A stretch of DNA of 64,000 nt from Luteimonas padinae (GTDB lineage: Bacteria; Pseudomonadota; Gammaproteobacteria; Xanthomonadales; Xanthomonadaceae). The stretch is from positions 1 through 64,000 of the forward strand of contig NZ_BMZT01000009.1 of NCBI RefSeq assembly GCF_014652935.1, given 5' to 3'. Below, piece after piece: positions 1 through 64,000 of this stretch (the stretch's first letter is position 1; the number at the start of each line of letters is the position of its first letter). Position numbers and translations under genes: made by a program. A model generated the notes under the pieces. It was given only the letters and a program-made list of their open reading frames with translations. It was not told the origin of the DNA and did no database searches.

Positions 1-57
1 ATCCGCAACCCCGCCCCCTACGATGGTGCCAAGCTCTTCGCCACCCTGCAGGCTTGA
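1..57 (+). CDS. 3' end of an unidentified gene (partial)
   Basis: The first base opens in frame and reads through 18 codons to a TGA at 55-57, ending with residues AKLFATLQA. Codon use is GC-rich in the third position like the surrounding chromosome, so this is probably the tail of a real gene entering from the left. Too little remains to name a family. It converges on the carbonic anhydrase gene, which reads the other way. Confidence 0.5.
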   Translation: MRNPAPYDGAKLFATLQA

Positions 58-122
58 CCGAGAACAGAGTGTCTACAGGGAGGCGGCGCGCGGGCGATGG
101 CCCGGGCCCGCCGCAACCGGCG

Positions 123-665
123 TCAGCCGGCTGCCAGGTATTCGTCCTTGAGGCGCACGTAGTGCGCGGCGCTGTACAGCAGGCCCTCGACCGCCGCATC
201 GTCCAGCACCCGCACCATCTTCGCCGGATTGCCGAGCCACAGCTCGCGGCTGCGCACCACCTTGCCCGGCGGCACCAGCGCGCCGGCGCCGACGTAGCCA
301 TGGTCCTCCACCACCACCCCGTCCATCACCGTCGCGCCCATGCCGACCAGCGCGCCGTTGCCGATCGTGCAGGCATGCACGATCGCGCCGTGGCCGATGG
401 TGACGTCGTCGCCGATGATCGTGGGATAGCCATCCATGCGCGAGTGCGGGCCGCGGTGGCTGACGTGCACGATGGTGCCGTCCTGCAGGTTGCAGCGCGC
501 GCCGATGCGCACGAAGTTGACGTCGCCGCGCACCACCGTGCCGGGCCAGATCGAACTGTCGTCGCCGATCACGACGTCGCCGATGACGGTCGCGGCGGGG
601 TCGATGTAGACGCGCGCACCGAGCGTGGGCAGCGTGCCGCGGTAGGGACGGATGTTGTGGGCCAT
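123..665 (-). CDS. gamma-carbonic anhydrase family protein (YrdA/PaaY-like)
   Basis: This 180-residue protein has the hexapeptide-repeat, left-handed beta-helix pattern of the gamma-carbonic anhydrase family: repeated I/V-G-D-x steps such as TVIGDVVIGDDSSIWPG, NLQDGTIVH and IGHGAIVHACTIGNGALVGMGA. Conserved histidines in IVHVSH, IGHGAIVHAC and the RGDVNFVRIG segment fit a trimeric metal site between subunits. Family members bind Zn/Fe/Co and some hydrate CO2; many bacterial YrdA-type proteins have no proven activity, so the reaction is an inference. The length is typical and the ATG at 665 opens directly into the usual N-terminus. It is transcribed away from the island that begins at 800. Confidence 0.9.
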   Translation of the reverse strand: MAHNIRPYRGTLPTLGARVYIDPAATVIGDVVIGDDSSIWPGTVVRGDVNFVRIGARCNLQDGTIVHVSHRGPHSRMDGYPTIIGDDVTIGHGAIVHACTIGNGALVGMGATVMDGVVVEDHGYVGAGALVPPGKVVRSRELWLGNPAKMVRVLDDAAVEGLLYSAAHYVRLKDEYLAAG

Positions 666-799
666 GCATGGATTCTAGCCCGGCGACCGTCGCGCCCATG
701 GATGACCCGACCCGGCGGGCACGCCCCGGTCCGCGCTCGCCCGCGTCCGGCCGGGCCGCGCGGTTTGCCCCGGAGGCCGCCGGACGGGATCATGGCCGG

Positions 800-819
800 A
801 TGAAAATCGCCAGCTGGAA
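800..819 (+). repeat. attL of genomic island 1 (20-bp direct repeat)
   Basis: The 20 bases atgaaaatcgccagctggaa occur here and again, exactly, at 22919-22938, where they are the first codons of exonuclease III. The bases on both sides of the two copies differ, so the identity is exactly 20 bp. An integrase gene starts about 180 bp inside. I infer a site-specific recombination core lying within the xth start. The native upstream region of xth is then the sequence before 800. Confidence 0.85.
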
Positions 820-829
820 GGTGCAGTGA
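800..829 (+). pseudogene. xth 5' stub left by island insertion
   Basis: The left repeat keeps the ATG and six further codons of xth (MKIASWK) and then runs into island DNA, ending at TGA 827-829 after two more codons. It cannot encode a functional enzyme. It marks where the native xth promoter and leader now stop being connected to their gene. Confidence 0.7.
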
Positions 830-866
830 GAAATCACGGCGTTTCAGGATGTCTCATGACGACGAC

Positions 867-966
867 ATTTCACATTGTATTTCAGCTAGTTAAGTGATCT
901 CCGAGACCCAGGAGTGTTCAGGAGCACCCACCGCATCCAACTTTTGTGGGGGTATCGCTGGGGGTA
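867..966 (+). repeat. left island-end repeats, possible integrase arm sites
   Basis: Bases 947-966 (tgggggtatcgctgggggta) recur exactly at 22845-22864 near the other island end. The unit itself contains two GGGGGTA heptamers 12 bp apart. A looser similarity also links 867-901 with 22878-22916 (shared ATTTC, CAGCTA and GATCTC blocks). Paired short repeats just inside both attachment cores fit arm-type binding sites of a P4-like integrase. The repeats are seen; the role is inferred. Confidence 0.55.
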
Positions 967-997
967 TTCTGGAGGCCCCCAATGCTGGCTTCCCCCC

Positions 998-2188
998 ATG
1001 CTGACTGCCGTCCAGATCAACGCAGCCAAGCCCGCCGCGAAGGCCTACAAGCTGTCCGACAGTGGCGGCCTGTACCTGCTCGTACAGCCCACCGGCGCCA
1101 AGCTCTGGCGCTACAAGTTCCGCCTCGGCGGCGTGGAAGGACTCGACGCCCTTGGCAGCTACCCCGAAGTGTCGCTGGCGGAGGCACGCAGAGCGCACAG
1201 CGACTCCAGGCGGCAGGTCGCCGAAGGCATCAACCCGGTCATCGCCCGGCGAGATCGCAAGCAAGCCCTGATCCAGGCCAGCCTCTCCCGCGAGAAGGGC
1301 TCCTTCGAAGTCGTCGCCGCCGACTGGAGCGCGGCCACCGCGCACGGCCTGCGGGCCTCGACAGTCCGGCAGCGGGAGCGGGAGCTTGCCAAAGACCTGC
1401 TCCCAAAACTCAAGGCCCGACAGATCAAGGACATCACCCGGGTCGAGATCAGCAGCCTGCTGAAGGCGGTCGAGAAGCGGGCACCGGAAGTCGCACGAAA
1501 CCAGCGCAACCACCTGTGGGGCATCTTCGAGTACGCCATTGACAGTGGCCTTGTGGACGCCAACCCGGTCCCGTCCATCCGAGTACTCAAGAAGCGGGAT
1601 CAGGAAAATCACCCCGCGCTGACGCCAGAGGAGATCGGCGCCTTCCTGCGCGATCTGGACGACCGCACCCGCCTCAACGAGCAGACGCGGATCGCCATGC
1701 TGCTGGTCATGCTGACCGCCTGTCGCAAGAACGAGATCATCGGCGGCAGGTGGGACGAAATTGACCTCAAAACTGGGGAGTGGGAGATCCCCGCCGAGCG
1801 CATGAAGAACAAGCGACCGCATTGGGTTCCGCTCTCGGCTCAGGCGATCGCGCTATTGAAGCAGCTGCGGGAGCTTATCCCCGGCAACTCCGCCCTCCTC
1901 TTTCCGAACCGCCGTGACCCCAAGCGCCCGATGGCCAACCGAACGCTCAACGCGGTCATGGAACGACTGGGCTACAGCGGCAAGGGTACTCCGCATGGCA
2001 TGCGTGCCAGCTTCAGCACCCACTTCAATGGGCTGAGTGCCCATGCCGATGTGATCGAGCTGTGCCTGGCGCATACGCCGATGGGGAAGACTCGCGCGGC
2101 CTACAACAGGCACCTGTACAAGGATGAGCGGCGAGAGCTGCTGCACGAGTGGGCAGACTGGCTGGACAACCAGCGCCATAGACACTGA
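998..2188 (+). CDS. int: tyrosine-type site-specific integrase, P4-like (DUF4102 N-terminus)
   Basis: The 396-residue protein begins MLTAVQINAAKPAAKAYKLS, the typical DUF4102 arm-binding start, and follows with LSDSGGLYLLVQPTGAKLWRYKFR. The C-terminal catalytic domain shows the arginine in LTACRKNEI, the HxxR box in GTPHGMRAS, and the nucleophile tyrosine in HTPMGKTRAAYNR. An upstream in-frame ATG at 914 would add 28 residues translated from the GGGGGTA repeats, so I prefer 998, although no good ribosome binding site precedes it. It should cut and join DNA at the 20-bp xth core. AlpA near the other end is a plausible directionality factor. Confidence 0.9.
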   Translation: MLTAVQINAAKPAAKAYKLSDSGGLYLLVQPTGAKLWRYKFRLGGVEGLDALGSYPEVSLAEARRAHSDSRRQVAEGINPVIARRDRKQALIQASLSREKGSFEVVAADWSAATAHGLRASTVRQRERELAKDLLPKLKARQIKDITRVEISSLLKAVEKRAPEVARNQRNHLWGIFEYAIDSGLVDANPVPSIRVLKKRDQENHPALTPEEIGAFLRDLDDRTRLNEQTRIAMLLVMLTACRKNEIIGGRWDEIDLKTGEWEIPAERMKNKRPHWVPLSAQAIALLKQLRELIPGNSALLFPNRRDPKRPMANRTLNAVMERLGYSGKGTPHGMRASFSTHFNGLSAHADVIELCLAHTPMGKTRAAYNRHLYKDERRELLHEWADWLDNQRHRH

Positions 2189-2456
2189 GCAGCTGCACGC
2201 GCTGCAACAACGGCATCAATCGACGGGACTCCGATTTTCAGGTTTCGGGCTGCGTGACCTAGCAGCTATCGATCCAAATCGGACGTTTATCCCTTAGGCA
2301 TGGCGGCCAAAGACTTCTGGATTGGACCTCTTCGAACACCGCGGCGCTACGATCGAGCTCGGCAACGCCCCGTTGCCGGGGCGTGTCTGGTAGGTAGGGC
2401 TTCAGAAGGAGGCCAGCGGGGTCCTCACTTGAGACGCTGGACGAGCGAAGCTCGCA
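2189..2456. terminator. convergent intergenic region with GC hairpin
   Basis: This stretch separates the integrase from the convergent beta-protein gene. The only structure seen is a perfect 8-bp stem with a TTGC loop at 2365-2384 (ACGCCCCG / CGGGGCGT). It lacks a clear T-run, so termination is only suggested. Confidence 0.35.
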
Positions 2457-3587
2457 TTAGGCCGTCGTGGCACTGGCGGTGGAGACCAGTACGCGCTCGA
2501 ACTCCCGCACCTCTTCGACGACGAATGCCAAGTGGTGGCTGGTGTCATAGGCGATCCACTTCGTATGACCGTTCTTCACAGGCAAGCCGTTGCTGCAATC
2601 AGCGATGATCTGGTCGCCCCAGCTGAAGCCCGGCAGGAACTCTTTTGCGTTGGCGATTTCCGTGGCGACCTTCGGCATCTGCAATGCCCAGCCGCCCGCA
2701 ACCGAGTGGCCACGCGATACCAGGAATGCCTTGTCACAGGTGTACCGGATCTTCGCGTTGGCGTTAGGGTTGCGAATGGAATCATTTGAGCTGGGGCCTC
2801 GCACGCCATAGTCACCGAAAACCAGGGGGATGCCGCTGAACTCCATGCGGAGCGCTTGCCACAGCAGCATCTCCTTGCGGATCACCTTCGCAGTGCTGTC
2901 CTTCTTCTTAACCGCCAGGTCGACCGACTTAGGCATCGACGACCCTGCCGTCGCGATGTACCGGAAGCCGTACACACTGAGCAACTCCAACACGCGAGTT
3001 GCATCGCTGGTGATGTCGATCAGCGGCTTGCTCGTCAGGTCGCCGAGGTCAAGCAGGACAGCACACTCCGCCGGGCTCAACTGCATGTCCTCGAGCATCT
3101 CTTCCATGCGGGCGTGGAACACGTCCGGTTCCGCCGCGTCCTCGACCGCGCTCGCTTCGAGACGGAAACAGAGGTAGGGAGCGCCGGACAGATCAAGCCC
3201 GCGCATCGCGAGCTGGTAGAGCTGATCGTCCCAGCGGTCATATCCGACCACGGGCACCACCGTAACGCCTTGCCCCTTGAGGCTGGCATGGAGATAGGCC
3301 AGCGTGTGCTCTCCCGTTTCAACCGTGGCATCAGGGGCCCAGTTGAAGGCATCGGCAAGCACTAGGCCGCCCTTCCAACACTTCCCGATACTTTCGGCGA
3401 CTTCGTCCAGGTAATCCGACACCGGCGTGAGACTGTTCTGGTATTTCTTCGCCTTCTGCCTGTTCTCGCTGATGACGGGAACATCGAAGAGCGGATGGAT
3501 GACCGCTGCGTGCGCTGCGTCGATGTGCTTGGACGCCTCGAACTCGCTCGTAAGGGACTTCAGGATGGGGAGATACTTCGGAGCCAT
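2457..3587 (-). CDS. beta family protein (T4 beta-like), third gene of a toxin-antitoxin-type operon
   Basis: The 376-residue protein starts MAPKYLPILKSLTSEFEA and resembles the uncharacterised beta family first named in phage T4; no enzymatic role is established. Visible blocks are RLEASAVEDAA, LDLGDLT, FGDYGVRGPS and SRGHSVAGGW. A longer frame up to 3638 exists, but ATG 3587 sits one base after the TGA of the upstream HigA-ImmA gene, with GAGGTG as ribosome binding site, so coupled translation is likely. It is the promoter-distal gene of a three-gene unit (toxin, HTH-metallopeptidase, beta). That context suggests an anti-phage role, which is inference. Confidence 0.7.
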   Translation of the reverse strand: MAPKYLPILKSLTSEFEASKHIDAAHAAVIHPLFDVPVISENRQKAKKYQNSLTPVSDYLDEVAESIGKCWKGGLVLADAFNWAPDATVETGEHTLAYLHASLKGQGVTVVPVVGYDRWDDQLYQLAMRGLDLSGAPYLCFRLEASAVEDAAEPDVFHARMEEMLEDMQLSPAECAVLLDLGDLTSKPLIDITSDATRVLELLSVYGFRYIATAGSSMPKSVDLAVKKKDSTAKVIRKEMLLWQALRMEFSGIPLVFGDYGVRGPSSNDSIRNPNANAKIRYTCDKAFLVSRGHSVAGGWALQMPKVATEIANAKEFLPGFSWGDQIIADCSNGLPVKNGHTKWIAYDTSHHLAFVVEEVREFERVLVSTASATTA

Positions 3588-3588
3588 G

Positions 3589-4803
3589 TCACACCTCACT
3601 CGAAGACGGAAAGAACGACCGGACTTGCTGCTGCCCAACTAAATCGGCGAACGCCGTGTAATTACCGGACTCCTTTCGGAGCCTGCCGGCAACGATGGCC
3701 GGGTGTATACGAAGCTCTCTAGCTAGCTTTTCGATCGTCTCCCTGCTGGGGGAAAGATACGCCTCGCTTCGGCGCCACATGACTCTTGGAATGAAAGCTT
3801 CGCGCGCTAGCCGGTTCGCCTCCGCCTCCCGGCGGTCTTCGGACGACGCATCCAAGTCGTCCAAAAAGGCCTCGTCGCTGCCGACGTGCTTCCAGACGTG
3901 CGCGACCTCATGGACGAGCGTGAACCAGAAGTTGTCGAGCCTGTCGTATCGCAGGGTCAACCCAACGATAGGTGTGCCATCCGCATCCTTCAATGCGGCG
4001 CCGTCGAGTTGAGTCCCCTTGAGGTGGGGCTCGATCACCACGGCGATGCCGTGACGCTCCAGGAACTCGACCGCCAGAAGCGGCCCCCGCTCGGACCAGC
4101 TCAGCTGAGCAAGCTCACGCAGGAAACCCGCAGACAGCTTCTCGGGCTCAAAAGGACCCAGCCTCGGCTTCATTGCGCGCGCCTGCTGAATCACGCGAGC
4201 AAGCCACGCATATAGCGCATACCTGGTCGTCGGCGAAGCTGCCTCACCGCCGATGCTGCGGCGGAATGCTGCTGCCCCGAACTGGAGCCCGGCGTCCTCG
4301 ATGAAACCCTTCACCAGCTCTTCGACACCGGTCTTCGCCTTTGCAGAAACGTCCGACAGCCACCCGCGACGCGCAATTTCCTTGAGAGGAAACTTCGACC
4401 AATCGACGTTCGTCTTGTCCGACGTGGCGTGATCTTCCGGGGCAGACAGCCCCACCAGCGTCTCAGCCGAGATGCCGAGTCCGATGGACAGCGCCCGAAT
4501 CATCTGGACCGTCAGCGGACGCTTACGACCCAGTACCTCGGACACTCGGCTGCGAGTCCCGAAATATGGGACGAGATCGGCTTGTTTAAGCCCCTTTTCT
4601 TGCATGCGGAAGAGGATGGCGTCGACGGGGTCAGGTGCCTCAATCGGAAATTTGCTGTTCTCGTAGGCCTCGATCAGGACGGTAAGAAGTTCAAGCCGGT
4701 CGCCCTCCGCGGAACCCGCTGAGGGCTGGCGCGCCATGAGTTCCTGCACCTCCCGCAGGTAGGTGAGGTACTGCTCTTCGGTGCGGATAACCTTAGCGTC
4801 CAT
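3589..4803 (-). CDS. HigA-type HTH antitoxin fused to an ImmA/IrrE metallopeptidase domain
   Basis: The 404-residue protein has an N-terminal HigA2-like part (about residues 1-130): a helical lead, then the HTH KGLKQADLVPYFGTRSRVSEVL and the PLTVQMIRALSIGLGI helix typical of antitoxin regulators. After a linker, the C-terminal half carries the zinc-peptidase motif VHEVAHVWKH (HExxH), followed by EDRREAEANRLAREAF, which can supply the third ligand. ImmA/IrrE proteins cleave repressors in response to damage or stress. Fused to an antitoxin, the domain may degrade its own or a partner regulator. Its start overlaps the toxin gene by 11 bp, and the beta-protein gene follows one base after its stop. 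Confidence 0.85.
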   Translation of the reverse strand: MDAKVIRTEEQYLTYLREVQELMARQPSAGSAEGDRLELLTVLIEAYENSKFPIEAPDPVDAILFRMQEKGLKQADLVPYFGTRSRVSEVLGRKRPLTVQMIRALSIGLGISAETLVGLSAPEDHATSDKTNVDWSKFPLKEIARRGWLSDVSAKAKTGVEELVKGFIEDAGLQFGAAAFRRSIGGEAASPTTRYALYAWLARVIQQARAMKPRLGPFEPEKLSAGFLRELAQLSWSERGPLLAVEFLERHGIAVVIEPHLKGTQLDGAALKDADGTPIVGLTLRYDRLDNFWFTLVHEVAHVWKHVGSDEAFLDDLDASSEDRREAEANRLAREAFIPRVMWRRSEAYLSPSRETIEKLARELRIHPAIVAGRLRKESGNYTAFADLVGQQQVRSFFPSSSEV

Positions 4804-5062
4804 AGGAATTGTCGATGTTGTTCATTTCGAGGATCAGGGCTACGCCCTGTGCGAAAGCGACCTGGAGCCGCAGCCAGTACCCGCTGGTTCCGATCTGGAA
4901 GAGGAAGTCGCCGCCAGGGCTCGACCGCGCGTTCGGGAACTGTTCGGTTACGTCCTCTGGCCTTCTCCAGTGCGCGTGCGCCACCTCTGAGCACCAGCTG
5001 CGGAGCCAGCGATCGACGTCTTCAGTCCCCCGTTTTAGCTTGTCGCGGCCAATGAGCTTCAT
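4793..5062 (-). CDS. higB: HigB-like mRNA interferase toxin
   Basis: The 89-residue protein matches the HigB pattern of the RelE/ParE superfamily: MKLIGRDKLKR, RSWCSEVAHAHWRRPEDVTEQFPNA, then a short beta-sheet FLFQIGTSGYWLRLQVAF and a hydrophobic strand. HigB toxins cut mRNA on the ribosome and are neutralised by a HigA antitoxin. The usual GNxxVF and IRFVGTH ends are altered (GGDFLF; ALILEMNNID), so activity is uncertain. It is the first gene after an operator-flanked promoter and overlaps the HigA-ImmA gene by 11 bp. No clear Shine-Dalgarno precedes ATG 5062; the predicted leader is short. Confidence 0.72.
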   Translation of the reverse strand: MKLIGRDKLKRGTEDVDRWLRSWCSEVAHAHWRRPEDVTEQFPNARSSPGGDFLFQIGTSGYWLRLQVAFAQGVALILEMNNIDNSYGR

Positions 5063-5067
5063 GTTCT

Positions 5068-5136
5068 GTGTTCCCGATTTGGGAACACTTTATCCGCAGA
5101 GATTGAGAAGGTCAAGTGTTCCCGTAATGGGAATCT
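5068..5136 (-). promoter_or_regulatory. higB operon promoter with two operator palindromes
   Basis: On the minus strand TTGACC (5115-5110) and TAAAGT (5092-5087) are 17 bp apart. A near-perfect palindrome GTGTTCCC-gattt-GGGAACAC at 5068-5088 overlaps the -10 and start region. A second copy, GTGTTCCC-gtaat-GGGAATCT, lies at 5116-5136 just upstream of the -35. Their centres are 48 bp apart. This is the layout expected for repression by the HigA-like HTH protein of the operon. Confidence 0.75.
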
Positions 5137-5501
5137 TTGGCCGACTGCCCATCGTCTAAGGAAGGGGGAAGGCTTCCCATGACCATGCCTTCAAACCACC
5201 TGACCCAGCTCGCTTTTTTAGGCGCTGGTCAACCCCACAGCTCGCTCTGAATCAGCCAGCATGTCCCTGATCGCCCGTATCGAGGCGTTGAGCCGCGCAG
5301 GAGGTCGAGCCCGAACCGGTACACGCGGCCGGGGAAGGGGAAGGAATGGGGTCATGGCTCCGGTGCACTCCGGACATCAAATGATCGCTTCCTCCCAGAC
5401 CGTCCGCTCTTGGCCAAAGTCGGCCGGCGCGGTGCCGCTAATCAGCATCGACTTGCGTGCCCACTGTCTGCAAGAGCCAGTTGGCCGGAGGAGCAGCCTG
5501 C
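5137..5501. other. 365-bp stretch without a supported gene
   Basis: This lies between the higB promoter and the end of the secreted-protein gene. Open frames here are short and lack ribosome binding sites or recognisable content. I see no repeat or clear hairpin. Confidence 0.4.
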
Positions 5502-6344
5502 CTAGAACTCACACCTGTACCAGTTGTCCGGGTCATCCCAGACGTTCTCTTCCGGCGGTGTAGCCCGTAGGAAGCGGCCGTTTGAGGCATCAAAATGCCG
5601 CACGATGCGCACGCGGATCCGACCGGTATCGGGGCTGACCTGCTCTGTGTAGCCGGCGAATCCGATCAGTCCGCGTTTTCTGCACACGGTCGCGCCGATC
5701 TGGCGCTTGGCCGGCGCCTCGAGCTGCAGCAGTGCTTCCTGCTCCCGCTGCCGCTCGCGGTTTTCCTCCTGAGCCAGCGCTTCGGCCAGCCGGGCGGCAC
5801 GATCTGCTTCTGTCTTTCGTTCAGCTACCAACGCTGCTGGTTCCTCGCGCACCAGGAAGTCGTCCCCGGTGTAGCCACGCGCCAGCCAGAATCTTTGGTC
5901 CCAACGATCGCCGATGTCGCAATCGCTTCGGGTAAAGACCCAGGTCCTGTTCTGGAGCTCCTGCGTCTCCATATCGATCGCGGCGAAATGCTGGACCACG
6001 GAGCGACAACCGGCCTTGTCCTTCTTTTCTTCAAGGATGATCTTCTCGTCCGGCTGCCGGCGCGCCCAGGGAATCAGGGCATACCGTCTCCCATCGACAC
6101 GGGCCTCGCGGCGGATCGTGTACGAGCCCGGCTCGATGTACCAGAGTCCGGAGAATGTGACCGGGACCAGAGGCGGGCTGATGTGTGCGTGGACGCCCTT
6201 CGAGGTCTCCACGGTGACCACCACCTCGGGATCCACGAAGATGGTCTGACCGTTGGCGGCAGCTTGGCCAGCAACAGCGGCGCTTCCGCTGCCAATCCCG
6301 ACGACAACGATCGCGCGTGCCCATTTGCGGAGAGCGCTTCCCAT
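5502..6344 (-). CDS. secreted hypothetical protein
   Basis: I do not recognise a family. The 280-residue product starting at ATG 6344 (preceded by AGGGAAGGGG) has a Sec-type signal: MGSALRKWARAIVVVGIG followed by an alanine-rich run ending near AAVAGQAAA. The mature part has beta-rich segments, two Cys pairs (AGCRSVV, RSDCDIG and TVCRKRG, WYRCEF), and a basic-acidic helical stretch around residues 175-205 (ERKTEADRAARLAEALAQEE) that could form a coiled coil. The upstream extension to 6497 would precede the signal peptide and is rejected. It is divergent from an XRE gene, and the shared intergenic region contains a perfect palindrome. Confidence 0.6.
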   Translation of the reverse strand: MGSALRKWARAIVVVGIGSGSAAVAGQAAANGQTIFVDPEVVVTVETSKGVHAHISPPLVPVTFSGLWYIEPGSYTIRREARVDGRRYALIPWARRQPDEKIILEEKKDKAGCRSVVQHFAAIDMETQELQNRTWVFTRSDCDIGDRWDQRFWLARGYTGDDFLVREEPAALVAERKTEADRAARLAEALAQEENRERQREQEALLQLEAPAKRQIGATVCRKRGLIGFAGYTEQVSPDTGRIRVRIVRHFDASNGRFLRATPPEENVWDDPDNWYRCEF

Positions 6345-6414
6345 GCGTGCCCCTTCCCTGTAACCGGTTTGCAAGCGCCCGGATAGCGCTCCAACCCATT
6401 CTATACGTTTTTTG

Positions 6415-6435
6415 TATATCCGAAAATCGGATATA
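6415..6435. promoter_or_regulatory. perfect 21-bp operator palindrome
   Basis: The arms TATATCCGA and TCGGATATA are separated by AAA and complement each other exactly. The site lies 31 bp before the XRE start and 71 bp before the divergent secreted-protein start. It probably binds the adjacent XRE regulator and may control both genes. Confidence 0.6.
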
Positions 6436-6465
6436 GCGTCGGTGACCGCCCTGCCTGGAGCGGTC

Positions 6466-6747
6466 ATGCCGAAGTCCATCCATCGTCCCGAGCACACCGT
6501 CCTGTGCGCGCTGTTGCGGGAAAAGCGGCTGGCGGCGGGCTTGCAGCAGACGGAAGTATCGGCACGCCTCGATCGACGCCAGCCGTTCGTCAGCGATGTT
6601 GAGCGAGGCGTCCGCCGCCTCGACCTGATCGAGCTGCAGGACCTCGCAGGTATCTACGGGGTCGACTTCATCGAGCTGATCAAGGAGTACCTGGAGCGGG
6701 TCCAATCCAGCGCACCCAAGGCGGGCAAGAAGGGGCAGCCCAGGTAG
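6466..6747 (+). CDS. XRE-family transcriptional regulator
   Basis: The 93-residue protein consists almost only of a lambda-repressor-type HTH: LCALLREKRLAAGLQQTEVSARLDRRQPFVSDVERGVRRLDLIELQDLAGIYGVDF, about residues 13-70, then a short basic tail. ATG 6466 follows GGAG at 6457-6460; the earlier in-frame ATG at 6412 lies in the operator. It faces away from the secreted-protein gene, with a perfect palindrome between them, so autoregulation and control of that neighbour are likely. Confidence 0.8.
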   Translation: MPKSIHRPEHTVLCALLREKRLAAGLQQTEVSARLDRRQPFVSDVERGVRRLDLIELQDLAGIYGVDFIELIKEYLERVQSSAPKAGKKGQPR

Positions 6748-6827
6748 GTACCGCGGGATACTACGTCCGCTTGAAGGTTGTCGTCCCTCGGCTGTCGGCG
6801 ACATTGCGACCAACCGAGCGTGGCCAA

Positions 6828-8222
6828 TCAGCCCGGCGCGGGCAACAGCCCCATTGGCTCAGAACCACGATAGCGGCTGCGCAGTAGCTCCGCTGCCTGC
6901 CGCAGCGCTTCGTACTGCTCCCGCCTGGCCCGCCCCTTGGACGCAAGCCAGCCCGAGCCCACACCCGCCAGCAGACCCAGCCACCACGTCTGGGTCACGA
7001 CCATCGCCACCTTGGCAGCTGCGCCCGCTGCGCCCACGCGTGCGCCCCTGGAGCCCAGTTGGCTGGCGCGCTCGACCCAGGTCATCTTGGGATCCAGCAT
7101 TAGCGAGAGGCTGATTACAGCAAGCCCCAGTACTGACGGCACGAGGTCACCCACACCGAACTCCGCGCCACCGGCCGCAGCCTGCTCCACCGCGGTCTGG
7201 AGCGATGCCTCGGTGATGCCGCTGTTGGTCACACGCTCCGCCATTCCCATGGCAACCAGCTGCGCGTGAACCTCGCTGGTGGACACCACATCGATACCGG
7301 GATAACGCTCCAAGGCGTCCAGGACGTATTGGGCGGATTCGGTTGCCTTGGCCTGGATTGCATCCACAACCTGGCCCTGCTCGTCCAGGATGCGGATATC
7401 CCACTCCGACTGGGTGGCCGAGCCCGCAAGATCGGCGTGGAGACCGTCGGGAAGGCCGCCGTTGTTGAAGTGCTCGACGAGCTCGATCTCGAACAGCTTG
7501 CCCTTCACGCCCGAGACGAAGCCCGGCAATGCTTCCGCAGGTAGGCGGTCGACAACATCGGCAAAGCTCTCCGTAGTTGCGAGACCGGGGTACGCCAGTT
7601 CGAACGCCCGCAGGACCTCCTCGGGAACCTCGTCAGGGTGGTCGAGCACGTACGCCAGGGACACCCCGCCCACGACAAGCAGGTCCAGCAGCTCGTCGCG
7701 ACGGCGCCCCTCCTGTGCCGATTGGACCCGCTGCTCCAAGCGCTCAGAGTCGCGGCGGATCCTGTCGCCGTACTCCGCAATCTCGCGACGAAGCTCGTCC
7801 AGATCATTTCGGCTCAAGGCGACACTGTCGATCGCTTCCGAGACGACCGAGGTGCCACCGAGTGCAAATCCGCCAGTCGCCGCACCCACTGCCGGCGCCG
7901 CCTTGGTGGCCAGCTCCCCACCGGCACGAATTCCGGCTCCAGTCAGCGCCACCCCTTTTCCAAGCAGGGAGCCGGCGCCAGCAGCGGCACGGCCCAAGGC
8001 GTCGTCCGACCCTGCGGCTCGTGCCTTGAGCTGCTTTTCCGCCTGCCGCCCCAGCTGATCGGCGGCCGCCCCGGCTTTGGCAACCGCCCGCCCGGTAGCC
8101 TCAATGGCGGAACGTACGCCGCCCGAAATCGAGTCCTCGTGCTTGCTGACGAAGCTCGCCGCCCCGTAGGTTGCATCGGCCAAACCCTTGATGGCGGCCT
8201 TGCCGGCCTTGATCCATTTCAT
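6828..8222 (-). CDS. membrane-associated protein with a possible PD-(D/E)xK / QxK nuclease core
   Basis: The family is not recognised. The 464-residue protein has a glycine/alanine-rich N-terminus (about 1-135), a charged helical stretch (138-180), and a central segment KGKLFEIELVEHF (241-252) followed by SEWDIRILD (272-280) and VVDAIQAKATES (285-296). The E...D275...Q290-A-K292 spacing resembles the Mrr-like D-QxK active site. The C-terminus holds two hydrophobic stretches near 359-376 and 404-425 that could cross the membrane. ATG 8222 has a strong GGGGGGAA site; the upstream ATG at 8285 is less likely. It is probably cotranscribed with the small membrane-protein gene upstream. A DNA-cutting effector of island defence is possible but unproven. 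Confidence 0.5.
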   Translation of the reverse strand: MKWIKAGKAAIKGLADATYGAASFVSKHEDSISGGVRSAIEATGRAVAKAGAAADQLGRQAEKQLKARAAGSDDALGRAAAGAGSLLGKGVALTGAGIRAGGELATKAAPAVGAATGGFALGGTSVVSEAIDSVALSRNDLDELRREIAEYGDRIRRDSERLEQRVQSAQEGRRRDELLDLLVVGGVSLAYVLDHPDEVPEEVLRAFELAYPGLATTESFADVVDRLPAEALPGFVSGVKGKLFEIELVEHFNNGGLPDGLHADLAGSATQSEWDIRILDEQGQVVDAIQAKATESAQYVLDALERYPGIDVVSTSEVHAQLVAMGMAERVTNSGITEASLQTAVEQAAAGGAEFGVGDLVPSVLGLAVISLSLMLDPKMTWVERASQLGSRGARVGAAGAAAKVAMVVTQTWWLGLLAGVGSGWLASKGRARREQYEALRQAAELLRSRYRGSEPMGLLPAPG

Positions 8223-8324
8223 CGGTTCCCCCCAAACCGCAGCCGTTCCGATACTGGGAGCCGATCTTCCCGCGGTCAAGGCCACGAAATTGCCCGCTCA
8301 GCAGGGACAAGCCGACGGCAAGCC

Positions 8325-8840
8325 CTACGACCAGTCATCGGACCCGAACGATGTTGCGGAGTCTTCGCTCCAGCCAGTGTCGCCCAGCGACACGTCGGTG
8401 CCGTAGTGCGAGAAATCGTCACTCGACGAGAAGCCACTCGCGTTCCCGCCGGTATCGATCCCACCCGGGCCTCCTGCAACGAGAGCCAGCCCGGTTGCCG
8501 GATTGACGTACAGCTCATCGGCGTCGGAAGAGTCCAGCTCGGCGGCGGGAGCAAACGCACTGACGTCGCTGCCCCTCCACCACCAATCGTTAGCGGGTTC
8601 TTCCAGCGGCGGGAACAGGAAATCCTGGGGCTCCTGGAAAGGATTACCGGCGTCCAGGCGGCTCAGATCATCCAGCTCGAGGAGTTGCAGTCCATCCCAT
8701 GAAGGGCCTGACTCCACGTCGTCGTCCACCGGAAACACCCTTGATTCCAGCGTGGATCCGACCCGTTCGTCCGTGCGGTCAGGCGCAAGCCACCACAGCA
8801 ACACGCCCAGTCCAAGAAAGAGCAGCACCAAGCCGGCCAT
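8325..8840 (-). CDS. small single-pass membrane protein with acidic tail
   Basis: No family is recognised. The 171-residue product starts with one transmembrane segment, MAGLVLLFLGLGVLLWWLAP, followed by a soluble acidic, Ser/Asp/Gly-rich tail. The tail contains LYVNPATGLALVAGGPGGIDTGGN, a short motif that recurs in unrelated small hypothetical membrane proteins. ATG 8840 has GGAGG eight bases upstream, better than ATG 8876, where the site abuts the codon. It lies 102 bp upstream of the possible nuclease gene on the same strand, so the two may act together at the membrane. Confidence 0.55.
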   Translation of the reverse strand: MAGLVLLFLGLGVLLWWLAPDRTDERVGSTLESRVFPVDDDVESGPSWDGLQLLELDDLSRLDAGNPFQEPQDFLFPPLEEPANDWWWRGSDVSAFAPAAELDSSDADELYVNPATGLALVAGGPGGIDTGGNASGFSSSDDFSHYGTDVSLGDTGWSEDSATSFGSDDWS

Positions 8841-9351
8841 CGCACCCTCCAGAGGAACAGTACCGAAGCGGTACATCTCCAGAAATCACGGATTTGTCGG
8901 GTCACACAAGATGGTCGAGATTCCCCCAGACCGATCCGGCCGTGATTCCCCTACGGGATCATGCACTTGCGCGACATCGCAGCAGGGGGCAGCTCTTCAA
9001 TGGTCGAGATTCCGTAGACGACGGCGATACGGAAACTCTGAGGCACTTCAATCTCAACCACCGGAACGCTCGGCCCGGGAGTTCCCCTGGAGCTTCAGAC
9101 AGTTACGGCGACGTGAATCTCGACCTTCACAGTGCGAAGCTTTGCAGCGACATGCGTCTGCCCTGTTGCTTCCGACCGCATCAGCACGACGAAATCCGCG
9201 AATAGATCGAGGGGTCGCTCCGAAGAGATATCAGGGTGCAAGCCCCCGTCGCTCCGCTCCGTGTGGTCCCGCCAGCGCAATCCCCTCTCTTCGGAGCGAC
9301 CCGGTCACTACCTAGAGATAGTAATCGTGGGGCCAGCGGTTCAAGTCGCCA
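8841..9351. promoter_or_regulatory. 511-bp intergenic region with four GGTYGAGATT motifs
   Basis: No gene is supported here. A ten-base motif GGT(C/T)GAGATT occurs four times within 213 bp: 8913-8922 and 9002-9011 on the plus strand, 9050-9059 and 9116-9125 on the minus strand. The first two sit in the longer match ATGGTCGAGATTCC. The region is upstream of the minus-strand membrane-protein gene, so the motifs could be operator sites. A separate long inverted repeat lies at 9212-9302. Confidence 0.45.
9212..9302. repeat. 17-bp perfect inverted repeat with 57-nt loop
   Basis: GGGTCGCTCCGAAGAGA at 9212-9228 and its exact complement TCTCTTCGGAGCGACCC at 9286-9302 enclose 57 nt. It lies 50 bp beyond the stop of the Res-like gene. 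No T-run follows on either strand. It could be an RNA hairpin ending the restriction operon transcript, a small structured RNA or a remnant element. Confidence 0.6.
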
Positions 9352-12300
9352 TCACGCCTCCGGCGCCGACTCCCGGATCAATCGCGCCACGTAGCCGTCA
9401 TCCTCGTCGAACAGGATGTTCCGCTCGGCCATCTTCTGGCGGGTCACCTTCCAGTGCATCTCCATTTCCGCGGCGGACGTGCCCGAGACGATGTAGCTGC
9501 GCAGGCTGACGTCCGGATCGGCCATGCGCGCTTCGATTTCCTGGATGGTGCGGTGGAACCGGATCTTCGGATCGTCGATGGTGTCCAGCTGGCGGATGCC
9601 CTTGGGGTCGACGAAGCTGATCCGCTGCTTGTTGCCGTCGATGCGCCAGACGATGAAGTCGGGATGGAAGTTGCCGGCCTCGAAGAAGCCGATGCCGCGG
9701 CCACGGCTCATGTTGCGCAGCAGGAACAGCGGCCGGTCCGCGAACTCTTCCGGGTGCTCGGCGCAGTAGTCCCTCAGCCGGCGCACGAAGCGCATCTCGC
9801 CGTCGTTCAGTGACACCGGCCGGACGCTGATGCTGGCGCCGCTGGCCTTGATCAGGGGCTCGTACAGGTGTCCCTTGAAGGACAGCACCTCCAGCTTCGC
9901 TTGGCCGCCGGTGAACGCCCTGTCGGCGAGGCCGGCACGCTTGCGCAGCTCGTCTCCAAGCTGCCGCAGCTGGGTGATCAGCGCCTCCTCGGACTTCTCC
10001 ACCGAGACGCGGTACACGCCCTGCTCCTCTCCGAGGCCGGCACCGGCCTCGGGGAAGTTGGGGTCGCCGGCGTCCAGCTCGGCGTACTCCAGGTGCGGCT
10101 CCTCCCAACCCTTCTTGCGGAAGCTGTAGTAGCGCTCGGCGTACTTCTTCAGCAGCGTCTCGGCGATCTCCTGCCAGATCGCCACCTTGGCGAAGCTGTC
10201 CATGGCCAGCATCGCTTCGGGGATCAGCAGGTCGTACCAGTCGCTGTCCGCCAGCAGGCGGTCGACAGCCGGGCGCGGGATGTCGAAATTGTGCCAGCCT
10301 CGCTCGTTCTTGAAGCGGATCAGCTCGAACCAGGCGCGATCCAGGTCCAGCAGCGCTACATGCTTCGGCCCCAGCTTGCCGCGCTCGAGCTCGGCCACGC
10401 CATCGCCGCCAGCCAGCCCGGCCGCCTTCATCGCCTGGATCTTCGGGTACCAGTTGAGCTGCACCCGGTTACGCAACAGCCAGTGGTCCGCTTCGCCCTG
10501 CGGTGGCGCGAGCTGGGGAACCGGCGCCAGTTTCCGGAAGGCGGCGCCGAACGCGGTCTGCACGCCATTGATCTCGGGCTTGAGCCGGATGATCTTGAGC
10601 TTGTGCGTGCCCAGGTTGCGCAGCACCGGCAGCACGATCTCCTCGCTATCCTGGTCCGGCGGCAGCCCCTCGTCCTCCAGGAACTGCTTGAACTGGGCCA
10701 TGTAGTCGGCGTGGACGCCGAACACGTTCAGGGTTTCCAGCAGCTCGATATGGCGTGGACGCTCCACGCCGGCCGGCAGGCGCAGCGCCTTGCTGCGCTT
10801 CAGGCTCCAGCCGTAGCCCTTCAGGCGCACGCCACGGCCGAACAGCTGGATGATCTGGGCGCCTTCGCTCTGCCCGATCTTCATCAGGCCCAGGGTGCTG
10901 ACGCGCCAGCTGTTCCACCCCTCCGTGAACTTGCGTGAACCGATCAGCAGGCTGATGGCGTTGTCACGGTCATTGATCCGGCGGAACAGCGAGCCGGCGA
11001 AGTCACGCTCCTCGGCCACCAGCCCGGGCGTGGCGTCGCACAGGTCGTACAGCTTCTTCGCATCGCCGACGTTGATCACCCCGAAGGGTTCGTTGTTGCC
11101 CAGTTTCAGGGCCAGCTCGCCGTCGGCACCCTTCAGATACTCGACGTGCAAAGCGCCCCCACCGGGGGCGTTGAACAGTCGCGCACAGATGTCGGCAAAC
11201 AGGTCGTTGGCAGACAGATTCAACTCGGCCAGGTAGCCGAAGCGATTGGCGAAGATGTTCTTGCCATCGGCCGCCACCAGGCCCTCACTCAACGTCTCAG
11301 TGATCGCGCGTTGCGACGCCGCCCGGTCTCCGGCGAAAGCAGCAAGGAACTTCAGGATCTCCACTACGTCAGAAGCTTCGCCCTTGTTGAAGCCCTTGGT
11401 GACGCTGCCGCCAACAAAGATCCACAGCGGCCTTTCGAGGTTGAAGTCGCGCAACAGCGCCTGCCTGTCGTCGAACAGACGCCGCTGCTGGTAGGCGGCC
11501 AGCAAGCAGGCGACCAGATACTGATGGCGATGCGCGCGCTCGGTATCTTTGTCCAGATTGAGGATCTGGTAGTCCTTGCCGTAGCCGTCGCCGTAGAAGT
11601 AGCGGTAGGAATAGTCGAAGACGATGCTGCGGGCGTAGCGCCGCGACAGCGGAACGCTGTCCTTCACTGCCTGCTTGAAGGTGGCCGAGTACTCGAAGGA
11701 AAAGCCCTTCTCGCACAGCTGGTCGCGGCGGGACAGCCACTTGCCGGCCTCGCCGCCGGACGCGCCGCGGTGGCCTTCGTCCACCAGCACCAGGTTGCCG
11801 GTCTCGAAGGCGTCCACGGCCACGGTCTTGTCGCCCATGTCGTCGGCCAGCTTGTGGATATCGATGATCTCCACCGCCTTGCCGGCGAACAGGCCGCGGG
11901 CGTTCTTGTCGAACAGCTCGGCCTCGATGCCGGCGGCCGCGAACTCCTGGAGGTGCTGGTGGCTCAACCCCTCGTTGGGGGTCAGCAGCAGGATGCGGTT
12001 GAGCTCGCCGCCGCGACCGGCCTGCGCCAGGTGATGCTGGTACTGGCGCAGGTTGAGGTGCATCAGCAGGGTCTTGCCGCTGCCGGTGGCGCACCACAGG
12101 GCCAGCTTGTTCAGGCCCAGCGCGGCGTCCCGGCCCTCGTCCAGCGCCGGGAGCTGTTGGCCTTCGGCCTTGTCGGCGTTGAACTTCGCAATGTGTGCGT
12201 TGAGCGCCTGCGCCAGCGCCTGCGGGTCGCGGAAGTAGCGATCCAGGTAGATCTCGACGAACAGCAGGGCGAGGTACTGGTAGTACTTCCAGACCACCGG

Positions 12301-12696
12301 CCGCTCGCGGCGCAGGGTGCGCTCGGCGTTCAGGGCCAGGGTGTGGCGGACGATGTTCTGGTCGAAAGCCAGCAGCTCGTCGCGGCTCACTCCAGGCAGC
12401 TCGCCGGTGATCTGGTTGACCATGGCATGGTGGAAGCGGTGGACGTTGTTCTCGTCCAGGCCTTCCTCGCTGTGCTCGTTGAGCTGGAAGCGCTGCTTGA
12501 ACGCCTCCAGCAGCGGCACCCGGCGCCCGCCTTCAAGAGGGTAGTAGCCGTCCGTGCTGTCCAACCCGAAAAGGCCGAACAGCCACTGGTTGAGCACCAG
12601 CGACTGGGTGAACTCAGGCATCTGCGCGCGGGCACGGGGCCTGTCGGCCGCCTTCTTTGCCGCCTTCTTCGTGGCGGCCTTCTTCAGCGCCGCCAT
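9352..12696 (-). CDS. type III Res-like DEAD/DEAH helicase with C-terminal PD-(D/E)xK nuclease
   Basis: The 1114-residue protein begins with a Lys/Ala-rich tail, then a superfamily-2 helicase core: Walker A CATGSGKT (202-209) and a DEGH box (306-309) in LVLVDEGH, with helicase motif VI-like [12 protein letters not shown] further on. Near the C-terminus [11 protein letters not shown] (D1013) and FVDPKG (D1030, K1032) form a PD-(D/E)xK nuclease site. This is the architecture of type III restriction subunits: ATP-driven DNA translocation and cleavage with the Mod partner. ATG 12696 lies one base after the methyltransferase stop, so the genes are coupled. It is the last gene of the six-gene minus-strand operon. 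Confidence 0.85.
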
Positions 12697-12697
12697 G

Positions 12698-16018
<3,321 letters not shown>

Positions 16019-16069
16019 GGTGGTTCGCTTTCGTTGATGGCGCGCAGCGCCGCTGTTATAGGTGTTCGG

Positions 16070-16951
16070 TCAAACCTGCTCGACCAGGTCACTCAGGCTG
16101 GCGTGGGCTCGGCGGAACGCATCCAGGGTGGTGCCATGCGGTGCCAGCACGCCATTGAGTGCGATGATGTGTGCGTCGCGCAGGTAGTCAGCGACGTTGG
16201 CCAAGGCAGCAAGTGCCGCCTGCTTCATGTCGTCAAATTGATCCGGGTACAGCGCCGCCAGCGTCGCACGCCACTCCCCCAGCCATTGGTCTCCGGCCAT
16301 CGGGGTCTGTTCGCGGGCCAGCCACCACAGGGCGATGGCGCGACCGACGTCCTTGGTGAAGCGCGGCGGGTTGCCGGGCAGGTTGGAGATCGGCGTACGG
16401 TCGGGATCGGCATGTTCCAGCAGGTGGGCGAGCGCCATGTTCGCCGGACGCGCGACACGCAGGTCAAACGGCGTGTCCTGCGCGTCGTGCACGGCCACGC
16501 GCAGATAGCGGAAGCTGGGCAGGCCGAAGTCGCCCTTGCCGGTGTGGACACGCCGCCAGTGCTTGCGGGCCGCTTGGCCGGGGGCTGGCTCGGCCAGGAG
16601 CTCGACGAACCAGGCGTCGCCGTCAGCCGGCGGGCTCAGGCGCAGCGCCGGCAGCTGGTCATCGGGCGTCTCCTGCGTCCCCGGCTGGATGCCGTTGGGG
16701 TAGCGCGGCTGCCAGCCTTCGTCCAGCAACAGCTGGCCCAGCGCCTGCGCCGTGGTCACGGCGTCGATGGCAGGGCGAAGGAGCACGTCGATGTCCTTGG
16801 TGGCCACGGCGTGCGTGCCCGTGACGTCGCGAAAGGCCCAGGCGGTGGCGATGCTGCCGATGACCACCACGTTCCCGCACAGGGCTGGCGGAACGCGCTC
16901 GGCGACGCGCTCCAGCAAGGCGGCGGCATCCAGCTCCAGATGGCGACTCAC
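16070..16951 (-). CDS. nucleotidyltransferase-fold protein (AbiEii-like toxin candidate)
   Basis: The 293-residue protein contains the Pol-beta-type nucleotidyltransferase signature: VVVIGSIATAWAF, then TKDIDVLLRP, i.e. GS followed by DxD. The remainder (HDAQDTPFDLRVARPANMALAHLLEH and so on) is helical and fits the scaffold of AbiEii/DUF1814-like proteins. AbiEii toxins transfer nucleotides to tRNA and arrest growth until restrained by AbiEi. GTG 16951 overlaps the TGA of the upstream AbiEi-like gene as GTGA and has GGAGG upstream; the longer frame to 17038 would overlap that gene by 91 bp and is rejected. It sits inside a restriction-like operon, so it may be an abortive-infection arm of that system. 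Confidence 0.65.
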   Translation of the reverse strand: MSRHLELDAAALLERVAERVPPALCGNVVVIGSIATAWAFRDVTGTHAVATKDIDVLLRPAIDAVTTAQALGQLLLDEGWQPRYPNGIQPGTQETPDDQLPALRLSPPADGDAWFVELLAEPAPGQAARKHWRRVHTGKGDFGLPSFRYLRVAVHDAQDTPFDLRVARPANMALAHLLEHADPDRTPISNLPGNPPRFTKDVGRAIALWWLAREQTPMAGDQWLGEWRATLAALYPDQFDDMKQAALAALANVADYLRDAHIIALNGVLAPHGTTLDAFRRAHASLSDLVEQV

Positions 16952-17919
16952 GGACGCACCTCCCTTGCGTACTGCAGTGCCTGGTCCCGCAGACCCATGT
17001 CGAGCAGGGACAGGAACACGTCGCAGGGGTGCGCGCATCGCGCTTGGCCGACGTCGGCCTTGCCGTCGAAGCGCGTTCCGGCGCGCACGAGTGTCAGCAC
17101 GACCGGCGCGGGGGCGAGGACGTTCGGTTCCGGCTCCAGGCCATCATCGAGCAGTCGCATGACCTCGGCGTCGAAGGTCTTGTCGCTACGCGGGATGTTG
17201 GCCACCAGATCAAGGCGCGGCGTGCCGATCAGATCCAGCGCCGGCACATTGGCTTGAGCGACGGGCGCGCCCGACAGGGAGAACGGCTTCCATTGCTTGG
17301 CGCCCTGGGGGCCAAGCAGCGGAACTGCCCGCTGCACGAGCTCGGCTGGGGACTTGATCCGGGCGCCCCGCTCGAAGCGGAAGCGCAGTGTCTGGGGCAA
17401 GGCGCCGATGCGGCTGAGCTGCTCCATCGACAGCGCTTCGGGCTCGATCTCCAGCCAGCGCAGGCTGTCGATCAGGCCGGCATCGCGCAGGGTGGCCAGG
17501 GCGCTGCGGACGGGCGTGGGAGAGGCGCCCAGGGCATCGACCAGGCCAAGCTGGGTGCCTTCGATATGTGCCGCGATCCCCAGCTCCGGCTGTGGGCCGT
17601 CGTCCTCTAGGCTGGCACCCAGCAGCAGGCGCAGGACCTCGAACCGGTAGTTGGGGCGATCCACCTGCAGGCGGCCTGGCGGATTGGATCCATCGCCAGC
17701 ACCCTGTTCGATGACGAGGGCCATGCGTGCACGCACGTGGGGCGCGATCGCCGGGAGCAAGCGCTCCCATTCGCCACGGATGGCAGCTTCGCTGATCACT
17801 GGATCGACCACGATCAAGCGGCCGCTGGACCCGTCTGCGGCCAGCCGGGCCGCCAGATCCATGATCTCCGCCCTGAGTTCACGCGTGTTTCGAAGCTGGC
17901 TCAGCGTCTTGTGGTTCAT
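16948..17919 (-). CDS. winged-helix protein resembling AbiEi-type antitoxin
   Basis: The 323-residue protein has a central winged-helix pattern, LVDALGASPTPVRSALATLRDAGLID (about 128-153), and ends with HPCDVFLSLLDMGLRDQALQYAREV. That end resembles the AbiEi family C-terminus, where a VxLYLDL-like stretch precedes a terminal helix. AbiEi proteins repress their operon and counter the AbiEii nucleotidyltransferase, and the next gene here is exactly such a transferase with a 4-bp overlap. The family call is moderate because overall similarity cannot be scored by eye. It lies downstream of the SNF2 ATPase gene. Confidence 0.52.
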   Translation of the reverse strand: MNHKTLSQLRNTRELRAEIMDLAARLAADGSSGRLIVVDPVISEAAIRGEWERLLPAIAPHVRARMALVIEQGAGDGSNPPGRLQVDRPNYRFEVLRLLLGASLEDDGPQPELGIAAHIEGTQLGLVDALGASPTPVRSALATLRDAGLIDSLRWLEIEPEALSMEQLSRIGALPQTLRFRFERGARIKSPAELVQRAVPLLGPQGAKQWKPFSLSGAPVAQANVPALDLIGTPRLDLVANIPRSDKTFDAEVMRLLDDGLEPEPNVLAPAPVVLTLVRAGTRFDGKADVGQARCAHPCDVFLSLLDMGLRDQALQYAREVRP

Positions 17920-18012
17920 GACGGACCGCGCGATCTGGAGGGTCGATCCCGATCAGGAATATTGCACGTTGAATTATTCTTTGCAAGTGATATATCACTT
18001 TGCATATTACAT

Positions 18013-20889
18013 TCAGACAATTGACCATCTGATCCTGAACAGGGGAACGCTGTGGCTGCGCTGGTTCAACCGGCGCTCCAGGGCGGCGATCAGCGCGTCG
18101 CGCTTGGCTTCGATCTCGTCCTCCACGTCAAAGATCTCCTGCCGCTGGCGGCGCTGCTGACGCTCCAGGAGCTTGATCTCCTCCTGGATGGCGGCCTGTT
18201 CTTCCACAGTCGCCGCAGCCCGTGCTCGGCGCTTGGCGTCCTTCAGGCGGGCCTTGGTGTCGTGCATGGCCTGTTCGGCGGACAGCAGCTTGTCTTCTGC
18301 CCACTGGTCGAGCCGTTCGCGCTCGGCGTGGAAATAGGCGTTGTTCTCTTCCAGCGCCCTGGCCAGGGCCGCCTCGATCTGCCGGCGGACGTTGGCATCG
18401 AAGTTGGGCGGTAAGGTGTCCATCGCGGGCGGACGGGCGTTGGCGCGGCCCGGCAGCTCCAGCAGCCGCTGGCAGGCTTCGGCATCCAGCCATTGCCCGT
18501 CGTCGGCCTGGGCGCTGAAGACCAGGTGCTCTTCGAGCTGGAAGCTCTCCAGCTCCAGCAGGTTCAGTTCCAGCCAGCCCGAACGGCTGGGCAACTGCTC
18601 CAGCGCGGCGATGCGCTGCGGCGCGCCTGCCAGCGTGAAAGTGACTTCCCCAATCGGGGTGTCGTGACGCCTGCCAGCATCGAGTACGTGCTCGCCCAGG
18701 GGGTGGCTGAGGCGGTAGACGTGGCCGTCTTCGGGCAGCGGCTGGCCCTTGCGGATCAGGTGATAACGGCCGGCTTCGGCTTCCGGCGTCGGCGAGGCGC
18801 GCAGGTCGAAGGACAGCGTCTGGTCGTCGAACGCGGCGGCACCATCCAGCTCGTGCCGGGTCAGGCGCCAGAACAGTCGACTGATGCGGTCGAGCTGGGC
18901 GATGGCCTCGTCACGATGCAGCCGCAGGCGCTCGACCACACCGGCGTCGAACCTGGCCAACAGGGCTTCCTCGGTCTCACGCATGCGCTCGGCAATCTGG
19001 TCTTCCAGACCACTGCGCAGGCGGGCGAAGGCGGCATCGATCTCGGCCGGTGTCCGGCAGGTTTCGTAGATTTCCGCGATCTGGCGCTCGATTCCCACGC
19101 TCGATTCGATGCGGCCCAGGATCTCGTCGGAGGCGCCGAATACGCCGTCGAACAGGTGGAACTTCTCCGACAGCAGCTCCAGCACGCGCAGGTCGGCGGC
19201 GTTGCGCTGGTTGGCGAAGTTCACCACCACCACGTCGTGCTTCTGGCCGTAGCGGTGGCAGCGGCCGATGCGCTGCTCGACCCGCTGCGGGTTCCAGGGC
19301 AGGTCGTAGTTCACCACCAGGGAGCAGAACTGCAGATTGATGCCCTCGGCGCCGGCCTCGGTTGCGATCAGGATGTCAGCCTGGTCCCGGAAGTGGTCGA
19401 TGACGGCGGTACGGCGATCGATCGCGGGACTGCCGGTCACCCGGTCGGTGCCCTGATGGGTGGCAAGCCAACGCTGGTAGATGCCATTGAGCCCGGGATC
19501 GGTGGCCCGGCCGCTGAACTTCACTACGCGGCCGGCGTGCCCGTGGGCTTCCAGGAAGCGGGCGAGGTAGTCCTGGGTGCGGACGGATTCGGTGAAGACG
19601 ACCGCCTTGCGTGCAGCGCCGATGGCGGCCATGCGGTCGAAACCGGTGTCCAGCGCCTTCAGCAGGGCGTGTGACTTCTGGTCTTCACGCACGCCGCGTG
19701 CGATCAGCAGGTATTGCTCCAGCTCGAGGATTTCCGCACGCAGCTTGGCAGGGTCGACCTGCGTTTCCGCCTCTGGGTCGGCGTCTTCGTCCGAAGCGCG
19801 CTCGTCTTCCTCCTCGTCGAGCAGGTCGGCATCGAGCTCTTCGTCTTCGACCAGGCGGGAGATCCAGTCGTCCTGCTCGGCCTGGCTGTCCTCGAGCCGA
19901 CGCAGGCGGGCCAGAATGACCTCCAGTGTGGCCACGACCGCCTCTGTGGACGAGGCCAGCAGCTTGCGCAGGATCAGCCCGACCAGGTGCCGCTGGCGCG
20001 TGGGAACGCCGTAGCTGTCATCGCGGAGGAGGTAGCCGGACACAAGGTCGTAGACCCGCTGTTCGTCTTCGCCCGGCGTGAAGGGGAAGGTCAGCGGCTT
20101 GCGTTCGGTGTACTGCACGTACTCCAGTACGTCGCGGCGCAGGGTGCGCTTGGAGAAGTCTTCAAGCCGCGCGCGCAGGGCGGGAATGGCGGCATCGCCA
20201 CGCATGAAGCGAGTGCGGAAGCTGACGCGATCGCCGAACAGGTGGTCGTCGATGATCGTCGACAGCCCGTACAGCTCCAGCAGGGAGTTCTGCAGCGGCG
20301 TGGCGGTCAGGAGCACCTTGCGCACGCCCGCCAGGCCGCGCTTGATGGCCTGGCCGGTGCGGTGGCTCTCGCGGTAGGCGTTGCGCAGCTTGTGGGCTTC
20401 GTCGATGACCGCCAGATCCCAGCGGATGGCGCCGATGGCACGCTCCATCCGCGCTGCGAAGCCGAAGGACACGATGCTGATCACGTCCTGGTCGAGCGGG
20501 TTGTAGATGCCGTCCCTGCGCGCCTGCGCCATCGTCCTGGTGTCGAGCACCTGGGTCGGCAAGTGGAACTTCTCGGCCAGCTCCGTGGCCCACTGCTTGC
20601 GTAGGGATGCCGGACAGATCACCAACAGGCGGCGACGCCGCTCGGCCCAGTACTGCCCGAGAACCAGTGCGGCCTCGATGGTCTTGCCCAGGCCCACTTC
20701 GTCGGCCAGCAGCACGCCCTTGGACAGCGGATTCTGCAGCGCGAAGAGCGCGGCTTCGATCTGGTGCGGGTTGAGGTCGACAGCGGCGTCGAACAGCGCC
20801 TGGCCAATGCGATCCAGGTCGCCGCCGCGACGGCGACGCGTGAGTTCCCAAGCGAAGTATTTCGCCTGGATATCCGTTGTCTCGATCAT
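18013..20889 (-). CDS. SNF2/RapA-like helicase-ATPase
   Basis: The 958-residue protein is a full SNF2-class motor: LADEVGLGKT (61-70, Walker A), DEAH (163-166), TATPLQNSLLELYGL (motif III), and a second RecA lobe ending QRIGRCHRYGQKHDV (motif VI). An acidic insert (DADLLDEEEDERASDEDADPE) separates the lobes, and the last 180 residues form a charged coiled coil. Such ATPases move along double-stranded DNA or remodel protein-DNA complexes; similar ones occur in DISARM (DrmD) and other defence loci. ATG 20889 overlaps the TGA of the XRE gene as ATGA. It is the first large gene of the operon, before the AbiE-like pair and the Mod/Res genes. Confidence 0.9.
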   Translation of the reverse strand: MIETTDIQAKYFAWELTRRRRGGDLDRIGQALFDAAVDLNPHQIEAALFALQNPLSKGVLLADEVGLGKTIEAALVLGQYWAERRRRLLVICPASLRKQWATELAEKFHLPTQVLDTRTMAQARRDGIYNPLDQDVISIVSFGFAARMERAIGAIRWDLAVIDEAHKLRNAYRESHRTGQAIKRGLAGVRKVLLTATPLQNSLLELYGLSTIIDDHLFGDRVSFRTRFMRGDAAIPALRARLEDFSKRTLRRDVLEYVQYTERKPLTFPFTPGEDEQRVYDLVSGYLLRDDSYGVPTRQRHLVGLILRKLLASSTEAVVATLEVILARLRRLEDSQAEQDDWISRLVEDEELDADLLDEEEDERASDEDADPEAETQVDPAKLRAEILELEQYLLIARGVREDQKSHALLKALDTGFDRMAAIGAARKAVVFTESVRTQDYLARFLEAHGHAGRVVKFSGRATDPGLNGIYQRWLATHQGTDRVTGSPAIDRRTAVIDHFRDQADILIATEAGAEGINLQFCSLVVNYDLPWNPQRVEQRIGRCHRYGQKHDVVVVNFANQRNAADLRVLELLSEKFHLFDGVFGASDEILGRIESSVGIERQIAEIYETCRTPAEIDAAFARLRSGLEDQIAERMRETEEALLARFDAGVVERLRLHRDEAIAQLDRISRLFWRLTRHELDGAAAFDDQTLSFDLRASPTPEAEAGRYHLIRKGQPLPEDGHVYRLSHPLGEHVLDAGRRHDTPIGEVTFTLAGAPQRIAALEQLPSRSGWLELNLLELESFQLEEHLVFSAQADDGQWLDAEACQRLLELPGRANARPPAMDTLPPNFDANVRRQIEAALARALEENNAYFHAERERLDQWAEDKLLSAEQAMHDTKARLKDAKRRARAAATVEEQAAIQEEIKLLERQQRRQRQEIFDVEDEIEAKRDALIAALERRLNQRSHSVPLFRIRWSIV

Positions 20890-21137
20890 CCTTCCCCTGC
20901 TCCGAACCCCTGCTGGCCGCCGCGCTCACGCCGAAGGTCGTCCAGCGACCCCGACGGCACGGATTCGGCGAAGGCCAGCTCCATCCCCAGTACGGACAGT
21001 ACCGCAAGCTCGAGCCTGGAGAGGGTTTCCTGTGCAAGACCGGCCTGACGTGCGACATCGCCTTGCTTGAGGCCAAGTTTGCGGCGGCGCGCCGAGAGGG
21101 CGTGGCCGAGGTCGAGGAGCGTCTGCATTTGATGCAT
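20886..21137 (-). CDS. short XRE-type regulator of the defence operon
   Basis: The 83-residue protein shows LLDLGHALSARRRKLGLKQGDVARQAGLAQETLSRLE, an XRE HTH, followed at once by LAVLSVLGMELAFAE. In relatives I would expect about 15 more residues (an ERGR...EFG...KLL-type loop and helix) between SRLE and the AVL-LGMEL helix, so an internal in-frame deletion is possible; the DNA-reading helix is intact. It leads the six-gene operon and overlaps the SNF2 gene by 4 bp. Two palindromes lie at and before its start, consistent with autoregulation. Confidence 0.7.
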   Translation of the reverse strand: MHQMQTLLDLGHALSARRRKLGLKQGDVARQAGLAQETLSRLELAVLSVLGMELAFAESVPSGSLDDLRRERGGQQGFGAGEG

Positions 21138-21185
21138 CCATCAAGAATCGAAAGACTGGGCTGGGTTTGATGTATGTGTCAAACC
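21129..21185 (-). promoter_or_regulatory. operator region of the restriction-like operon
   Basis: Two palindromes are visible: TTGATG-catc-CATCAA at 21129-21144, overlapping the XRE start codon, and GGTTTGA-(8)-TCAAACC at 21164-21185. On the minus strand the second contains TTGACA, a good -35 match, though no good -10 is seen 17 bp below it. They probably bind the XRE protein encoded just downstream. Confidence 0.5.
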
Positions 21186-21280
21186 TCGCCGAAACGCGTT
21201 GCGGCTGACCAATCTCCCGCCAACTTAGGCTCCGGCCTGGCTTGAGTGATGCTGATCGCTCCAGCCTGAAGGAGATCACC

Positions 21281-21580
21281 ATGCGAGTCCGCCTGATCAG
21301 CCACCCGGCCGCCCAGCTCGTCCGCCTGCTGGGCTTCGTGAAGCGTGTCCGGCCTGCAAGGGTCGGACGCGACAAAGAATGGGGCGTACTGGTCGAGGGG
21401 CGGGGCTTCACCAGATTGCTCGAACGTGAGCTTCTGGAAGCGCCAGGCCTGCTCCGACCGTCAAGCTCCGCTACACCTCGACCTGTGACGTTTCGCAGCC
21501 GTGAGGCTGCGGCGAATTACGCCAGGACCGTGGGACTCCTGCCTGCCGTGCCCCGCTGGCAGCTGGCTGGAGACTCGTAG
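21281..21580 (+). CDS. small hypothetical protein of island 1
   Basis: I recognise no family. The 99-residue product MRVRLISHPAAQLVRLLGFVK... is basic and begins at an ATG with an excellent AAGGAGATCACC leader; the in-frame ATG at 21242 lacks this. It contains EWGVLVEGRGFTRLLERELLEAPG and a C-terminal RSREAAANYARTVGLLP helix. It is divergent from the defence operon and convergent with the HTH protein gene, whose stop is 8 bp away. Confidence 0.55.
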   Translation: MRVRLISHPAAQLVRLLGFVKRVRPARVGRDKEWGVLVEGRGFTRLLERELLEAPGLLRPSSSATPRPVTFRSREAAANYARTVGLLPAVPRWQLAGDS

Positions 21581-21588
21581 CGATCTGC

Positions 21589-22401
21589 TCATTTGTCACC
21601 CCGCGCGAAGATGCTCGTGATGTCAGCAATCGCAGCCTGCATAGCCGCCTGACCTTTGGCCTTCACCTCAGGATCCTGCCATCGCAGGAGTTCCAGGCGG
21701 CGCGCTCGCTGCTCGACCTCCAAGTGAGCCCTTGTCCCTCTCTCCTTCCTGACCGCCAATGCGTGGTGCGGTGTGAAGCCACCAGTGCGCGCCTTGGCTG
21801 CCACCGCTGCAAACCATCCGCCCCAAGGGCCACGGATCGCGCTTGCGCGGAGTGCTCCTGCCAGCTCGTCAACCAGGTCCTGGTGGCTGGCTTGATCTAC
21901 GCCGTTGAGCAATCTGACTACTACCGACCTTTGCTCCTCATCGAGCTGTGGCAGAAAGCTCCAGTCAATCGCTGCGATTGCCGGCTCGTCGGGTAGTGGT
22001 GGATCAGGTTGGTGGGTATGGTTGGTGGTTCGGGTGACGCCCACGACAGGGGGGCGACGCTTCGGCGACACGGGCAGTGGCGTCACGCACGACACGGGTG
22101 ACAATTTGACGCCCGTGTCATCTGCGGCACGCTTGCGGAGGGCCAACAGATCGACCCTGTAGTCTCTGGAGCGAGCGCCTCCAGACGCGTTACCGACTAC
22201 GGAAACAAGCCCTTCGTGCTCCAGTTCTCTCAGTAAACGCTGGCATTGGCGCCTTTTGACACCTGCCCGCTTGGCGATGGTGTCCACGGAGGGGAAGGAA
22301 AACCCGTGCTCGTCAGCCAAATGACAAAGCACCAGCAGGACGATTTTCCTGCTTGATGGCATGTTTACCTTCCAAGCGAGCTTGTCGTGCTGCCAGCTCA
22401 T
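21589..22401 (-). CDS. helix-turn-helix protein (HTH_36-like), island maintenance candidate
   Basis: The 270-residue protein starts MSWQHDKLAWKVNMPSSRKIVLLVLCHLADEHG and continues SFPSVDTIAKRAGVKRRQCQRLLRELEHEGLVSVVGN, a winged HTH of the type found in replication initiator-like and phage/plasmid proteins. The middle is a Pro-rich linker with TTNHTHQPDPPLPDEP, and the C-terminal 120 residues are helical and charged. Its start is 4 bp after the AlpA stop, so the two form an operon at the island's right end. A role in island replication or regulation is inferred only from this position. Confidence 0.65.
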   Translation of the reverse strand: MSWQHDKLAWKVNMPSSRKIVLLVLCHLADEHGFSFPSVDTIAKRAGVKRRQCQRLLRELEHEGLVSVVGNASGGARSRDYRVDLLALRKRAADDTGVKLSPVSCVTPLPVSPKRRPPVVGVTRTTNHTHQPDPPLPDEPAIAAIDWSFLPQLDEEQRSVVVRLLNGVDQASHQDLVDELAGALRASAIRGPWGGWFAAVAAKARTGGFTPHHALAVRKERGTRAHLEVEQRARRLELLRWQDPEVKAKGQAAMQAAIADITSIFARGDK

Positions 22402-22405
22402 GGCA

Positions 22406-22645
22406 TCAGCCCTGGCGCGCTACCGGATGTCGCGATCCAGACACGTTCGTCTCGTGCGACAAGCAGCGCTCCCGTGCCTCAAGCCATCGATTGATGGCGC
22501 TCAGTCGCCAGCCTACGCAGCGGGGTCCGAGCTGCACATGCGGCGGGAAAGTTCCGGCCTTGCGATCGCGATTTATCGCGCTGATCGAGCGGCTTAGCAG
22601 ATCACTGACCTCACGCAGCCTGAGAATGGGGTCTCCACGATGCAT
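22406..22645 (-). CDS. AlpA-family regulator / candidate excisionase
   Basis: The 79-residue protein MHRGDPILRLREVSDLLSRSISAINRDRKAGTFPPHVQLG...GWRLSAINRWLEARE has the AlpA/MerR-like winged HTH in full. AlpA-type proteins activate integrase genes or act as recombination directionality factors. ATG 22645 has AGGAG upstream; the longer frame to 22876 runs through the island-end repeats and is rejected. It lies close to attR and is a natural partner of the integrase at the other end. Confidence 0.82.
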   Translation of the reverse strand: MHRGDPILRLREVSDLLSRSISAINRDRKAGTFPPHVQLGPRCVGWRLSAINRWLEARERCLSHETNVSGSRHPVARQG

Positions 22646-22844
22646 TGCGCTGTCTCCTGGACGCTGGCGGTTGTGCAGGAAAAAGCGTAGGCAACCTCGA
22701 GGTGTCACAACTGTGCGAACTGCAGAGTTATCGTGCCGACTTAGCGTTGGCAGCCAGATGCCAGCCGCCGGGCTAACATGCCCAACCACGAAGTCGCTGC
22801 GACCGACGGTCGCCACGCGACATTCCAGCGCCACCAAGTCGATA

Positions 22845-22916
22845 TGGGGGTATCGCTGGGGGTACATAGCCCACACTATTTCATTGATGTCCAGCTAAAT
22901 CAGAATGTTAGATCTC
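22845..22916 (+). repeat. right island-end repeats, possible integrase arm sites
   Basis: Bases 22845-22864 match 947-966 exactly, again with two GGGGGTA heptamers. The following 22878-22916 shows a looser match to 867-901. Both lie immediately inside the right core repeat, so the island ends carry the same elements in the same orientation. Confidence 0.55.
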
Positions 22917-22918
22917 AT

Positions 22919-22938
22919 ATGAAAATCGCCAGCTGGAA
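22919..22938 (+). repeat. attR of genomic island 1 (20-bp direct repeat)
   Basis: This is an exact copy of 800-819. Here it forms codons 1-7 of the intact xth gene, so insertion regenerated the coding sequence but replaced everything upstream of the ATG. Recombination between the copies would delete about 22.1 kb and restore the original leader. Confidence 0.85.
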
Positions 22939-23689
22939 CGTCAACTCCCTCAACGTCCGCCTGCCGCACCTGCAGCAGTGGCTCGCCGCCTTCGCGCCGG
23001 ACATTGTCGGCCTGCAGGAAACCAAGCTCGACGACGCACGTTTCCCCGACGACGCGCTGGCGGCGCTCGGTTACCGCAGCGTCTTCCTCGGCCAGAAGAC
23101 CTACAACGGCGTCGCGATCCTCGCCCGCGATCGCGCGATTGCCGACGTGCATTACGGCATCCCCGGCTTCGAGGACGAGCAGAAGCGCGCGATCGCCGCC
23201 ACCGTCGACGGCGTGCGCATCGTCAACCTGTACGTGGTCAACGGCCAGGACATCGGCACCGAGAAGTACGCCTACAAGCTGCGCTGGCTGGCGGCGGTGC
23301 GCGACTGGCTGGCCGACGAGCTGCAGCGGCATCCGCGGATGGTGGTCATGGGCGACTTCAACATCGCGCCCGACGACCGCGACGTGCACGATCCGGCGGT
23401 GTGGAACGAGGGCCACATCCTCACCTCCACCGCCGAACGCGCCGCGCTCACCGCCCTGCTCGACCTCGGCCTGCACGACGCCTTCCGCCTGCACAGCTTG
23501 GATGCCGGGATCTTCAGCTGGTGGGACTATCGGCAAGCGGCATTCCGCCGCGACCTCGGCCTGCGCATCGACCTGACCCTGGTCTCGGACGCGCTGCGCG
23601 CGGAGGCCGTGGCCTCGGGCATCGACCGCGAGCCGCGCACCTGGGAGCGCCCCAGCGACCACGCCCCGGCCTGGGTCCAGCTGGGCTGA
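22919..23689 (+). CDS. xth: exodeoxyribonuclease III (AP endonuclease)
   Basis: The 256-residue protein MKIASWNVNSLNVRLPHLQQWL is a standard ExoIII/AP endonuclease: Asn in WNVNS, the metal-binding Glu in GLQETKLDD, MGDFNIAPDDRDVHDP, and the catalytic His in PSDHAPAWVQL near the end. It cuts DNA 5' of abasic sites and degrades 3' ends in base-excision repair. A longer frame from 22778 exists only because island DNA upstream is open; the start shared with the attL stub proves ATG 22919. The ATG now follows island DNA with no clear ribosome binding site, so its expression may have changed. Confidence 0.96.
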   Translation: MKIASWNVNSLNVRLPHLQQWLAAFAPDIVGLQETKLDDARFPDDALAALGYRSVFLGQKTYNGVAILARDRAIADVHYGIPGFEDEQKRAIAATVDGVRIVNLYVVNGQDIGTEKYAYKLRWLAAVRDWLADELQRHPRMVVMGDFNIAPDDRDVHDPAVWNEGHILTSTAERAALTALLDLGLHDAFRLHSLDAGIFSWWDYRQAAFRRDLGLRIDLTLVSDALRAEAVASGIDREPRTWERPSDHAPAWVQLG

Positions 23690-23701
23690 GCCCAGGAACG
23701 A

Positions 23702-23730
23702 CGAAGGCCCGGCACAGGGCCGGGCCTTCG
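23702..23730. terminator. bidirectional hairpin after xth
   Basis: A 12-bp perfect stem, CGAAGGCCCGGC / GCCGGGCCTTCG, with a 5-nt loop lies between the convergent xth and GlsB-like genes. No T-run follows, but the position and strength fit a shared terminator. Confidence 0.6.
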
Positions 23731-23752
23731 CGTGGATCGTCCAGGCAGCGCT

Positions 23753-24019
23753 TCAGCGCACGCTGCCCCGCTTGAACAGGTTGATGATCGCCAGAAGGAT
23801 GATCGCACCGAGCAGCGAGACGATGAAGCTCATGATGCTGATGCCGTCGTTGATCGAGCCGGCGCCGAGCAGCGGGCCGATCAGCCAGCCGCCGATGAAC
23901 GCGCCGACGATGCCGACGACAATGTTCAGCAGGATGCCCTGCTGCCCGTCGCGGCGCATGACGATGCTGGCCAGCCAGCCCACGACGCCGCCGATGATCA
24001 ACCAGATGATGATGTTCAT
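23753..24019 (-). CDS. GlsB/YeaQ/YmgE family membrane protein
   Basis: The 88-residue protein has three hydrophobic segments with glycine zippers (IIIWLIIGGVVGWLASIVM, LLNIVVGIVGAFIGGWLIG, SFIVSLLGAIILLAIINLF), the standard pattern of the transglycosylase-associated / GlsB stress family in the inner membrane. Members are induced by envelope or osmotic stress; the biochemical role is unclear. It ends before the hairpin shared with xth and lies downstream of the AMP-ligase gene on the same strand. Confidence 0.9.
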   Translation of the reverse strand: MNIIIWLIIGGVVGWLASIVMRRDGQQGILLNIVVGIVGAFIGGWLIGPLLGAGSINDGISIMSFIVSLLGAIILLAIINLFKRGSVR

Positions 24020-24105
24020 GGTGTCTCCCTGTCATTCGCCCCAACGGCGCGGCGCCAGTCTGGGGACGCGGCCGTGATGGCGGCGTAGGGAGACGGAGGC
24101 CGGAT

Positions 24106-25494
24106 TCAGCCGGCGCCGAGCAGGTCCAGCAGCGCGCGCCGCGGCAGCTTGCCCGTCTCGTTGCGCGGCAGCGCCGGAACAATGCGCAGCGGACGCGGCA
24201 GGAACACGGGATCGACGGCCTGGCGCAAGGCGTCCCGTACCGCCGCCTCGTCCATCCCGGGCGCGACCACGGCGGCCGCCAGGCGGCGCACGCCGCAGGC
24301 ATCGGGCTCGAGCTGGACCAGGGCGGCGTCGAGCACGCCGGGAATCGCCAGCAGACGGTGGGTCAGGTCGCCGAGCGAGGCGCGCTTGCCGGCGATCTCG
24401 AGCAGGTCGGACTGTCGCCCGCACAGCCGGAAGCGGCCTCCGGGCAGGAGCTCCACGATGTCGGCCAGCGCGACCGCGTCGCGCAGGTGGGCGGCCCGCA
24501 CCAGGGTGCCGTCGGGCTGCGGCTGCAGCTCGACGCCCGGCAGGAGGGTCCAGGCCTCCTCGCAGGCGGTGCGGCGGCGCGCCAGGATGCAGGTCTCGGT
24601 GGACCCGAACATCTCGCGCACCTCGCAGCCGAAGGCGGCCTCGGCTTCGGCCGCCAGCGCCTGCGGCAGCGGCGCGGTGGAGGCGACGATGCCCGCCAGC
24701 GGCGGCAGCGCGACGCCGGATCCAACCAGCGCGCGCAGGTGGACCGGCGTGGTCACCAGCAGCGGCGGCAGCGGCGACGAGGCCAGCGCGGCGGCGATGT
24801 CGACCGGGAAGAACGGGCGCGCTTCGTGCACGGCCACGCCGCCCAGCAGCGGCAGCAGCACCGACATCTCCATGCCGTACATGTGCTGCGGCGGTACGGT
24901 GGCGACCACGTGGGCCGTGTCGCTGGCAGCGGGCAGCAGGCCGGCCAGGGCCGCCATGTTCTGCGCGGTGCTCGCGGCGAAGCTGCCCCAGGTCTTCGGG
25001 TTGGCCTTCGGCGCGCCGGTGCTGCCCGAGGTGTAGCCGATGGCCACGACCGCGGCGTCGGCGACCCGGGGCATGTCGCCGCCCGCGCGCGGCAGCACGT
25101 CGGGCAGGCGCAGGTAGTGCGGCAGCGGCGCGATGTCCTCGCAGCCGCAGGCGTCGACATCGCCGAGGCAGTAGCTGTCGGGATGGCGGGCGCGGACCTC
25201 GTCGATCGCCGCGCGCGTGCGCGAGGGCGGCAGCAGCGTGACCTGGCCGCGCACCGCCGCGGCGGCGAAGGCGACGAGGAAGCGATGGCGGTCCTCGCAC
25301 AGGTTCAGCGCGAACGGGCGGTCGGGCAGCAACGCAGTCAGCCCGCGCACTTCGTCCAGGAAGTCCTGCAGCGCGACGCCGCCGCTGCCGAACGCGACCG
25401 GACGCTCCGGGGCGCCGGCCACCAGTGCCGAAGCCGTGCCGGTGGCGGCGTGCTGACGCCCGTGGTTGTCGATGACTGCCGACATGCGCTCCAT
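24106..25494 (-). CDS. AMP-dependent acyl/aryl ligase
   Basis: The 462-residue protein is a compact adenylate-forming enzyme: P-loop IGYTSGSTGAPK, the aromatic-binding VATVPPQHMYGMEMSVLLPL, REMFGSTETC (A5), GRFRLCGRQSDLLEIAGK (A8), and the catalytic lysine in PRNETGKLPRR (A10). It lacks a carrier domain and is short, like the ligases that load aryl or acyl groups onto carrier proteins in aryl-polyene/xanthomonadin pathways; that substrate is a guess. A phosphopantetheinyl transferase gene starts 107 bp away, divergently, which supports a carrier-protein pathway. ATG 25494 and ATG 25485 are both possible starts. Confidence 0.8.
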   Translation of the reverse strand: MERMSAVIDNHGRQHAATGTASALVAGAPERPVAFGSGGVALQDFLDEVRGLTALLPDRPFALNLCEDRHRFLVAFAAAAVRGQVTLLPPSRTRAAIDEVRARHPDSYCLGDVDACGCEDIAPLPHYLRLPDVLPRAGGDMPRVADAAVVAIGYTSGSTGAPKANPKTWGSFAASTAQNMAALAGLLPAASDTAHVVATVPPQHMYGMEMSVLLPLLGGVAVHEARPFFPVDIAAALASSPLPPLLVTTPVHLRALVGSGVALPPLAGIVASTAPLPQALAAEAEAAFGCEVREMFGSTETCILARRRTACEEAWTLLPGVELQPQPDGTLVRAAHLRDAVALADIVELLPGGRFRLCGRQSDLLEIAGKRASLGDLTHRLLAIPGVLDAALVQLEPDACGVRRLAAAVVAPGMDEAAVRDALRQAVDPVFLPRPLRIVPALPRNETGKLPRRALLDLLGAG

Positions 25495-25600
25495 TCTCCC
25501 GGACGCGCCTGCGCCCCCCGTGACTCCCGGCGGAACGCCTGCGCGCCGGGGCGGTTACTTTACGCTGGGCGCCCGCCGTGCTCCAAAGGACCCCGCTTCG

Positions 25601-26194
25601 ATGCCGCTCGCCGCAGGCCACCTCCAGCTCGGGCCCGTCCGCTGCGCATGGCGGCCCTACCGCCACGGCCAGGCGGCCGAGCCGCTGGTGCGGGACTGGC
25701 TGTCCGGGGAGCTCGGCGTGGCCCCCGGGGCGCTGGCGATCCGCCGCAGCCGCCACGGCCGCCCCTGCCTGGACGCGGCACATGCCGACTGGGACGCCAG
25801 CTGGAGCCACAGCGGCGAAGGCCTGCTGATGGCGCTGGCGCGGGACCTGCGCGTGGGCATCGACCTGGAAGCGAGGCGCCCGCGGCCCAAGGCCCAGGTG
25901 CTCGCCAACCGCTTCTTCGCGCCGGCCGAGGCCGCGGCACTGGCCGCGATGCCGGACGCCCTGCGCGAAGCGGCCTTCGTGCGGCTCTGGTGCGCCAAGG
26001 AGGCGGTGCTGAAGGCGCATGGCCAGGGGCTGTCCTTCGGCCTGCACCGGCTGGCGTTCGCGCCCGTCGCCGACGGCTGGCAGCTGGTGGACTGCGATCC
26101 CGCGCTCGGCGTTCCGGCGGACTGGTCGCTACGGGCCTTCCGCCCCGCGCCCGACTACCTCGCGACCGTGGCCTGGCGCGCCCGCTGGGACTGA
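25601..26194 (+). CDS. 4'-phosphopantetheinyl transferase (Sfp/HetI-like)
   Basis: The 197-residue protein carries both family motifs: VGIDLEARRP (Mg-binding Asp and Glu) and LWCAKEAVLKAHGQGL (the W-x-x-KE-A-x-x-K box). It transfers phosphopantetheine from CoA to a conserved serine of acyl or peptidyl carrier proteins. ATG 25601 follows AAGGA; the in-frame ATG at 25466 lies in the divergent promoter region and overlaps the neighbouring ligase start. Its pairing with the ligase suggests both serve one carrier-protein pathway encoded elsewhere. Confidence 0.9.
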   Translation: MPLAAGHLQLGPVRCAWRPYRHGQAAEPLVRDWLSGELGVAPGALAIRRSRHGRPCLDAAHADWDASWSHSGEGLLMALARDLRVGIDLEARRPRPKAQVLANRFFAPAEAAALAAMPDALREAAFVRLWCAKEAVLKAHGQGLSFGLHRLAFAPVADGWQLVDCDPALGVPADWSLRAFRPAPDYLATVAWRARWD

Positions 26195-26233
26195 ACCGGC
26201 GCGGAGGCGCCGGGCAGGCACCTACAATGCCGC

Positions 26234-26875
26234 ATGCCTGACGATCCCCACGCCATCCTCGACGCCGGCCTGGCCACGCTCGGCCTGGACCCCGCGCTGG
26301 CCGCGCCGCTGCGCCGCTACCTCGACCTGCTCGCGCGCTGGAACCGCACCTACAACCTCACGGCGATCCGCTATCCCGGCGAGATGGTCACCCTGCACCT
26401 GCTCGACTCGCTGTCGATGCACGCGCACGTGGACGGCGTGTCCCGGCTCGCCGACCTCGGCACCGGCGCCGGCCTGCCCGGGATCCCGCTGGCGATCGCC
26501 CGCCCCGGGCTCGAGGTCACCCTGGTCGAGTCCAACGGCAAGAAGGCGCGCTTCCTGCGCGAGGCCGTCCGCAGCCTGGGCCTGGCCAACGCGCGCGTGG
26601 CGGAGTCACGGGCCGAGGCCGTGGACCTGCCCGGCGCGTTCGACGCCATCACCGCCCGCGCCGTGGCGACCCTGGCCGACATCCTCGCCGCCGGCGGCCA
26701 CCTGCTGGCGCCGGGCGGGCGGCTGCTGGCGATGAAGGGCGTGCGCCCCGACGCCGAGGTCGCCGCGCTTCCCGTCGGCTGGGAGGTCCGGGCGATCCAT
26801 CCGCTGGCCGTGCCGGGACTCGGGGCGGAGCGTCATCTGGTGGTGGTGGGCCGGGGGGCGCCGGGCGGGGCATAA
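26234..26875 (+). CDS. rsmG: 16S rRNA (guanine527-N7)-methyltransferase
   Basis: The 213-residue protein is a full RsmG/Gid[28 protein letters not shown], then the SAM-binding [31 protein letters not shown], and [13 protein letters not shown]. It methylates G527 of 16S rRNA; loss gives low-level streptomycin resistance. A TACAAT -10-like sequence lies just upstream at 26222-26227. It is followed by parA and parB in the order conserved near many chromosome origins. Confidence 0.96.
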
Positions 26876-26943
26876 TCATCGGCCCGGCCGGGGATTCCGG
26901 GCCGGGGATCCCCGTCGCATCCTGCATCGAGGCAGACGAGCCC

Positions 26944-27732
26944 ATGGCCCGCATCATCGCCATCGCCAACCAGAAAGGCGGCGTCGGAAAGACGACCACG
27001 GCGGTGAACCTCGCCTCGGCCCTGGCGCAGACGCCCAAGCGCGTGCTGCTGGTCGACCTCGATGCCCAGGGCAACGCGACCATGGGCAGCGGCGTCGACA
27101 AGCGCGAGCTGACGGCCTCGACCTGCGACGTGCTGCTGGAGGAGGTGCATGCCGCCGACGCGGTGGTGCGCACGCCCGAAGGCTTCGACCTGATGCCGGG
27201 CAACACCGACCTCACCGCGGCCGAGATCGAGCTGATGGACGAGGATGGCCGCGAGCAGCGGCTCAAGCGCGCGCTCGACACGCTGCGCCCGAAGTACGAC
27301 TACATCATCATCGACTGCCCGCCGGCGCTGTCGCTGCTCACGCTCAACGCGCTCACCGCCGCCGACAGCGTGCTGGTGCCGATGCAGTGCGAGTACTACG
27401 CGCTGGAAGGCCTGACGTCCCTGCTGCAGACCATCGACGCGCTGAAGCAGAAGCTCAACCCGGCGCTGGAGATCGAAGGCGTGCTGCGCACCATGTTCGA
27501 CGTGCGCAACAACCTGGCCAACGCGGTCTCGGCGGAGCTGGTGGAGCATTTCGGCGACAAGGTCTTCCGCACCATCGTGCCGCGCAACGTGCGCCTGGCC
27601 GAGGCGCCGAGCCACGGCCAGAGCATCGTCGGCTACGACCGCGGCTCGCGCGGCGCCATCGCCTACCTCGGCCTGGCCGGCGAGATGCTCCGCCGCCAGC
27701 GCGAGCGCGAACAGAAGGAGAAAGCGGCATGA
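26944..27732 (+). CDS. parA: chromosome partitioning ATPase ParA/Soj
   Basis: The 262-residue protein starts MARIIAIANQKGGVGKTTTAVNLA, the deviant Walker A of ParA, with VLLVDLDAQGNATMGSG (Walker A') and YIIIDCPPALSLLTLNAL (Walker B). It binds DNA non-specifically in its ATP form and moves ParB-bound origins. Its TGA overlaps the parB ATG (ATGA), so the two are translated together. No parS site was recognised nearby. Confidence 0.97.
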   Translation: MARIIAIANQKGGVGKTTTAVNLASALAQTPKRVLLVDLDAQGNATMGSGVDKRELTASTCDVLLEEVHAADAVVRTPEGFDLMPGNTDLTAAEIELMDEDGREQRLKRALDTLRPKYDYIIIDCPPALSLLTLNALTAADSVLVPMQCEYYALEGLTSLLQTIDALKQKLNPALEIEGVLRTMFDVRNNLANAVSAELVEHFGDKVFRTIVPRNVRLAEAPSHGQSIVGYDRGSRGAIAYLGLAGEMLRRQREREQKEKAA

Positions 27733-28661
27733 CCGATGCCAGGAAGGCACCCGCAGCCAAGACCCCGGCGAAGAAGCGCGGCCTGGGCCGCGGGCTGGAG
27801 GCGCTGCTGGGACCCAAGGCGGCGGAAGAGGCGCCGGCGCTGGAAGCGCGCCCCGGCGACACCCTGCGCACCCTGCCGATCGACGCGCTGGCGCCGGGCA
27901 AGTACCAGCCGCGCCGGCACATGGACCCGGCCAAGCTGACCGAGCTGGCGGAATCGATCCGCGTGCAGGGCGTGATCCAGCCGATCGTGGTGCGCCAGCT
28001 GCCCGACCGCACCTTCGAGATCATCGCCGGCGAACGCCGCTGGCGCGCCTCGCGCGAGGCCGGCCTGGCCGAAGTGCCGGTGGTGGTGCGCGAGGTCGAC
28101 GACCGCACGGTCGTGGCCATGGCGCTGATCGAGAACATCCAGCGCGAGGACCTGAACCCGCTGGAAGAGGCCCAGGCCCTGCAGCGCCTGATCGACGAGT
28201 TCGACCTGACCCACGCCGCGGCCGCCGAGGCCGTGGGCCGCTCGCGCGCGGCGGTGTCGAACCTGCTGCGCCTGCTGGAACTGCCGCCGGCGATCCGCGC
28301 CCTGGTCGAGGCCCGTCGGCTGGAGATGGGCCATGCCCGCGCGCTGCTGACGCTGTCGCCGGAGCTGGCTAACAAGCTCGCATCGGATGCCGCCGAGCAT
28401 GGCTGGTCGGTGCGCGAGGTCGAGCACCGCGCCCAGCAGTTCGCCTCCGGCCGGGTGCCGGCCACGGCCAAGAAGAAGAGCGGCGGCAGCAAGGCCCGGC
28501 CGCCGGCCGACATCCTGGCGCTGGAGAACGAGCTGTCCGAAACCCTTGCGGCCAAGGTCAGCATCGCCCACGGCCGCGGCAACAAGGGCAGGCTGGTGAT
28601 CCACTACACCGACCTCGACACCCTGGACGGCGTGCTGGAGCGCCTGCGCCGCCAGCGCTGA
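27729..28661 (+). CDS. parB: chromosome partitioning protein ParB/Spo0J
   Basis: The 310-residue protein has the standard order: the basic N-terminus KKRGLGRGLEALLG, the CTPase/ParB box with GERRWRASREAGLAEVPV and ALIENIQREDLNPLEEAQAL, the KorB-like HTH around THAAAAEAVGRSRAAVSNLLRLLELP, and a C-terminal dimerisation part (SIAHGRGNKGRLVIHYTDLDTLDGVLERL). It loads at parS and slides as a CTP clamp. It starts inside parA with ATGA. A long palindrome begins 20 bp after its stop. Confidence 0.97.
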   Translation: MTDARKAPAAKTPAKKRGLGRGLEALLGPKAAEEAPALEARPGDTLRTLPIDALAPGKYQPRRHMDPAKLTELAESIRVQGVIQPIVVRQLPDRTFEIIAGERRWRASREAGLAEVPVVVREVDDRTVVAMALIENIQREDLNPLEEAQALQRLIDEFDLTHAAAAEAVGRSRAAVSNLLRLLELPPAIRALVEARRLEMGHARALLTLSPELANKLASDAAEHGWSVREVEHRAQQFASGRVPATAKKKSGGSKARPPADILALENELSETLAAKVSIAHGRGNKGRLVIHYTDLDTLDGVLERLRRQR

Positions 28662-28681
28662 GCCCCCCTTGCCCGCCCCCA

Positions 28682-28773
28682 CCCTGTAGGAGCAGCTACA
28701 GCTGCGACCCGGCGGTGCGACGAATCCGGGCGTGCGGCGAATCCCGGTCGCAGCTGTAGCTGCTCCTGCAGGG
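28682..28773. repeat. REP-type long palindrome, copy 1
   Basis: Arms of 28 nt at 28682-28709 and 28746-28773 pair with one mismatch; each begins or ends with the CTGTAGGAGCAGCTACAGCTGCGACC sequence split between the arms. A 36-nt loop separates them. The same arms form copy 2 at 29501-29610. The position after parB and before the rpmB promoter suits a transcription or mRNA-end barrier. Confidence 0.85.
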
Positions 28774-28784
28774 CAGGTCGTGGC

Positions 28785-28813
28785 TTGCCCTGGGCGGGCG
28801 CGGGCCGCATAAT
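28785..28813 (+). promoter_or_regulatory. probable rpmB-rpmG promoter with long leader
   Basis: TTGCCC at 28785-28790 and CATAAT at 28808-28813 are 17 bp apart. A start near 28820 would leave a leader of about 175 nt, very GC-rich and rich in short inverted repeats, before rpmB. I see no known riboswitch; leader control by a ribosomal protein is possible. Confidence 0.5.
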
Positions 28814-28994
28814 GCCGGGCTCGCTGTGTCCGGCCGCCCCCATCGTGGGCGTCCCCGGCGGCTCCGGAATGCGATCCGGCGCCCCGCCCGGCAGCGACCC
28901 TGACCCGCATCGCATGGCGCATTCCCCGAGGGGAGCACGCCGGGGCCGCCGTCCCCCAGGCCATGGGGAACACCAATCACCATCGAGGTGCGTT

Positions 28995-29231
28995 ATGTCC
29001 CGAGTTTGCCAGGTCACCGGCAAGCGCGTGCAGACCGGCAACAACGTCTCGCACGCCAACAACAAGACCCGTCGCCGCTTCCTCCCGAACCTGCACGAGC
29101 GCCGGTTCTGGGTCGCCAGCGAGAACCGCTGGGTGAAGCTGCGCGTTTCCACGGCTGCCATGCGCACCATCGACAAGAACGGCATCGACTCGGTCCTGGC
29201 CGAGCTGCGTGCCCGCGGCGAGAAGATCTGA
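28995..29231 (+). CDS. rpmB: 50S ribosomal protein L28
   Basis: The 78-residue protein [39 protein letters not shown] is a typical bacterial L28 and a component of the large ribosomal subunit. ATG 28995 follows GAGGTG; the open frame extending back to 28785 is leader sequence. It forms a two-gene unit with rpmG, 10 bp downstream. Confidence 0.97.
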
Positions 29232-29241
29232 GGAGACCACC

Positions 29242-29406
29242 ATGCCCAGCAAGCGCGACAAGATCCGTCTGATCTCCTCGGCCAACACCGGCCACTTCTA
29301 CACCACCGACAAGAACAAGAAGAACACGCCCGGCAAGATGGAGATCAAGAAGTACGATCCCGTCGTCCGGAAGCACGTGATCTACAAGGAAGGCAAGATC
29401 AAGTAA
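29242..29406 (+). CDS. rpmG: 50S ribosomal protein L33
   Basis: The 54-residue protein [28 protein letters not shown]...[18 protein letters not shown] is a canonical L33 of the Cys-free type, so it does not bind zinc. ATG 29242 has GAGGAG upstream. A strong terminator follows 26 bp after the stop. Confidence 0.97.
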
Positions 29407-29432
29407 GGTCCCGCCTCCGGCAGTTCCGGAAA

Positions 29433-29455
29433 GCCCGCCGCAAGGCGGGCTTTTT
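29433..29455 (+). terminator. rho-independent terminator of rpmB-rpmG
   Basis: GCCCGCC-gcaa-GGCGGGC followed by TTTTT gives a seven-pair GC stem and a T-run, a textbook intrinsic terminator directly after rpmG. Confidence 0.92.
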
Positions 29456-29500
29456 CGTGGGCGCCCCCGGCCCCGGCCCCGGCCCCCGCCCGCGCCCCGC

Positions 29501-29610
29501 CCTGTAGGAGCAGCTACAGCTGCGACCTGCCGCGCCCTGCGACCAGCGACCAGCGACCCGTGCCTTCGCGTTATCGTGGGCGTGGTCGCAGCTGTAGCTG
29601 CTCCTACAGG
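29501..29610. repeat. REP-type long palindrome, copy 2
   Basis: Arms 29501-29527 and 29584-29610 are perfectly complementary over 27 bp and share their sequence with copy 1. The loop is 56 nt and contains GCGACCAGCGACCAGCGACC, a short tandem run. The element fills much of the space between rpmG and the sensor kinase gene. Confidence 0.88.
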
Positions 29611-29692
29611 TTGTACGGGTTGGCTGTACGGGTTGTCGGGGCCTCGAGATCCGGGGCCGACGGGGTTCTCTGGAGTTGTCGGGGGAGGTTGG

Positions 29693-32600
29693 ATGCTGCC
29701 GGGCTGGATCCTGCTGCTGGTGTCGCTGGGCTACGCCGCGCTGCTGTTCGCGGTGGCCTGGTGGGGCGACCGCCATCCGGTGCACATGCGCGCCGGAGGC
29801 AGCTGGCTGCGGCCGCTGGTCTACAGCCTGTCGCTGGCGGTGTACTGCTCGTCGTGGACCTTCTACGGCGCGGTCGGCTCCGCGGCCCGCAACGGCATCG
29901 GCTACTTCGCGATCTACCTCGGCCCGCTGCTGATGCTGGTGTTCGGCTGGCGCATCCTCGAGCGCCTGGCGCTGGTGGCCCAAGGCCAGAGCACGGTGTC
30001 GATCTCCGACTTCATCGCCGCCCGCTACGGCCGCGACCAGCGCCTGGCAGCCCTGGTCAGCCTGATCGCGCTGATCGCGGCGGTGCCCTATCTCGCGCTG
30101 CAGTACAAGGCGGTGACCCTGAGCCTGCACGTGCTGGGCGGGGACGACCGCCTGCTGGCCAGCATCGGCGATCCGGCGCTGTACGTGGCGGTGCTGATGG
30201 CGCTGTTCGCCATCCTTTACGGCACCCGCCAGGTCGATGCCACCGAGCACCGCCCGGGCATGATGCTGGCCATCTCGCTGGAGTCGATGGTCAAGCTGGT
30301 GGCGCTGGTGTCGGTGGGCGTGTTCGCGATGTTCTGGTTCAACGGCCGCGACATCGACCTGGGCGAAGCCACCACCCGCCTGATCCGCGATTCGCCGCCG
30401 GTGGGCTTCATCGGCCAGACGCTGCTGGCCTTCACCGCGATAATCTGCCTGCCGCGGCAGTTCCACGTCGCGGTGGTCGAGTGCATGGACGTCTCGGACA
30501 TCCGTCGGGCGCGCTGGATGTTCAGCAGCTACCTGGCGCTGGTGTCGCTGGCGGTGTTGCCGATCACCGCCGCCGGCATGGCGATGGGCGCCGGCACGCC
30601 CGGCTATTCCGCCGACACCCTGGTGCTGGGCCTGCCGCTGTCCGAAGGCCGCGACCTGCTGGCGCTGTTCGCCTACGTCGGCGGCTTCTCCGCGGCCACC
30701 GGCATGGTCATCGTCTCGAGCGTGGCCCTGGCGACCATGGTCTCCAACGACCTGGTGATGCCGCCGCTGCTCAGGCGCGGCTGGGCCCAACGCAACGACG
30801 GCAACGTCGCCTCGACCGTGCTCTGGATCCGCCGGGTCGCCATCCTGTGCTTCGCGGCCATGGCCTACGGCTACTACCGGGTGAGCGGCAGCGACACCAC
30901 GCTCGCGGCCTTCGGCCTGATGTCGTTCGCGGCGGTGGCGCAGTTCGCGCCGGCGCTGATCGGCGGCCTGTACTGGCGCGGCGCCAGCCGCCAGGGCGTG
31001 GAGGCCGGCCTGCTGCTCGGCTTCGCAATGTGGATCTACACCCTGATGCTGCCCACGCTGACCCAGGCCGGCTGGCTTGACGATGCCTGGATGCTGCACG
31101 GGCCCTTCGGCATCGAGTGGCTGCGCCCGCACGGCCTGTTCGGCCTGTCCGGCTGGGACCCGCTGACCCACGGCACGTTCTGGTCGCTGCTGGTGAACGT
31201 GGGCGCGCTGTTCCTGGTCTCGGCGCGCTGGCGCCCGAGCTTCGAAGAGCGCCTGCGCACCGCGCCCTTCCTCGACCCCTACGCCTCGGCGCAGCTGCTG
31301 CCGGGCAGCGGCGTGCCGCACGACAGCATGCCGCTGGGCGACCTGATGACGCTGGCCGGGCGCATCGTCGGCGAGTCCACCGCGCGCCGCGCCTTCGCCG
31401 ACCACGCCGCCGCCAGCGACCGCGACTTCAATCCCGCCGCCCCGACCGACCGCGCCTGGGCGCAGTTCACCGAGCGCCTGCTCGCCGCCGCCATCGGCGC
31501 GGCCTCGGCGCGGCTGGTGATGACCAGTGCGCTGAAGGGCTCGGGCATGGACGTCGCGCACGTCGTGGCCGTGCTCGACGAGGCCGGCCAGGACCTGCGC
31601 TTCGACCGCGCGATCCTCTCGGCCACGCTCGACAACCTCGACCAGGGCGTCAGCGTGGTCGACCGCGACATGCGCCTGGTGTCCTGGAACCGCCGCTACC
31701 AGGAGATGTACGACTATCCCGAGGGCATGCTCTACGTCGGCCGCCCGGTGGCGGACCTGATCCGCTACAACGCGCGTCGCGGCGAGCTTGGCGGCGGCAA
31801 CCCCGACATCGACGCCGAGATCGACAAGCGCATCGGGTACATGCGGGCCGGCTCGCCGCACGTGTTCGAGCGCGTGCGCTCCACTGGCCAGGTCGTGGAA
31901 ATGCGCGGCCAGCCGCTGCCCGGTGGTGGCTACGTCACCAGCTACAGCGACGTCACCGACTACAAGCGCGTGGAGCGCGAGCTGCGCGAGGTCAACGAGA
32001 CGCTGGAACTGCGCGTGGCCACCCGCACGCGGGAGGCCGAGGCCGCCCAGGCCTCGCGCACGCGCTTCCTGGCCGCGGTCAGCCATGACGTGCTGCAGCC
32101 GCTCAACGCCGCGCGCCTGTTCGCCTCGGCCCTGCGCGAAAGCGATACCGCCGCCGAACAGCACCACCTGGCCGAACGCGTGGACACCTCGCTGCGCGCG
32201 GCCGAGGAGCTGCTGGAAGGCCTGCTGGACGTCTCGCGCCTGGACACCGGCGCGCTGGCACCGCAGCTGTCCGACTTCGACGCCTCCGGACTCCTGGCCG
32301 ACCTCGCCGCGCAGTACGCCCCGTTGGCAGCCGCGCGCGGCATCGACCTGCGCGTGCACGCGCGCACGCTCCCGGTGTGCAGCGACCGACGCCTGCTGCG
32401 TCGCGTACTGCAGAACTTCCTCGCCAATGCGCTGCGCTACACGCGCGAGGGCCGGGTCGTGCTGGCCGCGCGCCCGCGCGGCGGCGAGGTCGAACTGCAG
32501 GTCTGGGACACCGGCCCCGGCATCCCCGAGTACCACCTCAAGCAGATCTTCGACGAGTTCTTCCGCATCGACCAGCCCGGCAGCTGGGACGCCCAGGGCC

Positions 32601-33157
32601 TCGGCCTGGGCCTGTCGATCTGCCAGCGCATCTCCAACGTGCTCGCCCACCCGCTCAACGTGCGCTCGCGCACCGGTCGCGGCAGCATGTTCTCGATCCG
32701 CGCGCCGCGCTCCCGCCATGCCGCCCTGCCGCGCACGCTGCTGTCCGAAGCCGGCGCGGGCATCCCCGACTCGCTCGAGGGCATGCGGGTGCTGTGCGTG
32801 GACAACGACGTCGACATCCTCGCCGGCATGGTGCTGCTGCTGGGGCGCTGGAAAATCGAGGTGCTGCGCGCCACCACGGTCGACGAGGCGCTGTCGAAGA
32901 TGGCGGAGTCACCGGACGTGCTGCTGGTCGACTACCACCTGCACGACCGCCTCGACGGGCTCGACACGCTGGACGCACTGCGCGAGCACGGACCGCGCGT
33001 GCCCGGCGCGCTGGTGACCGCCGACGGCAGCGACCAGGTCAAGCGCGAAGCGCGCGCGCGCGGCTACCGGGTGCTGACCAAGCCGATCAAGCCCGCCTCG
33101 CTGCGGGCGTTCCTGGCGGCGCAGCGCAGCGCCCACGCCGCGGGGCACGTCCCCTGA
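29693..33157 (+). CDS. crbS: CrbS-like sodium:solute symporter-fused hybrid histidine kinase
   Basis: The 1154-residue protein begins with a roughly 13-segment SLC5 (PutP-like) transporter domain (about 1-490), then a linker, a PAS domain with ILSATLDNLDQGVSVVDRDM, a HisKA box with His798 in AVSHDVLQPLNAARL, a HATPase with DTGPGIP and GLGLGLSIC, and a C-terminal receiver with Asp1080 in LLVDYHL and Lys in LTKPIKP. This is the CrbS layout; CrbS with CrbR controls acetate uptake and acs in Vibrio and Pseudomonas. ATG 29693 has GGGGGAGG upstream; the longer frame starts inside the palindrome. Its regulator and acs lie just downstream on the other strand. Confidence 0.9.
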   Translation: MLPGWILLLVSLGYAALLFAVAWWGDRHPVHMRAGGSWLRPLVYSLSLAVYCSSWTFYGAVGSAARNGIGYFAIYLGPLLMLVFGWRILERLALVAQGQSTVSISDFIAARYGRDQRLAALVSLIALIAAVPYLALQYKAVTLSLHVLGGDDRLLASIGDPALYVAVLMALFAILYGTRQVDATEHRPGMMLAISLESMVKLVALVSVGVFAMFWFNGRDIDLGEATTRLIRDSPPVGFIGQTLLAFTAIICLPRQFHVAVVECMDVSDIRRARWMFSSYLALVSLAVLPITAAGMAMGAGTPGYSADTLVLGLPLSEGRDLLALFAYVGGFSAATGMVIVSSVALATMVSNDLVMPPLLRRGWAQRNDGNVASTVLWIRRVAILCFAAMAYGYYRVSGSDTTLAAFGLMSFAAVAQFAPALIGGLYWRGASRQGVEAGLLLGFAMWIYTLMLPTLTQAGWLDDAWMLHGPFGIEWLRPHGLFGLSGWDPLTHGTFWSLLVNVGALFLVSARWRPSFEERLRTAPFLDPYASAQLLPGSGVPHDSMPLGDLMTLAGRIVGESTARRAFADHAAASDRDFNPAAPTDRAWAQFTERLLAAAIGAASARLVMTSALKGSGMDVAHVVAVLDEAGQDLRFDRAILSATLDNLDQGVSVVDRDMRLVSWNRRYQEMYDYPEGMLYVGRPVADLIRYNARRGELGGGNPDIDAEIDKRIGYMRAGSPHVFERVRSTGQVVEMRGQPLPGGGYVTSYSDVTDYKRVERELREVNETLELRVATRTREAEAAQASRTRFLAAVSHDVLQPLNAARLFASALRESDTAAEQHHLAERVDTSLRAAEELLEGLLDVSRLDTGALAPQLSDFDASGLLADLAAQYAPLAAARGIDLRVHARTLPVCSDRRLLRRVLQNFLANALRYTREGRVVLAARPRGGEVELQVWDTGPGIPEYHLKQIFDEFFRIDQPGSWDAQGLGLGLSICQRISNVLAHPLNVRSRTGRGSMFSIRAPRSRHAALPRTLLSEAGAGIPDSLEGMRVLCVDNDVDILAGMVLLLGRWKIEVLRATTVDEALSKMAESPDVLLVDYHLHDRLDGLDTLDALREHGPRVPGALVTADGSDQVKREARARGYRVLTKPIKPASLRAFLAAQRSAHAAGHVP

Positions 33158-33248
33158 CACTGGCCTGCGGCGCGGGGAAGGCGCGCGGCGCGGTCACATC
33201 CGCGGCGGTCGATGCATCCGGATAGAACGGATGGCAAACGGGGCGGGC

Positions 33249-33410
33249 ATGATGTGCGCCCCCGGGGGAACGGCCGCAGCGCATCGCCTCAGCGGAACAC
33301 AGGAGGCGGGATGGACGCGTTTCTCAACACACTTCCCGACGCTGGTCGCGCACGACGCCGGATCCAACACCTGGAACGTCGTGCCCGAGCGCGACTACGA
33401 ACACCTCTGA
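33249..33410 (+). pseudogene. possible small ORF or frame-disrupted remnant between crbS and crbR
   Basis: The 346-bp gap 33158-33503 has no clear gene. One frame from ATG 33249 gives 53 residues ending FSTHFPTLVAHDAGSNTWN...DYEHL. A much better start (AGGAGG, ATG 33311) opens a different frame as MDAFLNT and would need a frameshift to reach the same protein-like tail. This may be a broken small gene or chance; I cannot decide. Confidence 0.2.
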
Positions 33411-33503
33411 TCCGAACGCACAAGACCCGACTGGTGACCCACCGATGGAATTCGCCCTGTTCGCTGGCGGTGATGCAGCACGCCGCCGACAGGAAGGCTG
33501 AGC

Positions 33504-34172
33504 TCAGTCGGGCTCGTCGGGCTGCGGCGCCAGCGCACCCGGCTCCAGCGCGAGCTTGCCGGCGATCAGCACCGCCTGGGTGCGGTTGCTGGCCCCCAGC
33601 TTGCGCAGGATCGCGGTCATGTGGGCCTTGACCGTGGCCTCCGACACCTTCAGCTCGAAGGCGATCTGCTTGTTCAACAGGCCCTCGCCCAGCATCTGCA
33701 GGACGCGGAACTGCTGCGGCGTCAGGCCGGCCACGCGCTGCGCGGCGTCGTGCTCGTCGGCCGCCGCCGCGGGCGCGGCCAGGGCCGCCGCCGGTGCCCA
33801 GCGGTCGCCTTCGAGCACCTGGCCCAGGGCTTGGCCGAGGGTGGCCGAATCCACCGATTTGGGAATGAAGCCCATCGCGCCATGATCGAGCGCGCGGCGC
33901 ATCACCGCCGCCTCCTCGCGCGCCGACACCACCACCACGGGCAGCTCCGGATGGTGCGCGCGCAGGTGCACCAGGGCGCTGAAGCCATGGGCTCCCGGCA
34001 TGTTGAGGTCCAGCAGCAGCAGGTCGGCGTCGGGTTCGGATTCGACCAGCGCGTAGAGCTTCTCGACGCTGTCGGCCTCCTTCAGCGTGGCCCCCGGCAG
34101 CACGCGTGCGACCGCCCCCCGCAGCGCTTCGCGGAACAGGGGGTGGTCGTCGGCAATCAGCAGGGTGGCCAC
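33504..34172 (-). CDS. crbR: CrbR-like LuxR-family response regulator
   Basis: The 222-residue protein has a receiver domain with acidic pocket IADDHP and phosphorylation site Asp55 in LLLLDLNMPG. A Pro/Ala linker leads to a LuxR-type HTH at about 150-215: GLTPQQFRVLQMLGEGLLNKQIAFELKVSEATVKAHMTAILRKLGASNRTQAV. The neighbours make it the partner of the CrbS-like kinase and an activator of acs, whose gene begins the same minus-strand group: acs stops 4 bp before... the crbR gene lies 6 bp downstream of the acs stop, so acs and crbR are probably cotranscribed. Confidence 0.88.
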   Translation of the reverse strand: MATLLIADDHPLFREALRGAVARVLPGATLKEADSVEKLYALVESEPDADLLLLDLNMPGAHGFSALVHLRAHHPELPVVVVSAREEAAVMRRALDHGAMGFIPKSVDSATLGQALGQVLEGDRWAPAAALAAPAAAADEHDAAQRVAGLTPQQFRVLQMLGEGLLNKQIAFELKVSEATVKAHMTAILRKLGASNRTQAVLIAGKLALEPGALAPQPDEPD

Positions 34173-34178
34173 GTGCGT

Positions 34179-36122
<1,944 letters not shown>

Positions 36123-36186
36123 GGCTGCTCACCTTCCAGGAACGGAAACACCCCAAGTTTGCCGCATTGCAACGAAGCCGCGTTTT

Positions 36187-36200
36187 TAGACCTTCGTCTA
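36187..36200. promoter_or_regulatory. TAGAC...GTCTA palindrome between acs and the peptide cassette
   Basis: tagaccttcgtcta is palindromic over TAGAC/GTCTA with a 4-base centre. A better version, tagaccttggtcta (TAGACC/GGTCTA), stands at 40101-40114 before the DUF294 gene. Both flank acetate-related genes, so a CrbR-type binding site is a reasonable inference. Confidence 0.5.
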
Positions 36201-36285
36201 CCCTTTTGCGCGCCGCAGAGGGTAACGTTCGGCGCTCGGTGGCTAGAAGCCTCCGAAGGATATTCGACGGACATGGAGGCGTCCC

Positions 36286-37107
36286 TTGCAGATGGACCTG
36301 TTGCAGCAATTCGCCGATCGACTCGACTCCGCGTTCGACGCCTCGGGCGTGGACGCCATCGAGGGCAGCGCCGGGGCGCTGGCAGAACTGGCGGCCTCGC
36401 CGGTGATCCCCGCGGCGGTGGCGACGGAGCTCGCCATCCTCGAGCGCGACGGCAATACGAGCGCGGCACAGTGGAACGGCGCCGAACTGGTCCTGGCGGC
36501 CCGCTCACGCTGGCTGCTCGCCGTCTCCTTCTACCGCAACCGCATCGAGAGCACGGTCACCAGCGTTCCGAACGTCGGGCTGGTCAGCCTGCTGTCCGGG
36601 GAAGCGGAAATGACGCTGTTCGACCTCCCCCGCGGATTCGACCCGGACCGCTTCGACCGCCAGGCACGGCTGGGTAGTGCAAGCAGCCACGCACTGGGGG
36701 ACGCGCCGCTCCTGGTCGACGGTCGACGCCACGCGGTCAGGATGAAGGTCGCGCGGCCCAGCGTCGTGCTGCGCCTGTTCTCCAGCCACATTTCCGATTT
36801 CCAGTGGCGCTTCGACGCGGGCACCGGCAAGCCGCTGGACATGTCCGTGGCGCAGCAGTCGGACACCGAGCTGGAGTCGATGATGCAGATGGTCGCGGCC
36901 CTGGGCACTCCGAATGCCACGCAGCTGCTCGAGTCACTGTGCGGGCACCGCAACCATACGATCCGCTGGAAGGCGATCCAGCTGCTCGCCAGGCGTGACC
37001 GCGATGCCGCCATCGAGCGCCTGCACCACGCGACCGGTGACCCGCATCCGGAAATCCGCCATGCCGCCACGACCACCCTGGCGCGGCTCGAAGGAGAACC
37101 CGCCTGA
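36286..37107 (+). CDS. uncharacterised cupin-like/HEAT-repeat protein, peptide cassette gene A
   Basis: I do not recognise a named family. The 273-residue protein has a helical start (1-55), a beta-rich central part (65-175: RSRWLLAVSFYRN, NVGLVSLLSGEAEMTLFDL, RHAVRMKVARPSVVLRLFSS) and two HEAT-like helical repeats at the end (IRWKAIQLLARRDRDAAIERLHH; IRHAATTTLARLE). Its layout parallels gene B, but it lacks the histidine cluster seen there, so it may be a non-catalytic partner. The TTG at 36286 is spaced 6 bases from GGAGG; ATG 36292 is the alternative. Its TGA overlaps gene B's ATG by one base. Confidence 0.6.
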   Translation: MQMDLLQQFADRLDSAFDASGVDAIEGSAGALAELAASPVIPAAVATELAILERDGNTSAAQWNGAELVLAARSRWLLAVSFYRNRIESTVTSVPNVGLVSLLSGEAEMTLFDLPRGFDPDRFDRQARLGSASSHALGDAPLLVDGRRHAVRMKVARPSVVLRLFSSHISDFQWRFDAGTGKPLDMSVAQQSDTELESMMQMVAALGTPNATQLLESLCGHRNHTIRWKAIQLLARRDRDAAIERLHHATGDPHPEIRHAATTTLARLEGEPA

Positions 37108-38003
37108 TGGCCGAAACCATCCACCTTGACCCCGCGGCATCGCCGGCCACCGTCGAGGAAGTCGTCGACTACGTCCACCGCAACGTCGCGCCGCGCGATT
37201 TCGACGCGCTGGTGTCGGCGGCACCCCTGCTGCAGCGCCTCGCGCTGGACACCGCCCTCGTGCACGCGCGGGTGGAGAAGGCGCTCGTGGACATGATCGA
37301 CGGCCGGCGGACCTGCTTCTATACGCCCCAGTCCTTCGTGATCGCGAGCGTCGGCAGCATCCTGCTCCGCGGCAACCTGTGGTGCCCGACGGGCCCGCGC
37401 CGCGGCGTGCGTTCGCCGCGGGACGCGATCTTCTCCTACTACATGGCGCACGACCACAACTACCACTTCCTGACCGTGGGCCAGTTCGGGCCGGGCTACC
37501 TGACGGAGATCTACGAGACCGATCCGCTCGCGCACGACGGCAGGCCCGGGACGACCATCGACATCACGCTGCTGGAAGAGACGGCGCTGCCGACCGGCAA
37601 GGTCATGGCCTACCGCGCACACCGCGACATCCACGTGCAGCTGCCGCCGGACAGCCTCTCGGTGTCGCTGAACCTGATGGTGCGCGACATGCGGAGCGAT
37701 ACGCAGGAGCAGTACGCGTTCGATATCGGCGAGTGCCGCAGCCGGGCCGTGATCACCGGCTATCCCGACGCCTCGCCGGTCAGCGTGCAGGCCAGCCTCG
37801 TGGAGCTGGCCGGGCATCTCCCGGACGCCGGGATCCAGGGCCTGCTCCATGACCTGTGCGGGGCCGACCACATCGCGCCCCGCGTGCGGCGGCACGCCGT
37901 GGAATCCCTGCGCGCTTCCGCGTGGACCGACGAAGACGGGTTGCTGCGCCTGGCACGACGGATCCCCGACTCCAGGCAGTGGGAAGCCAGGCTGCTGGAT
38001 TGA
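37107..38003 (+). CDS. uncharacterised cupin-like protein with histidine cluster, peptide cassette gene B
   Basis: No named family is recognised. The 298-residue protein has helices (1-65), then a beta-rich core with MAHDHNYHFLTVGQFGPGYLTEIYE (His115, His117, His120, Glu134, Glu137) and KVMAYRAHRDIHVQLPPDSLSVSLNL (His172, His176). It ends with HEAT-like helices (RVRRHAVESLRASAWTDEDG). The HxH...E...H spacing suggests a metal-binding double-stranded beta-helix such as a cupin oxygenase. Its partner gene A overlaps it, and the 35-residue peptide gene starts 67 bp after it. It may be the enzyme that modifies that peptide; this is inference. Confidence 0.6.
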   Translation: MAETIHLDPAASPATVEEVVDYVHRNVAPRDFDALVSAAPLLQRLALDTALVHARVEKALVDMIDGRRTCFYTPQSFVIASVGSILLRGNLWCPTGPRRGVRSPRDAIFSYYMAHDHNYHFLTVGQFGPGYLTEIYETDPLAHDGRPGTTIDITLLEETALPTGKVMAYRAHRDIHVQLPPDSLSVSLNLMVRDMRSDTQEQYAFDIGECRSRAVITGYPDASPVSVQASLVELAGHLPDAGIQGLLHDLCGADHIAPRVRRHAVESLRASAWTDEDGLLRLARRIPDSRQWEARLLD

Positions 38004-38070
38004 TCGCGACGCCAGCCGGGTGGCGTCGCACATCCCAACGACCCGGCAAACACACAAGGAGATACAACCG

Positions 38071-38178
38071 ATGGACATCATGGACCTGCAGACCGAAGTG
38101 ATCCCCGCCGGCTGCAACGATGCGGCGATCCACCCGTGGGTCTTCGTGCCGATCTTCGTCTTCATCCCCGCGAACTGA
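38071..38178 (+). CDS. 35-residue candidate precursor peptide
   Basis: The ORF encodes MDIMDLQTEVIPAGCNDAA followed by IHPWVFVPIFVFIPAN. It has a strong AAGGAG site 9 bases before ATG 38071 and its own downstream hairpin, so it looks expressed. The N-terminal half is acidic and leader-like; the C-terminal half has one Cys, one Trp and a repeated aromatic V/I-F-V/I-P pattern. It lies between two uncharacterised enzyme-like genes and an ABC transporter pair, the usual place for a ribosomally made, modified peptide. No known RiPP class fits: there is no GG leader site, no Ser/Thr-rich core and no lasso pattern. Confidence 0.6.
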   Translation: MDIMDLQTEVIPAGCNDAAIHPWVFVPIFVFIPAN

Positions 38179-38186
38179 TCGCGGGT

Positions 38187-38213
38187 CGCCCGCCGTCCTT
38201 CCGGCGGCGGGCG
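38187..38213 (+). terminator. hairpin after the precursor peptide gene
   Basis: CGCCCGCCG and CGGCGGGCG form a 9-bp perfect stem around a 9-nt loop, 9 bases after the peptide stop and 14 bases before the permease start. There is no T-run. Partial termination or mRNA stabilisation here would give more peptide transcript than transporter transcript. Confidence 0.5.
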
Positions 38214-38226
38214 CCACTGCCCGGGC

Positions 38227-39339
38227 ATGCTGGACACGCTGTTCAACCACCGAAGGGCCAACGGCGCGGACATCGTCCGCCTGCCGGTCCGGGATGCATG
38301 GGAGGCCACGCTGGCCCTCGCGGGCGGCGCCGCGCTGGCACTCGTGCTCGCCTACGCCGCCTCGGCGGCAGGCCGCTGGCACCCACTCGCACCGGCCCTG
38401 CTGCTCGCCGTTGCGGGCACGTGGCACGGCACCCGGCTCGGCATCTCGCTGCCGCGGCGGCTGGCGGACGTCGTCTTCGCGCGCTGGATCAGGATCCTTC
38501 CCCTGGACGATGGGATCGCGCTCGCGCAGTGGCGGCGACGGTCGGCGCTTGCCGTGGCGGTCCACGCGCTGCCGTCGGTCGCGGTCGTCGGCGCCGCCGC
38601 CGCGATCGCCGGCCTGCCGCCCACGCAACTCGCCGCCGTCGCACCGCTGTCCTGGTCCACCGCCTGCGCAACGGCGCTGGTCGTCCTGGCGCTCAATCCG
38701 TGGCAACACGCAGGGCGCAGGACGCGGCCTGGAAGGCGCCGGGACCGGCTTCCCGGCCTGCAACTGCTCGAACCCGCCCGCGCACGCCATCTCGGGGCCT
38801 GGCAGGCGCGGCGGAAATGGACGCCATGGACGGGCCTCGTGTTCGCCGCCGGCGCGACGGGTCTCATGGCCGCGGCCCTGGCCGTGGCGAATGCGCGCCA
38901 ACTGGCCTGGCCGGTCCTGGCGACGGCGCTGCTCGTCTCCGTCGCCTTCTTCAACACCTCGCTCGACGGCCGCGTGCTGGCATCGCCGGTCGCGAGGCTG
39001 CTGCCGCTGTCCGGGCCGCAGCGCGTGCGGGTCCTGGTGCACCCGCCCGCACTGGCGTCGCTGGGGCTCCTGCTGGTGGGCGCCTGCAGCCTTGCGTCCA
39101 TCGGCCAGCTGCCGCGGACCCCGATGCCCTGGCTGGCGCTTGGGCTGGCCTGGCTGGCGCTGTGCATGGCCCGCACCGCGGCCTGCCTCGCGGGGTGCGG
39201 CCGCCTCCGGACCGATCTCGAATACATGGCGCTGGTGCTCGGCCTCGCGATGGCGGTCCAGGGCGCGGGCCCGGTCGGCCTGGGCGCGGGGGTGGCGGCC
39301 ACCGCCGCGCTGCTCGTCCGCAGGGCCGCGCGCGCATGA
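38227..39339 (+). CDS. ABC transporter permease-like membrane protein of the peptide cassette
   Basis: The 370-residue protein is very hydrophobic, with about eight to ten membrane segments (for example ATLALAGGAALALVLAYAA, WTGLVFAAGATGLMAAALAV, ALGLAWLALCMARTAACLA) and a basic loop GRRTRPGRRRDRL. No permease family is obvious, but its stop overlaps the ABC ATPase start (ATGA), which makes it the partner of that ATPase. It probably forms the membrane channel exporting, or giving immunity to, the cassette's peptide. The ATG at 38227 has no strong ribosome binding site. Confidence 0.65.
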   Translation: MLDTLFNHRRANGADIVRLPVRDAWEATLALAGGAALALVLAYAASAAGRWHPLAPALLLAVAGTWHGTRLGISLPRRLADVVFARWIRILPLDDGIALAQWRRRSALAVAVHALPSVAVVGAAAAIAGLPPTQLAAVAPLSWSTACATALVVLALNPWQHAGRRTRPGRRRDRLPGLQLLEPARARHLGAWQARRKWTPWTGLVFAAGATGLMAAALAVANARQLAWPVLATALLVSVAFFNTSLDGRVLASPVARLLPLSGPQRVRVLVHPPALASLGLLLVGACSLASIGQLPRTPMPWLALGLAWLALCMARTAACLAGCGRLRTDLEYMALVLGLAMAVQGAGPVGLGAGVAATAALLVRRAARA

Positions 39340-40103
39340 GCGCCGACGCCGCCCTGCTTTCGGTCCACGGCCTGTCGTTCCACTACGGCGCGACGCGCGT
39401 GCTCGACGGCGTCGCGCTCGACGTCGATCCCGGCGAGTGGGTCTGCCTGTACGGACCCAATGGCGCGGGCAAGTCCACCCTGCTGCATTGCATCGTGGGC
39501 CTGGCACACCCGGACCCGGGCGCACGGGTGCTGCATGCGGGCCGTGCGCTTGAAGACGATCCGGTCGCGGTCCGCCGCGCCACGCACTTCGCCGTGGGAC
39601 CGGACGACGTCCCGGGCGAGCTTTCGCCCGCGCAGTACCTGGAGCTGGTCGCGTCCGCCCACGGCGTCGTCGGCCCCGGCCGCGTCGCATCCGGACTGAT
39701 CGAAGGCTTCGCCCTTGGCCCGCACATGCACAAGCGCCTGTCCCGCTGCTCGCTCGGCACCCGGCAGAAGGCCGCCATCGTCGCCGCCTTCGTCGGCCAG
39801 CCGTCGCTCGTGGTCCTGGACGAGCCGTTCAACGGCCTCGACGCGGAGAGCCTCATGGCGGCCAAGCGCATCTTCAGCGACTTCGCGCGCACCGGTGCCA
39901 TCCTGATGGCCAGCCACGGCATCGAGATCGTCGCCGAGTGGTGCAGCCGGATCGACCATCTGGCCGGCGGCCGCATCCGCGATCGCATCGACCTGGTCGA
40001 CTGGCGTGCGCGGGGACGGTCCGTGCGCGCGCTGGAAGAACAGCTGCTGCCGCGGCGGGAGCTTGGCGCCGACGCGCAGACGACGCTGCGCGGCACGGTT
40101 TAG
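39336..40103 (+). CDS. ABC transporter ATP-binding protein of the peptide cassette
   Basis: The 255-residue ATPase has Walker A YGPNGAGKSTLLHC (about 40-50), a degenerate signature LSRCSLGTRQKAAIV, Walker B LVVLDEPFNGLD and the switch histidine in MASHGIEIV. It resembles the ATPases of bacteriocin/antibiotic export and immunity systems. Its ATG overlaps the permease stop by 4 bp. Its TAG stop (40101-40103) is also the first three bases of the TAGACC palindrome, so the cassette ends exactly at the edge of the acetate-type operator. Confidence 0.88.
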   Translation: MSADAALLSVHGLSFHYGATRVLDGVALDVDPGEWVCLYGPNGAGKSTLLHCIVGLAHPDPGARVLHAGRALEDDPVAVRRATHFAVGPDDVPGELSPAQYLELVASAHGVVGPGRVASGLIEGFALGPHMHKRLSRCSLGTRQKAAIVAAFVGQPSLVVLDEPFNGLDAESLMAAKRIFSDFARTGAILMASHGIEIVAEWCSRIDHLAGGRIRDRIDLVDWRARGRSVRALEEQLLPRRELGADAQTTLRGTV

Positions 40104-40114
40104 ACCTTGGTCTA
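40101..40114. promoter_or_regulatory. perfect TAGACC-TT-GGTCTA palindrome before the DUF294 gene
   Basis: The 14-base site is a perfect inverted repeat with a two-base centre, 35 bp upstream of the DUF294 start. It shares TAGACCTT and GTCTA with 36187-36200 upstream of acs. A common regulator of acs and the DUF294/exonuclease pair is likely. Confidence 0.55.
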
Positions 40115-40149
40115 TTCGCCCCGGGGCGCGGGGCACGCACAATGCGGCC

Positions 40150-41967
40150 ATGGACCCCGTGCCCGGCCTGGACCTCAGCCTGCCGCCGTTCGACCTGCTC
40201 GACGACGCCGGTCGCCAGCGCCTGCAGGCGGACGTCGACATCGGCTTCCATCCCGGCGGCAGCACCCTGATCGAGGCCGGGCGTGATTCGCCGCACGTGG
40301 TTGTCATCCTCAAGGGCCTGGTCCACGCGTTCCAGGTGGACGACCGCGGGCGCGCGGAGCGCTTCGCCGACTACGGGCCGGGCGACGTCATCGGCGCCTG
40401 GGCGGTCATGGCCGGGCGCGCCCGCCTGAGCTACCGCGCCGAGGGCGACTGCCTGAGCCACCTGATCCCGGCCGCCACCTTCCGCCAGCTGCTGGCCGAC
40501 AACCCGCGCATGGCGGCGTACTTCAACGAGGGGCTGGCGACCAAGGGCCGGCTCTCCAGCGGCAGCGAACGCCGCGAGGCCGCCGAGCTGATGGTGATCC
40601 GGGTCGGCGAGGCCGACCTGGCGCCGGCCGAGCGCGTGGACGGCGCGACCAGCATCGCCGACGCGAGCGCCCGCCTGCGCGAACGCCGCGTGGACTGCCT
40701 GCTGGTCTATGACCGGGAGCAGGACGCGCCGGGCATCGTCACCCGTACCGACCTGCTGGAAGCGCTGACCCACAAGCGCCTGCCGCTGGACGCCCCGATC
40801 GGCCCGCTGGCCAGTCGCCCGCTGGCCACCATCGGCACCGGCGAAGTGCTGTTCCAGGCCCTGATCGAGATGACCGAGCGCCAGATCGAGCGAGTGGTGG
40901 TCACCGAGGGCAGCCGGGTGGCGGGCACCCTGGGCATGGCCGAAGTGCTGGCCCACTTCGCCAGCCACTCCCACCTGATCAGCCTGCGCCTGGCGCGCGC
41001 GCAGAGCGTCGACGAGATCGCCGAAGCCGCATCGGGCATGACCCGGCTGGTGCGCAGTCTCAACCTGCACGGCGCGCGCATCCCCTACATGATGGAGCTG
41101 GTCAGCGCGCTCAACGGCCTGATCATGCGCCGGATCTTCGAGCTGGCGGTGCCGGCGGAGCGGCGTGACGGCGTCTGCCTGCTGGTGATGGGCAGCGAGG
41201 GCCGCCGCGAACAGCTGCTCAAGACCGACCAGGACAACGCCCTGGTGCTGGCCGACGACCTCGACTGGCCCGGGCTCGCCGAGGCGATGGAGCAGTTCAG
41301 CGCGGGGCTGGCGAAGGTCGGCTATCCGCCCTGCCCCGGCCGGGTGATGGTGGACAACCCGCACTGGCGGATGCGCGGCGGCGAGTGGCGGGAGCGCATC
41401 GGCCAGTGGCGCCACGTGCACGGCGGGCAGGGCGCGCTGGACCTGTCGATCGCGCTCGATGCGCGGCCGATCGCCGGCAACGCAGCGCTGTTCATACCGG
41501 TCAAGGAGGCGCTGATGGCGCTGGGGCGCGACGAGATCCTGCTCCACCACCTGGCCGGCGCCACGCTCGAATTCGCGACCCCGCTGACCTTCTTCGGCCG
41601 GGTCAGGAGCGGTGGCGCCGGCACCGACATCAAGAAGGGCGGCATCTTCCCGGTGGTGCACGGCCTGCGCTGCCTGGCGCTGCGACACGGCATCGGTGCC
41701 ACCGGCAGCCGCGAACGCTGCGCCGCGCTGGTGGAATGCGGCGAGCTCTCGCCCGGCCTCGGCCGCGACCTGCCGCAGGCGCTCAACGTGTTCCAGCACA
41801 TGCGCCTGGACGCCCAGTTCGCGGCGTTGGCCGAAGGCCGCGCGCCGGACAACCACATCGACCCCGCACGGCTGCGGCGCCTGGACCGCGAGCTGATGCG
41901 CGACGCCCTGCACGTGGTCAAGGACTTCCGCGCCCACGTCCGCAGCAGCTTCCACCTGCGTGACTAG
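40150..41967 (+). CDS. cNMP-binding / CBS / DUF294 putative nucleotidyltransferase
   Basis: The 605-residue protein has an N-terminal cyclic-nucleotide-binding-like domain (1-130, with STLIEAGRDSPHVVVILKG), a CBS pair (about 150-270: RRVDCLLVYDREQDAPGIVTRTDLL, RVAGTLGMAEVLAHF), and a DUF294 nucleotidyltransferase core with MGSEGRREQLLKTDQDNALVL, where GS and DxD are visible. A DUF294_C helical end follows. Relatives sit beside acetate-uptake genes and a DnaQ-like exonuclease in pseudomonads; a signalling role is assumed. ATG 40150 is chosen over an in-frame upstream start that would overlap the ATPase gene. Confidence 0.9.
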   Translation: MDPVPGLDLSLPPFDLLDDAGRQRLQADVDIGFHPGGSTLIEAGRDSPHVVVILKGLVHAFQVDDRGRAERFADYGPGDVIGAWAVMAGRARLSYRAEGDCLSHLIPAATFRQLLADNPRMAAYFNEGLATKGRLSSGSERREAAELMVIRVGEADLAPAERVDGATSIADASARLRERRVDCLLVYDREQDAPGIVTRTDLLEALTHKRLPLDAPIGPLASRPLATIGTGEVLFQALIEMTERQIERVVVTEGSRVAGTLGMAEVLAHFASHSHLISLRLARAQSVDEIAEAASGMTRLVRSLNLHGARIPYMMELVSALNGLIMRRIFELAVPAERRDGVCLLVMGSEGRREQLLKTDQDNALVLADDLDWPGLAEAMEQFSAGLAKVGYPPCPGRVMVDNPHWRMRGGEWRERIGQWRHVHGGQGALDLSIALDARPIAGNAALFIPVKEALMALGRDEILLHHLAGATLEFATPLTFFGRVRSGGAGTDIKKGGIFPVVHGLRCLALRHGIGATGSRERCAALVECGELSPGLGRDLPQALNVFQHMRLDAQFAALAEGRAPDNHIDPARLRRLDRELMRDALHVVKDFRAHVRSSFHLRD

Positions 41968-41968
41968 G

Positions 41969-42598
41969 ATGCGCGCGTTCCGGCGCTGGTGGCTCAAGCG
42001 CAAGGTCCGCGACGGCGAGTGGGCGGGCCTGCTGCGGCCGGCACCGCCGGGCGAGTGGGTCAGCCTGGACCTGGAAACCACCGGGCTGGATCCGAAGCGG
42101 GACCACATCCTCAGCCTCGCCGCGGTGCCCGTGCGCGACGGCCGGGTGCTGACCTCGGAGCGCTTCGAGCGCCGCATCCGCGCCGACCGCGACTTCGGCA
42201 TCGACTCCATCCGCCACCACCGCATCACGCCCGACGAGGCCGCCGCGGGCGTTTCGGTGACGACGGCGGTGCGCGAGTTCCTGCACTGGCTGCAGGGACG
42301 GACCCTGCTCGGCTACCACCTGGGCTTCGACCTGGCGATGCTGTCGCCGCACGTGCGCGGGCTGACCGGCTTCGGGCTGCCCAACCCGCGCGTGGACCTG
42401 GCCGATGCCTTTGCGGCACGGGCGCGCCGCGCGCAGCCCAATGCCCCGCCGAACCTCGACTTCCAGCACATCGCCGACAGCCTTGGCGTCACCGTGCTCG
42501 GCCGCCACAGCGCGCTCGGCGACGCGGTCACCGTCGGCCTGTGCTGGCTGGCGCTGCAGGCCCCGCGCTCGGCCGCGCCCGGGGCTGCACGGCGCTAG
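41969..42598 (+). CDS. DnaQ-like 3'-5' exonuclease
   Basis: The 209-residue protein carries the DEDDh exonuclease motifs: WVSLDLETTGLDPKRDHIL (ExoI, DxE), LLGYHLGFDLAML (ExoII Asp) and HSALGDAVTVGLCWL (ExoIIIepsilon, H...D). It resembles the epsilon subunit of DNA polymerase III but belongs to the group paired with DUF294/CBS proteins. ATG 41969 lies one base after the upstream stop; GTG 41960 is an alternative start that would overlap it. The two genes are coupled. Confidence 0.88.
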   Translation: MRAFRRWWLKRKVRDGEWAGLLRPAPPGEWVSLDLETTGLDPKRDHILSLAAVPVRDGRVLTSERFERRIRADRDFGIDSIRHHRITPDEAAAGVSVTTAVREFLHWLQGRTLLGYHLGFDLAMLSPHVRGLTGFGLPNPRVDLADAFAARARRAQPNAPPNLDFQHIADSLGVTVLGRHSALGDAVTVGLCWLALQAPRSAAPGAARR

Positions 42599-42621
42599 CA
42601 CGGTCGCGTGGCACCAGTCCG

Positions 42622-42647
42622 GCCTATTCGACCAATGGCGAATAGGC
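42622..42647. promoter_or_regulatory. 9-bp-arm palindrome upstream of the porin gene
   Basis: GCCTATTCG and CGAATAGGC are exact complements separated by accaatgg. The site is 67 bp before the porin ATG and 24 bp after the exonuclease stop, so it may be an operator or a weak terminator. Confidence 0.4.
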
Positions 42648-42713
42648 GGGGAACGGCCCCGCAGTCAGGCTCGGGGCACCGCGCGCTGCGCGGACGTCCT
42701 GTGGGAGGGAGAA

Positions 42714-44108
42714 ATGACGACGAAACGACGCAATTCACGGCAGTTGCTCGCAACCGCCGTGCTGGTGGCGCTGGCCGCGCCCGGCATGGCCTTCGCGCAG
42801 ACCGCGAAGGAAGCAGAGCTGGAGGCCCGCGTGGCCCAGCTCGAGGCACAGATCCAGACCCTGCTGCAGGCGCAGCAGCAACAGCAGGACAGCATCAGCC
42901 AGACCCAGGCCCGGCTGGACGAGGTGCAGGTGGCACAACCGGCCGCCACGCCGCTGCAGTCCAAGCCGATCCTGGCCAATCCTGATGCGGTCTTCAGCTA
43001 TGGCGGCTTCATCAAGTTCGACGCCATGGTCACCGACACCAGCGACGGCGCGATCGCCGAGGGTTCGGCGGGACGCCTGTTCTACGTGCCGTCGACGATC
43101 CCGGTGGCCGCCAACGGCGCCGAGGTCGACAGCGATCCCTACACCGACTTCCACGCCGCGTTCTCGCGCTTCTGGTTCGCCGCCGACCACACCACCGAGG
43201 GCGGCGACAAGTTCCGGGCCTTCATCGAAGCCGACATGTACGGCGGCGGCACCTCGAACCTGGGCAGCGAGGTCAACACCAACACCCACGGCCTGACCCT
43301 GCGCCACGCCTACGTGAGCTGGAACAACTGGCTGGCCGGCCAGACCTGGTCGAACTTCCAGGACGTGGCCGCGCTGCCGGAAGCGGTGGACTTCGTCGGC
43401 GTCACCGAAGGCACCACCTTCGTCCGCCAGGCGCAGATCCGCTACACCAGCGGACCGTTCTCGATCGCGCTGGAGAACCCGCAGACCACGGTCGGCAACG
43501 TGGCCACCGGCGCGCGCAACAACGCCGGCGGCAGCGATTCGCTGCCCGACGTGAGCGCCCGCTACGTGATGAAGGGCGACTGGGGCCACTTCAGCGCCGC
43601 CGGCCTGCTGCGCCAGCTCAAGTCCGGGGACGAGAGCGAGACCGGTGCCGCGGTCAGCCTGTCGGGCAAGTTCAACATCGGTGCCAACGACGACATCCGC
43701 TGGATGGCCAGCTACGGCAGCGGCATCGGGCGCTACCTCGGCTTCGGCCTGGGCACCGACACTGTGGTCGACGCCAACGGCAACCTGCACGCGCAGGACG
43801 GCGGCGGCGGATTCGTGGCGTGGCGCCACGCGTTCAACGACAAGCTGCGCAGCAACCTGATGTACGCCGTCGCGGAATTCGACAACGATCGCGACCTGTT
43901 CGGCTGGGGCAGCGTCATCGATGGCAACGGCATCGTGCAGAGCCTCGGCGTGACCGAGCGCTCGCAGTCCTTCCACGCCAACCTGATCTATTCGCCGTTC
44001 CCGAAGCTCGACATCGGTGCGGAGATCGGCTGGGCCGAGCGTGATCTCGAGGACGACCGCAAGGGCGACCTCAAGCGCATCCAGACCACCGTCAAGTACA
44101 GCTTCTGA
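42714..44108 (+). CDS. outer-membrane porin (DcaP/trimeric-like)
   Basis: The 464-residue protein has a clear signal peptide (MTTKRRNSRQLLATAVLVALAAPGMAFAQ), then a coiled coil rich in Gln (AELEARVAQLEAQIQTLLQAQQQQQDS), then a beta-barrel with alternating strands (FSYGGFIKFDAMVTD, FRAFIEADMYGG, RHAYVSWNNWLAGQTWSNF) and a terminal Phe (TTVKYSF). This matches the DcaP-like porins that import organic acids. ATG 42714 follows GGGAGGGAGAA. It precedes DUF4212 and the symporter on the same strand, so it probably brings the same carboxylate across the outer membrane. Confidence 0.88.
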   Translation: MTTKRRNSRQLLATAVLVALAAPGMAFAQTAKEAELEARVAQLEAQIQTLLQAQQQQQDSISQTQARLDEVQVAQPAATPLQSKPILANPDAVFSYGGFIKFDAMVTDTSDGAIAEGSAGRLFYVPSTIPVAANGAEVDSDPYTDFHAAFSRFWFAADHTTEGGDKFRAFIEADMYGGGTSNLGSEVNTNTHGLTLRHAYVSWNNWLAGQTWSNFQDVAALPEAVDFVGVTEGTTFVRQAQIRYTSGPFSIALENPQTTVGNVATGARNNAGGSDSLPDVSARYVMKGDWGHFSAAGLLRQLKSGDESETGAAVSLSGKFNIGANDDIRWMASYGSGIGRYLGFGLGTDTVVDANGNLHAQDGGGGFVAWRHAFNDKLRSNLMYAVAEFDNDRDLFGWGSVIDGNGIVQSLGVTERSQSFHANLIYSPFPKLDIGAEIGWAERDLEDDRKGDLKRIQTTVKYSF

Positions 44109-44138
44109 TCGACCTGCCTGAGGGGGGCAAAGACAGAC

Positions 44139-44396
44139 ATGTCCGAGAAATCATCAAGCAACTACTGGAAGGCCAATCTCCGGATCATCTTCATCTGCAT
44201 GGGGATCTGGGCGCTGGTGTCGTACGGGTTCGGCATCATCCTGCGCCCGCTGCTGGCGGGCATCCGCATCGGCGGCACCGACCTGGGTTTCTGGTTCGCC
44301 CAGCAGGGGTCGATCCTGACCTTCATCGTGCTGATCTTCTACTACACCTGGTACATGAACCGGCTCGATCGCGAGTACGACGTGCACGAAGACTAA
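44139..44396 (+). CDS. DUF4212 membrane protein, symporter small subunit
   Basis: The 85-residue protein has two membrane segments (ANLRIIFICMGIWALVSYGFGII and GSILTFIVLIFYYTWYMNRLD) and the conserved DLGFWFAQQGS and DREYDVHED ends of DUF4212. These proteins always accompany VC_2705-type solute symporters. It precedes the symporter by 10 bp and is surely cotranscribed with it. Confidence 0.94.
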   Translation: MSEKSSSNYWKANLRIIFICMGIWALVSYGFGIILRPLLAGIRIGGTDLGFWFAQQGSILTFIVLIFYYTWYMNRLDREYDVHED

Positions 44397-44406
44397 GGGA
44401 CCGACC

Positions 44407-46182
44407 ATGGACCAGTTCACTCTCAATCTAATCTTCGTCGGCGGCTCGTTCCTGCTCTACATCGTGATCGCGATCTGGGCCAAGGCGGGTTCGACCTCCG
44501 AGTTCTATGCCGCCGGGCGCAGCGTGCATCCGGTCACCAACGGCATGGCGATCGCCGCGGACTGGATGTCGGCGGCCTCGTTCATCTCGATGGCCGGCCT
44601 GATCGCCTTCGTCGGCTACGGCAATTCGGCCTACCTCATGGGCTGGACCGGCGGCTACGTGCTGCTGGCGATGCTGCTGGCGCCCTACCTGCGCAAGTTC
44701 GGCCGCTTCACCGTGCCCGACTTCATCGGTGACCGCTACTACAGCCGCACCGCGCGACTGGTGGCGGTGGCGGCGCTGCTGATGATCTCGATCACCTACG
44801 TGATCGGCCAGATGACCGGCGCCGGCGTGGCGTTCTCGCGCTTCCTGGAGGTCGATACCAACACCGGCCTGCTGATCGCCTCGGCGGTGGTGTTCGTGTA
44901 CGCGGTGCTGGGCGGCATGAAGGGCATCACCTACACCCAGGTGGCGCAGTACATCGTGCTGATCATCGCCTACACCATCCCGGCGGTGTTCATCTCGCTG
45001 CAGCTGACCGGCAACCCGATCCCGCAGCTGGGCCTGTTCTCGACCCACGTCGATTCGGGCATGCCGCTGCTGGCCAGGCTGGACCAGATCCTGGTCGACC
45101 TCGGCTTCGCCGACTACACCGGGCTGCACGATTCCACCCTCAACATGACGCTGTTCACGCTGTCGCTGATGGTCGGCACCGCCGGCCTGCCGCACGTGAT
45201 CATCCGCTTCTTCACCGTGCCCAAGGTGTCAGACGCCCGCAAGTCGGCGGGCTGGGCGCTGGTGTTCATCGCCCTGCTCTACACCGTGGCGCCGGCGGTG
45301 GGTGCGATGGCGCGGCTGAACATCCTGACCACGGTCTATCCGGAAGGCACGCGCGCCGAATCGCTCACCTACGACGCGCGCCCCGACTGGATGCACAACT
45401 GGGAGCAGACCGGACTGCTGGCCTTCGAGGACAAGAACGGCGACGGCATGATCCAGTCCTACAACGAGGCCAGCGCCGAGTTCGCCACGGTCGCGGCCGA
45501 GCGCGGCTGGCAGGGCAACGAGATGGTGACCTTCAACCAGGACATTCTGGTGCTGGCCAACCCGGAGATCGCGGGCCTGCCCAGCTGGGTCATCGCCCTG
45601 ATCGCGGCCGGCGGACTGGCGGCGGCGCTGTCGACGGCGGCGGGCCTGCTGCTGGCGATCTCGTCGGCGGTCAGCCATGACCTGATCAAACGCACGTTCA
45701 AGCCCGACATCAGCGAGAAGGGTGAACTCACGGCGGCGCGCGTGTCGATGGCGGTCGCGATCGTGGTGGCCACCTGGCTGGGCATGAACCCGCCCGGATT
45801 CGCGGCACAGACGGTGGCCTTCGCCTTCGGACTGGCGGCGAGCTCGCTGTTCCCGGCGATCATGATGGGCATCTTCTCCACGAAGATGAACTCCACCGGC
45901 GCGATCGTGGGCATGCTGGTCGGCCTGGTCTCCACCAGCGTGTACCTGTTCACCTACAAGGGCTGGTTCTTCATCGCGGGCACCAACATGCTGGCCGACA
46001 CGCCGGACAACTGGCTGTTCGGGATCTCCCCGCTGGCCTTCGGTGCGATCGGCGCGGTGCTGAACTTCATCGCGGCCTACATCACGATGAAGGTCACCAC
46101 CCCGGTGCCGGAGCACATCCAGCACCTCGTGGAGAACATCCGCGTCCCGCGCGGTGCGGGCGCGGCCACCGGCCACCACTGA
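44407..46182 (+). CDS. sodium:solute symporter, VC_2705 subfamily (acetate-type)
   Basis: The 591-residue protein is an SLC5-family transporter of about 13-14 segments: AGRSVHPVTNGMAIAADWMSAASFISMAGLIAF, VLGGMKGITYTQVAQYIVL, GTAGLPHVIIRFF, and GGLAAALSTAAGLLLAISSAVSHDL, all characteristic. A hydrophilic insert (PEGTRAESLTYDARPDWMHNWEQ...) between segments is typical of the DUF4212-linked subfamily. It imports acetate or a similar monocarboxylate with Na+. The porin and DUF4212 genes precede it; the hairpin at 46203-46236 follows. Confidence 0.93.
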   Translation: MDQFTLNLIFVGGSFLLYIVIAIWAKAGSTSEFYAAGRSVHPVTNGMAIAADWMSAASFISMAGLIAFVGYGNSAYLMGWTGGYVLLAMLLAPYLRKFGRFTVPDFIGDRYYSRTARLVAVAALLMISITYVIGQMTGAGVAFSRFLEVDTNTGLLIASAVVFVYAVLGGMKGITYTQVAQYIVLIIAYTIPAVFISLQLTGNPIPQLGLFSTHVDSGMPLLARLDQILVDLGFADYTGLHDSTLNMTLFTLSLMVGTAGLPHVIIRFFTVPKVSDARKSAGWALVFIALLYTVAPAVGAMARLNILTTVYPEGTRAESLTYDARPDWMHNWEQTGLLAFEDKNGDGMIQSYNEASAEFATVAAERGWQGNEMVTFNQDILVLANPEIAGLPSWVIALIAAGGLAAALSTAAGLLLAISSAVSHDLIKRTFKPDISEKGELTAARVSMAVAIVVATWLGMNPPGFAAQTVAFAFGLAASSLFPAIMMGIFSTKMNSTGAIVGMLVGLVSTSVYLFTYKGWFFIAGTNMLADTPDNWLFGISPLAFGAIGAVLNFIAAYITMKVTTPVPEHIQHLVENIRVPRGAGAATGHH

Positions 46183-46202
46183 TCCACGCAGCGTGCTGAA
46201 AC

Positions 46203-46236
46203 AGCGGCCCGCTCCCGGCGACGGGGGCGGGCCGCT
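46203..46236 (+). terminator. hairpin after the symporter gene
   Basis: AGCGGCCCGC and GCGGGCCGCT pair perfectly over 10 bp, with further C:G pairing inside. It lies 20 bp after the symporter stop. It has no T-run, so it is a probable but not textbook terminator. Confidence 0.55.
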
Positions 46237-46322
46237 CCACTTCCGGGCCACGCGCGATGCGCGCCCCGGTCATCGACCTACAATCGACCCAATCCGTATC
46301 ACCAACGCATCGGGGAGCGTCC

Positions 46323-46841
46323 ATGCTGCTGGAGTTCATCGCCATCATCGCCGCCGGCTTCGGCCTGGCCGGCCTCGCGCTCCTGGCCAACATCGTGCTG
46401 CGCAGGCGGCTGCCGCCGTGGATCGTCCCGGCCTCGGCCGGCGCCGGAATGCTGCTGATGGCGATCTGGCTGGAGTATTCCTGGTTCGACCGCACCACGG
46501 GTACGTTCCCCGACACCGTGGAAGTCGCCTCCACCAACCAGGTGCGCTCGTGGTACCGGCCCTGGACCTATGCGGTGCCGCTCACCAATCGCTTCATCGC
46601 CGTCGACCATCGCTTCGACCGCCGGCATGCCGCCGCACCCGGACAGGTGCTCACCCGCCTGGTCCTCGCCGGCCGCTGGGAGCCGACGCGGCAATACGGC
46701 GCGGTGTTCGACTGCGTCGGGCACCGTCGCGCCGACCTGCTCGACCAGGTCGAGCTCGACGACGGCGGGCGATTGAAGAACGCGACTTGGATCCAGCTGT
46801 CCGCGGACGAGCCGGTGCTGCGCAACGCCTGCGGCCGCTGA
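46323..46841 (+). CDS. hypothetical inner-membrane protein
   Basis: The family is not recognised. The 172-residue protein begins with two membrane segments (MLLEFIAIIAAGFGLAGLALLANIV and IVPASAGAGMLLMAIWLEYSWF), followed by a soluble part of about 110 residues (TFPDTVEVASTNQVRSWYRPWTYAVPLTNRF...). ATG 46323 starts directly at the first segment; upstream in-frame sequence is non-hydrophobic leader. It stands alone, convergent with the antiporter gene. Confidence 0.65.
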   Translation: MLLEFIAIIAAGFGLAGLALLANIVLRRRLPPWIVPASAGAGMLLMAIWLEYSWFDRTTGTFPDTVEVASTNQVRSWYRPWTYAVPLTNRFIAVDHRFDRRHAAAPGQVLTRLVLAGRWEPTRQYGAVFDCVGHRRADLLDQVELDDGGRLKNATWIQLSADEPVLRNACGR

Positions 46842-46869
46842 CCCGGCCTCGACCGGACGGCCGCGGGGG

Positions 46870-48129
46870 CTAGAGCCAGCGCAGCGCCGCCATGGCCACC
46901 AGCGTCGGTGGCAGTGCCGCGAGCAGCAGCCCGAGCGGATGCACGGTCTGCTCCCTGAAATGCCGGCGCACGATCGACATGCCGGCCGGATTGGGCGCGT
47001 TCGCGATCACCGTCAGGCCGCCACCGGCCACCGCGCCGGCCACCAGCATGTACTTGAACTCCTCGCTCAGGCCCTCGACCAGCGAACCGAGGTAGGTCAG
47101 CGCGGCGTTGTCGGTGATGGCGGTCAGCGCCGCCGCCCCGAAGAACACCGCATCGGTGCTCATGTCCATCAGCAGCGGCTGCAGCCACCAGCGCTGCTGG
47201 CCGCCCAGCACCACCAGGCCGGCGAGGAAGAACGCCACCAGCAGGCCTTCGCGCAGGATCAGCCGGTCCTGGTAGCGCCTGTAGGCCGTGGCCACGCCCA
47301 TGAACAGCAGGAAGATGCCCATGAACATCGCCGGGTGGTGCGCGAACACCACGAGCCCGACGAGGAAAAGCACGTGCAGCGCCACGATCCAGGGCGGCAT
47401 CGCGTCCGGACGCGTGCCGGCTTCCCCGGTCTTCAGGGTCCCGAGCTCCTTCCGGAACACGAACACCACCAGGGCCGCGTTGACCACCACCGCCAGCGCG
47501 GCCTTCCAGCCGAACTGCGTCATCATGAAGGCGAGGTCCCAGTTCCACTTCCCCGCCACCATCAGCACCGGCGGCGCGGCGAAGGGCGTCAGCACGCCGC
47601 CGATCGAGATGTTCACGAACAGCGTGCCCAGCAGCGCATAGCGCGCTCGCGTCGAGATGTCGGCCACATAGACGCGGCGGGACAGCAGCATTGCCGCCAG
47701 CGTCATCGCCGCCGGCTCCGTGATGAACGATCCCAGCAGCGGCACAAGCGCCAGCACGCTGAAGCAGAACTCCAGGCCGTTGCGCCACGGCAGCAGGCGC
47801 GCCAGGCCATCCACCAGGTGGGTGGCGAGCCAGAGGACCGGCCGCGTTCCCGCGATCACCATGATCGCGAACACGAACATCGGCTCGGTGAAGTTGCGCG
47901 ATTCCACGTAGGCGGTGGCCTGCGAGAGCCCGGCCATCGCCATCATCACGACGATGAAGAGCATGGCCCAGGCGCCGAACACCACCTCGACCTCGGCCAG
48001 CAGGTGCCAGATCCCGGAATGCGCGGGCTGGCGATCGGCCAGGCGCTGGAAGTACTTCGTGCTGAAGGTGTGGGCCACCGCGAGTGCGAACAGCACGGTG
48101 GCCACGAGTTCGATTGGAGTCGCGTTCAC
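46870..48129 (-). CDS. putative Na+/H+ antiporter (Na_H_antiport_3-like)
   Basis: The 419-residue protein has about ten to twelve membrane segments (VATVLFALAVAHTFS, AWAMLFIVVMMAMAGL, MFVFAIMVIAGTRPVLWLA) and the conserved family blocks FITEPAAMTLAAMLL, GGVLTPFAAPPVLMVA, ALTAITDNAALTYLGSLV and VIANAPNPAGMSIVRRHF. These fit the bacterial putative Na+/H+ antiporter family of the ion-transporter superfamily. Ion specificity cannot be read from the sequence. It is monocistronic. Confidence 0.85.
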   Translation of the reverse strand: MNATPIELVATVLFALAVAHTFSTKYFQRLADRQPAHSGIWHLLAEVEVVFGAWAMLFIVVMMAMAGLSQATAYVESRNFTEPMFVFAIMVIAGTRPVLWLATHLVDGLARLLPWRNGLEFCFSVLALVPLLGSFITEPAAMTLAAMLLSRRVYVADISTRARYALLGTLFVNISIGGVLTPFAAPPVLMVAGKWNWDLAFMMTQFGWKAALAVVVNAALVVFVFRKELGTLKTGEAGTRPDAMPPWIVALHVLFLVGLVVFAHHPAMFMGIFLLFMGVATAYRRYQDRLILREGLLVAFFLAGLVVLGGQQRWWLQPLLMDMSTDAVFFGAAALTAITDNAALTYLGSLVEGLSEEFKYMLVAGAVAGGGLTVIANAPNPAGMSIVRRHFREQTVHPLGLLLAALPPTLVAMAALRWL

Positions 48130-48226
48130 GGTCCCTCAGTTCCCCTGGGCATGGGAACATCCTAGGCCGGTTCGCCACCACGTGTCCCGACGAGCCAACG
48201 CGGCTGCGCCCACGCGCGGCGGGGCG

Positions 48227-48565
48227 CTAGCGCGGCGGCGCGGCGAGTTCGCCGGCGTCGAGCCAGCCGTCGCCGTTGGCATCCTGCCTGCCGAAGCGCT
48301 CGGCCAGCCGCGCGAGGTGGACCGCGCGCGCCAGCGGCGGCCCCTTGCCGCCGGGCTGCTCATGCGTCGCCAGGACGCCATCGCCGTCACGGTCCATGCC
48401 GTCGAAGGCGTAGCTCATCCAGGCCTGGTACTCGGACAGCGACACGCGTCCATCGCCGTTGCCATCCATGCGCGCAAGGTAGTCCGCGGTCGCCATCACC
48501 TGCGCATCCGAAGGCACGGGCAGGACGGCGAGCGCGATCCAGACGCCGAGCACCAGTGCGCGCAC
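48227..48565 (-). CDS. secreted EF-hand calcium-binding protein
   Basis: The 112-residue protein has a signal peptide (VRALVLGVWIALAVLPVPSDAQ) and three canonical EF-hand loops: DGNGDGRVSLSE (33-44), DRDGDGVLATHE (58-69) and DANGDGWLDAGE (95-106). Each has the DxDxDG-type calcium ligands and a terminal Glu. The GTG start at 48565 follows the desaturase stop by 5 bp, which suggests coupled expression. It would act in the periplasm or be secreted; the biological role is unknown. Confidence 0.75.
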   Translation of the reverse strand: MRALVLGVWIALAVLPVPSDAQVMATADYLARMDGNGDGRVSLSEYQAWMSYAFDGMDRDGDGVLATHEQPGGKGPPLARAVHLARLAERFGRQDANGDGWLDAGELAAPPR

Positions 48566-48570
48566 GCGGC

Positions 48571-49779
48571 TCAGCCGCGCGCCGGCTGCAGCGAATAGCC
48601 CTTCAGCCGCGCGGCGTAGTCCTGCAGCGCGCGGATGCCGCTGGCTTCGGCCTCGCGGCACCAGGCCTGCAGGCTGGCCAGCGATTCGGCGGCGTTGTGG
48701 CTGCGCGACTCCAGCAGCGTGGACAGGCGCGCGCGATATTCCACCAGCGTGCGGATGCGCGGACGCTGCTCGACCCAGTCGCGCAGCTCTTCGCGCGCCT
48801 CCGGCTTGAGCCAGCGGCCGTCGTCGACCAGGCCGCGACGCAGCCTGCGCGGCAGCAGCGCGCGCAGCCGCGCACCGGCAGCCGCCGCTTCCTCGCGCAG
48901 CGCCGGCTTGAGCACGCGCTTCTGGTAGTCGGTCATGGCCTGGAACCGCAGCGCCAGCAGTGCCTTGAGCGTATCGCCGTCGGGCACGTTGATGTTCGGG
49001 CGCACGTCCAGCGTCGGCGCGACGCGCAGCACCTTCGCCAGCCGCAGCGCCTGCAGGCCCTTGATCGCGGCCCAGCCGATGTCGAACTCCCAGCGGCGCA
49101 GCGCGAACTTGGCCGAGCTCGGGAAGGCGTGGTGGTTGTTGTGCAGCTCCTCGCCGCCGATCCACACGCCCCAGGGGCTGAGGTTGGTGGCGGTGTCGGT
49201 GGTCTCGAAGTTGCGGTAGCCCCACCAGTGGCCGAGGCCGTTGACCACGCCCGCGGCCCAGAACGGGATCCACAGCATCTGGATCGCCCAGATCGCGACG
49301 CCGGCGGCGCCGAACAGGGTGGCGTTGATGGCCAGCATCAGCACCGGGCCGAGGTTGGCGTGCGGCGTGTACAGGTGGCGCTCGATCCAGTCGTCGGGCG
49401 TGCCGCGGCCGTACTGCTCCATGTCGGCGCGGTGCGTGCGCGCCTCGCGGTAGAGCTCGGCGCCCTTCCAGAACACCTCGCGGATGCCCTTGTGCATCGG
49501 GCTGTGCGGATCCTCTTCGGTCTCGCAGCGCGCGTGGTGCTTGCGATGGATCGCCACCCACTCCTTCACGATCATCGACGTGGTGAGCCAGCACCAGAAG
49601 CGGAAGAAGTGCGCCAGCACCGGATGGAAGTCGACGCCGCGATGCGTCTGGCTGCGGTGCAGGTACAGCGTCACGGTGAAGATGGTGAGCTGCGTGACCA
49701 CCAGCAGGTAGGCCAACAGGCCCCAGAAGCCGGACTGGACGAGGCCGCCGGCGATGACGTCGAGCAGGGAAGCGGGCAT
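48571..49779 (-). CDS. fatty acid desaturase (acyl-CoA/stearoyl-CoA desaturase type)
   Basis: The 402-residue membrane enzyme has the three histidine boxes of the di-iron desaturases: HRSQTH, HRKHH and HNNHH, with hydrophobic segments between them. It would introduce a cis double bond into membrane fatty acids. The C-terminal ~130 residues are an additional helical extension (QAMTDYQKRVLKPALREEA...), longer than in minimal desaturases. The EF-hand gene follows 5 bp downstream. Confidence 0.92.
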   Translation of the reverse strand: MPASLLDVIAGGLVQSGFWGLLAYLLVVTQLTIFTVTLYLHRSQTHRGVDFHPVLAHFFRFWCWLTTSMIVKEWVAIHRKHHARCETEEDPHSPMHKGIREVFWKGAELYREARTHRADMEQYGRGTPDDWIERHLYTPHANLGPVLMLAINATLFGAAGVAIWAIQMLWIPFWAAGVVNGLGHWWGYRNFETTDTATNLSPWGVWIGGEELHNNHHAFPSSAKFALRRWEFDIGWAAIKGLQALRLAKVLRVAPTLDVRPNINVPDGDTLKALLALRFQAMTDYQKRVLKPALREEAAAAGARLRALLPRRLRRGLVDDGRWLKPEAREELRDWVEQRPRIRTLVEYRARLSTLLESRSHNAAESLASLQAWCREAEASGIRALQDYAARLKGYSLQPARG

Positions 49780-49930
49780 GGCGTAGACAGTTGTGCGGGA
49801 ATTCGTCCGCCATCATGGAATGCGCCCGCGTCGATTGCCACCCCGCCACGGCAATCCGCGCGTCCTCGTTCACGATGACGGCCCCGCGACGCCGCTTGCC
49901 AGCGCCCGGACCCGCCCCCACGCTGGGGCC

Positions 49931-50755
49931 ATGCCCGAGCTGCCCGAAGTCGAAACCACCCGCCGCGGCCTGGCCCCGCACCTGGAGGGCGCGCGCGTGG
50001 AGCGCGTGCTGCTGCGCCGTCCCGACCTGCGCTGGCCGATCCCGCCCGAAGTCGGCGAGCACCTGCCCGGCCAGCGCATCGACGCCGTGCGCCGGCGCGC
50101 CAAGTACCTGCTGCTGGATACCGGCGCCGGCAGCGCCGTGCTCCACCTCGGCATGTCGGGCAGCCTGCGCGTGCTGCCGGCGGACACGCCGGCCAGGCTG
50201 CACGACCACGTCGACATCGCGCTGGCCGGCGAGGGCGGCGCCGGGCGCGTGCTGCGCCTCACCGACCCGCGCCGCTTCGGCTGCCTGCTGTGGCAGCCGC
50301 CGGGCGAGGTGCATCCGCTGCTGGCCGGGCTCGGGCCGGAGCCCCTGGGCGATGATTTCGACGGGGACTACCTGTTCAGGCTCAGCCGCGGCCGGAAGGC
50401 CCCGGTCAAGGCCTTCCTGATGGACCAGCGCGTGGTGGTCGGCGTGGGCAACATCTACGTGGCCGAGGCGCTGTTCGCCGCCGGGGTCTCGCCGCTGCGG
50501 GCCGCCGGCCAGATATCGCGGGATCGCTACGGCCGCGTCGCCGACGAGATCCGCACCGTGCTCGCGCGCGCGATCACCCGCGGCGGCACCACCCTGCGCG
50601 ACTTCCTCGCGCCGGACGGCGCACCCGGCTACTTCGAGCAGGAACTCTCGGCCTATGGCCGCGGCGGCGAACCCTGCCCCCGCTGCGGCCGGCCGATGCG
50701 CCAGGCCACCATCGCGCAGCGCGCGACCGTCTGGTGCGGCACCTGCCAGCGCTGA
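49931..50755 (+). CDS. mutM: formamidopyrimidine-DNA glycosylase
   Basis: The 274-residue protein starts [20 protein letters not shown], with the catalytic Pro2 and Glu3 intact, and ends with the zinc finger [25 protein letters not shown] (C-x2-C...C-x2-C). [13 protein letters not shown] is the H2TH region. It removes 8-oxoguanine and opened purines from DNA. ATG 49931 is required because Pro must be residue 2; the longer frame from 49793 is rejected. Confidence 0.97.
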
Positions 50756-50792
50756 GCACAGGCGCTATGATCGCCCCTCGAGGGGAGAATCC

Positions 50793-51356
50793 ATGGCCGG
50801 AACCGCCGAGATCACCCTGTTGCTGGATGCCGCCCGCGGCGGGGACCGCGTGGCGCTCGACAGCGTGCTCGCCACGCTCTACCAGGAGCTGCACAGCATG
50901 GCGCGGCGCCAGCTGGCGGGGCAGTACGGGCAGACGCTGGACGCCACCGCGCTGGTGCACGAGGCCTATCTCAAGCTGATCGGCCGCCGCGAGGCCCAGT
51001 TCGACGACCGCGCGCACTTCTTCGCCTACGCCGCATCGGCGATGCGCAGCGTGGTGGTCGACTACGCCCGCCAGCGCATGGCGCAGAAGCGCGGCGGCGA
51101 CCTGCACCGGGTCACCGACCTGCCCGAGGACATCGAGGGCGGCCTGCGCCTGGACGAGGACATGCTGGCGCTCGACGTCGCGCTGACGCGCCTGGCCGGC
51201 GTCGACCCGCGGCTGGCCCAGGTGGTGGAGCTGCGCTATTTCGCCGGCCTGTCCGAGGTCGAGATCGCGGAGCTGCTGAAGCGCTCGGAGCGCAGCATCC
51301 GCCGCGACTGGCAGAAGGCCAGGCTGTACCTGCTGGCCTCGCTGAAGTCGGACTGA
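50793..51356 (+). CDS. ECF-type RNA polymerase sigma factor
   Basis: The 187-residue protein matches the Xanthomonadaceae/Planctomycete-style ECF family: region 2 with YQELHSMARRQLAGQYGQTLDATALVHEAYLKLI and FAYAASAMRSVVVDYARQR, and region 4 with LAQVVELRYFAGLSEVEIAELLKRSERSIRRDWQKARLYLL. ATG 50793 follows GAGGGGAGAA. The next gene, 24 bp downstream, is a large Ser/Thr kinase, and such pairs are common: the kinase is thought to signal to the sigma factor instead of a membrane anti-sigma factor. Confidence 0.9.
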   Translation: MAGTAEITLLLDAARGGDRVALDSVLATLYQELHSMARRQLAGQYGQTLDATALVHEAYLKLIGRREAQFDDRAHFFAYAASAMRSVVVDYARQRMAQKRGGDLHRVTDLPEDIEGGLRLDEDMLALDVALTRLAGVDPRLAQVVELRYFAGLSEVEIAELLKRSERSIRRDWQKARLYLLASLKSD

Positions 51357-51380
51357 CGGGGCGCCGGCCGGCGCGCGACG

Positions 51381-54281
<2,901 letters not shown>

Positions 54282-54288
54282 GGCGGGT

Positions 54289-54316
54289 GCGCCGCGCCCA
54301 TGCGGCGGCGCGGCGC
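54289..54316. terminator. hairpin between convergent kinase and tdk genes
   Basis: GCGCCGCG and CGCGGCGC form an 8-bp stem with a 12-nt loop in the 66-bp gap between two convergent genes. There is no T-run. It may act in both directions. Confidence 0.35.
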
Positions 54317-54347
54317 GACTCTGCAGGACCGGCCCGCCACCCGGCGC

Positions 54348-54971
54348 TCAGCCCAGCGGCAGCTGCTGCTGCGCGGGTTCGATCCGGCCTTCGCCGCGCA
54401 CGATGCGCTTGAACTCGGCGCGGCTGACCGAGACGTAGCGCTCGTTGCCGCCGATCTCCACCTGCGGGCCGTCCTGCACCGCGTGGCCCTGCTCATCCAC
54501 GCGCACGGTCATCGTGGCCTTGCTGCCGCTGTGGCAGATCGTCTTGATCTCCTGGATCTCGTCGGCCCAGGCCAGCAGCTGGCCGCTGCCCTCGAACAGC
54601 TCGCCGCGGAAGTCGGTGCGCAGGCCGTAGCACAGCACCGGCACGCCGAAGGCGTCCACCACCTCGGACAGCTGCCAGACCTGGGCGCGCGACAGGAACT
54701 GCGCCTCGTCGACCAGCACGCAGTGCAGCCGGCCATGCCCGTCCATGTCGGCCCGCACCAGGTCCTGCAGGTCGTCCGTCGGACCGAAGGCGGTGGCCTC
54801 GGCCTGCAGCCCGATCCGCGACGCCACCGTACCGCTGCCGGCGCGGTCGTCCAGCGCCGGCGCCAGGATCAGCACGCGCATGCCGCGCTCGCGGTAGTTG
54901 TGCGCCGACTGCAGCAGGGTGGTGGTCTTTCCCGCATTCATCGCGGAGTAGTAGAAGTAGAGCTTGGCCAT
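54348..54971 (-). CDS. tdk: thymidine kinase
   Basis: The 207-residue protein starts [30 protein letters not shown] (P-loop) and has [16 protein letters not shown] (the DEAQF box), [18 protein letters not shown] and the substrate loop [11 protein letters not shown]. It phosphorylates thymidine for salvage. The zinc cysteines of type II kinases are largely absent, as in other members of this subgroup. It is convergent with the kinase gene and divergent from rep. Confidence 0.95.
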
Positions 54972-55110
54972 GGGCGAAGTTTACGGCGCGGCCGGTGGCC
55001 GCAGCAGGGCTGCACAGCGCGGCCGCGCAGGGCCGGCCGGCGGAGCCGGCCCGCGGCACCGTGCCGCAGCCAGCCGATAGAATGGCCGGCCAGCGACCCT
55101 CCCCGGCACG

Positions 55111-57087
55111 ATGTCCCTCAATCCCCAGCAACAGGCCGCGGTTTCCCACTGCGAAGGCCCGCTCCTCGTCCTCGCCGGCGCCGGCAGCGGCAAGACCCGC
55201 GTGATCGTGGAGAAGATCGCCCACCTGGTCGGCTCTGGCCGCTACCCCGCGAAGCGGATCGCCGCGATCACCTTCACCAACAAGTCGGCCAAGGAGATGC
55301 GCGAGCGCGTCGCCAAGCGCATCCGCGGCGACGCCGCCGAGGGGCTGACCGTCTCCACCTTCCACGCGCTGGGCCTGCGCATGCTGCAGATCGAGCACGA
55401 GCGCGCCGGCCTGCGCCGCGGCTTCTCGATCTTCGACTCCGACGATTCCACCGCGCAGTTCCGCGACCTGATGCCCGGCGCCAAGCCCGACGCCATCCAG
55501 GCCATGCAGGGCCTGGTGTCGCGGGCGAAGAACGCCGGCCTGTCGCCCGAGCAGGCGCGGGCGCTGGCGCGCTCCACGCCCGAGCACGAAGCGGCGATGA
55601 TCTACGAGCTCTACCAGGCCCGTCTGGCCGCCTTCAACGCGGTGGACTTCGACGACCTGATCCGGCTGCCGGTACAGCTGCTGGAAACCGATGCCGAGTG
55701 CGCGCTGGCCTGGCGCGAACGCATCGGCTACCTGCTGGTGGACGAGTGCCAGGACAGCAACGATGCCCAGTACCGGCTGCTGAAGGCGCTGGCCGGCGAG
55801 AAGGGCAACTTCACCGCCGTGGGCGACGACGACCAGTCGATCTACGCCTGGCGCGGGGCGAATCCCGAGAACCTGTCGCAGATGGCGCGCGACTACCCGG
55901 CGCTCAAGGTGGTGAAGCTGGAGCAGAACTACCGCTGCTCCAACCGCGTGCTGCGCGCGGCCAACGCGCTGATCGCCAACAACCCGCACGAACACCTGAA
56001 GACGCTGTGGAGCGCCAACGCCGACGGCGAGCGCATCCGCGTCTGGGAGTGCCGCGACGCCGCCCACGAGGCCGAGCGGGTGGCCGCCGAGATCCAGTTC
56101 GTGAACGCCGCGCGCAAGGTGGAGTGGAGCGAGTTCTGCATCCTGTTCCGCAGCAACCACCAGTCGCGCGCGCTGGAGAAGGCGCTGCAGATGCTGCGCG
56201 TGCCGTACCACCTCTCCGGCGGCACCGCTTTCCTGGACCGCGGCGAGGTCAAGGACGCGCTGGCCTGGCTGCGCATGCTCGCCAACCCCGACGACGACGC
56301 CGCCTTCCTGCGCGCGGTGCAGGCGCCGGGCCGCGGCGTCGGCCAGACCACGCTGGCGAAGCTGGCCGAGCTGTCGCGCAACGCCGGCATGCCGATGTCG
56401 CGCGCGATCGAGTCGGTCGGCCTGCTCAAGCAGCTGGCACCGCGCGCGGCCTCGTCGCTGTCGGGCTTCGCCGACCTGGTACGCGGGCTGCGCGCCGAGG
56501 CCGTGCGGCTGCCGCCGGCCGAGCTGGTGCGCGTGCTCAACGAGCGCTCGGGCCTGCTCGCAGCCTTGCGCGCGCAGTGCAAGACCGAGGAGATGTTCCG
56601 CATCCGCCGCGGCAACCTCGACGAGCTGGCCGACTGGTTCGACGGCGCCCGCGGCGGCGCCGGTCCGGGCGAACTCGCCGCCTCGCTGGCGCTGCTCAGC
56701 CACGCCGACAAGGGCGAGCCCGGCAACCAGGTGCGGCTGATGAGCCTGCACGCGGCCAAGGGCCTGGAGTTTCGCTACGTCTTCATCATCGGCGTCGACG
56801 ACGACACCCTGCCGCACGAGGCCAGCGTCGAGGAGGGCCGCATCGACGAGGAGCGGCGCCTGCTGTACGTCGGCATCACCCGCGCCAAGGAGCAGCTGTG
56901 GCTGTCGTACCCGCGCGAGTCGCAGCGCTGGGGCGAGCGCCTGAAGCTGGTGCCGAGCCGCTTCCTTGCCGAGTTGCCGGCCGCCGAGCTGCAGCGTGAC
57001 GGCGCCGATCCGGTGGCGGACGCCGCGCGCAAAAAGGAGCGCGCCGACGTCGGCTTCGCCGCGATCCGGGCGATGCTGGAAAGCTGA
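55111..57087 (+). CDS. rep: ATP-dependent DNA helicase Rep (UvrD/PcrA family)
   Basis: The 658-residue protein has all superfamily-1A motifs: LVLAGAGSGKTRVIVEKIAHL (I), AITFTNKSAKEMRERV (Ia), LLVDECQDSNDAQY (II), VGDDDQSIYAWRGANPENL (III), LEQNYRCSNRVL (IV), MSLHAAKGLEFRYVFIIG (V) and EERRLLYVGITRAKEQLW (VI). Rep unwinds DNA 3'-5' and clears proteins ahead of the replication fork. ATG 55111 starts at the expected MSLNPQQQAAV. A half palindrome of the REP type follows the stop. Confidence 0.96.
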   Translation: MSLNPQQQAAVSHCEGPLLVLAGAGSGKTRVIVEKIAHLVGSGRYPAKRIAAITFTNKSAKEMRERVAKRIRGDAAEGLTVSTFHALGLRMLQIEHERAGLRRGFSIFDSDDSTAQFRDLMPGAKPDAIQAMQGLVSRAKNAGLSPEQARALARSTPEHEAAMIYELYQARLAAFNAVDFDDLIRLPVQLLETDAECALAWRERIGYLLVDECQDSNDAQYRLLKALAGEKGNFTAVGDDDQSIYAWRGANPENLSQMARDYPALKVVKLEQNYRCSNRVLRAANALIANNPHEHLKTLWSANADGERIRVWECRDAAHEAERVAAEIQFVNAARKVEWSEFCILFRSNHQSRALEKALQMLRVPYHLSGGTAFLDRGEVKDALAWLRMLANPDDDAAFLRAVQAPGRGVGQTTLAKLAELSRNAGMPMSRAIESVGLLKQLAPRAASSLSGFADLVRGLRAEAVRLPPAELVRVLNERSGLLAALRAQCKTEEMFRIRRGNLDELADWFDGARGGAGPGELAASLALLSHADKGEPGNQVRLMSLHAAKGLEFRYVFIIGVDDDTLPHEASVEEGRIDEERRLLYVGITRAKEQLWLSYPRESQRWGERLKLVPSRFLAELPAAELQRDGADPVADAARKKERADVGFAAIRAMLES

Positions 57088-57103
57088 CGCCCCCGAAGCC
57101 CAT

Positions 57104-57150
57104 GTGCAGGAGCGGCTACAGCCGCGACCCGCACTGCGAAACTCCTGCAC
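57104..57150. repeat. REP-type half element after rep
   Basis: gtgcaggagcggctacagcc at 57104-57123, followed by GCGACC, matches one arm of the palindromes at 28682 and 29501 with a few changes. Only its outer nine bases find a complement, CTCCTGCAC at 57142-57150. It is a shortened or degenerate member of the same repeat family. Confidence 0.6.
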
Positions 57151-57246
57151 GATCACCGCAGAAGCCGCCCCGTCGCGAATGCCACGAAGATGCGAATTCC
57201 CGTCGCTCGGCTACACTCGCGGGCCTTCCCGCTACCGGTGTTTCCG

Positions 57247-58164
57247 ATGCGCCTGCAGCCGCGTTCGAACCTGACCCGCACCGCCACCCTGCTCGCAGCC
57301 GCGCTGGCGCTCGCAGGCTGCCGCAGCCTTCCGGCCGATGGCGCGCCCGCGGCGCCGGGCGCTCCGCAGGCCGCGTCGGTCCCGGCAGACGACAACCTCA
57401 ACGCCGTGCTCTGGATGCAGCGCTCGATCGAGTACCGCGCGCTGTCGGAAACCGTGTTCCGCGCCGCGACCGAACGCCTCGACACGGCGCTCGCCGACAC
57501 GTCCTGGGACGCGCTGGTCGCTGCCGAGCGCGCCGCCGCCGGCGACGCCTCGTCCCTGCCGCCAGCGGTGATCCTCGACATCGACGAGACCGTGCTCGAC
57601 AACTCGGCCTACCAGGCGCGCCTGGTGGTCGACGGCCAGGAATTCACGGATCCCGCCTGGGACGCGTGGGTAGAGGAGCGCAAGGCCATCCCGGTGCCGG
57701 GCGCAGTGGCGTTCACGCAGGCGGCCGCCGCCAAGGGCATCACCGTGTTCTATGTCTCCAACCGCAGCGCCGCGCTCACCGATGCCACGCTCGACAACCT
57801 GCGCAGCCAGGGCCTGCCGGTGCAGCACGACGGGGTTTTCCTCGGCCTGGGCCTGCAGGTGCCGGGCTGCGAGCAGGCAGGCTCCGGCAAGACCTGCCGC
57901 CGCCAGCTGGTGGGACGCACGCACCGCGTGCTGATGCAGTTCGGCGACCAGCTCGGGGATTTCGTCCAGCCGGCGGCGAACACGCCGGCCCTGCACGAGG
58001 AACTGCACGGGCAATACCGCGACTGGTTCGGCGCGCGCTGGTGGGTGCTGCCGAACCCGAGCTACGGCGCCTGGGAGCCGGCCCAGTTCGACAATGCCTG
58101 GAGCCTTCCGCGACCCGAGCGGCGGGCGCGGAAGCGCGATGCATTGCGCACGGATATGCAATAA
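57247..58164 (+). CDS. class C acid phosphatase / e(P4)-type lipoprotein 5'-nucleotidase
   Basis: From ATG 57247 the 305-residue product has a lipoprotein signal (RTATLLAAALALAGC, lipobox LAGC) and the HAD IIIB motif ILDIDETVLDN with Asp111 and Asp113. Also present are VFYVSNRSAALTDATLDNLRSQG (motif II), and QFGDQLGDF (motif III Asp). It dephosphorylates nucleotides or other monoesters at the outer membrane, allowing uptake of nucleosides. Start 57190 would put 19 residues ahead of the signal and is less likely. A hairpin-rich region and the second island follow. Confidence 0.9.
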   Translation: MRLQPRSNLTRTATLLAAALALAGCRSLPADGAPAAPGAPQAASVPADDNLNAVLWMQRSIEYRALSETVFRAATERLDTALADTSWDALVAAERAAAGDASSLPPAVILDIDETVLDNSAYQARLVVDGQEFTDPAWDAWVEERKAIPVPGAVAFTQAAAAKGITVFYVSNRSAALTDATLDNLRSQGLPVQHDGVFLGLGLQVPGCEQAGSGKTCRRQLVGRTHRVLMQFGDQLGDFVQPAANTPALHEELHGQYRDWFGARWWVLPNPSYGAWEPAQFDNAWSLPRPERRARKRDALRTDMQ

Positions 58165-58214
58165 ATTCAAACAGTTATGCCGTAATTCTTCAGGTATTGC
58201 ATAAAGATCGGCGC

Positions 58215-58294
58215 ACCGGTAGGCTGTGTCCGCCACAACACAGTCCTCCGGCTCCGGCCGGTTTCACGGGAGGCCCCACGGCCTCCCGTTTTTT
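58215..58294 (+). ncRNA. candidate small structured RNA ending in an intrinsic terminator
   Basis: An outer stem ACCGG (58215-58219) / CCGGT (58258-58262) encloses an inner stem CTGTGT (58224-58229) / ACACAG (58238-58243). A perfect 9-bp terminator stem CGGGAGGCC / GGCCTCCCG with loop ccac and a T6 run follows at 58267-58294. The terminator is certain; the RNA before it is inferred from the folded shape. The rest of the 306-bp gap 58165-58470 holds nothing clear. Integrases often insert at the 3' ends of small RNA genes, and an integrase gene starts 176 bp later. Confidence 0.4.
58267..58294 (+). terminator. rho-independent terminator between the phosphatase gene and island 2
   Basis: A nine-pair GC stem with a four-base loop is followed directly by TTTTTT. 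It could end the phosphatase transcript or a small RNA starting near 58210. Confidence 0.9.
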
Positions 58295-58470
58295 GTTTCA
58301 CGATGACTCCAGCACCGCATTTCGCTGGACTACGCCAAGGCTCGATACAGCAGGTTTATCAATCACTTAGGCGAGTTCAACATATGCCGGTGCTTTCCGA
58401 AACTTGACCCGGCTTCCCCTCGCGTGGCTCCCATGCGGCTCTTGGAAACCGGGCTTTCCGAGGAGTCATC

Positions 58471-59670
58471 ATGGCGAAGATCAAGCTCACCAAGTCCGCA
58501 GTCGATGCGGCGCAACCTCAAGACAAGGCCATCGAACTGCGGGATACCGTGGTGCCTGGCTTTCTGTGCAAGATCACCCCGGCGGGCCGCAAGGTGTTCA
58601 TGCTCCAGTACCGCACGAATGCCGGCGAGCGACGCAAGCCCGCCTTGGGCCAGTACGGGGAACTGACGGTCGATCAGGCACGCACGATGGCGCAGGAGTG
58701 GCTGGCCGAGGTGCGCAGGGGGGGCGACCCCGGCGCGGCCAAGAACGCCGCCCGCAAGGCACCGACCATGAAGGAGTTTTGCCACACCTTCATGGAGGAC
58801 TATTCCAAACAGCGCAACAAGCCCAGCACGCAGCGCGGCTATCAGGGCGTGATTGACCGCTGCATCATTCCGATCATGGGCCGGATGAAGGTGCAGGATG
58901 TGAAGCGCCCGGACGTGGCGGCGCTGATGAAGAAGCTGGCCTACAAGCAAGCCGAGGCGAACCGCACTTTCGGCGTGCTGCGCAAGATGTTCAACCTGGC
59001 CGAAGTGTGGGGGCTGCGCCCTGACGGCACGAATCCGTGCCGTCACGTCCCGATGTACCCGCCCGGCAAGGAAACTCGGCTCATCGTGGATGACGAGCTG
59101 GTGCGGATCTTCCGTCACCTGAAGTATCTGGAATCTGAGGGACTGGAGAACTACGTCATCCCGCTGGCGATCCGCCTGCAGTTCGAGTTCGCCGCCCGCC
59201 GCTCCGAAATCTGCCCGCTGGAGTGGGATTGGATTGATCTGGAGAAGCGCCGCGTCGTCTGGCCTGACAGCAAGACCGGCGGCATCTCCAAGCCCATGAG
59301 CGAGGAAGCCTATCGGCTGCTGTCCACAGCGCCGCGCCGGGAAGGCTGCCCCTACGTCCTACCTTCGCCCAACGATCCGACTCGGCACATGACCCACGGT
59401 GAACACTACGGCGGCTGGACTCGCGTGCTCAAGGCCGCTGGTGTGCCGCACGTTGGCACGCACGGCATTCGCCACCGGGCGACCACTGATATTGCCAACT
59501 CGGGCGTGCCAACCAAGGTGGGCATGAAGCTCACAGGTCACAAGACCGTGGCGATGTTTATGCACTATGTTCATACCGAGGACAAGCCTGTACGGGATGC
59601 CGCCGAACTGGTAGCGAGTCGGCGGCTGGCGATTACGGGCGCATCGTGCCCTGCGGAAGCTACGGTATGA
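58471..59670 (+). CDS. int: tyrosine-type integrase of island 2
   Basis: The 399-residue protein begins MAKIKLTKSAVDAAQPQDKAIELRDTVVPGFLCKI, the DUF4102-type arm-binding domain, followed by a core-binding domain. The catalytic part has Arg in FAARRSEICPLEWD, the HxxR box HGIRHRATTD, and HKTVAMFMHYVHTE with the nucleophile Tyr. It differs clearly in sequence from the integrase at 998-2188. ATG 58471 has GAGGAG upstream. It marks the left end of a second mobile region whose right end lies beyond the window, so its attachment core could not be paired. Confidence 0.92.
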   Translation: MAKIKLTKSAVDAAQPQDKAIELRDTVVPGFLCKITPAGRKVFMLQYRTNAGERRKPALGQYGELTVDQARTMAQEWLAEVRRGGDPGAAKNAARKAPTMKEFCHTFMEDYSKQRNKPSTQRGYQGVIDRCIIPIMGRMKVQDVKRPDVAALMKKLAYKQAEANRTFGVLRKMFNLAEVWGLRPDGTNPCRHVPMYPPGKETRLIVDDELVRIFRHLKYLESEGLENYVIPLAIRLQFEFAARRSEICPLEWDWIDLEKRRVVWPDSKTGGISKPMSEEAYRLLSTAPRREGCPYVLPSPNDPTRHMTHGEHYGGWTRVLKAAGVPHVGTHGIRHRATTDIANSGVPTKVGMKLTGHKTVAMFMHYVHTEDKPVRDAAELVASRRLAITGASCPAEATV

Positions 59671-59766
59671 GCGGCGGCCGGTACCCCAGCCTTGCCTGTC
59701 CCGATTGTCGTGTCGCTGTCACAACAATCGAGCGTACCGTTCCTCTCGTGGTGGTACGGCAAGGGA

Positions 59767-59795
59767 TTGAAAGATATGCCCGTTACGGGTATAGT
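59767..59795 (+). promoter_or_regulatory. promoter and operator of the RelE/XRE pair
   Basis: TTGAAA (59767-59772) and TATAGT (59790-59795) are exactly 17 bp apart. The spacer contains a near palindrome, ATGCCCG-tta-CGGGTAT (59776-59792), running into the -10. The toxin GTG begins 13 bases after the -10, so the transcript is nearly leaderless. An antitoxin bound here would block polymerase. Confidence 0.72.
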
Positions 59796-59807
59796 TTGGA
59801 GGTTGAT

Positions 59808-60191
59808 GTGAAGAGCATCCTCAAGCGCAAGGACTTTGCACGGTGGCAGGCGGGAGAGAAGCTGCCCGATGCTGCATTGTGCAAGGCAGTTCAGGAGATG
59901 GAAAGCGGTCTGATTGATGCGGACTTGGGCGGCTTCCTCTACAAGAAGCGGGTGGCCCGTCCCGGTGGTGGGAAGAGCGGCGGCTACCGCACGCTGCTGT
60001 CGGCCAGGATTGGCAGCCGCTATGTGTTCCTACATGGGTTCCCCAAGAGCGACAAGGCGAACGTCACGCAGGATGAGAAGAAGGCGCTGCAATTCGCCGG
60101 CAAGGTGTTTCTGGAACTGACTGCAGAAGCCCTGTCGAAAGCATTGCAGGTTGGCGTGTTAATGGAGGTGCATTGTGAGCAAGATCATTGA
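59808..60191 (+). CDS. RelE/ParE-family toxin (PF06296-like)
   Basis: The 127-residue protein starts at GTG 59808 behind GGAGG and reads KSILKRKDFARWQAGEKLPDAALCKAVQEMESGLIDADLGGFLYKKRVA, then GGYRTLLSARIGSRYVFLHGFPKSDKANV. This is the pattern of the RelE-like family that pairs with NadS/HigA-type antitoxins. RelE-like toxins cut mRNA in the ribosome. The longer upstream frame includes the promoter and is rejected. It overlaps the antitoxin gene by 17 bp. Confidence 0.85.
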   Translation: MKSILKRKDFARWQAGEKLPDAALCKAVQEMESGLIDADLGGFLYKKRVARPGGGKSGGYRTLLSARIGSRYVFLHGFPKSDKANVTQDEKKALQFAGKVFLELTAEALSKALQVGVLMEVHCEQDH

Positions 60192-60477
60192 ATCGCTGCG
60201 CGGCGACCTGGCGGCGCTCCACGAGGCAGGAGCCATCGGCAAGGTGACGATGCGCGAGTTTGACGCGATTTGCCCGCCGCCGGTGCGGGAGTTCGACGCG
60301 GCCGACATTAAGCGCCTGCGCGAAGGCTTGAAGTTCAGTCAGCCGGTGTTCGCGCTGCACCTGCATACCACGGCATCGACCGTGCGCAAGTGGGAGCAAG
60401 GCGAGACTCGCCCGGCCGGCCCGGCGCTCAAGCTGCTCAACTTAATTGCAGACAAGGGCTTGCAGGCCATCATCTGA
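60175..60477 (+). CDS. NadS-like XRE antitoxin
   Basis: The 100-residue protein starts at GTG 60175 (GGAGG upstream) with MSKIIESLRGDLAALHEAGAIGKVTMREFDAICPP. It ends in an HTH, IKRLREGLKFSQPVFALHLHTTASTVRKWEQGETRPAGPALKLLNLI. This is the NadS/HigA-type antitoxin that pairs with the RelE-like toxin just upstream and represses the shared promoter. Confidence 0.87.
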   Translation: MSKIIESLRGDLAALHEAGAIGKVTMREFDAICPPPVREFDAADIKRLREGLKFSQPVFALHLHTTASTVRKWEQGETRPAGPALKLLNLIADKGLQAII

Positions 60478-60620
60478 TGGCTAGTCAATTTTGAGGTGGG
60501 TTGGCTACAAGTTAACTTGATCGAGCAGCAATGGCGTCGGCAGGGGAAGCAAGACGGCCAAGAGCAAATTTTCAAATATATTCAGGCTGTCTTAAGCCAT
60601 AAAGTTACCAGGTCGGATTT

Positions 60621-62036
60621 ATGAATTCTGAAAGTATCGTACAAAAAATATGGGACCTTTGTCATGTCCTTCGAGGTGATGGTGTTAGCTACCACGAATA
60701 CATTTCGGAACTGACTTATCTTCTTTTTCTTAAAATTGCAGAGGAAAATAAGACGGAGAATCTCATTCCAGATGGGAGACGATGGAGCGATCTTGTCGCT
60801 TATAAGGGTGATAATCTTCTAGATTTTTATCGGGAAATGCTTACGTACCTAGGCGCGCATGCTTCAAGCGAAGCAGTGCGCAAAATTTATGCCTTCCCGA
60901 CAACCGTATTCTCGCATTCAGAAAACCTCAAGGCGGTTATTGATGGAATCGCGAAGCTTGACTGGCATTCAATAACATTTGATGGCATGGGGGGTATTTA
61001 CGAAGGGCTGCTTGCGAAGAACTCTCAGGATGCACGATCCGGTGCGGGTCAGTATTTTACGCCGCGCCCCCTGGTGGATTGTATGATTAAGCTACTTCAG
61101 CCACGATTGGGGGAAGTGATACAGGATCCGGCCACCGGCACCGGAGGTTTCTTGATCTCAGCAGATCACTATGTGCGTTCTCAAGTGAGTGAAAAGAAGT
61201 ACAAGAGTAATCCTCCACGATATGAGGGTGTGGAAATTGAGAAAGGGACGTATCGCATCTGCCTCATGAATGCGTTCCTCCATCGACTTGAGTCTCATCT
61301 GATTCTTGGTGATGCACTAACAAAAGATGCAGAAGATCTTTCCCCCGCAGACGTCATTCTTGCAAATCCGCCTTTTGGATCAAAGGCTGGGAGCGCTAGA
61401 AAGCAACGAGATGATATCGCTTACGCCACGACCAACAAGCAGCTCGCTTTTCTCCAGCATATATATTTAGGGCTTAAGCCAGGTGGTCGCGCAGCAGTTG
61501 TACTCCCTGATAACGCTTTATTCGAAGACGGAGTGGGAAGAAAAATTCGACAAGATCTGATGAATCGTTGCGATCTTCATACGATTTTGAGATTGCCATC
61601 CGGGATATTCTATAGTCCAGGCGTGAAGACGAATGTTCTTTTCTTTACCCGTGGCCGAAAGAATACTGGGAATACTCGGGCCGTATGGATTTACGATATG
61701 CGCCATGACGCCCCAAGATATGGAAAGAAAAGACCCCTGCAGGCTGCGGACTTCTCCTCATTCGAGGCCGTATATGGCGTTGATCTTGAGGCAATGAAAT
61801 TACGTAAAGATCAAGGTAAAGGGGGGCGCTGGCGCTGCTTTAGTCGAGAAGAAATTGCCGAGAAATTCGATAATTTGAATATCTCATGGCTTTCTGAAAC
61901 GGAGGCAGATCCTGAAGATGGACTTACAGAACCAGATGACATTTCTGCGGCAATTCTACTTCATCTACGCGCCGCGCTGAGCGAGATAGAGGCGGTTGCC
62001 GACGAGTTGGCTGAGAGCTCGGAGACTGACAAATGA
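60621..62036 (+). CDS. hsdM: type I restriction-modification DNA methyltransferase HsdM
   Basis: The 471-residue protein has the HsdM N-terminal helical domain (VQKIWDLCHVLRGDGVSYHEYISELTYLLFLKIAEEN), then QYFTPRPLVDCMIKLL, SAM motif I QDPATGTGGFLISA and catalytic motif IV ILANPPFGS. It methylates adenine N6 as part of the M2S complex. The DNA is visibly richer in A/T than anything to its left, with many AAA, TTT and ATT codons. A 34-residue ORF overlaps its stop as ATGA. Confidence 0.95.
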   Translation: MNSESIVQKIWDLCHVLRGDGVSYHEYISELTYLLFLKIAEENKTENLIPDGRRWSDLVAYKGDNLLDFYREMLTYLGAHASSEAVRKIYAFPTTVFSHSENLKAVIDGIAKLDWHSITFDGMGGIYEGLLAKNSQDARSGAGQYFTPRPLVDCMIKLLQPRLGEVIQDPATGTGGFLISADHYVRSQVSEKKYKSNPPRYEGVEIEKGTYRICLMNAFLHRLESHLILGDALTKDAEDLSPADVILANPPFGSKAGSARKQRDDIAYATTNKQLAFLQHIYLGLKPGGRAAVVLPDNALFEDGVGRKIRQDLMNRCDLHTILRLPSGIFYSPGVKTNVLFFTRGRKNTGNTRAVWIYDMRHDAPRYGKKRPLQAADFSSFEAVYGVDLEAMKLRKDQGKGGRWRCFSREEIAEKFDNLNISWLSETEADPEDGLTEPDDISAAILLHLRAALSEIEAVADELAESSETDK

Positions 62037-62137
62037 TCGCCGCGAACTTGGTTTCGGCAGTGACTCAGGGAATTGCCTATTTAGACGGCCGCGGGCTGGA
62101 GGTGAATGCAGTTTTCGAGGAGGCCACATATGAGTAA
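62033..62137 (+). CDS. 34-residue ORF coupling hsdM and hsdS
   Basis: ATG 62033 overlaps the hsdM TGA and the frame runs MIAANLVSAVTQGIAYLDG and on to a TAA at 62135-62137, overlapping the hsdS start by 8 bp. It could be a real small protein or a device that carries ribosomes from hsdM to hsdS. No family is recognised. The two flanking overlaps and codons like those of the neighbours favour translation. Confidence 0.45.
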   Translation: MIAANLVSAVTQGIAYLDGRGLEVNAVFEEATYE

Positions 62138-63758
62138 GCTTCCTCAGGGATGGGTGAGCGTTAATATTGCAGATGTGGCGGAAGTTAACCCACGCAAATC
62201 AGTCGATCTTTCGCCAGATGAGTTCGTAACATTTGTTCCTATGGCGGCTGTTAGCGAAATAACTGGGACGATCGCCACTCCGATGAGGCGCCCCCTTAGA
62301 CAAGTTAATAAGGGGTTCACTCAGTTTGCCGAAAATGATGTGATCTTCGCGAAGATTACGCCTTCCATGGAGAATGGAAAGGCTGCCGTTGCTGCCAATC
62401 TTACTAATGGGATAGGTTTCGGCTCTACGGAATTTCACGTCTTTCGAAGCAAAGGGGCGGTTCTTCCGAAATTTCTTTGGTATTTCATCCGCCAACAGAG
62501 CTTTCGGGATAACGCGCGAAAAGTAATGTCTGGCGCAGTTGGTCAGCAAAGAGTTCCGGCAGATTATTTAAGGAGCCACCCCTTATTGCTGCCCCCTCTC
62601 CAAGAACAAGAGCGTATCGTCGCCAAGATAGATAATTTGATTTCCCGTAGTGCGCGTGCTCGTAGCGAATTAAAGAAGATTCCTTCTCTACTAGCGGCAT
62701 ATAAGTCCGCAGTGCTTGAATTAGCTTTCTCGGGAAAATTGACAGCCGATCTTCGCGGCAGTAATTCTGATACTACTTCTGGTCTTCCCGAAGGGTGGAC
62801 GATACAAAGATTGGGCGATATCAGTGAAATTCAAAGCGGAATCCAAGTTGGGAAACGTAGAAGCGGACAGGAAGAACTAGTTGAGGTGTCGTATCTTCGT
62901 GTGGCCAATGTTCAAAGGGGATGGTTGAATCTTGACGAGATCAAGACGATTTTCGTCACCCCGGAAGAGAAAGCCCGTCTTTTATTAGCACAGGGTGACG
63001 TGCTCATGAACGAAGGGGGCGATCGTGATAAGTTGGGGCGGGGGTGGGTCTGGAATGGTGAAGTTGACGAATGTATTCACCAAAATCACGTTTTCCGTAT
63101 CCGTATGAAACCGGCGACCTTGCCGCCAGAATTTGTCTCTCATTTTTCTAACGAGCGTGGTCAACAATATTTTTTTGATGAAGGTACTCAGACGACAAAT
63201 TTAGCTTCGATCAGTAAAAGAAAGGTAGCGGCTCTGCCACTGCCGGTTCCTCCTTTTGAGGAAGCGGTAGAGATTGTTCGTCGGATAGAACGCACTTTTA
63301 TGTGGTTAGATCGGGTCGCTGCCAGTCACGGTGGTGCTTCTCAGTTGCTGGAAAAGCTCGACACTGCACTCCTCTCCAAAGCTTTTGAAGGACAACTGAT
63401 TCCTCAAAACGCAGGTGACGAACCAGCGTCGGCTTTGCTAGAGCGTGTCAAAGCAGAATTTGTGGCACAACCCAGAAAAATTCAAAGTCGAAAGCAGATC
63501 TACCAGGGGCAGACACGGGAGAAACTCATGGAGATAGAAAGAACACTTGAGCAGGTTTTAACAGAGGCGAAGAATTGGCTTCCTGCGCAAGACGTATTTC
63601 AGCGCTGTGGAATCGGCGACGGAGCGTCTACCGAAGAGATTGAGCGATTGTATTCGGAATTGCGAGATTTGGATTTGGCCGGAAAGCTGGAGACGGAGGC
63701 CGTCAATGACGATCAGGGACGTAAAATTTACGACCGCATCCGTTTGAAGGCGGTGTAA
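62130..63758 (+). CDS. hsdS: type I restriction specificity subunit HsdS
   Basis: The 542-residue protein has two target-recognition halves separated and followed by helical spacers: LPQGWVSVNIADVAEVNPR ... LLLPPLQEQERIVAKIDNLISRSARARSELKKIPSLLAAYKSAVLELAFSGKLT, then LPEGWTIQRLGDISEIQSG ... LPVPPFEEAVEIVRRIERTF, LLEKLDTALLSKAFEGQL. A C-terminal extension of about 100 residues (KIQSRKQIYQGQTREKLMEIERTLEQVL...) is longer than usual. ATG 62130 has GAGGAGG upstream; the in-frame ATG at 62106 lacks one. It sets the DNA target of the complex. Confidence 0.95.
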   Translation: MSKLPQGWVSVNIADVAEVNPRKSVDLSPDEFVTFVPMAAVSEITGTIATPMRRPLRQVNKGFTQFAENDVIFAKITPSMENGKAAVAANLTNGIGFGSTEFHVFRSKGAVLPKFLWYFIRQQSFRDNARKVMSGAVGQQRVPADYLRSHPLLLPPLQEQERIVAKIDNLISRSARARSELKKIPSLLAAYKSAVLELAFSGKLTADLRGSNSDTTSGLPEGWTIQRLGDISEIQSGIQVGKRRSGQEELVEVSYLRVANVQRGWLNLDEIKTIFVTPEEKARLLLAQGDVLMNEGGDRDKLGRGWVWNGEVDECIHQNHVFRIRMKPATLPPEFVSHFSNERGQQYFFDEGTQTTNLASISKRKVAALPLPVPPFEEAVEIVRRIERTFMWLDRVAASHGGASQLLEKLDTALLSKAFEGQLIPQNAGDEPASALLERVKAEFVAQPRKIQSRKQIYQGQTREKLMEIERTLEQVLTEAKNWLPAQDVFQRCGIGDGASTEEIERLYSELRDLDLAGKLETEAVNDDQGRKIYDRIRLKAV

Positions 63759-63760
63759 GT

Positions 63761-64000
63761 ATGCGCCTAGATAGGATCACCATAGGTAGCCCGAAAAGCA
63801 GCCCTACGCATCAATTCAAAAATCTAAAAAATGTCTCAATCGACTTTGATCAGCAGCATTGGATTACGGTCGTAATTGGATGGAATGGCACGGGAAAGTC
63901 AAATGTACTTGAGGCGCTTGCTACCATCTTCCGGGACTTCATTCAAGGGGCGCGAAAACCTGCATTTGCATTCAATCTTGAATACAGGATTTCTTCTGGT
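63761..64000 (+). CDS. restriction-associated AAA ATPase (partial)
   Basis: ATG 63761 opens 2 bp after the hsdS stop and the frame is open to the window end (80 codons). It reads MRLDRITIGSPKSS...FKNLKNVSIDFDQ, then WITVVIGWNGTGKSNVLEALATIFRDF, a RecF/SMC/OLD-style Walker A. Such ATPases accompany type I loci of this kind. The rest of the gene, and any hsdR, lie beyond the window. Confidence 0.85.
   Translation, partial: MRLDRITIGSPKSSPTHQFKNLKNVSIDFDQQHWITVVIGWNGTGKSNVLEALATIFRDFIQGARKPAFAFNLEYRISSG

Follow-up and report, generated by a model that had tools for sequence, protein, structure and literature searches.

The window analysed here is a stretch of 64,000 nucleotides from a Lysobacter-type bacterium, and the locus of interest is a cassette of five ORFs, all on the + strand (36286-40103), which encode two proteins that we call A and B, a peptide of 35 residues, and the permease and ATPase of an ABC pair (Table 1). 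The ORF coordinates bear out an earlier, sequence-only reading of this DNA, in which five genes in the same direction were described as joined by overlaps or small gaps; gene B overlaps gene A by 1 nt. Gene A starts with TTG, 6 nt after GGAGG, with ATG 36292 as an alternative start, and the strong ribosome binding site that had been claimed for the peptide gene is indeed present, its AAGGAG ending 9 nt upstream of the ATG.

The cassette was inserted as a single unit: acs directly adjoins DUF294 without the five genes in 5 of the 10 same-genus regions compared, which identifies them as one insert. The boundaries of this insert (about 36200 to 40100) are almost identical to the limits first proposed (36286-40114), and a 14-bp inverted repeat has one copy at each end. 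The left copy is similar to the ACTU motif, which the excerpted text of PMC5715377 assigns to acetate-utilisation promoters. No sigma-70 promoter or intrinsic terminator was found by scanning positions 36000-40300. A scan of genome contigs provided 80 further loci, out of 158 relatives matched; the gene order A-B-peptide-permease-ATPase is seen again in Silanimonas (L018), G142 and Xanthomonas (L025 and L053).

Table 1. Features of the cassette and of its edges, in window coordinates.
Feature	Position	Strand	Basis or remark
14-bp inverted repeat, left copy TAGACCTTCGTCTA	36187..36200	.	left insert edge
Gene A	36286-37107	+	cupin of thiol-dioxygenase-like fold (predicted) and C-terminal HEAT repeats
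Gene B	37107-38003	+	cupin of thiol-dioxygenase-like fold (predicted) and HEAT-like C-terminus; H115, H117, H176
Peptide-gene ribosome binding site, AAGGAGA	38056..38062	+	sequence
Putative precursor peptide, 35 residues, MDIMDLQTEVIPAGCNDAAIHPWVFVPIFVFIPAN	38071-38178	+	ORF, conserved family, profile ranking
Stem-loop, 11-bp stem, between peptide and permease	38187-38213	+	after the peptide stop; RNA folding compared with shuffles
ABC permease subunit	38227-39339	+	assigned by place and about 8 hydrophobic stretches; without a Pfam match
ABC ATPase	39336-40103	+	ABC_tran (E 1.1e-18), with no sign of a peptidase domain
14-bp inverted repeat, right copy TAGACCTTGGTCTA	40101..40114	.	shares letters with the stop codon of the ATPase gene

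A and B are paralogues (hhalign probability 98, E 1.8e-13). Searches by profile HMM and by predicted structure returned dioxygenase-type cupin folds from the structures and HEAT as the only informative match from the profiles. Of the earlier description of both proteins as cupin/HEAT-like, the HEAT part stands for A (Pfam HEAT_2, E 4.4e-8) and is marginal for B (Pfam, E 0.022), while the cupin part stands by predicted structure and not by sequence families (no match of A or B to Pfam CDO_I or PCO_ADO up to E 1). The AF2 models have pLDDT values of 94.5 for A and 92.4 for B, and the folds nearest to both (Foldseek, VIA) are thiol dioxygenases. As an example, mercaptosuccinate dioxygenase 8vni gives VIA Z scores of 14.7 with A, tied with 4qma, and 14.5 with B; over the CDO-type cupins that share this predicted fold (cysteine, 3-mercaptopropionate and mercaptosuccinate dioxygenases; 8vni, 4tlf, 6xb9), Bacillus YubC aside, the ranges are 13.0-14.7 for A and 12.2-14.5 for B. 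Plant cysteine oxidases and human ADO also have a fold similar to that of B (VIA Z 11.2-12.7). Among PDB chains, the gene A profile matches HEAT-type proteins over its C-terminal repeats, the gene B profile matches a designed HEAT protein only (E 0.008) together with weaker chance matches, and the gene B sequence has no match up to E 5.

The HDH...H arrangement of CDO-type cupins is common to gene B, in which the three-His set HxH...H is kept as H115, H117 and H176, as placed by a non-significant profile alignment to CDO. Against a CDO alignment of 13 rows (L106 and L113 omitted, a wrong frame having been picked) hhalign yielded probabilities of 0.1 for B and 17.9, with E 0.0014, for A; the sequence profiles thus leave B apart from cysteine dioxygenase, and its link to that enzyme comes only from its predicted fold and from the HDH...H seen in the alignment. 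There are also differences. The catalytic set of cysteine dioxygenase is Ser-His-Tyr, and in gene B it is replaced by Ser-Asn-Met (S/T in 80/80, N in 73/80 and M in 62/80 of the aligned rows); A and B also differ from CDO-type cupins by an extra C-terminal HEAT domain and by forming a pair beside a peptide gene. Within the gene B alignment A4 (79 of the 80 loci plus the window; L083 omitted), R88, W92, Y111, H115, H117, H176 and Q178 are identical in 80/80 rows. This is partly a selection effect, because A4 was gathered with motifs containing H115, H117, N118, G128, G130 and Y131; H176, R88, W92, Y111, D174, Q178 and Q202 lie outside these motifs. In 10/10 B proteins collected without motif search, R88, W92, Y111, H115, H117, H176 and Q178 are likewise identical. 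The predicted fold and the conserved histidines agree with the earlier view of B as a metal enzyme, and B is probably a metal-dependent oxidase of the peptide.

Gene A has no conserved His at a metal site (75 aligned rows; alignment A5, from 74 of the 80 loci plus the window). In 77/80 loci B has upstream of it a frame that corresponds to A in location and orientation, judged by position only, and 72/75 held-out A proteins were recognised (E<1e-5) by a profile built without them; the rows that failed (L020, L026, L039) may be wrong frames or starts. As a paralogue of B without B's conserved histidines, A fits the role of helper first given to it, and is a probable partner or leader binder of the peptide system.

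The 35-codon frame of the peptide has GC fractions of 0.57, 0.34 and 0.94 at codon positions 1, 2 and 3, a coding pattern. In 70 of 81 loci A-B are accompanied by a member of the same peptide family. Of these loci, 66 were recognised by profile, a number with some circularity in it, since the profile had been trained on many of the peptides counted; the other four are the window, L055 (removed by a place filter), and L036 and L046 (by eye). Eight loci were also tested, four of them already among the 80; in the new ones, which are from Sphingomonadales, the peptide was present in 4/4. When short ORFs were clustered without any peptide model, the second-largest cluster consisted of the peptides and spanned 50/80 loci; the largest, with 61 ORFs from 44 loci, was a mixed group with biased composition. 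Two profiles that exclude it rank the window peptide first among 501 short ORFs of the window (E 0.006 and 0.014; runner-up 0.39 and 4.1), one of them built from a group chosen as nearest to the window and the other not; in larger tests its score is weaker, with E 0.13 for the first seed of 12 sequences (716 candidates) and E 0.081 among 2985 candidates. Overall, distant genomes keep the peptide next to A and B, as the sequence-only reading required, and the family is apparently undescribed.

The family leader carries a conserved D and then, in constant positions, [LI]-P-x-L-[DE], V, [GA] and G, of which the window peptide keeps L, V and G; in an alignment of 82 peptides the main leader columns are L (93%), G (81%), P (68%), D (60%) and V (59%). 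The C-terminal part is variable and has a hydrophobic fraction of 0.55, compared with 0.46 in the first 20 residues, such that the bipartite pattern of a precursor, with conserved leader and variable core, is found across the 82 peptides. Over 28 non-independent pairs of peptides from other genomes (equal length, 60-97% identity) mean pS is 0.43 and mean pN 0.16: the orthologues in these genomes are under purifying selection. The peptide gene lies upstream of A-B in 61 loci and downstream in 9, in three of these about 3.4 kb away. This change of side with lineage, and the stem-loop found behind the ORF in several loci, are what one would expect if the ORF had no functional link to A-B, being a leader ORF with a regulatory role or a neighbour by chance; since one and the same family accompanies A-B on either side, and synonymous changes outnumber replacements, we give this explanation hardly any credence. 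Regarding the hairpin itself, 7 of the 12 loci folded have more structure after the peptide than their shuffles do (z below -2.5), a group that does not include the window; in the window the 11-bp stem first ascribed to the peptide gene is present, with only a weak excess over shuffles (z -2.1 and -1.5 in two runs).

The target of plant cysteine oxidases and human ADO is the N-terminal Cys of proteins, and these enzymes oxidise cysteine to sulfinic acid. That their substrate is a peptide or protein, not a free thiol, resembles the role proposed for B, and one could imagine B as a plain protein thiol dioxygenase that converts a cysteine of the peptide to sulfinic acid. Thiol dioxygenases, these two included, are the closest folds to B; the window peptide does carry Cys15, and some members of the family have GG-x-x-C or GG-x-C at the start of the core. 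A conserved Cys is, however, absent from the precursors: just 35/82 peptides have a Cys anywhere and 24/82 in the last 28 residues, and B is conserved beside those that have none, all of which makes this activity quite improbable.

The cores pose a different question, as no universally conserved residue could be recognized in them and the C-termini are hydrophobic. According to a further hypothesis the peptide is an unmodified secreted bacteriocin or signal, a hydrophobic molecule that a soluble complex of A and B would bind, chaperone or neutralise until export, the metal site of the cupin being structural or vestigial. HEAT repeats are a common binding scaffold, and the two or three peptides found per locus in L061, L058, L060, L066 and L069 resemble multi-peptide bacteriocins. 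This tenet is challenged by the residues of B that were not selected for (R88, W92, Y111, H176, Q178), whose fixation in all 80 rows and in the 10 proteins collected without motifs suggests catalysis and not mere binding; we consider it unlikely, while granting it some weight.

With regard to the transporter, the sequence-only reading had treated the ABC pair as a defining part of the system, a view that has to be abandoned: a same-strand ABC ATPase occurs in at least 14 of the 81 loci, a lower bound because some flanks are short and only nine transporter queries were used, and with these queries none was found in the other 67. The pair is an accessory, and whatever export or immunity it provides is local in character. 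The best 25 of 187 NCBIfam families matched by the ATPase are all transporter ATPases or ABC-F. The window permease has no significant BLAST similarity to the permease regions of Silanimonas, G142 and Xanthomonas, and eight hydrophobic segments follow one another in it as they do in the Silanimonas protein. Most Sphingomonadales loci yielded no same-strand ABC ATPase; in about 18 to 20 loci of this order the peptide-A-B unit sits between the same chromosomal genes, B is present in 56 of the 196 genomes sampled (one a HEAT-only match), and the Erythrobacteraceae-type peptides have a conserved C-terminal stretch around DDTIVVIxTIVYE-PPG. These observations would suit a product that stays in the cell (a cofactor, metal ligand or internal signal derived from the peptide), with the ABC pair as a local add-on. 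Since a transporter accompanies the unit in the window, Silanimonas, G142 and Xanthomonas, the cores vary widely across lineages, and a dependent partner enzyme is not evident, an intracellular product appears distinctly unlikely.

On balance, we believe that the cassette is probably a small RiPP-like system in which B, helped by the pseudoenzyme A, oxidises the peptide, and the ABC pair of the window exports the product or protects the producer. The 35-residue peptide would be the precursor, with about its first half as leader and the hydrophobic C-terminus as core. A and B would work as a paralogous cupin-HEAT pair: A, without metal ligands, may hold the leader or scaffold the complex, while B may use H115, H117 and H176 to bind a metal, for which Fe(II) is the likeliest candidate, and oxidise the core with O2. 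This assignment to the RiPPs, which we infer from sequence and models, is upheld by the conserved peptide beside A-B, as a short precursor gene kept together with dedicated enzymes is a feature of RiPP clusters (70/81 loci and 4/4 new ones), and is weakened by seven loci of one Nevskia-like clade and L094, which keep A-B without a detected peptide, and by the Pfam result that the five proteins, the ATPase among them, contain no peptidase domain. The other loci of the 11/81 in which the peptide was not detected are L031 and L064, where gene B is near a contig end, and L083, where the gene B call is truncated; in L094 a short ORF precedes A, unsupported by any profile. A search for a Nevskia-type peptide in eight genomes (the seven of the Nevskia-like clade and that of L094) gave 0/8, the genome of L021 being recovered as positive control.

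The cassette can also be compared with known systems. That it is not a lantibiotic, lasso peptide or sactipeptide cluster, as first supposed, is supported by the Pfam and NCBIfam scans of its five proteins, which gave no LanB/LanM, asparagine-synthase-like cyclase, radical SAM or DUF692 (MNIO) enzyme, for the ATPase among the best 25 of 187 NCBIfam families. PHROGs had no match for A, B, the peptide or the permease, IMG/VR had none for gene B, the only query used, and PADLOC had none for B, the peptide or the permease. A known anti-phage defence system was considered and rejected, the only PADLOC match among A, B, peptide and permease being the HEAT-ARM model over the shared HEAT stretch of A (residues 187-270, E 3.1e-7). 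Daptides have short precursors with hydrophobic, membrane-like cores, made with enzymes different from those of the cassette. Short precursors with cores of this kind are also described, in the excerpted text of PMC13252029, for the TMcins, which that description sets apart as coming from Gram-positive bacteria with intramembrane processing proteins. In the portions of PMC12257519 consulted, PbsQ and BpmG are JmjC-type cupin hydroxylases of biphenomycin-like RiPP clusters, cupin-fold oxygenases that act on a RiPP precursor as proposed for B; they are related to JmjC and occur together with MNIO, B12-radical-SAM and arginase enzymes, families to which none of the five proteins has a match. The MNIO (DUF692) enzymes of the same excerpts pair an iron oxidase with a partner protein on a short precursor (PMC12257519), much as is proposed for A-B. 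They differ in that the cassette has no DUF692 match and that A and B are both cupins and paralogues of each other. Among the matches listed from the open-access literature there was no published description of an A-B-peptide cassette.

These results suggest a new kind of modified-peptide pathway, built on unfamiliar enzymes. It is quite conceivable, at somewhat less than even chances, that they define a RiPP class in which B, of thiol-dioxygenase fold, and its own pseudoenzyme paralogue A are both fused to HEAT repeats, and in which an iron site of three His has moved away from thiols and now oxidises residues of a hydrophobic peptide independently of thiol groups, the unit having long stayed at one chromosomal place in Sphingomonadales while being mobile in gammaproteobacteria. 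If right, RiPP chemistry would gain an enzyme scaffold, a thiol-dioxygenase-like cupin working as enzyme/pseudoenzyme pair, that is invisible to the profile libraries used: HEAT aside, A, B, the peptide and the permease have no informative Pfam, NCBIfam, PHROG or PADLOC match. The list of precursors and the leader motif make the role of this cupin family directly testable by co-expression and mass spectrometry, and the frequency of B in Sphingomonadales indicates that a widespread, unnoticed peptide product may exist in that order.

The five ORFs of the cassette lie in a genome of 3.1 Mb and are arranged with an overlap of 1 nt between A and B and of 4 nt between permease and ATPase. The ATG of the 35-codon peptide ORF is preceded by an AAGGAG that ends 9 nt upstream, and GC at codon positions 1, 2 and 3 of this frame is 0.57, 0.34 and 0.94.

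Positions of the cassette genes and of the inverted repeat in the window
Feature	Coordinates	Strand	Basis
Cassette, five ORFs	36286-40103	+	sequence
A	36286-37107	+	sequence
B	37107-38003	+	sequence
Peptide	38071-38178	+	sequence
Permease	38227-39339	+	sequence
ATPase	39336-40103	+	sequence
14-bp repeat, left copy	36187-36200		
14-bp repeat, right copy	40101-40114		

Ten same-genus regions were chosen around the DUF294 gene downstream of the cassette. Five of these (G018, G044, G050, G012, G027) match the window to ~36200 and resume at 40084-40099, and the two flank matches touch or overlap by ~20-30 nt; since the flank alignments meet, acs adjoins DUF294 without an insert in these relatives, one of which (G018) has flanks 95-98% identical to the window. 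The remaining five regions were uninformative, as only the DUF294 side aligned or acs was kilobases away (G032). Judged from these alignments, the cassette is a single insert, with a GC content (0.715) similar to that of its flanks (0.70-0.71). A hybrid histidine kinase and a LuxR-type regulator, which we take to be CrbS/CrbR, are encoded near acs in the window. The 14-bp inverted repeat TAGACCTTSGTCTA is similar to the ACTU motif, which is required for CrbR activation of acs (PMC5715377). There are two copies of the repeat in the window and a single one in the junction stretch of each of the five empty-site relatives, with three of these junctions also aligned to one another; the insert may have duplicated this ACTU-like repeat or carried its own copy. 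Since the left copy stops 85 nt upstream of gene A, the cassette may respond to acetate.

A scan of genome contigs for B found 158 relatives, of which 80 were analysed. A frame in the place and direction of A precedes B in 77 of these 80 loci, and 72 of 75 held-out A proteins were recognised by profiles built without them. Clustering of the short ORFs near B yielded one peptide cluster over 50 loci, whose members have a common N-terminus, besides a larger one of 61 ORFs in 44 loci that was compositional noise. With a profile that did not include the window peptide, members were found in 66 of 81 loci (the 80 plus the window) at E<0.01; the window itself, L055 (lost to the place filter), and L036 and L046 (recognised by eye) raise the count to 70. 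The 11 loci without the peptide are a seven-locus clade, two loci with B near a contig end, one with a truncated B, and L094. In the tree the seven (L037, L038, L042, L044, L049, L054, L070) group together as a single clade within the Nevskia rows; they retain A and B with no recognisable peptide nearby, and a search of their genomes for a Nevskia-type peptide matched in 0 of 7.

Because many of the peptides trained the profile, independent checks of the family matter. The peptide is present in all 4 loci outside the 80 (E 3.2e-11 or better). By eye, similar short ORFs adjoin A-B in Alteromonas (L014), in the genome G142 and in both loci of G039, weaker candidates are seen in G073 and a Vibrio plasmid, and none of this kind was picked out beside A-B in G030. 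The window peptide ranks first among 501 short window ORFs with two profiles built without it (E 0.006 and 0.014; next-best ORFs, 0.39 and 4.1), and in larger sets it scores E 0.13 (first seed) and 0.081 (among 2985 candidates). Its B forms a clade with those of L018, L019 and L020 (support 100/97), and in these three members the peptide lies directly behind B, as in the window; membership in the family thus rests on profile scores, place and the clade of B taken together.

The main columns of the leader are L (93% of letters), G (81%), P (68%) and D (60%), and the C-terminal part is variable and hydrophobic. Over 28 non-independent pairs from other genomes, mean pS (0.43) exceeds mean pN (0.16), which shows that selection acts on the peptide as a protein. 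A Cys within the last 28 residues is found in only 24 of 82 peptides. At L061 of Lysobacter selenitireducens (5386-5886) there are three precursors in a row; two read VGGVC where the third has EPVT, a hint that Cys and Thr may be alternatives at the core start.

By sequence, A matches Pfam HEAT_2 (E 4.4e-8) and the HEAT match of B is marginal; profile scans gave no further informative Pfam, NCBIfam or PHROG family for either, and the HEAT stretch of A was the sole match in a PADLOC scan. Confident AlphaFold2 models (pLDDT 94.5 for A and 92.4 for B), for which 75 and 80 proteins were aligned, have a common predicted architecture: helices at the N-terminus, then a series of beta strands, then helices at the C-terminus. 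Thiol dioxygenases rank at the top in Foldseek for both models (4tlf, E 1.5e-7 for A and 6.2e-7 for B). In VIA, comparison with the mercaptosuccinate dioxygenase 8vni gives Z 14.7 and 3.1 Å over 163 residues for A, tied with 4qma, and Z 14.5 and 3.3 Å over 167 residues for B. The HEAT-like character first assigned to the pair is sustained by sequence in A, and the cupin character by the predicted fold of both. Profile-profile comparison joins A and B over 272 columns (probability 98, E 1.8e-13), so the two proteins are paralogues.

All 80 B rows are identical at R88, W92, Y111, H115, H117, N118, G128, G130, Y131, D174, H176, Q178 and Q202; the rows were gathered with patterns that cover HDHN and TVGYxGxGY and were then picked by a motif over these stretches, so the way they were chosen accounts in part for the invariance of H115, H117, N118, G128, G130 and Y131. 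In 10 B proteins from whole-protein searches R88, W92, Y111, H115, H117, G128, G130, Y131, H176 and Q178 are invariant. In an alignment with cysteine dioxygenases that does not reach significance (probability 0.1), H115-D-H117 of B falls opposite their HDH and H176 opposite their third His. The catalytic set of cysteine dioxygenases is Ser-His-Tyr, whereas the aligned positions of B are S/T-N-M. Because two defining features of thiol dioxygenases were looked for and not found, we do not file the A-B cassette under that class. In A, His occurs in at most 55% of rows at every column, and the two highest His columns are in the HEAT part.

Gene content, peptide family, selection, paralogy, predicted fold and histidines are thus documented; from them we infer a mechanism in which B would oxidise the peptide core through a three-His iron site and O2, with A as a putative pseudoenzyme partner and the ABC pair of the window presumably serving product export or immunity. 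The metal, O2, the target residue, leader binding and export are all putative in this scheme. Plain thiol oxidation is unlikely as the common reaction, because most precursors have no core cysteine. In our reading the cassette is RiPP-like in anatomy, with unfamiliar enzymes. Cupins of the JmjC type (PbsQ/BpmG) are already known in RiPP pathways (PMC12257519); among the matches listed from the open-access literature, no report described a pair that has a thiol-dioxygenase fold or is fused to HEAT repeats.

The peptide precedes A in 61 loci and follows B in 9. The order A-B-peptide-permease-ATPase is seen in the window, Silanimonas (L018), G142 and Xanthomonas (L025, L053), that is, in four independent cases, since the two Xanthomonas loci are near-copies. 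Nine transporter queries matched 21 of 81 loci, with an ABC ATPase on the strand of B in at least 14, and none was found behind the peptide in Lysobacter L019 and L020, where the peptide follows B. As the pair is not detected in most loci, an internal role of the product is possible. RNA folding behind the peptide gives z below −2.5 in 7 of the 12 loci folded; the window stretch has z −1.5 in this set and −2.1 when shortened.

Several loci depart from the simple layout. L066 (Sphingomonas) and L069 (Polymorphobacter) have two tandem A-B pairs and two peptides each. On an Alteromonas stellipolaris plasmid (L014, 3600-7885) a macrolide-type ABC transporter set is followed by two peptides and then by A; G039 and L060 also have peptide pairs of this sort. 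The A-B pair of a Vibrio sp. ED002 plasmid (L015, 6264-7820) lies near restriction-modification genes and a Tn3 transposase, and a 59-residue ORF annotated there overlaps the end of its B. The Silanimonas B (L018, 6833-7621) is short (262 residues) and the B-profile match in the genome crosses two TGA codons, so that its C-terminal repeats may be broken.

In ~18-20 Sphingomonadales loci the unit has a shared gene neighbourhood of argH, lysA, siroheme-type, DUF3089-type, lepB and pdxJ (names assigned by reading). B is found in 56 of 196 Sphingomonadales genomes, one by a HEAT-only match. Closer to the window it is less frequent, with 6 of 150 relatives positive and, across the class, 2 of 369 genomes; the window's own genome is counted in both. 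Elsewhere in the window, at 58000-64000, GC drops from ~0.72 to 0.48 and the GC skew is positive, which gives this stretch the look of a foreign island or a mobile element.
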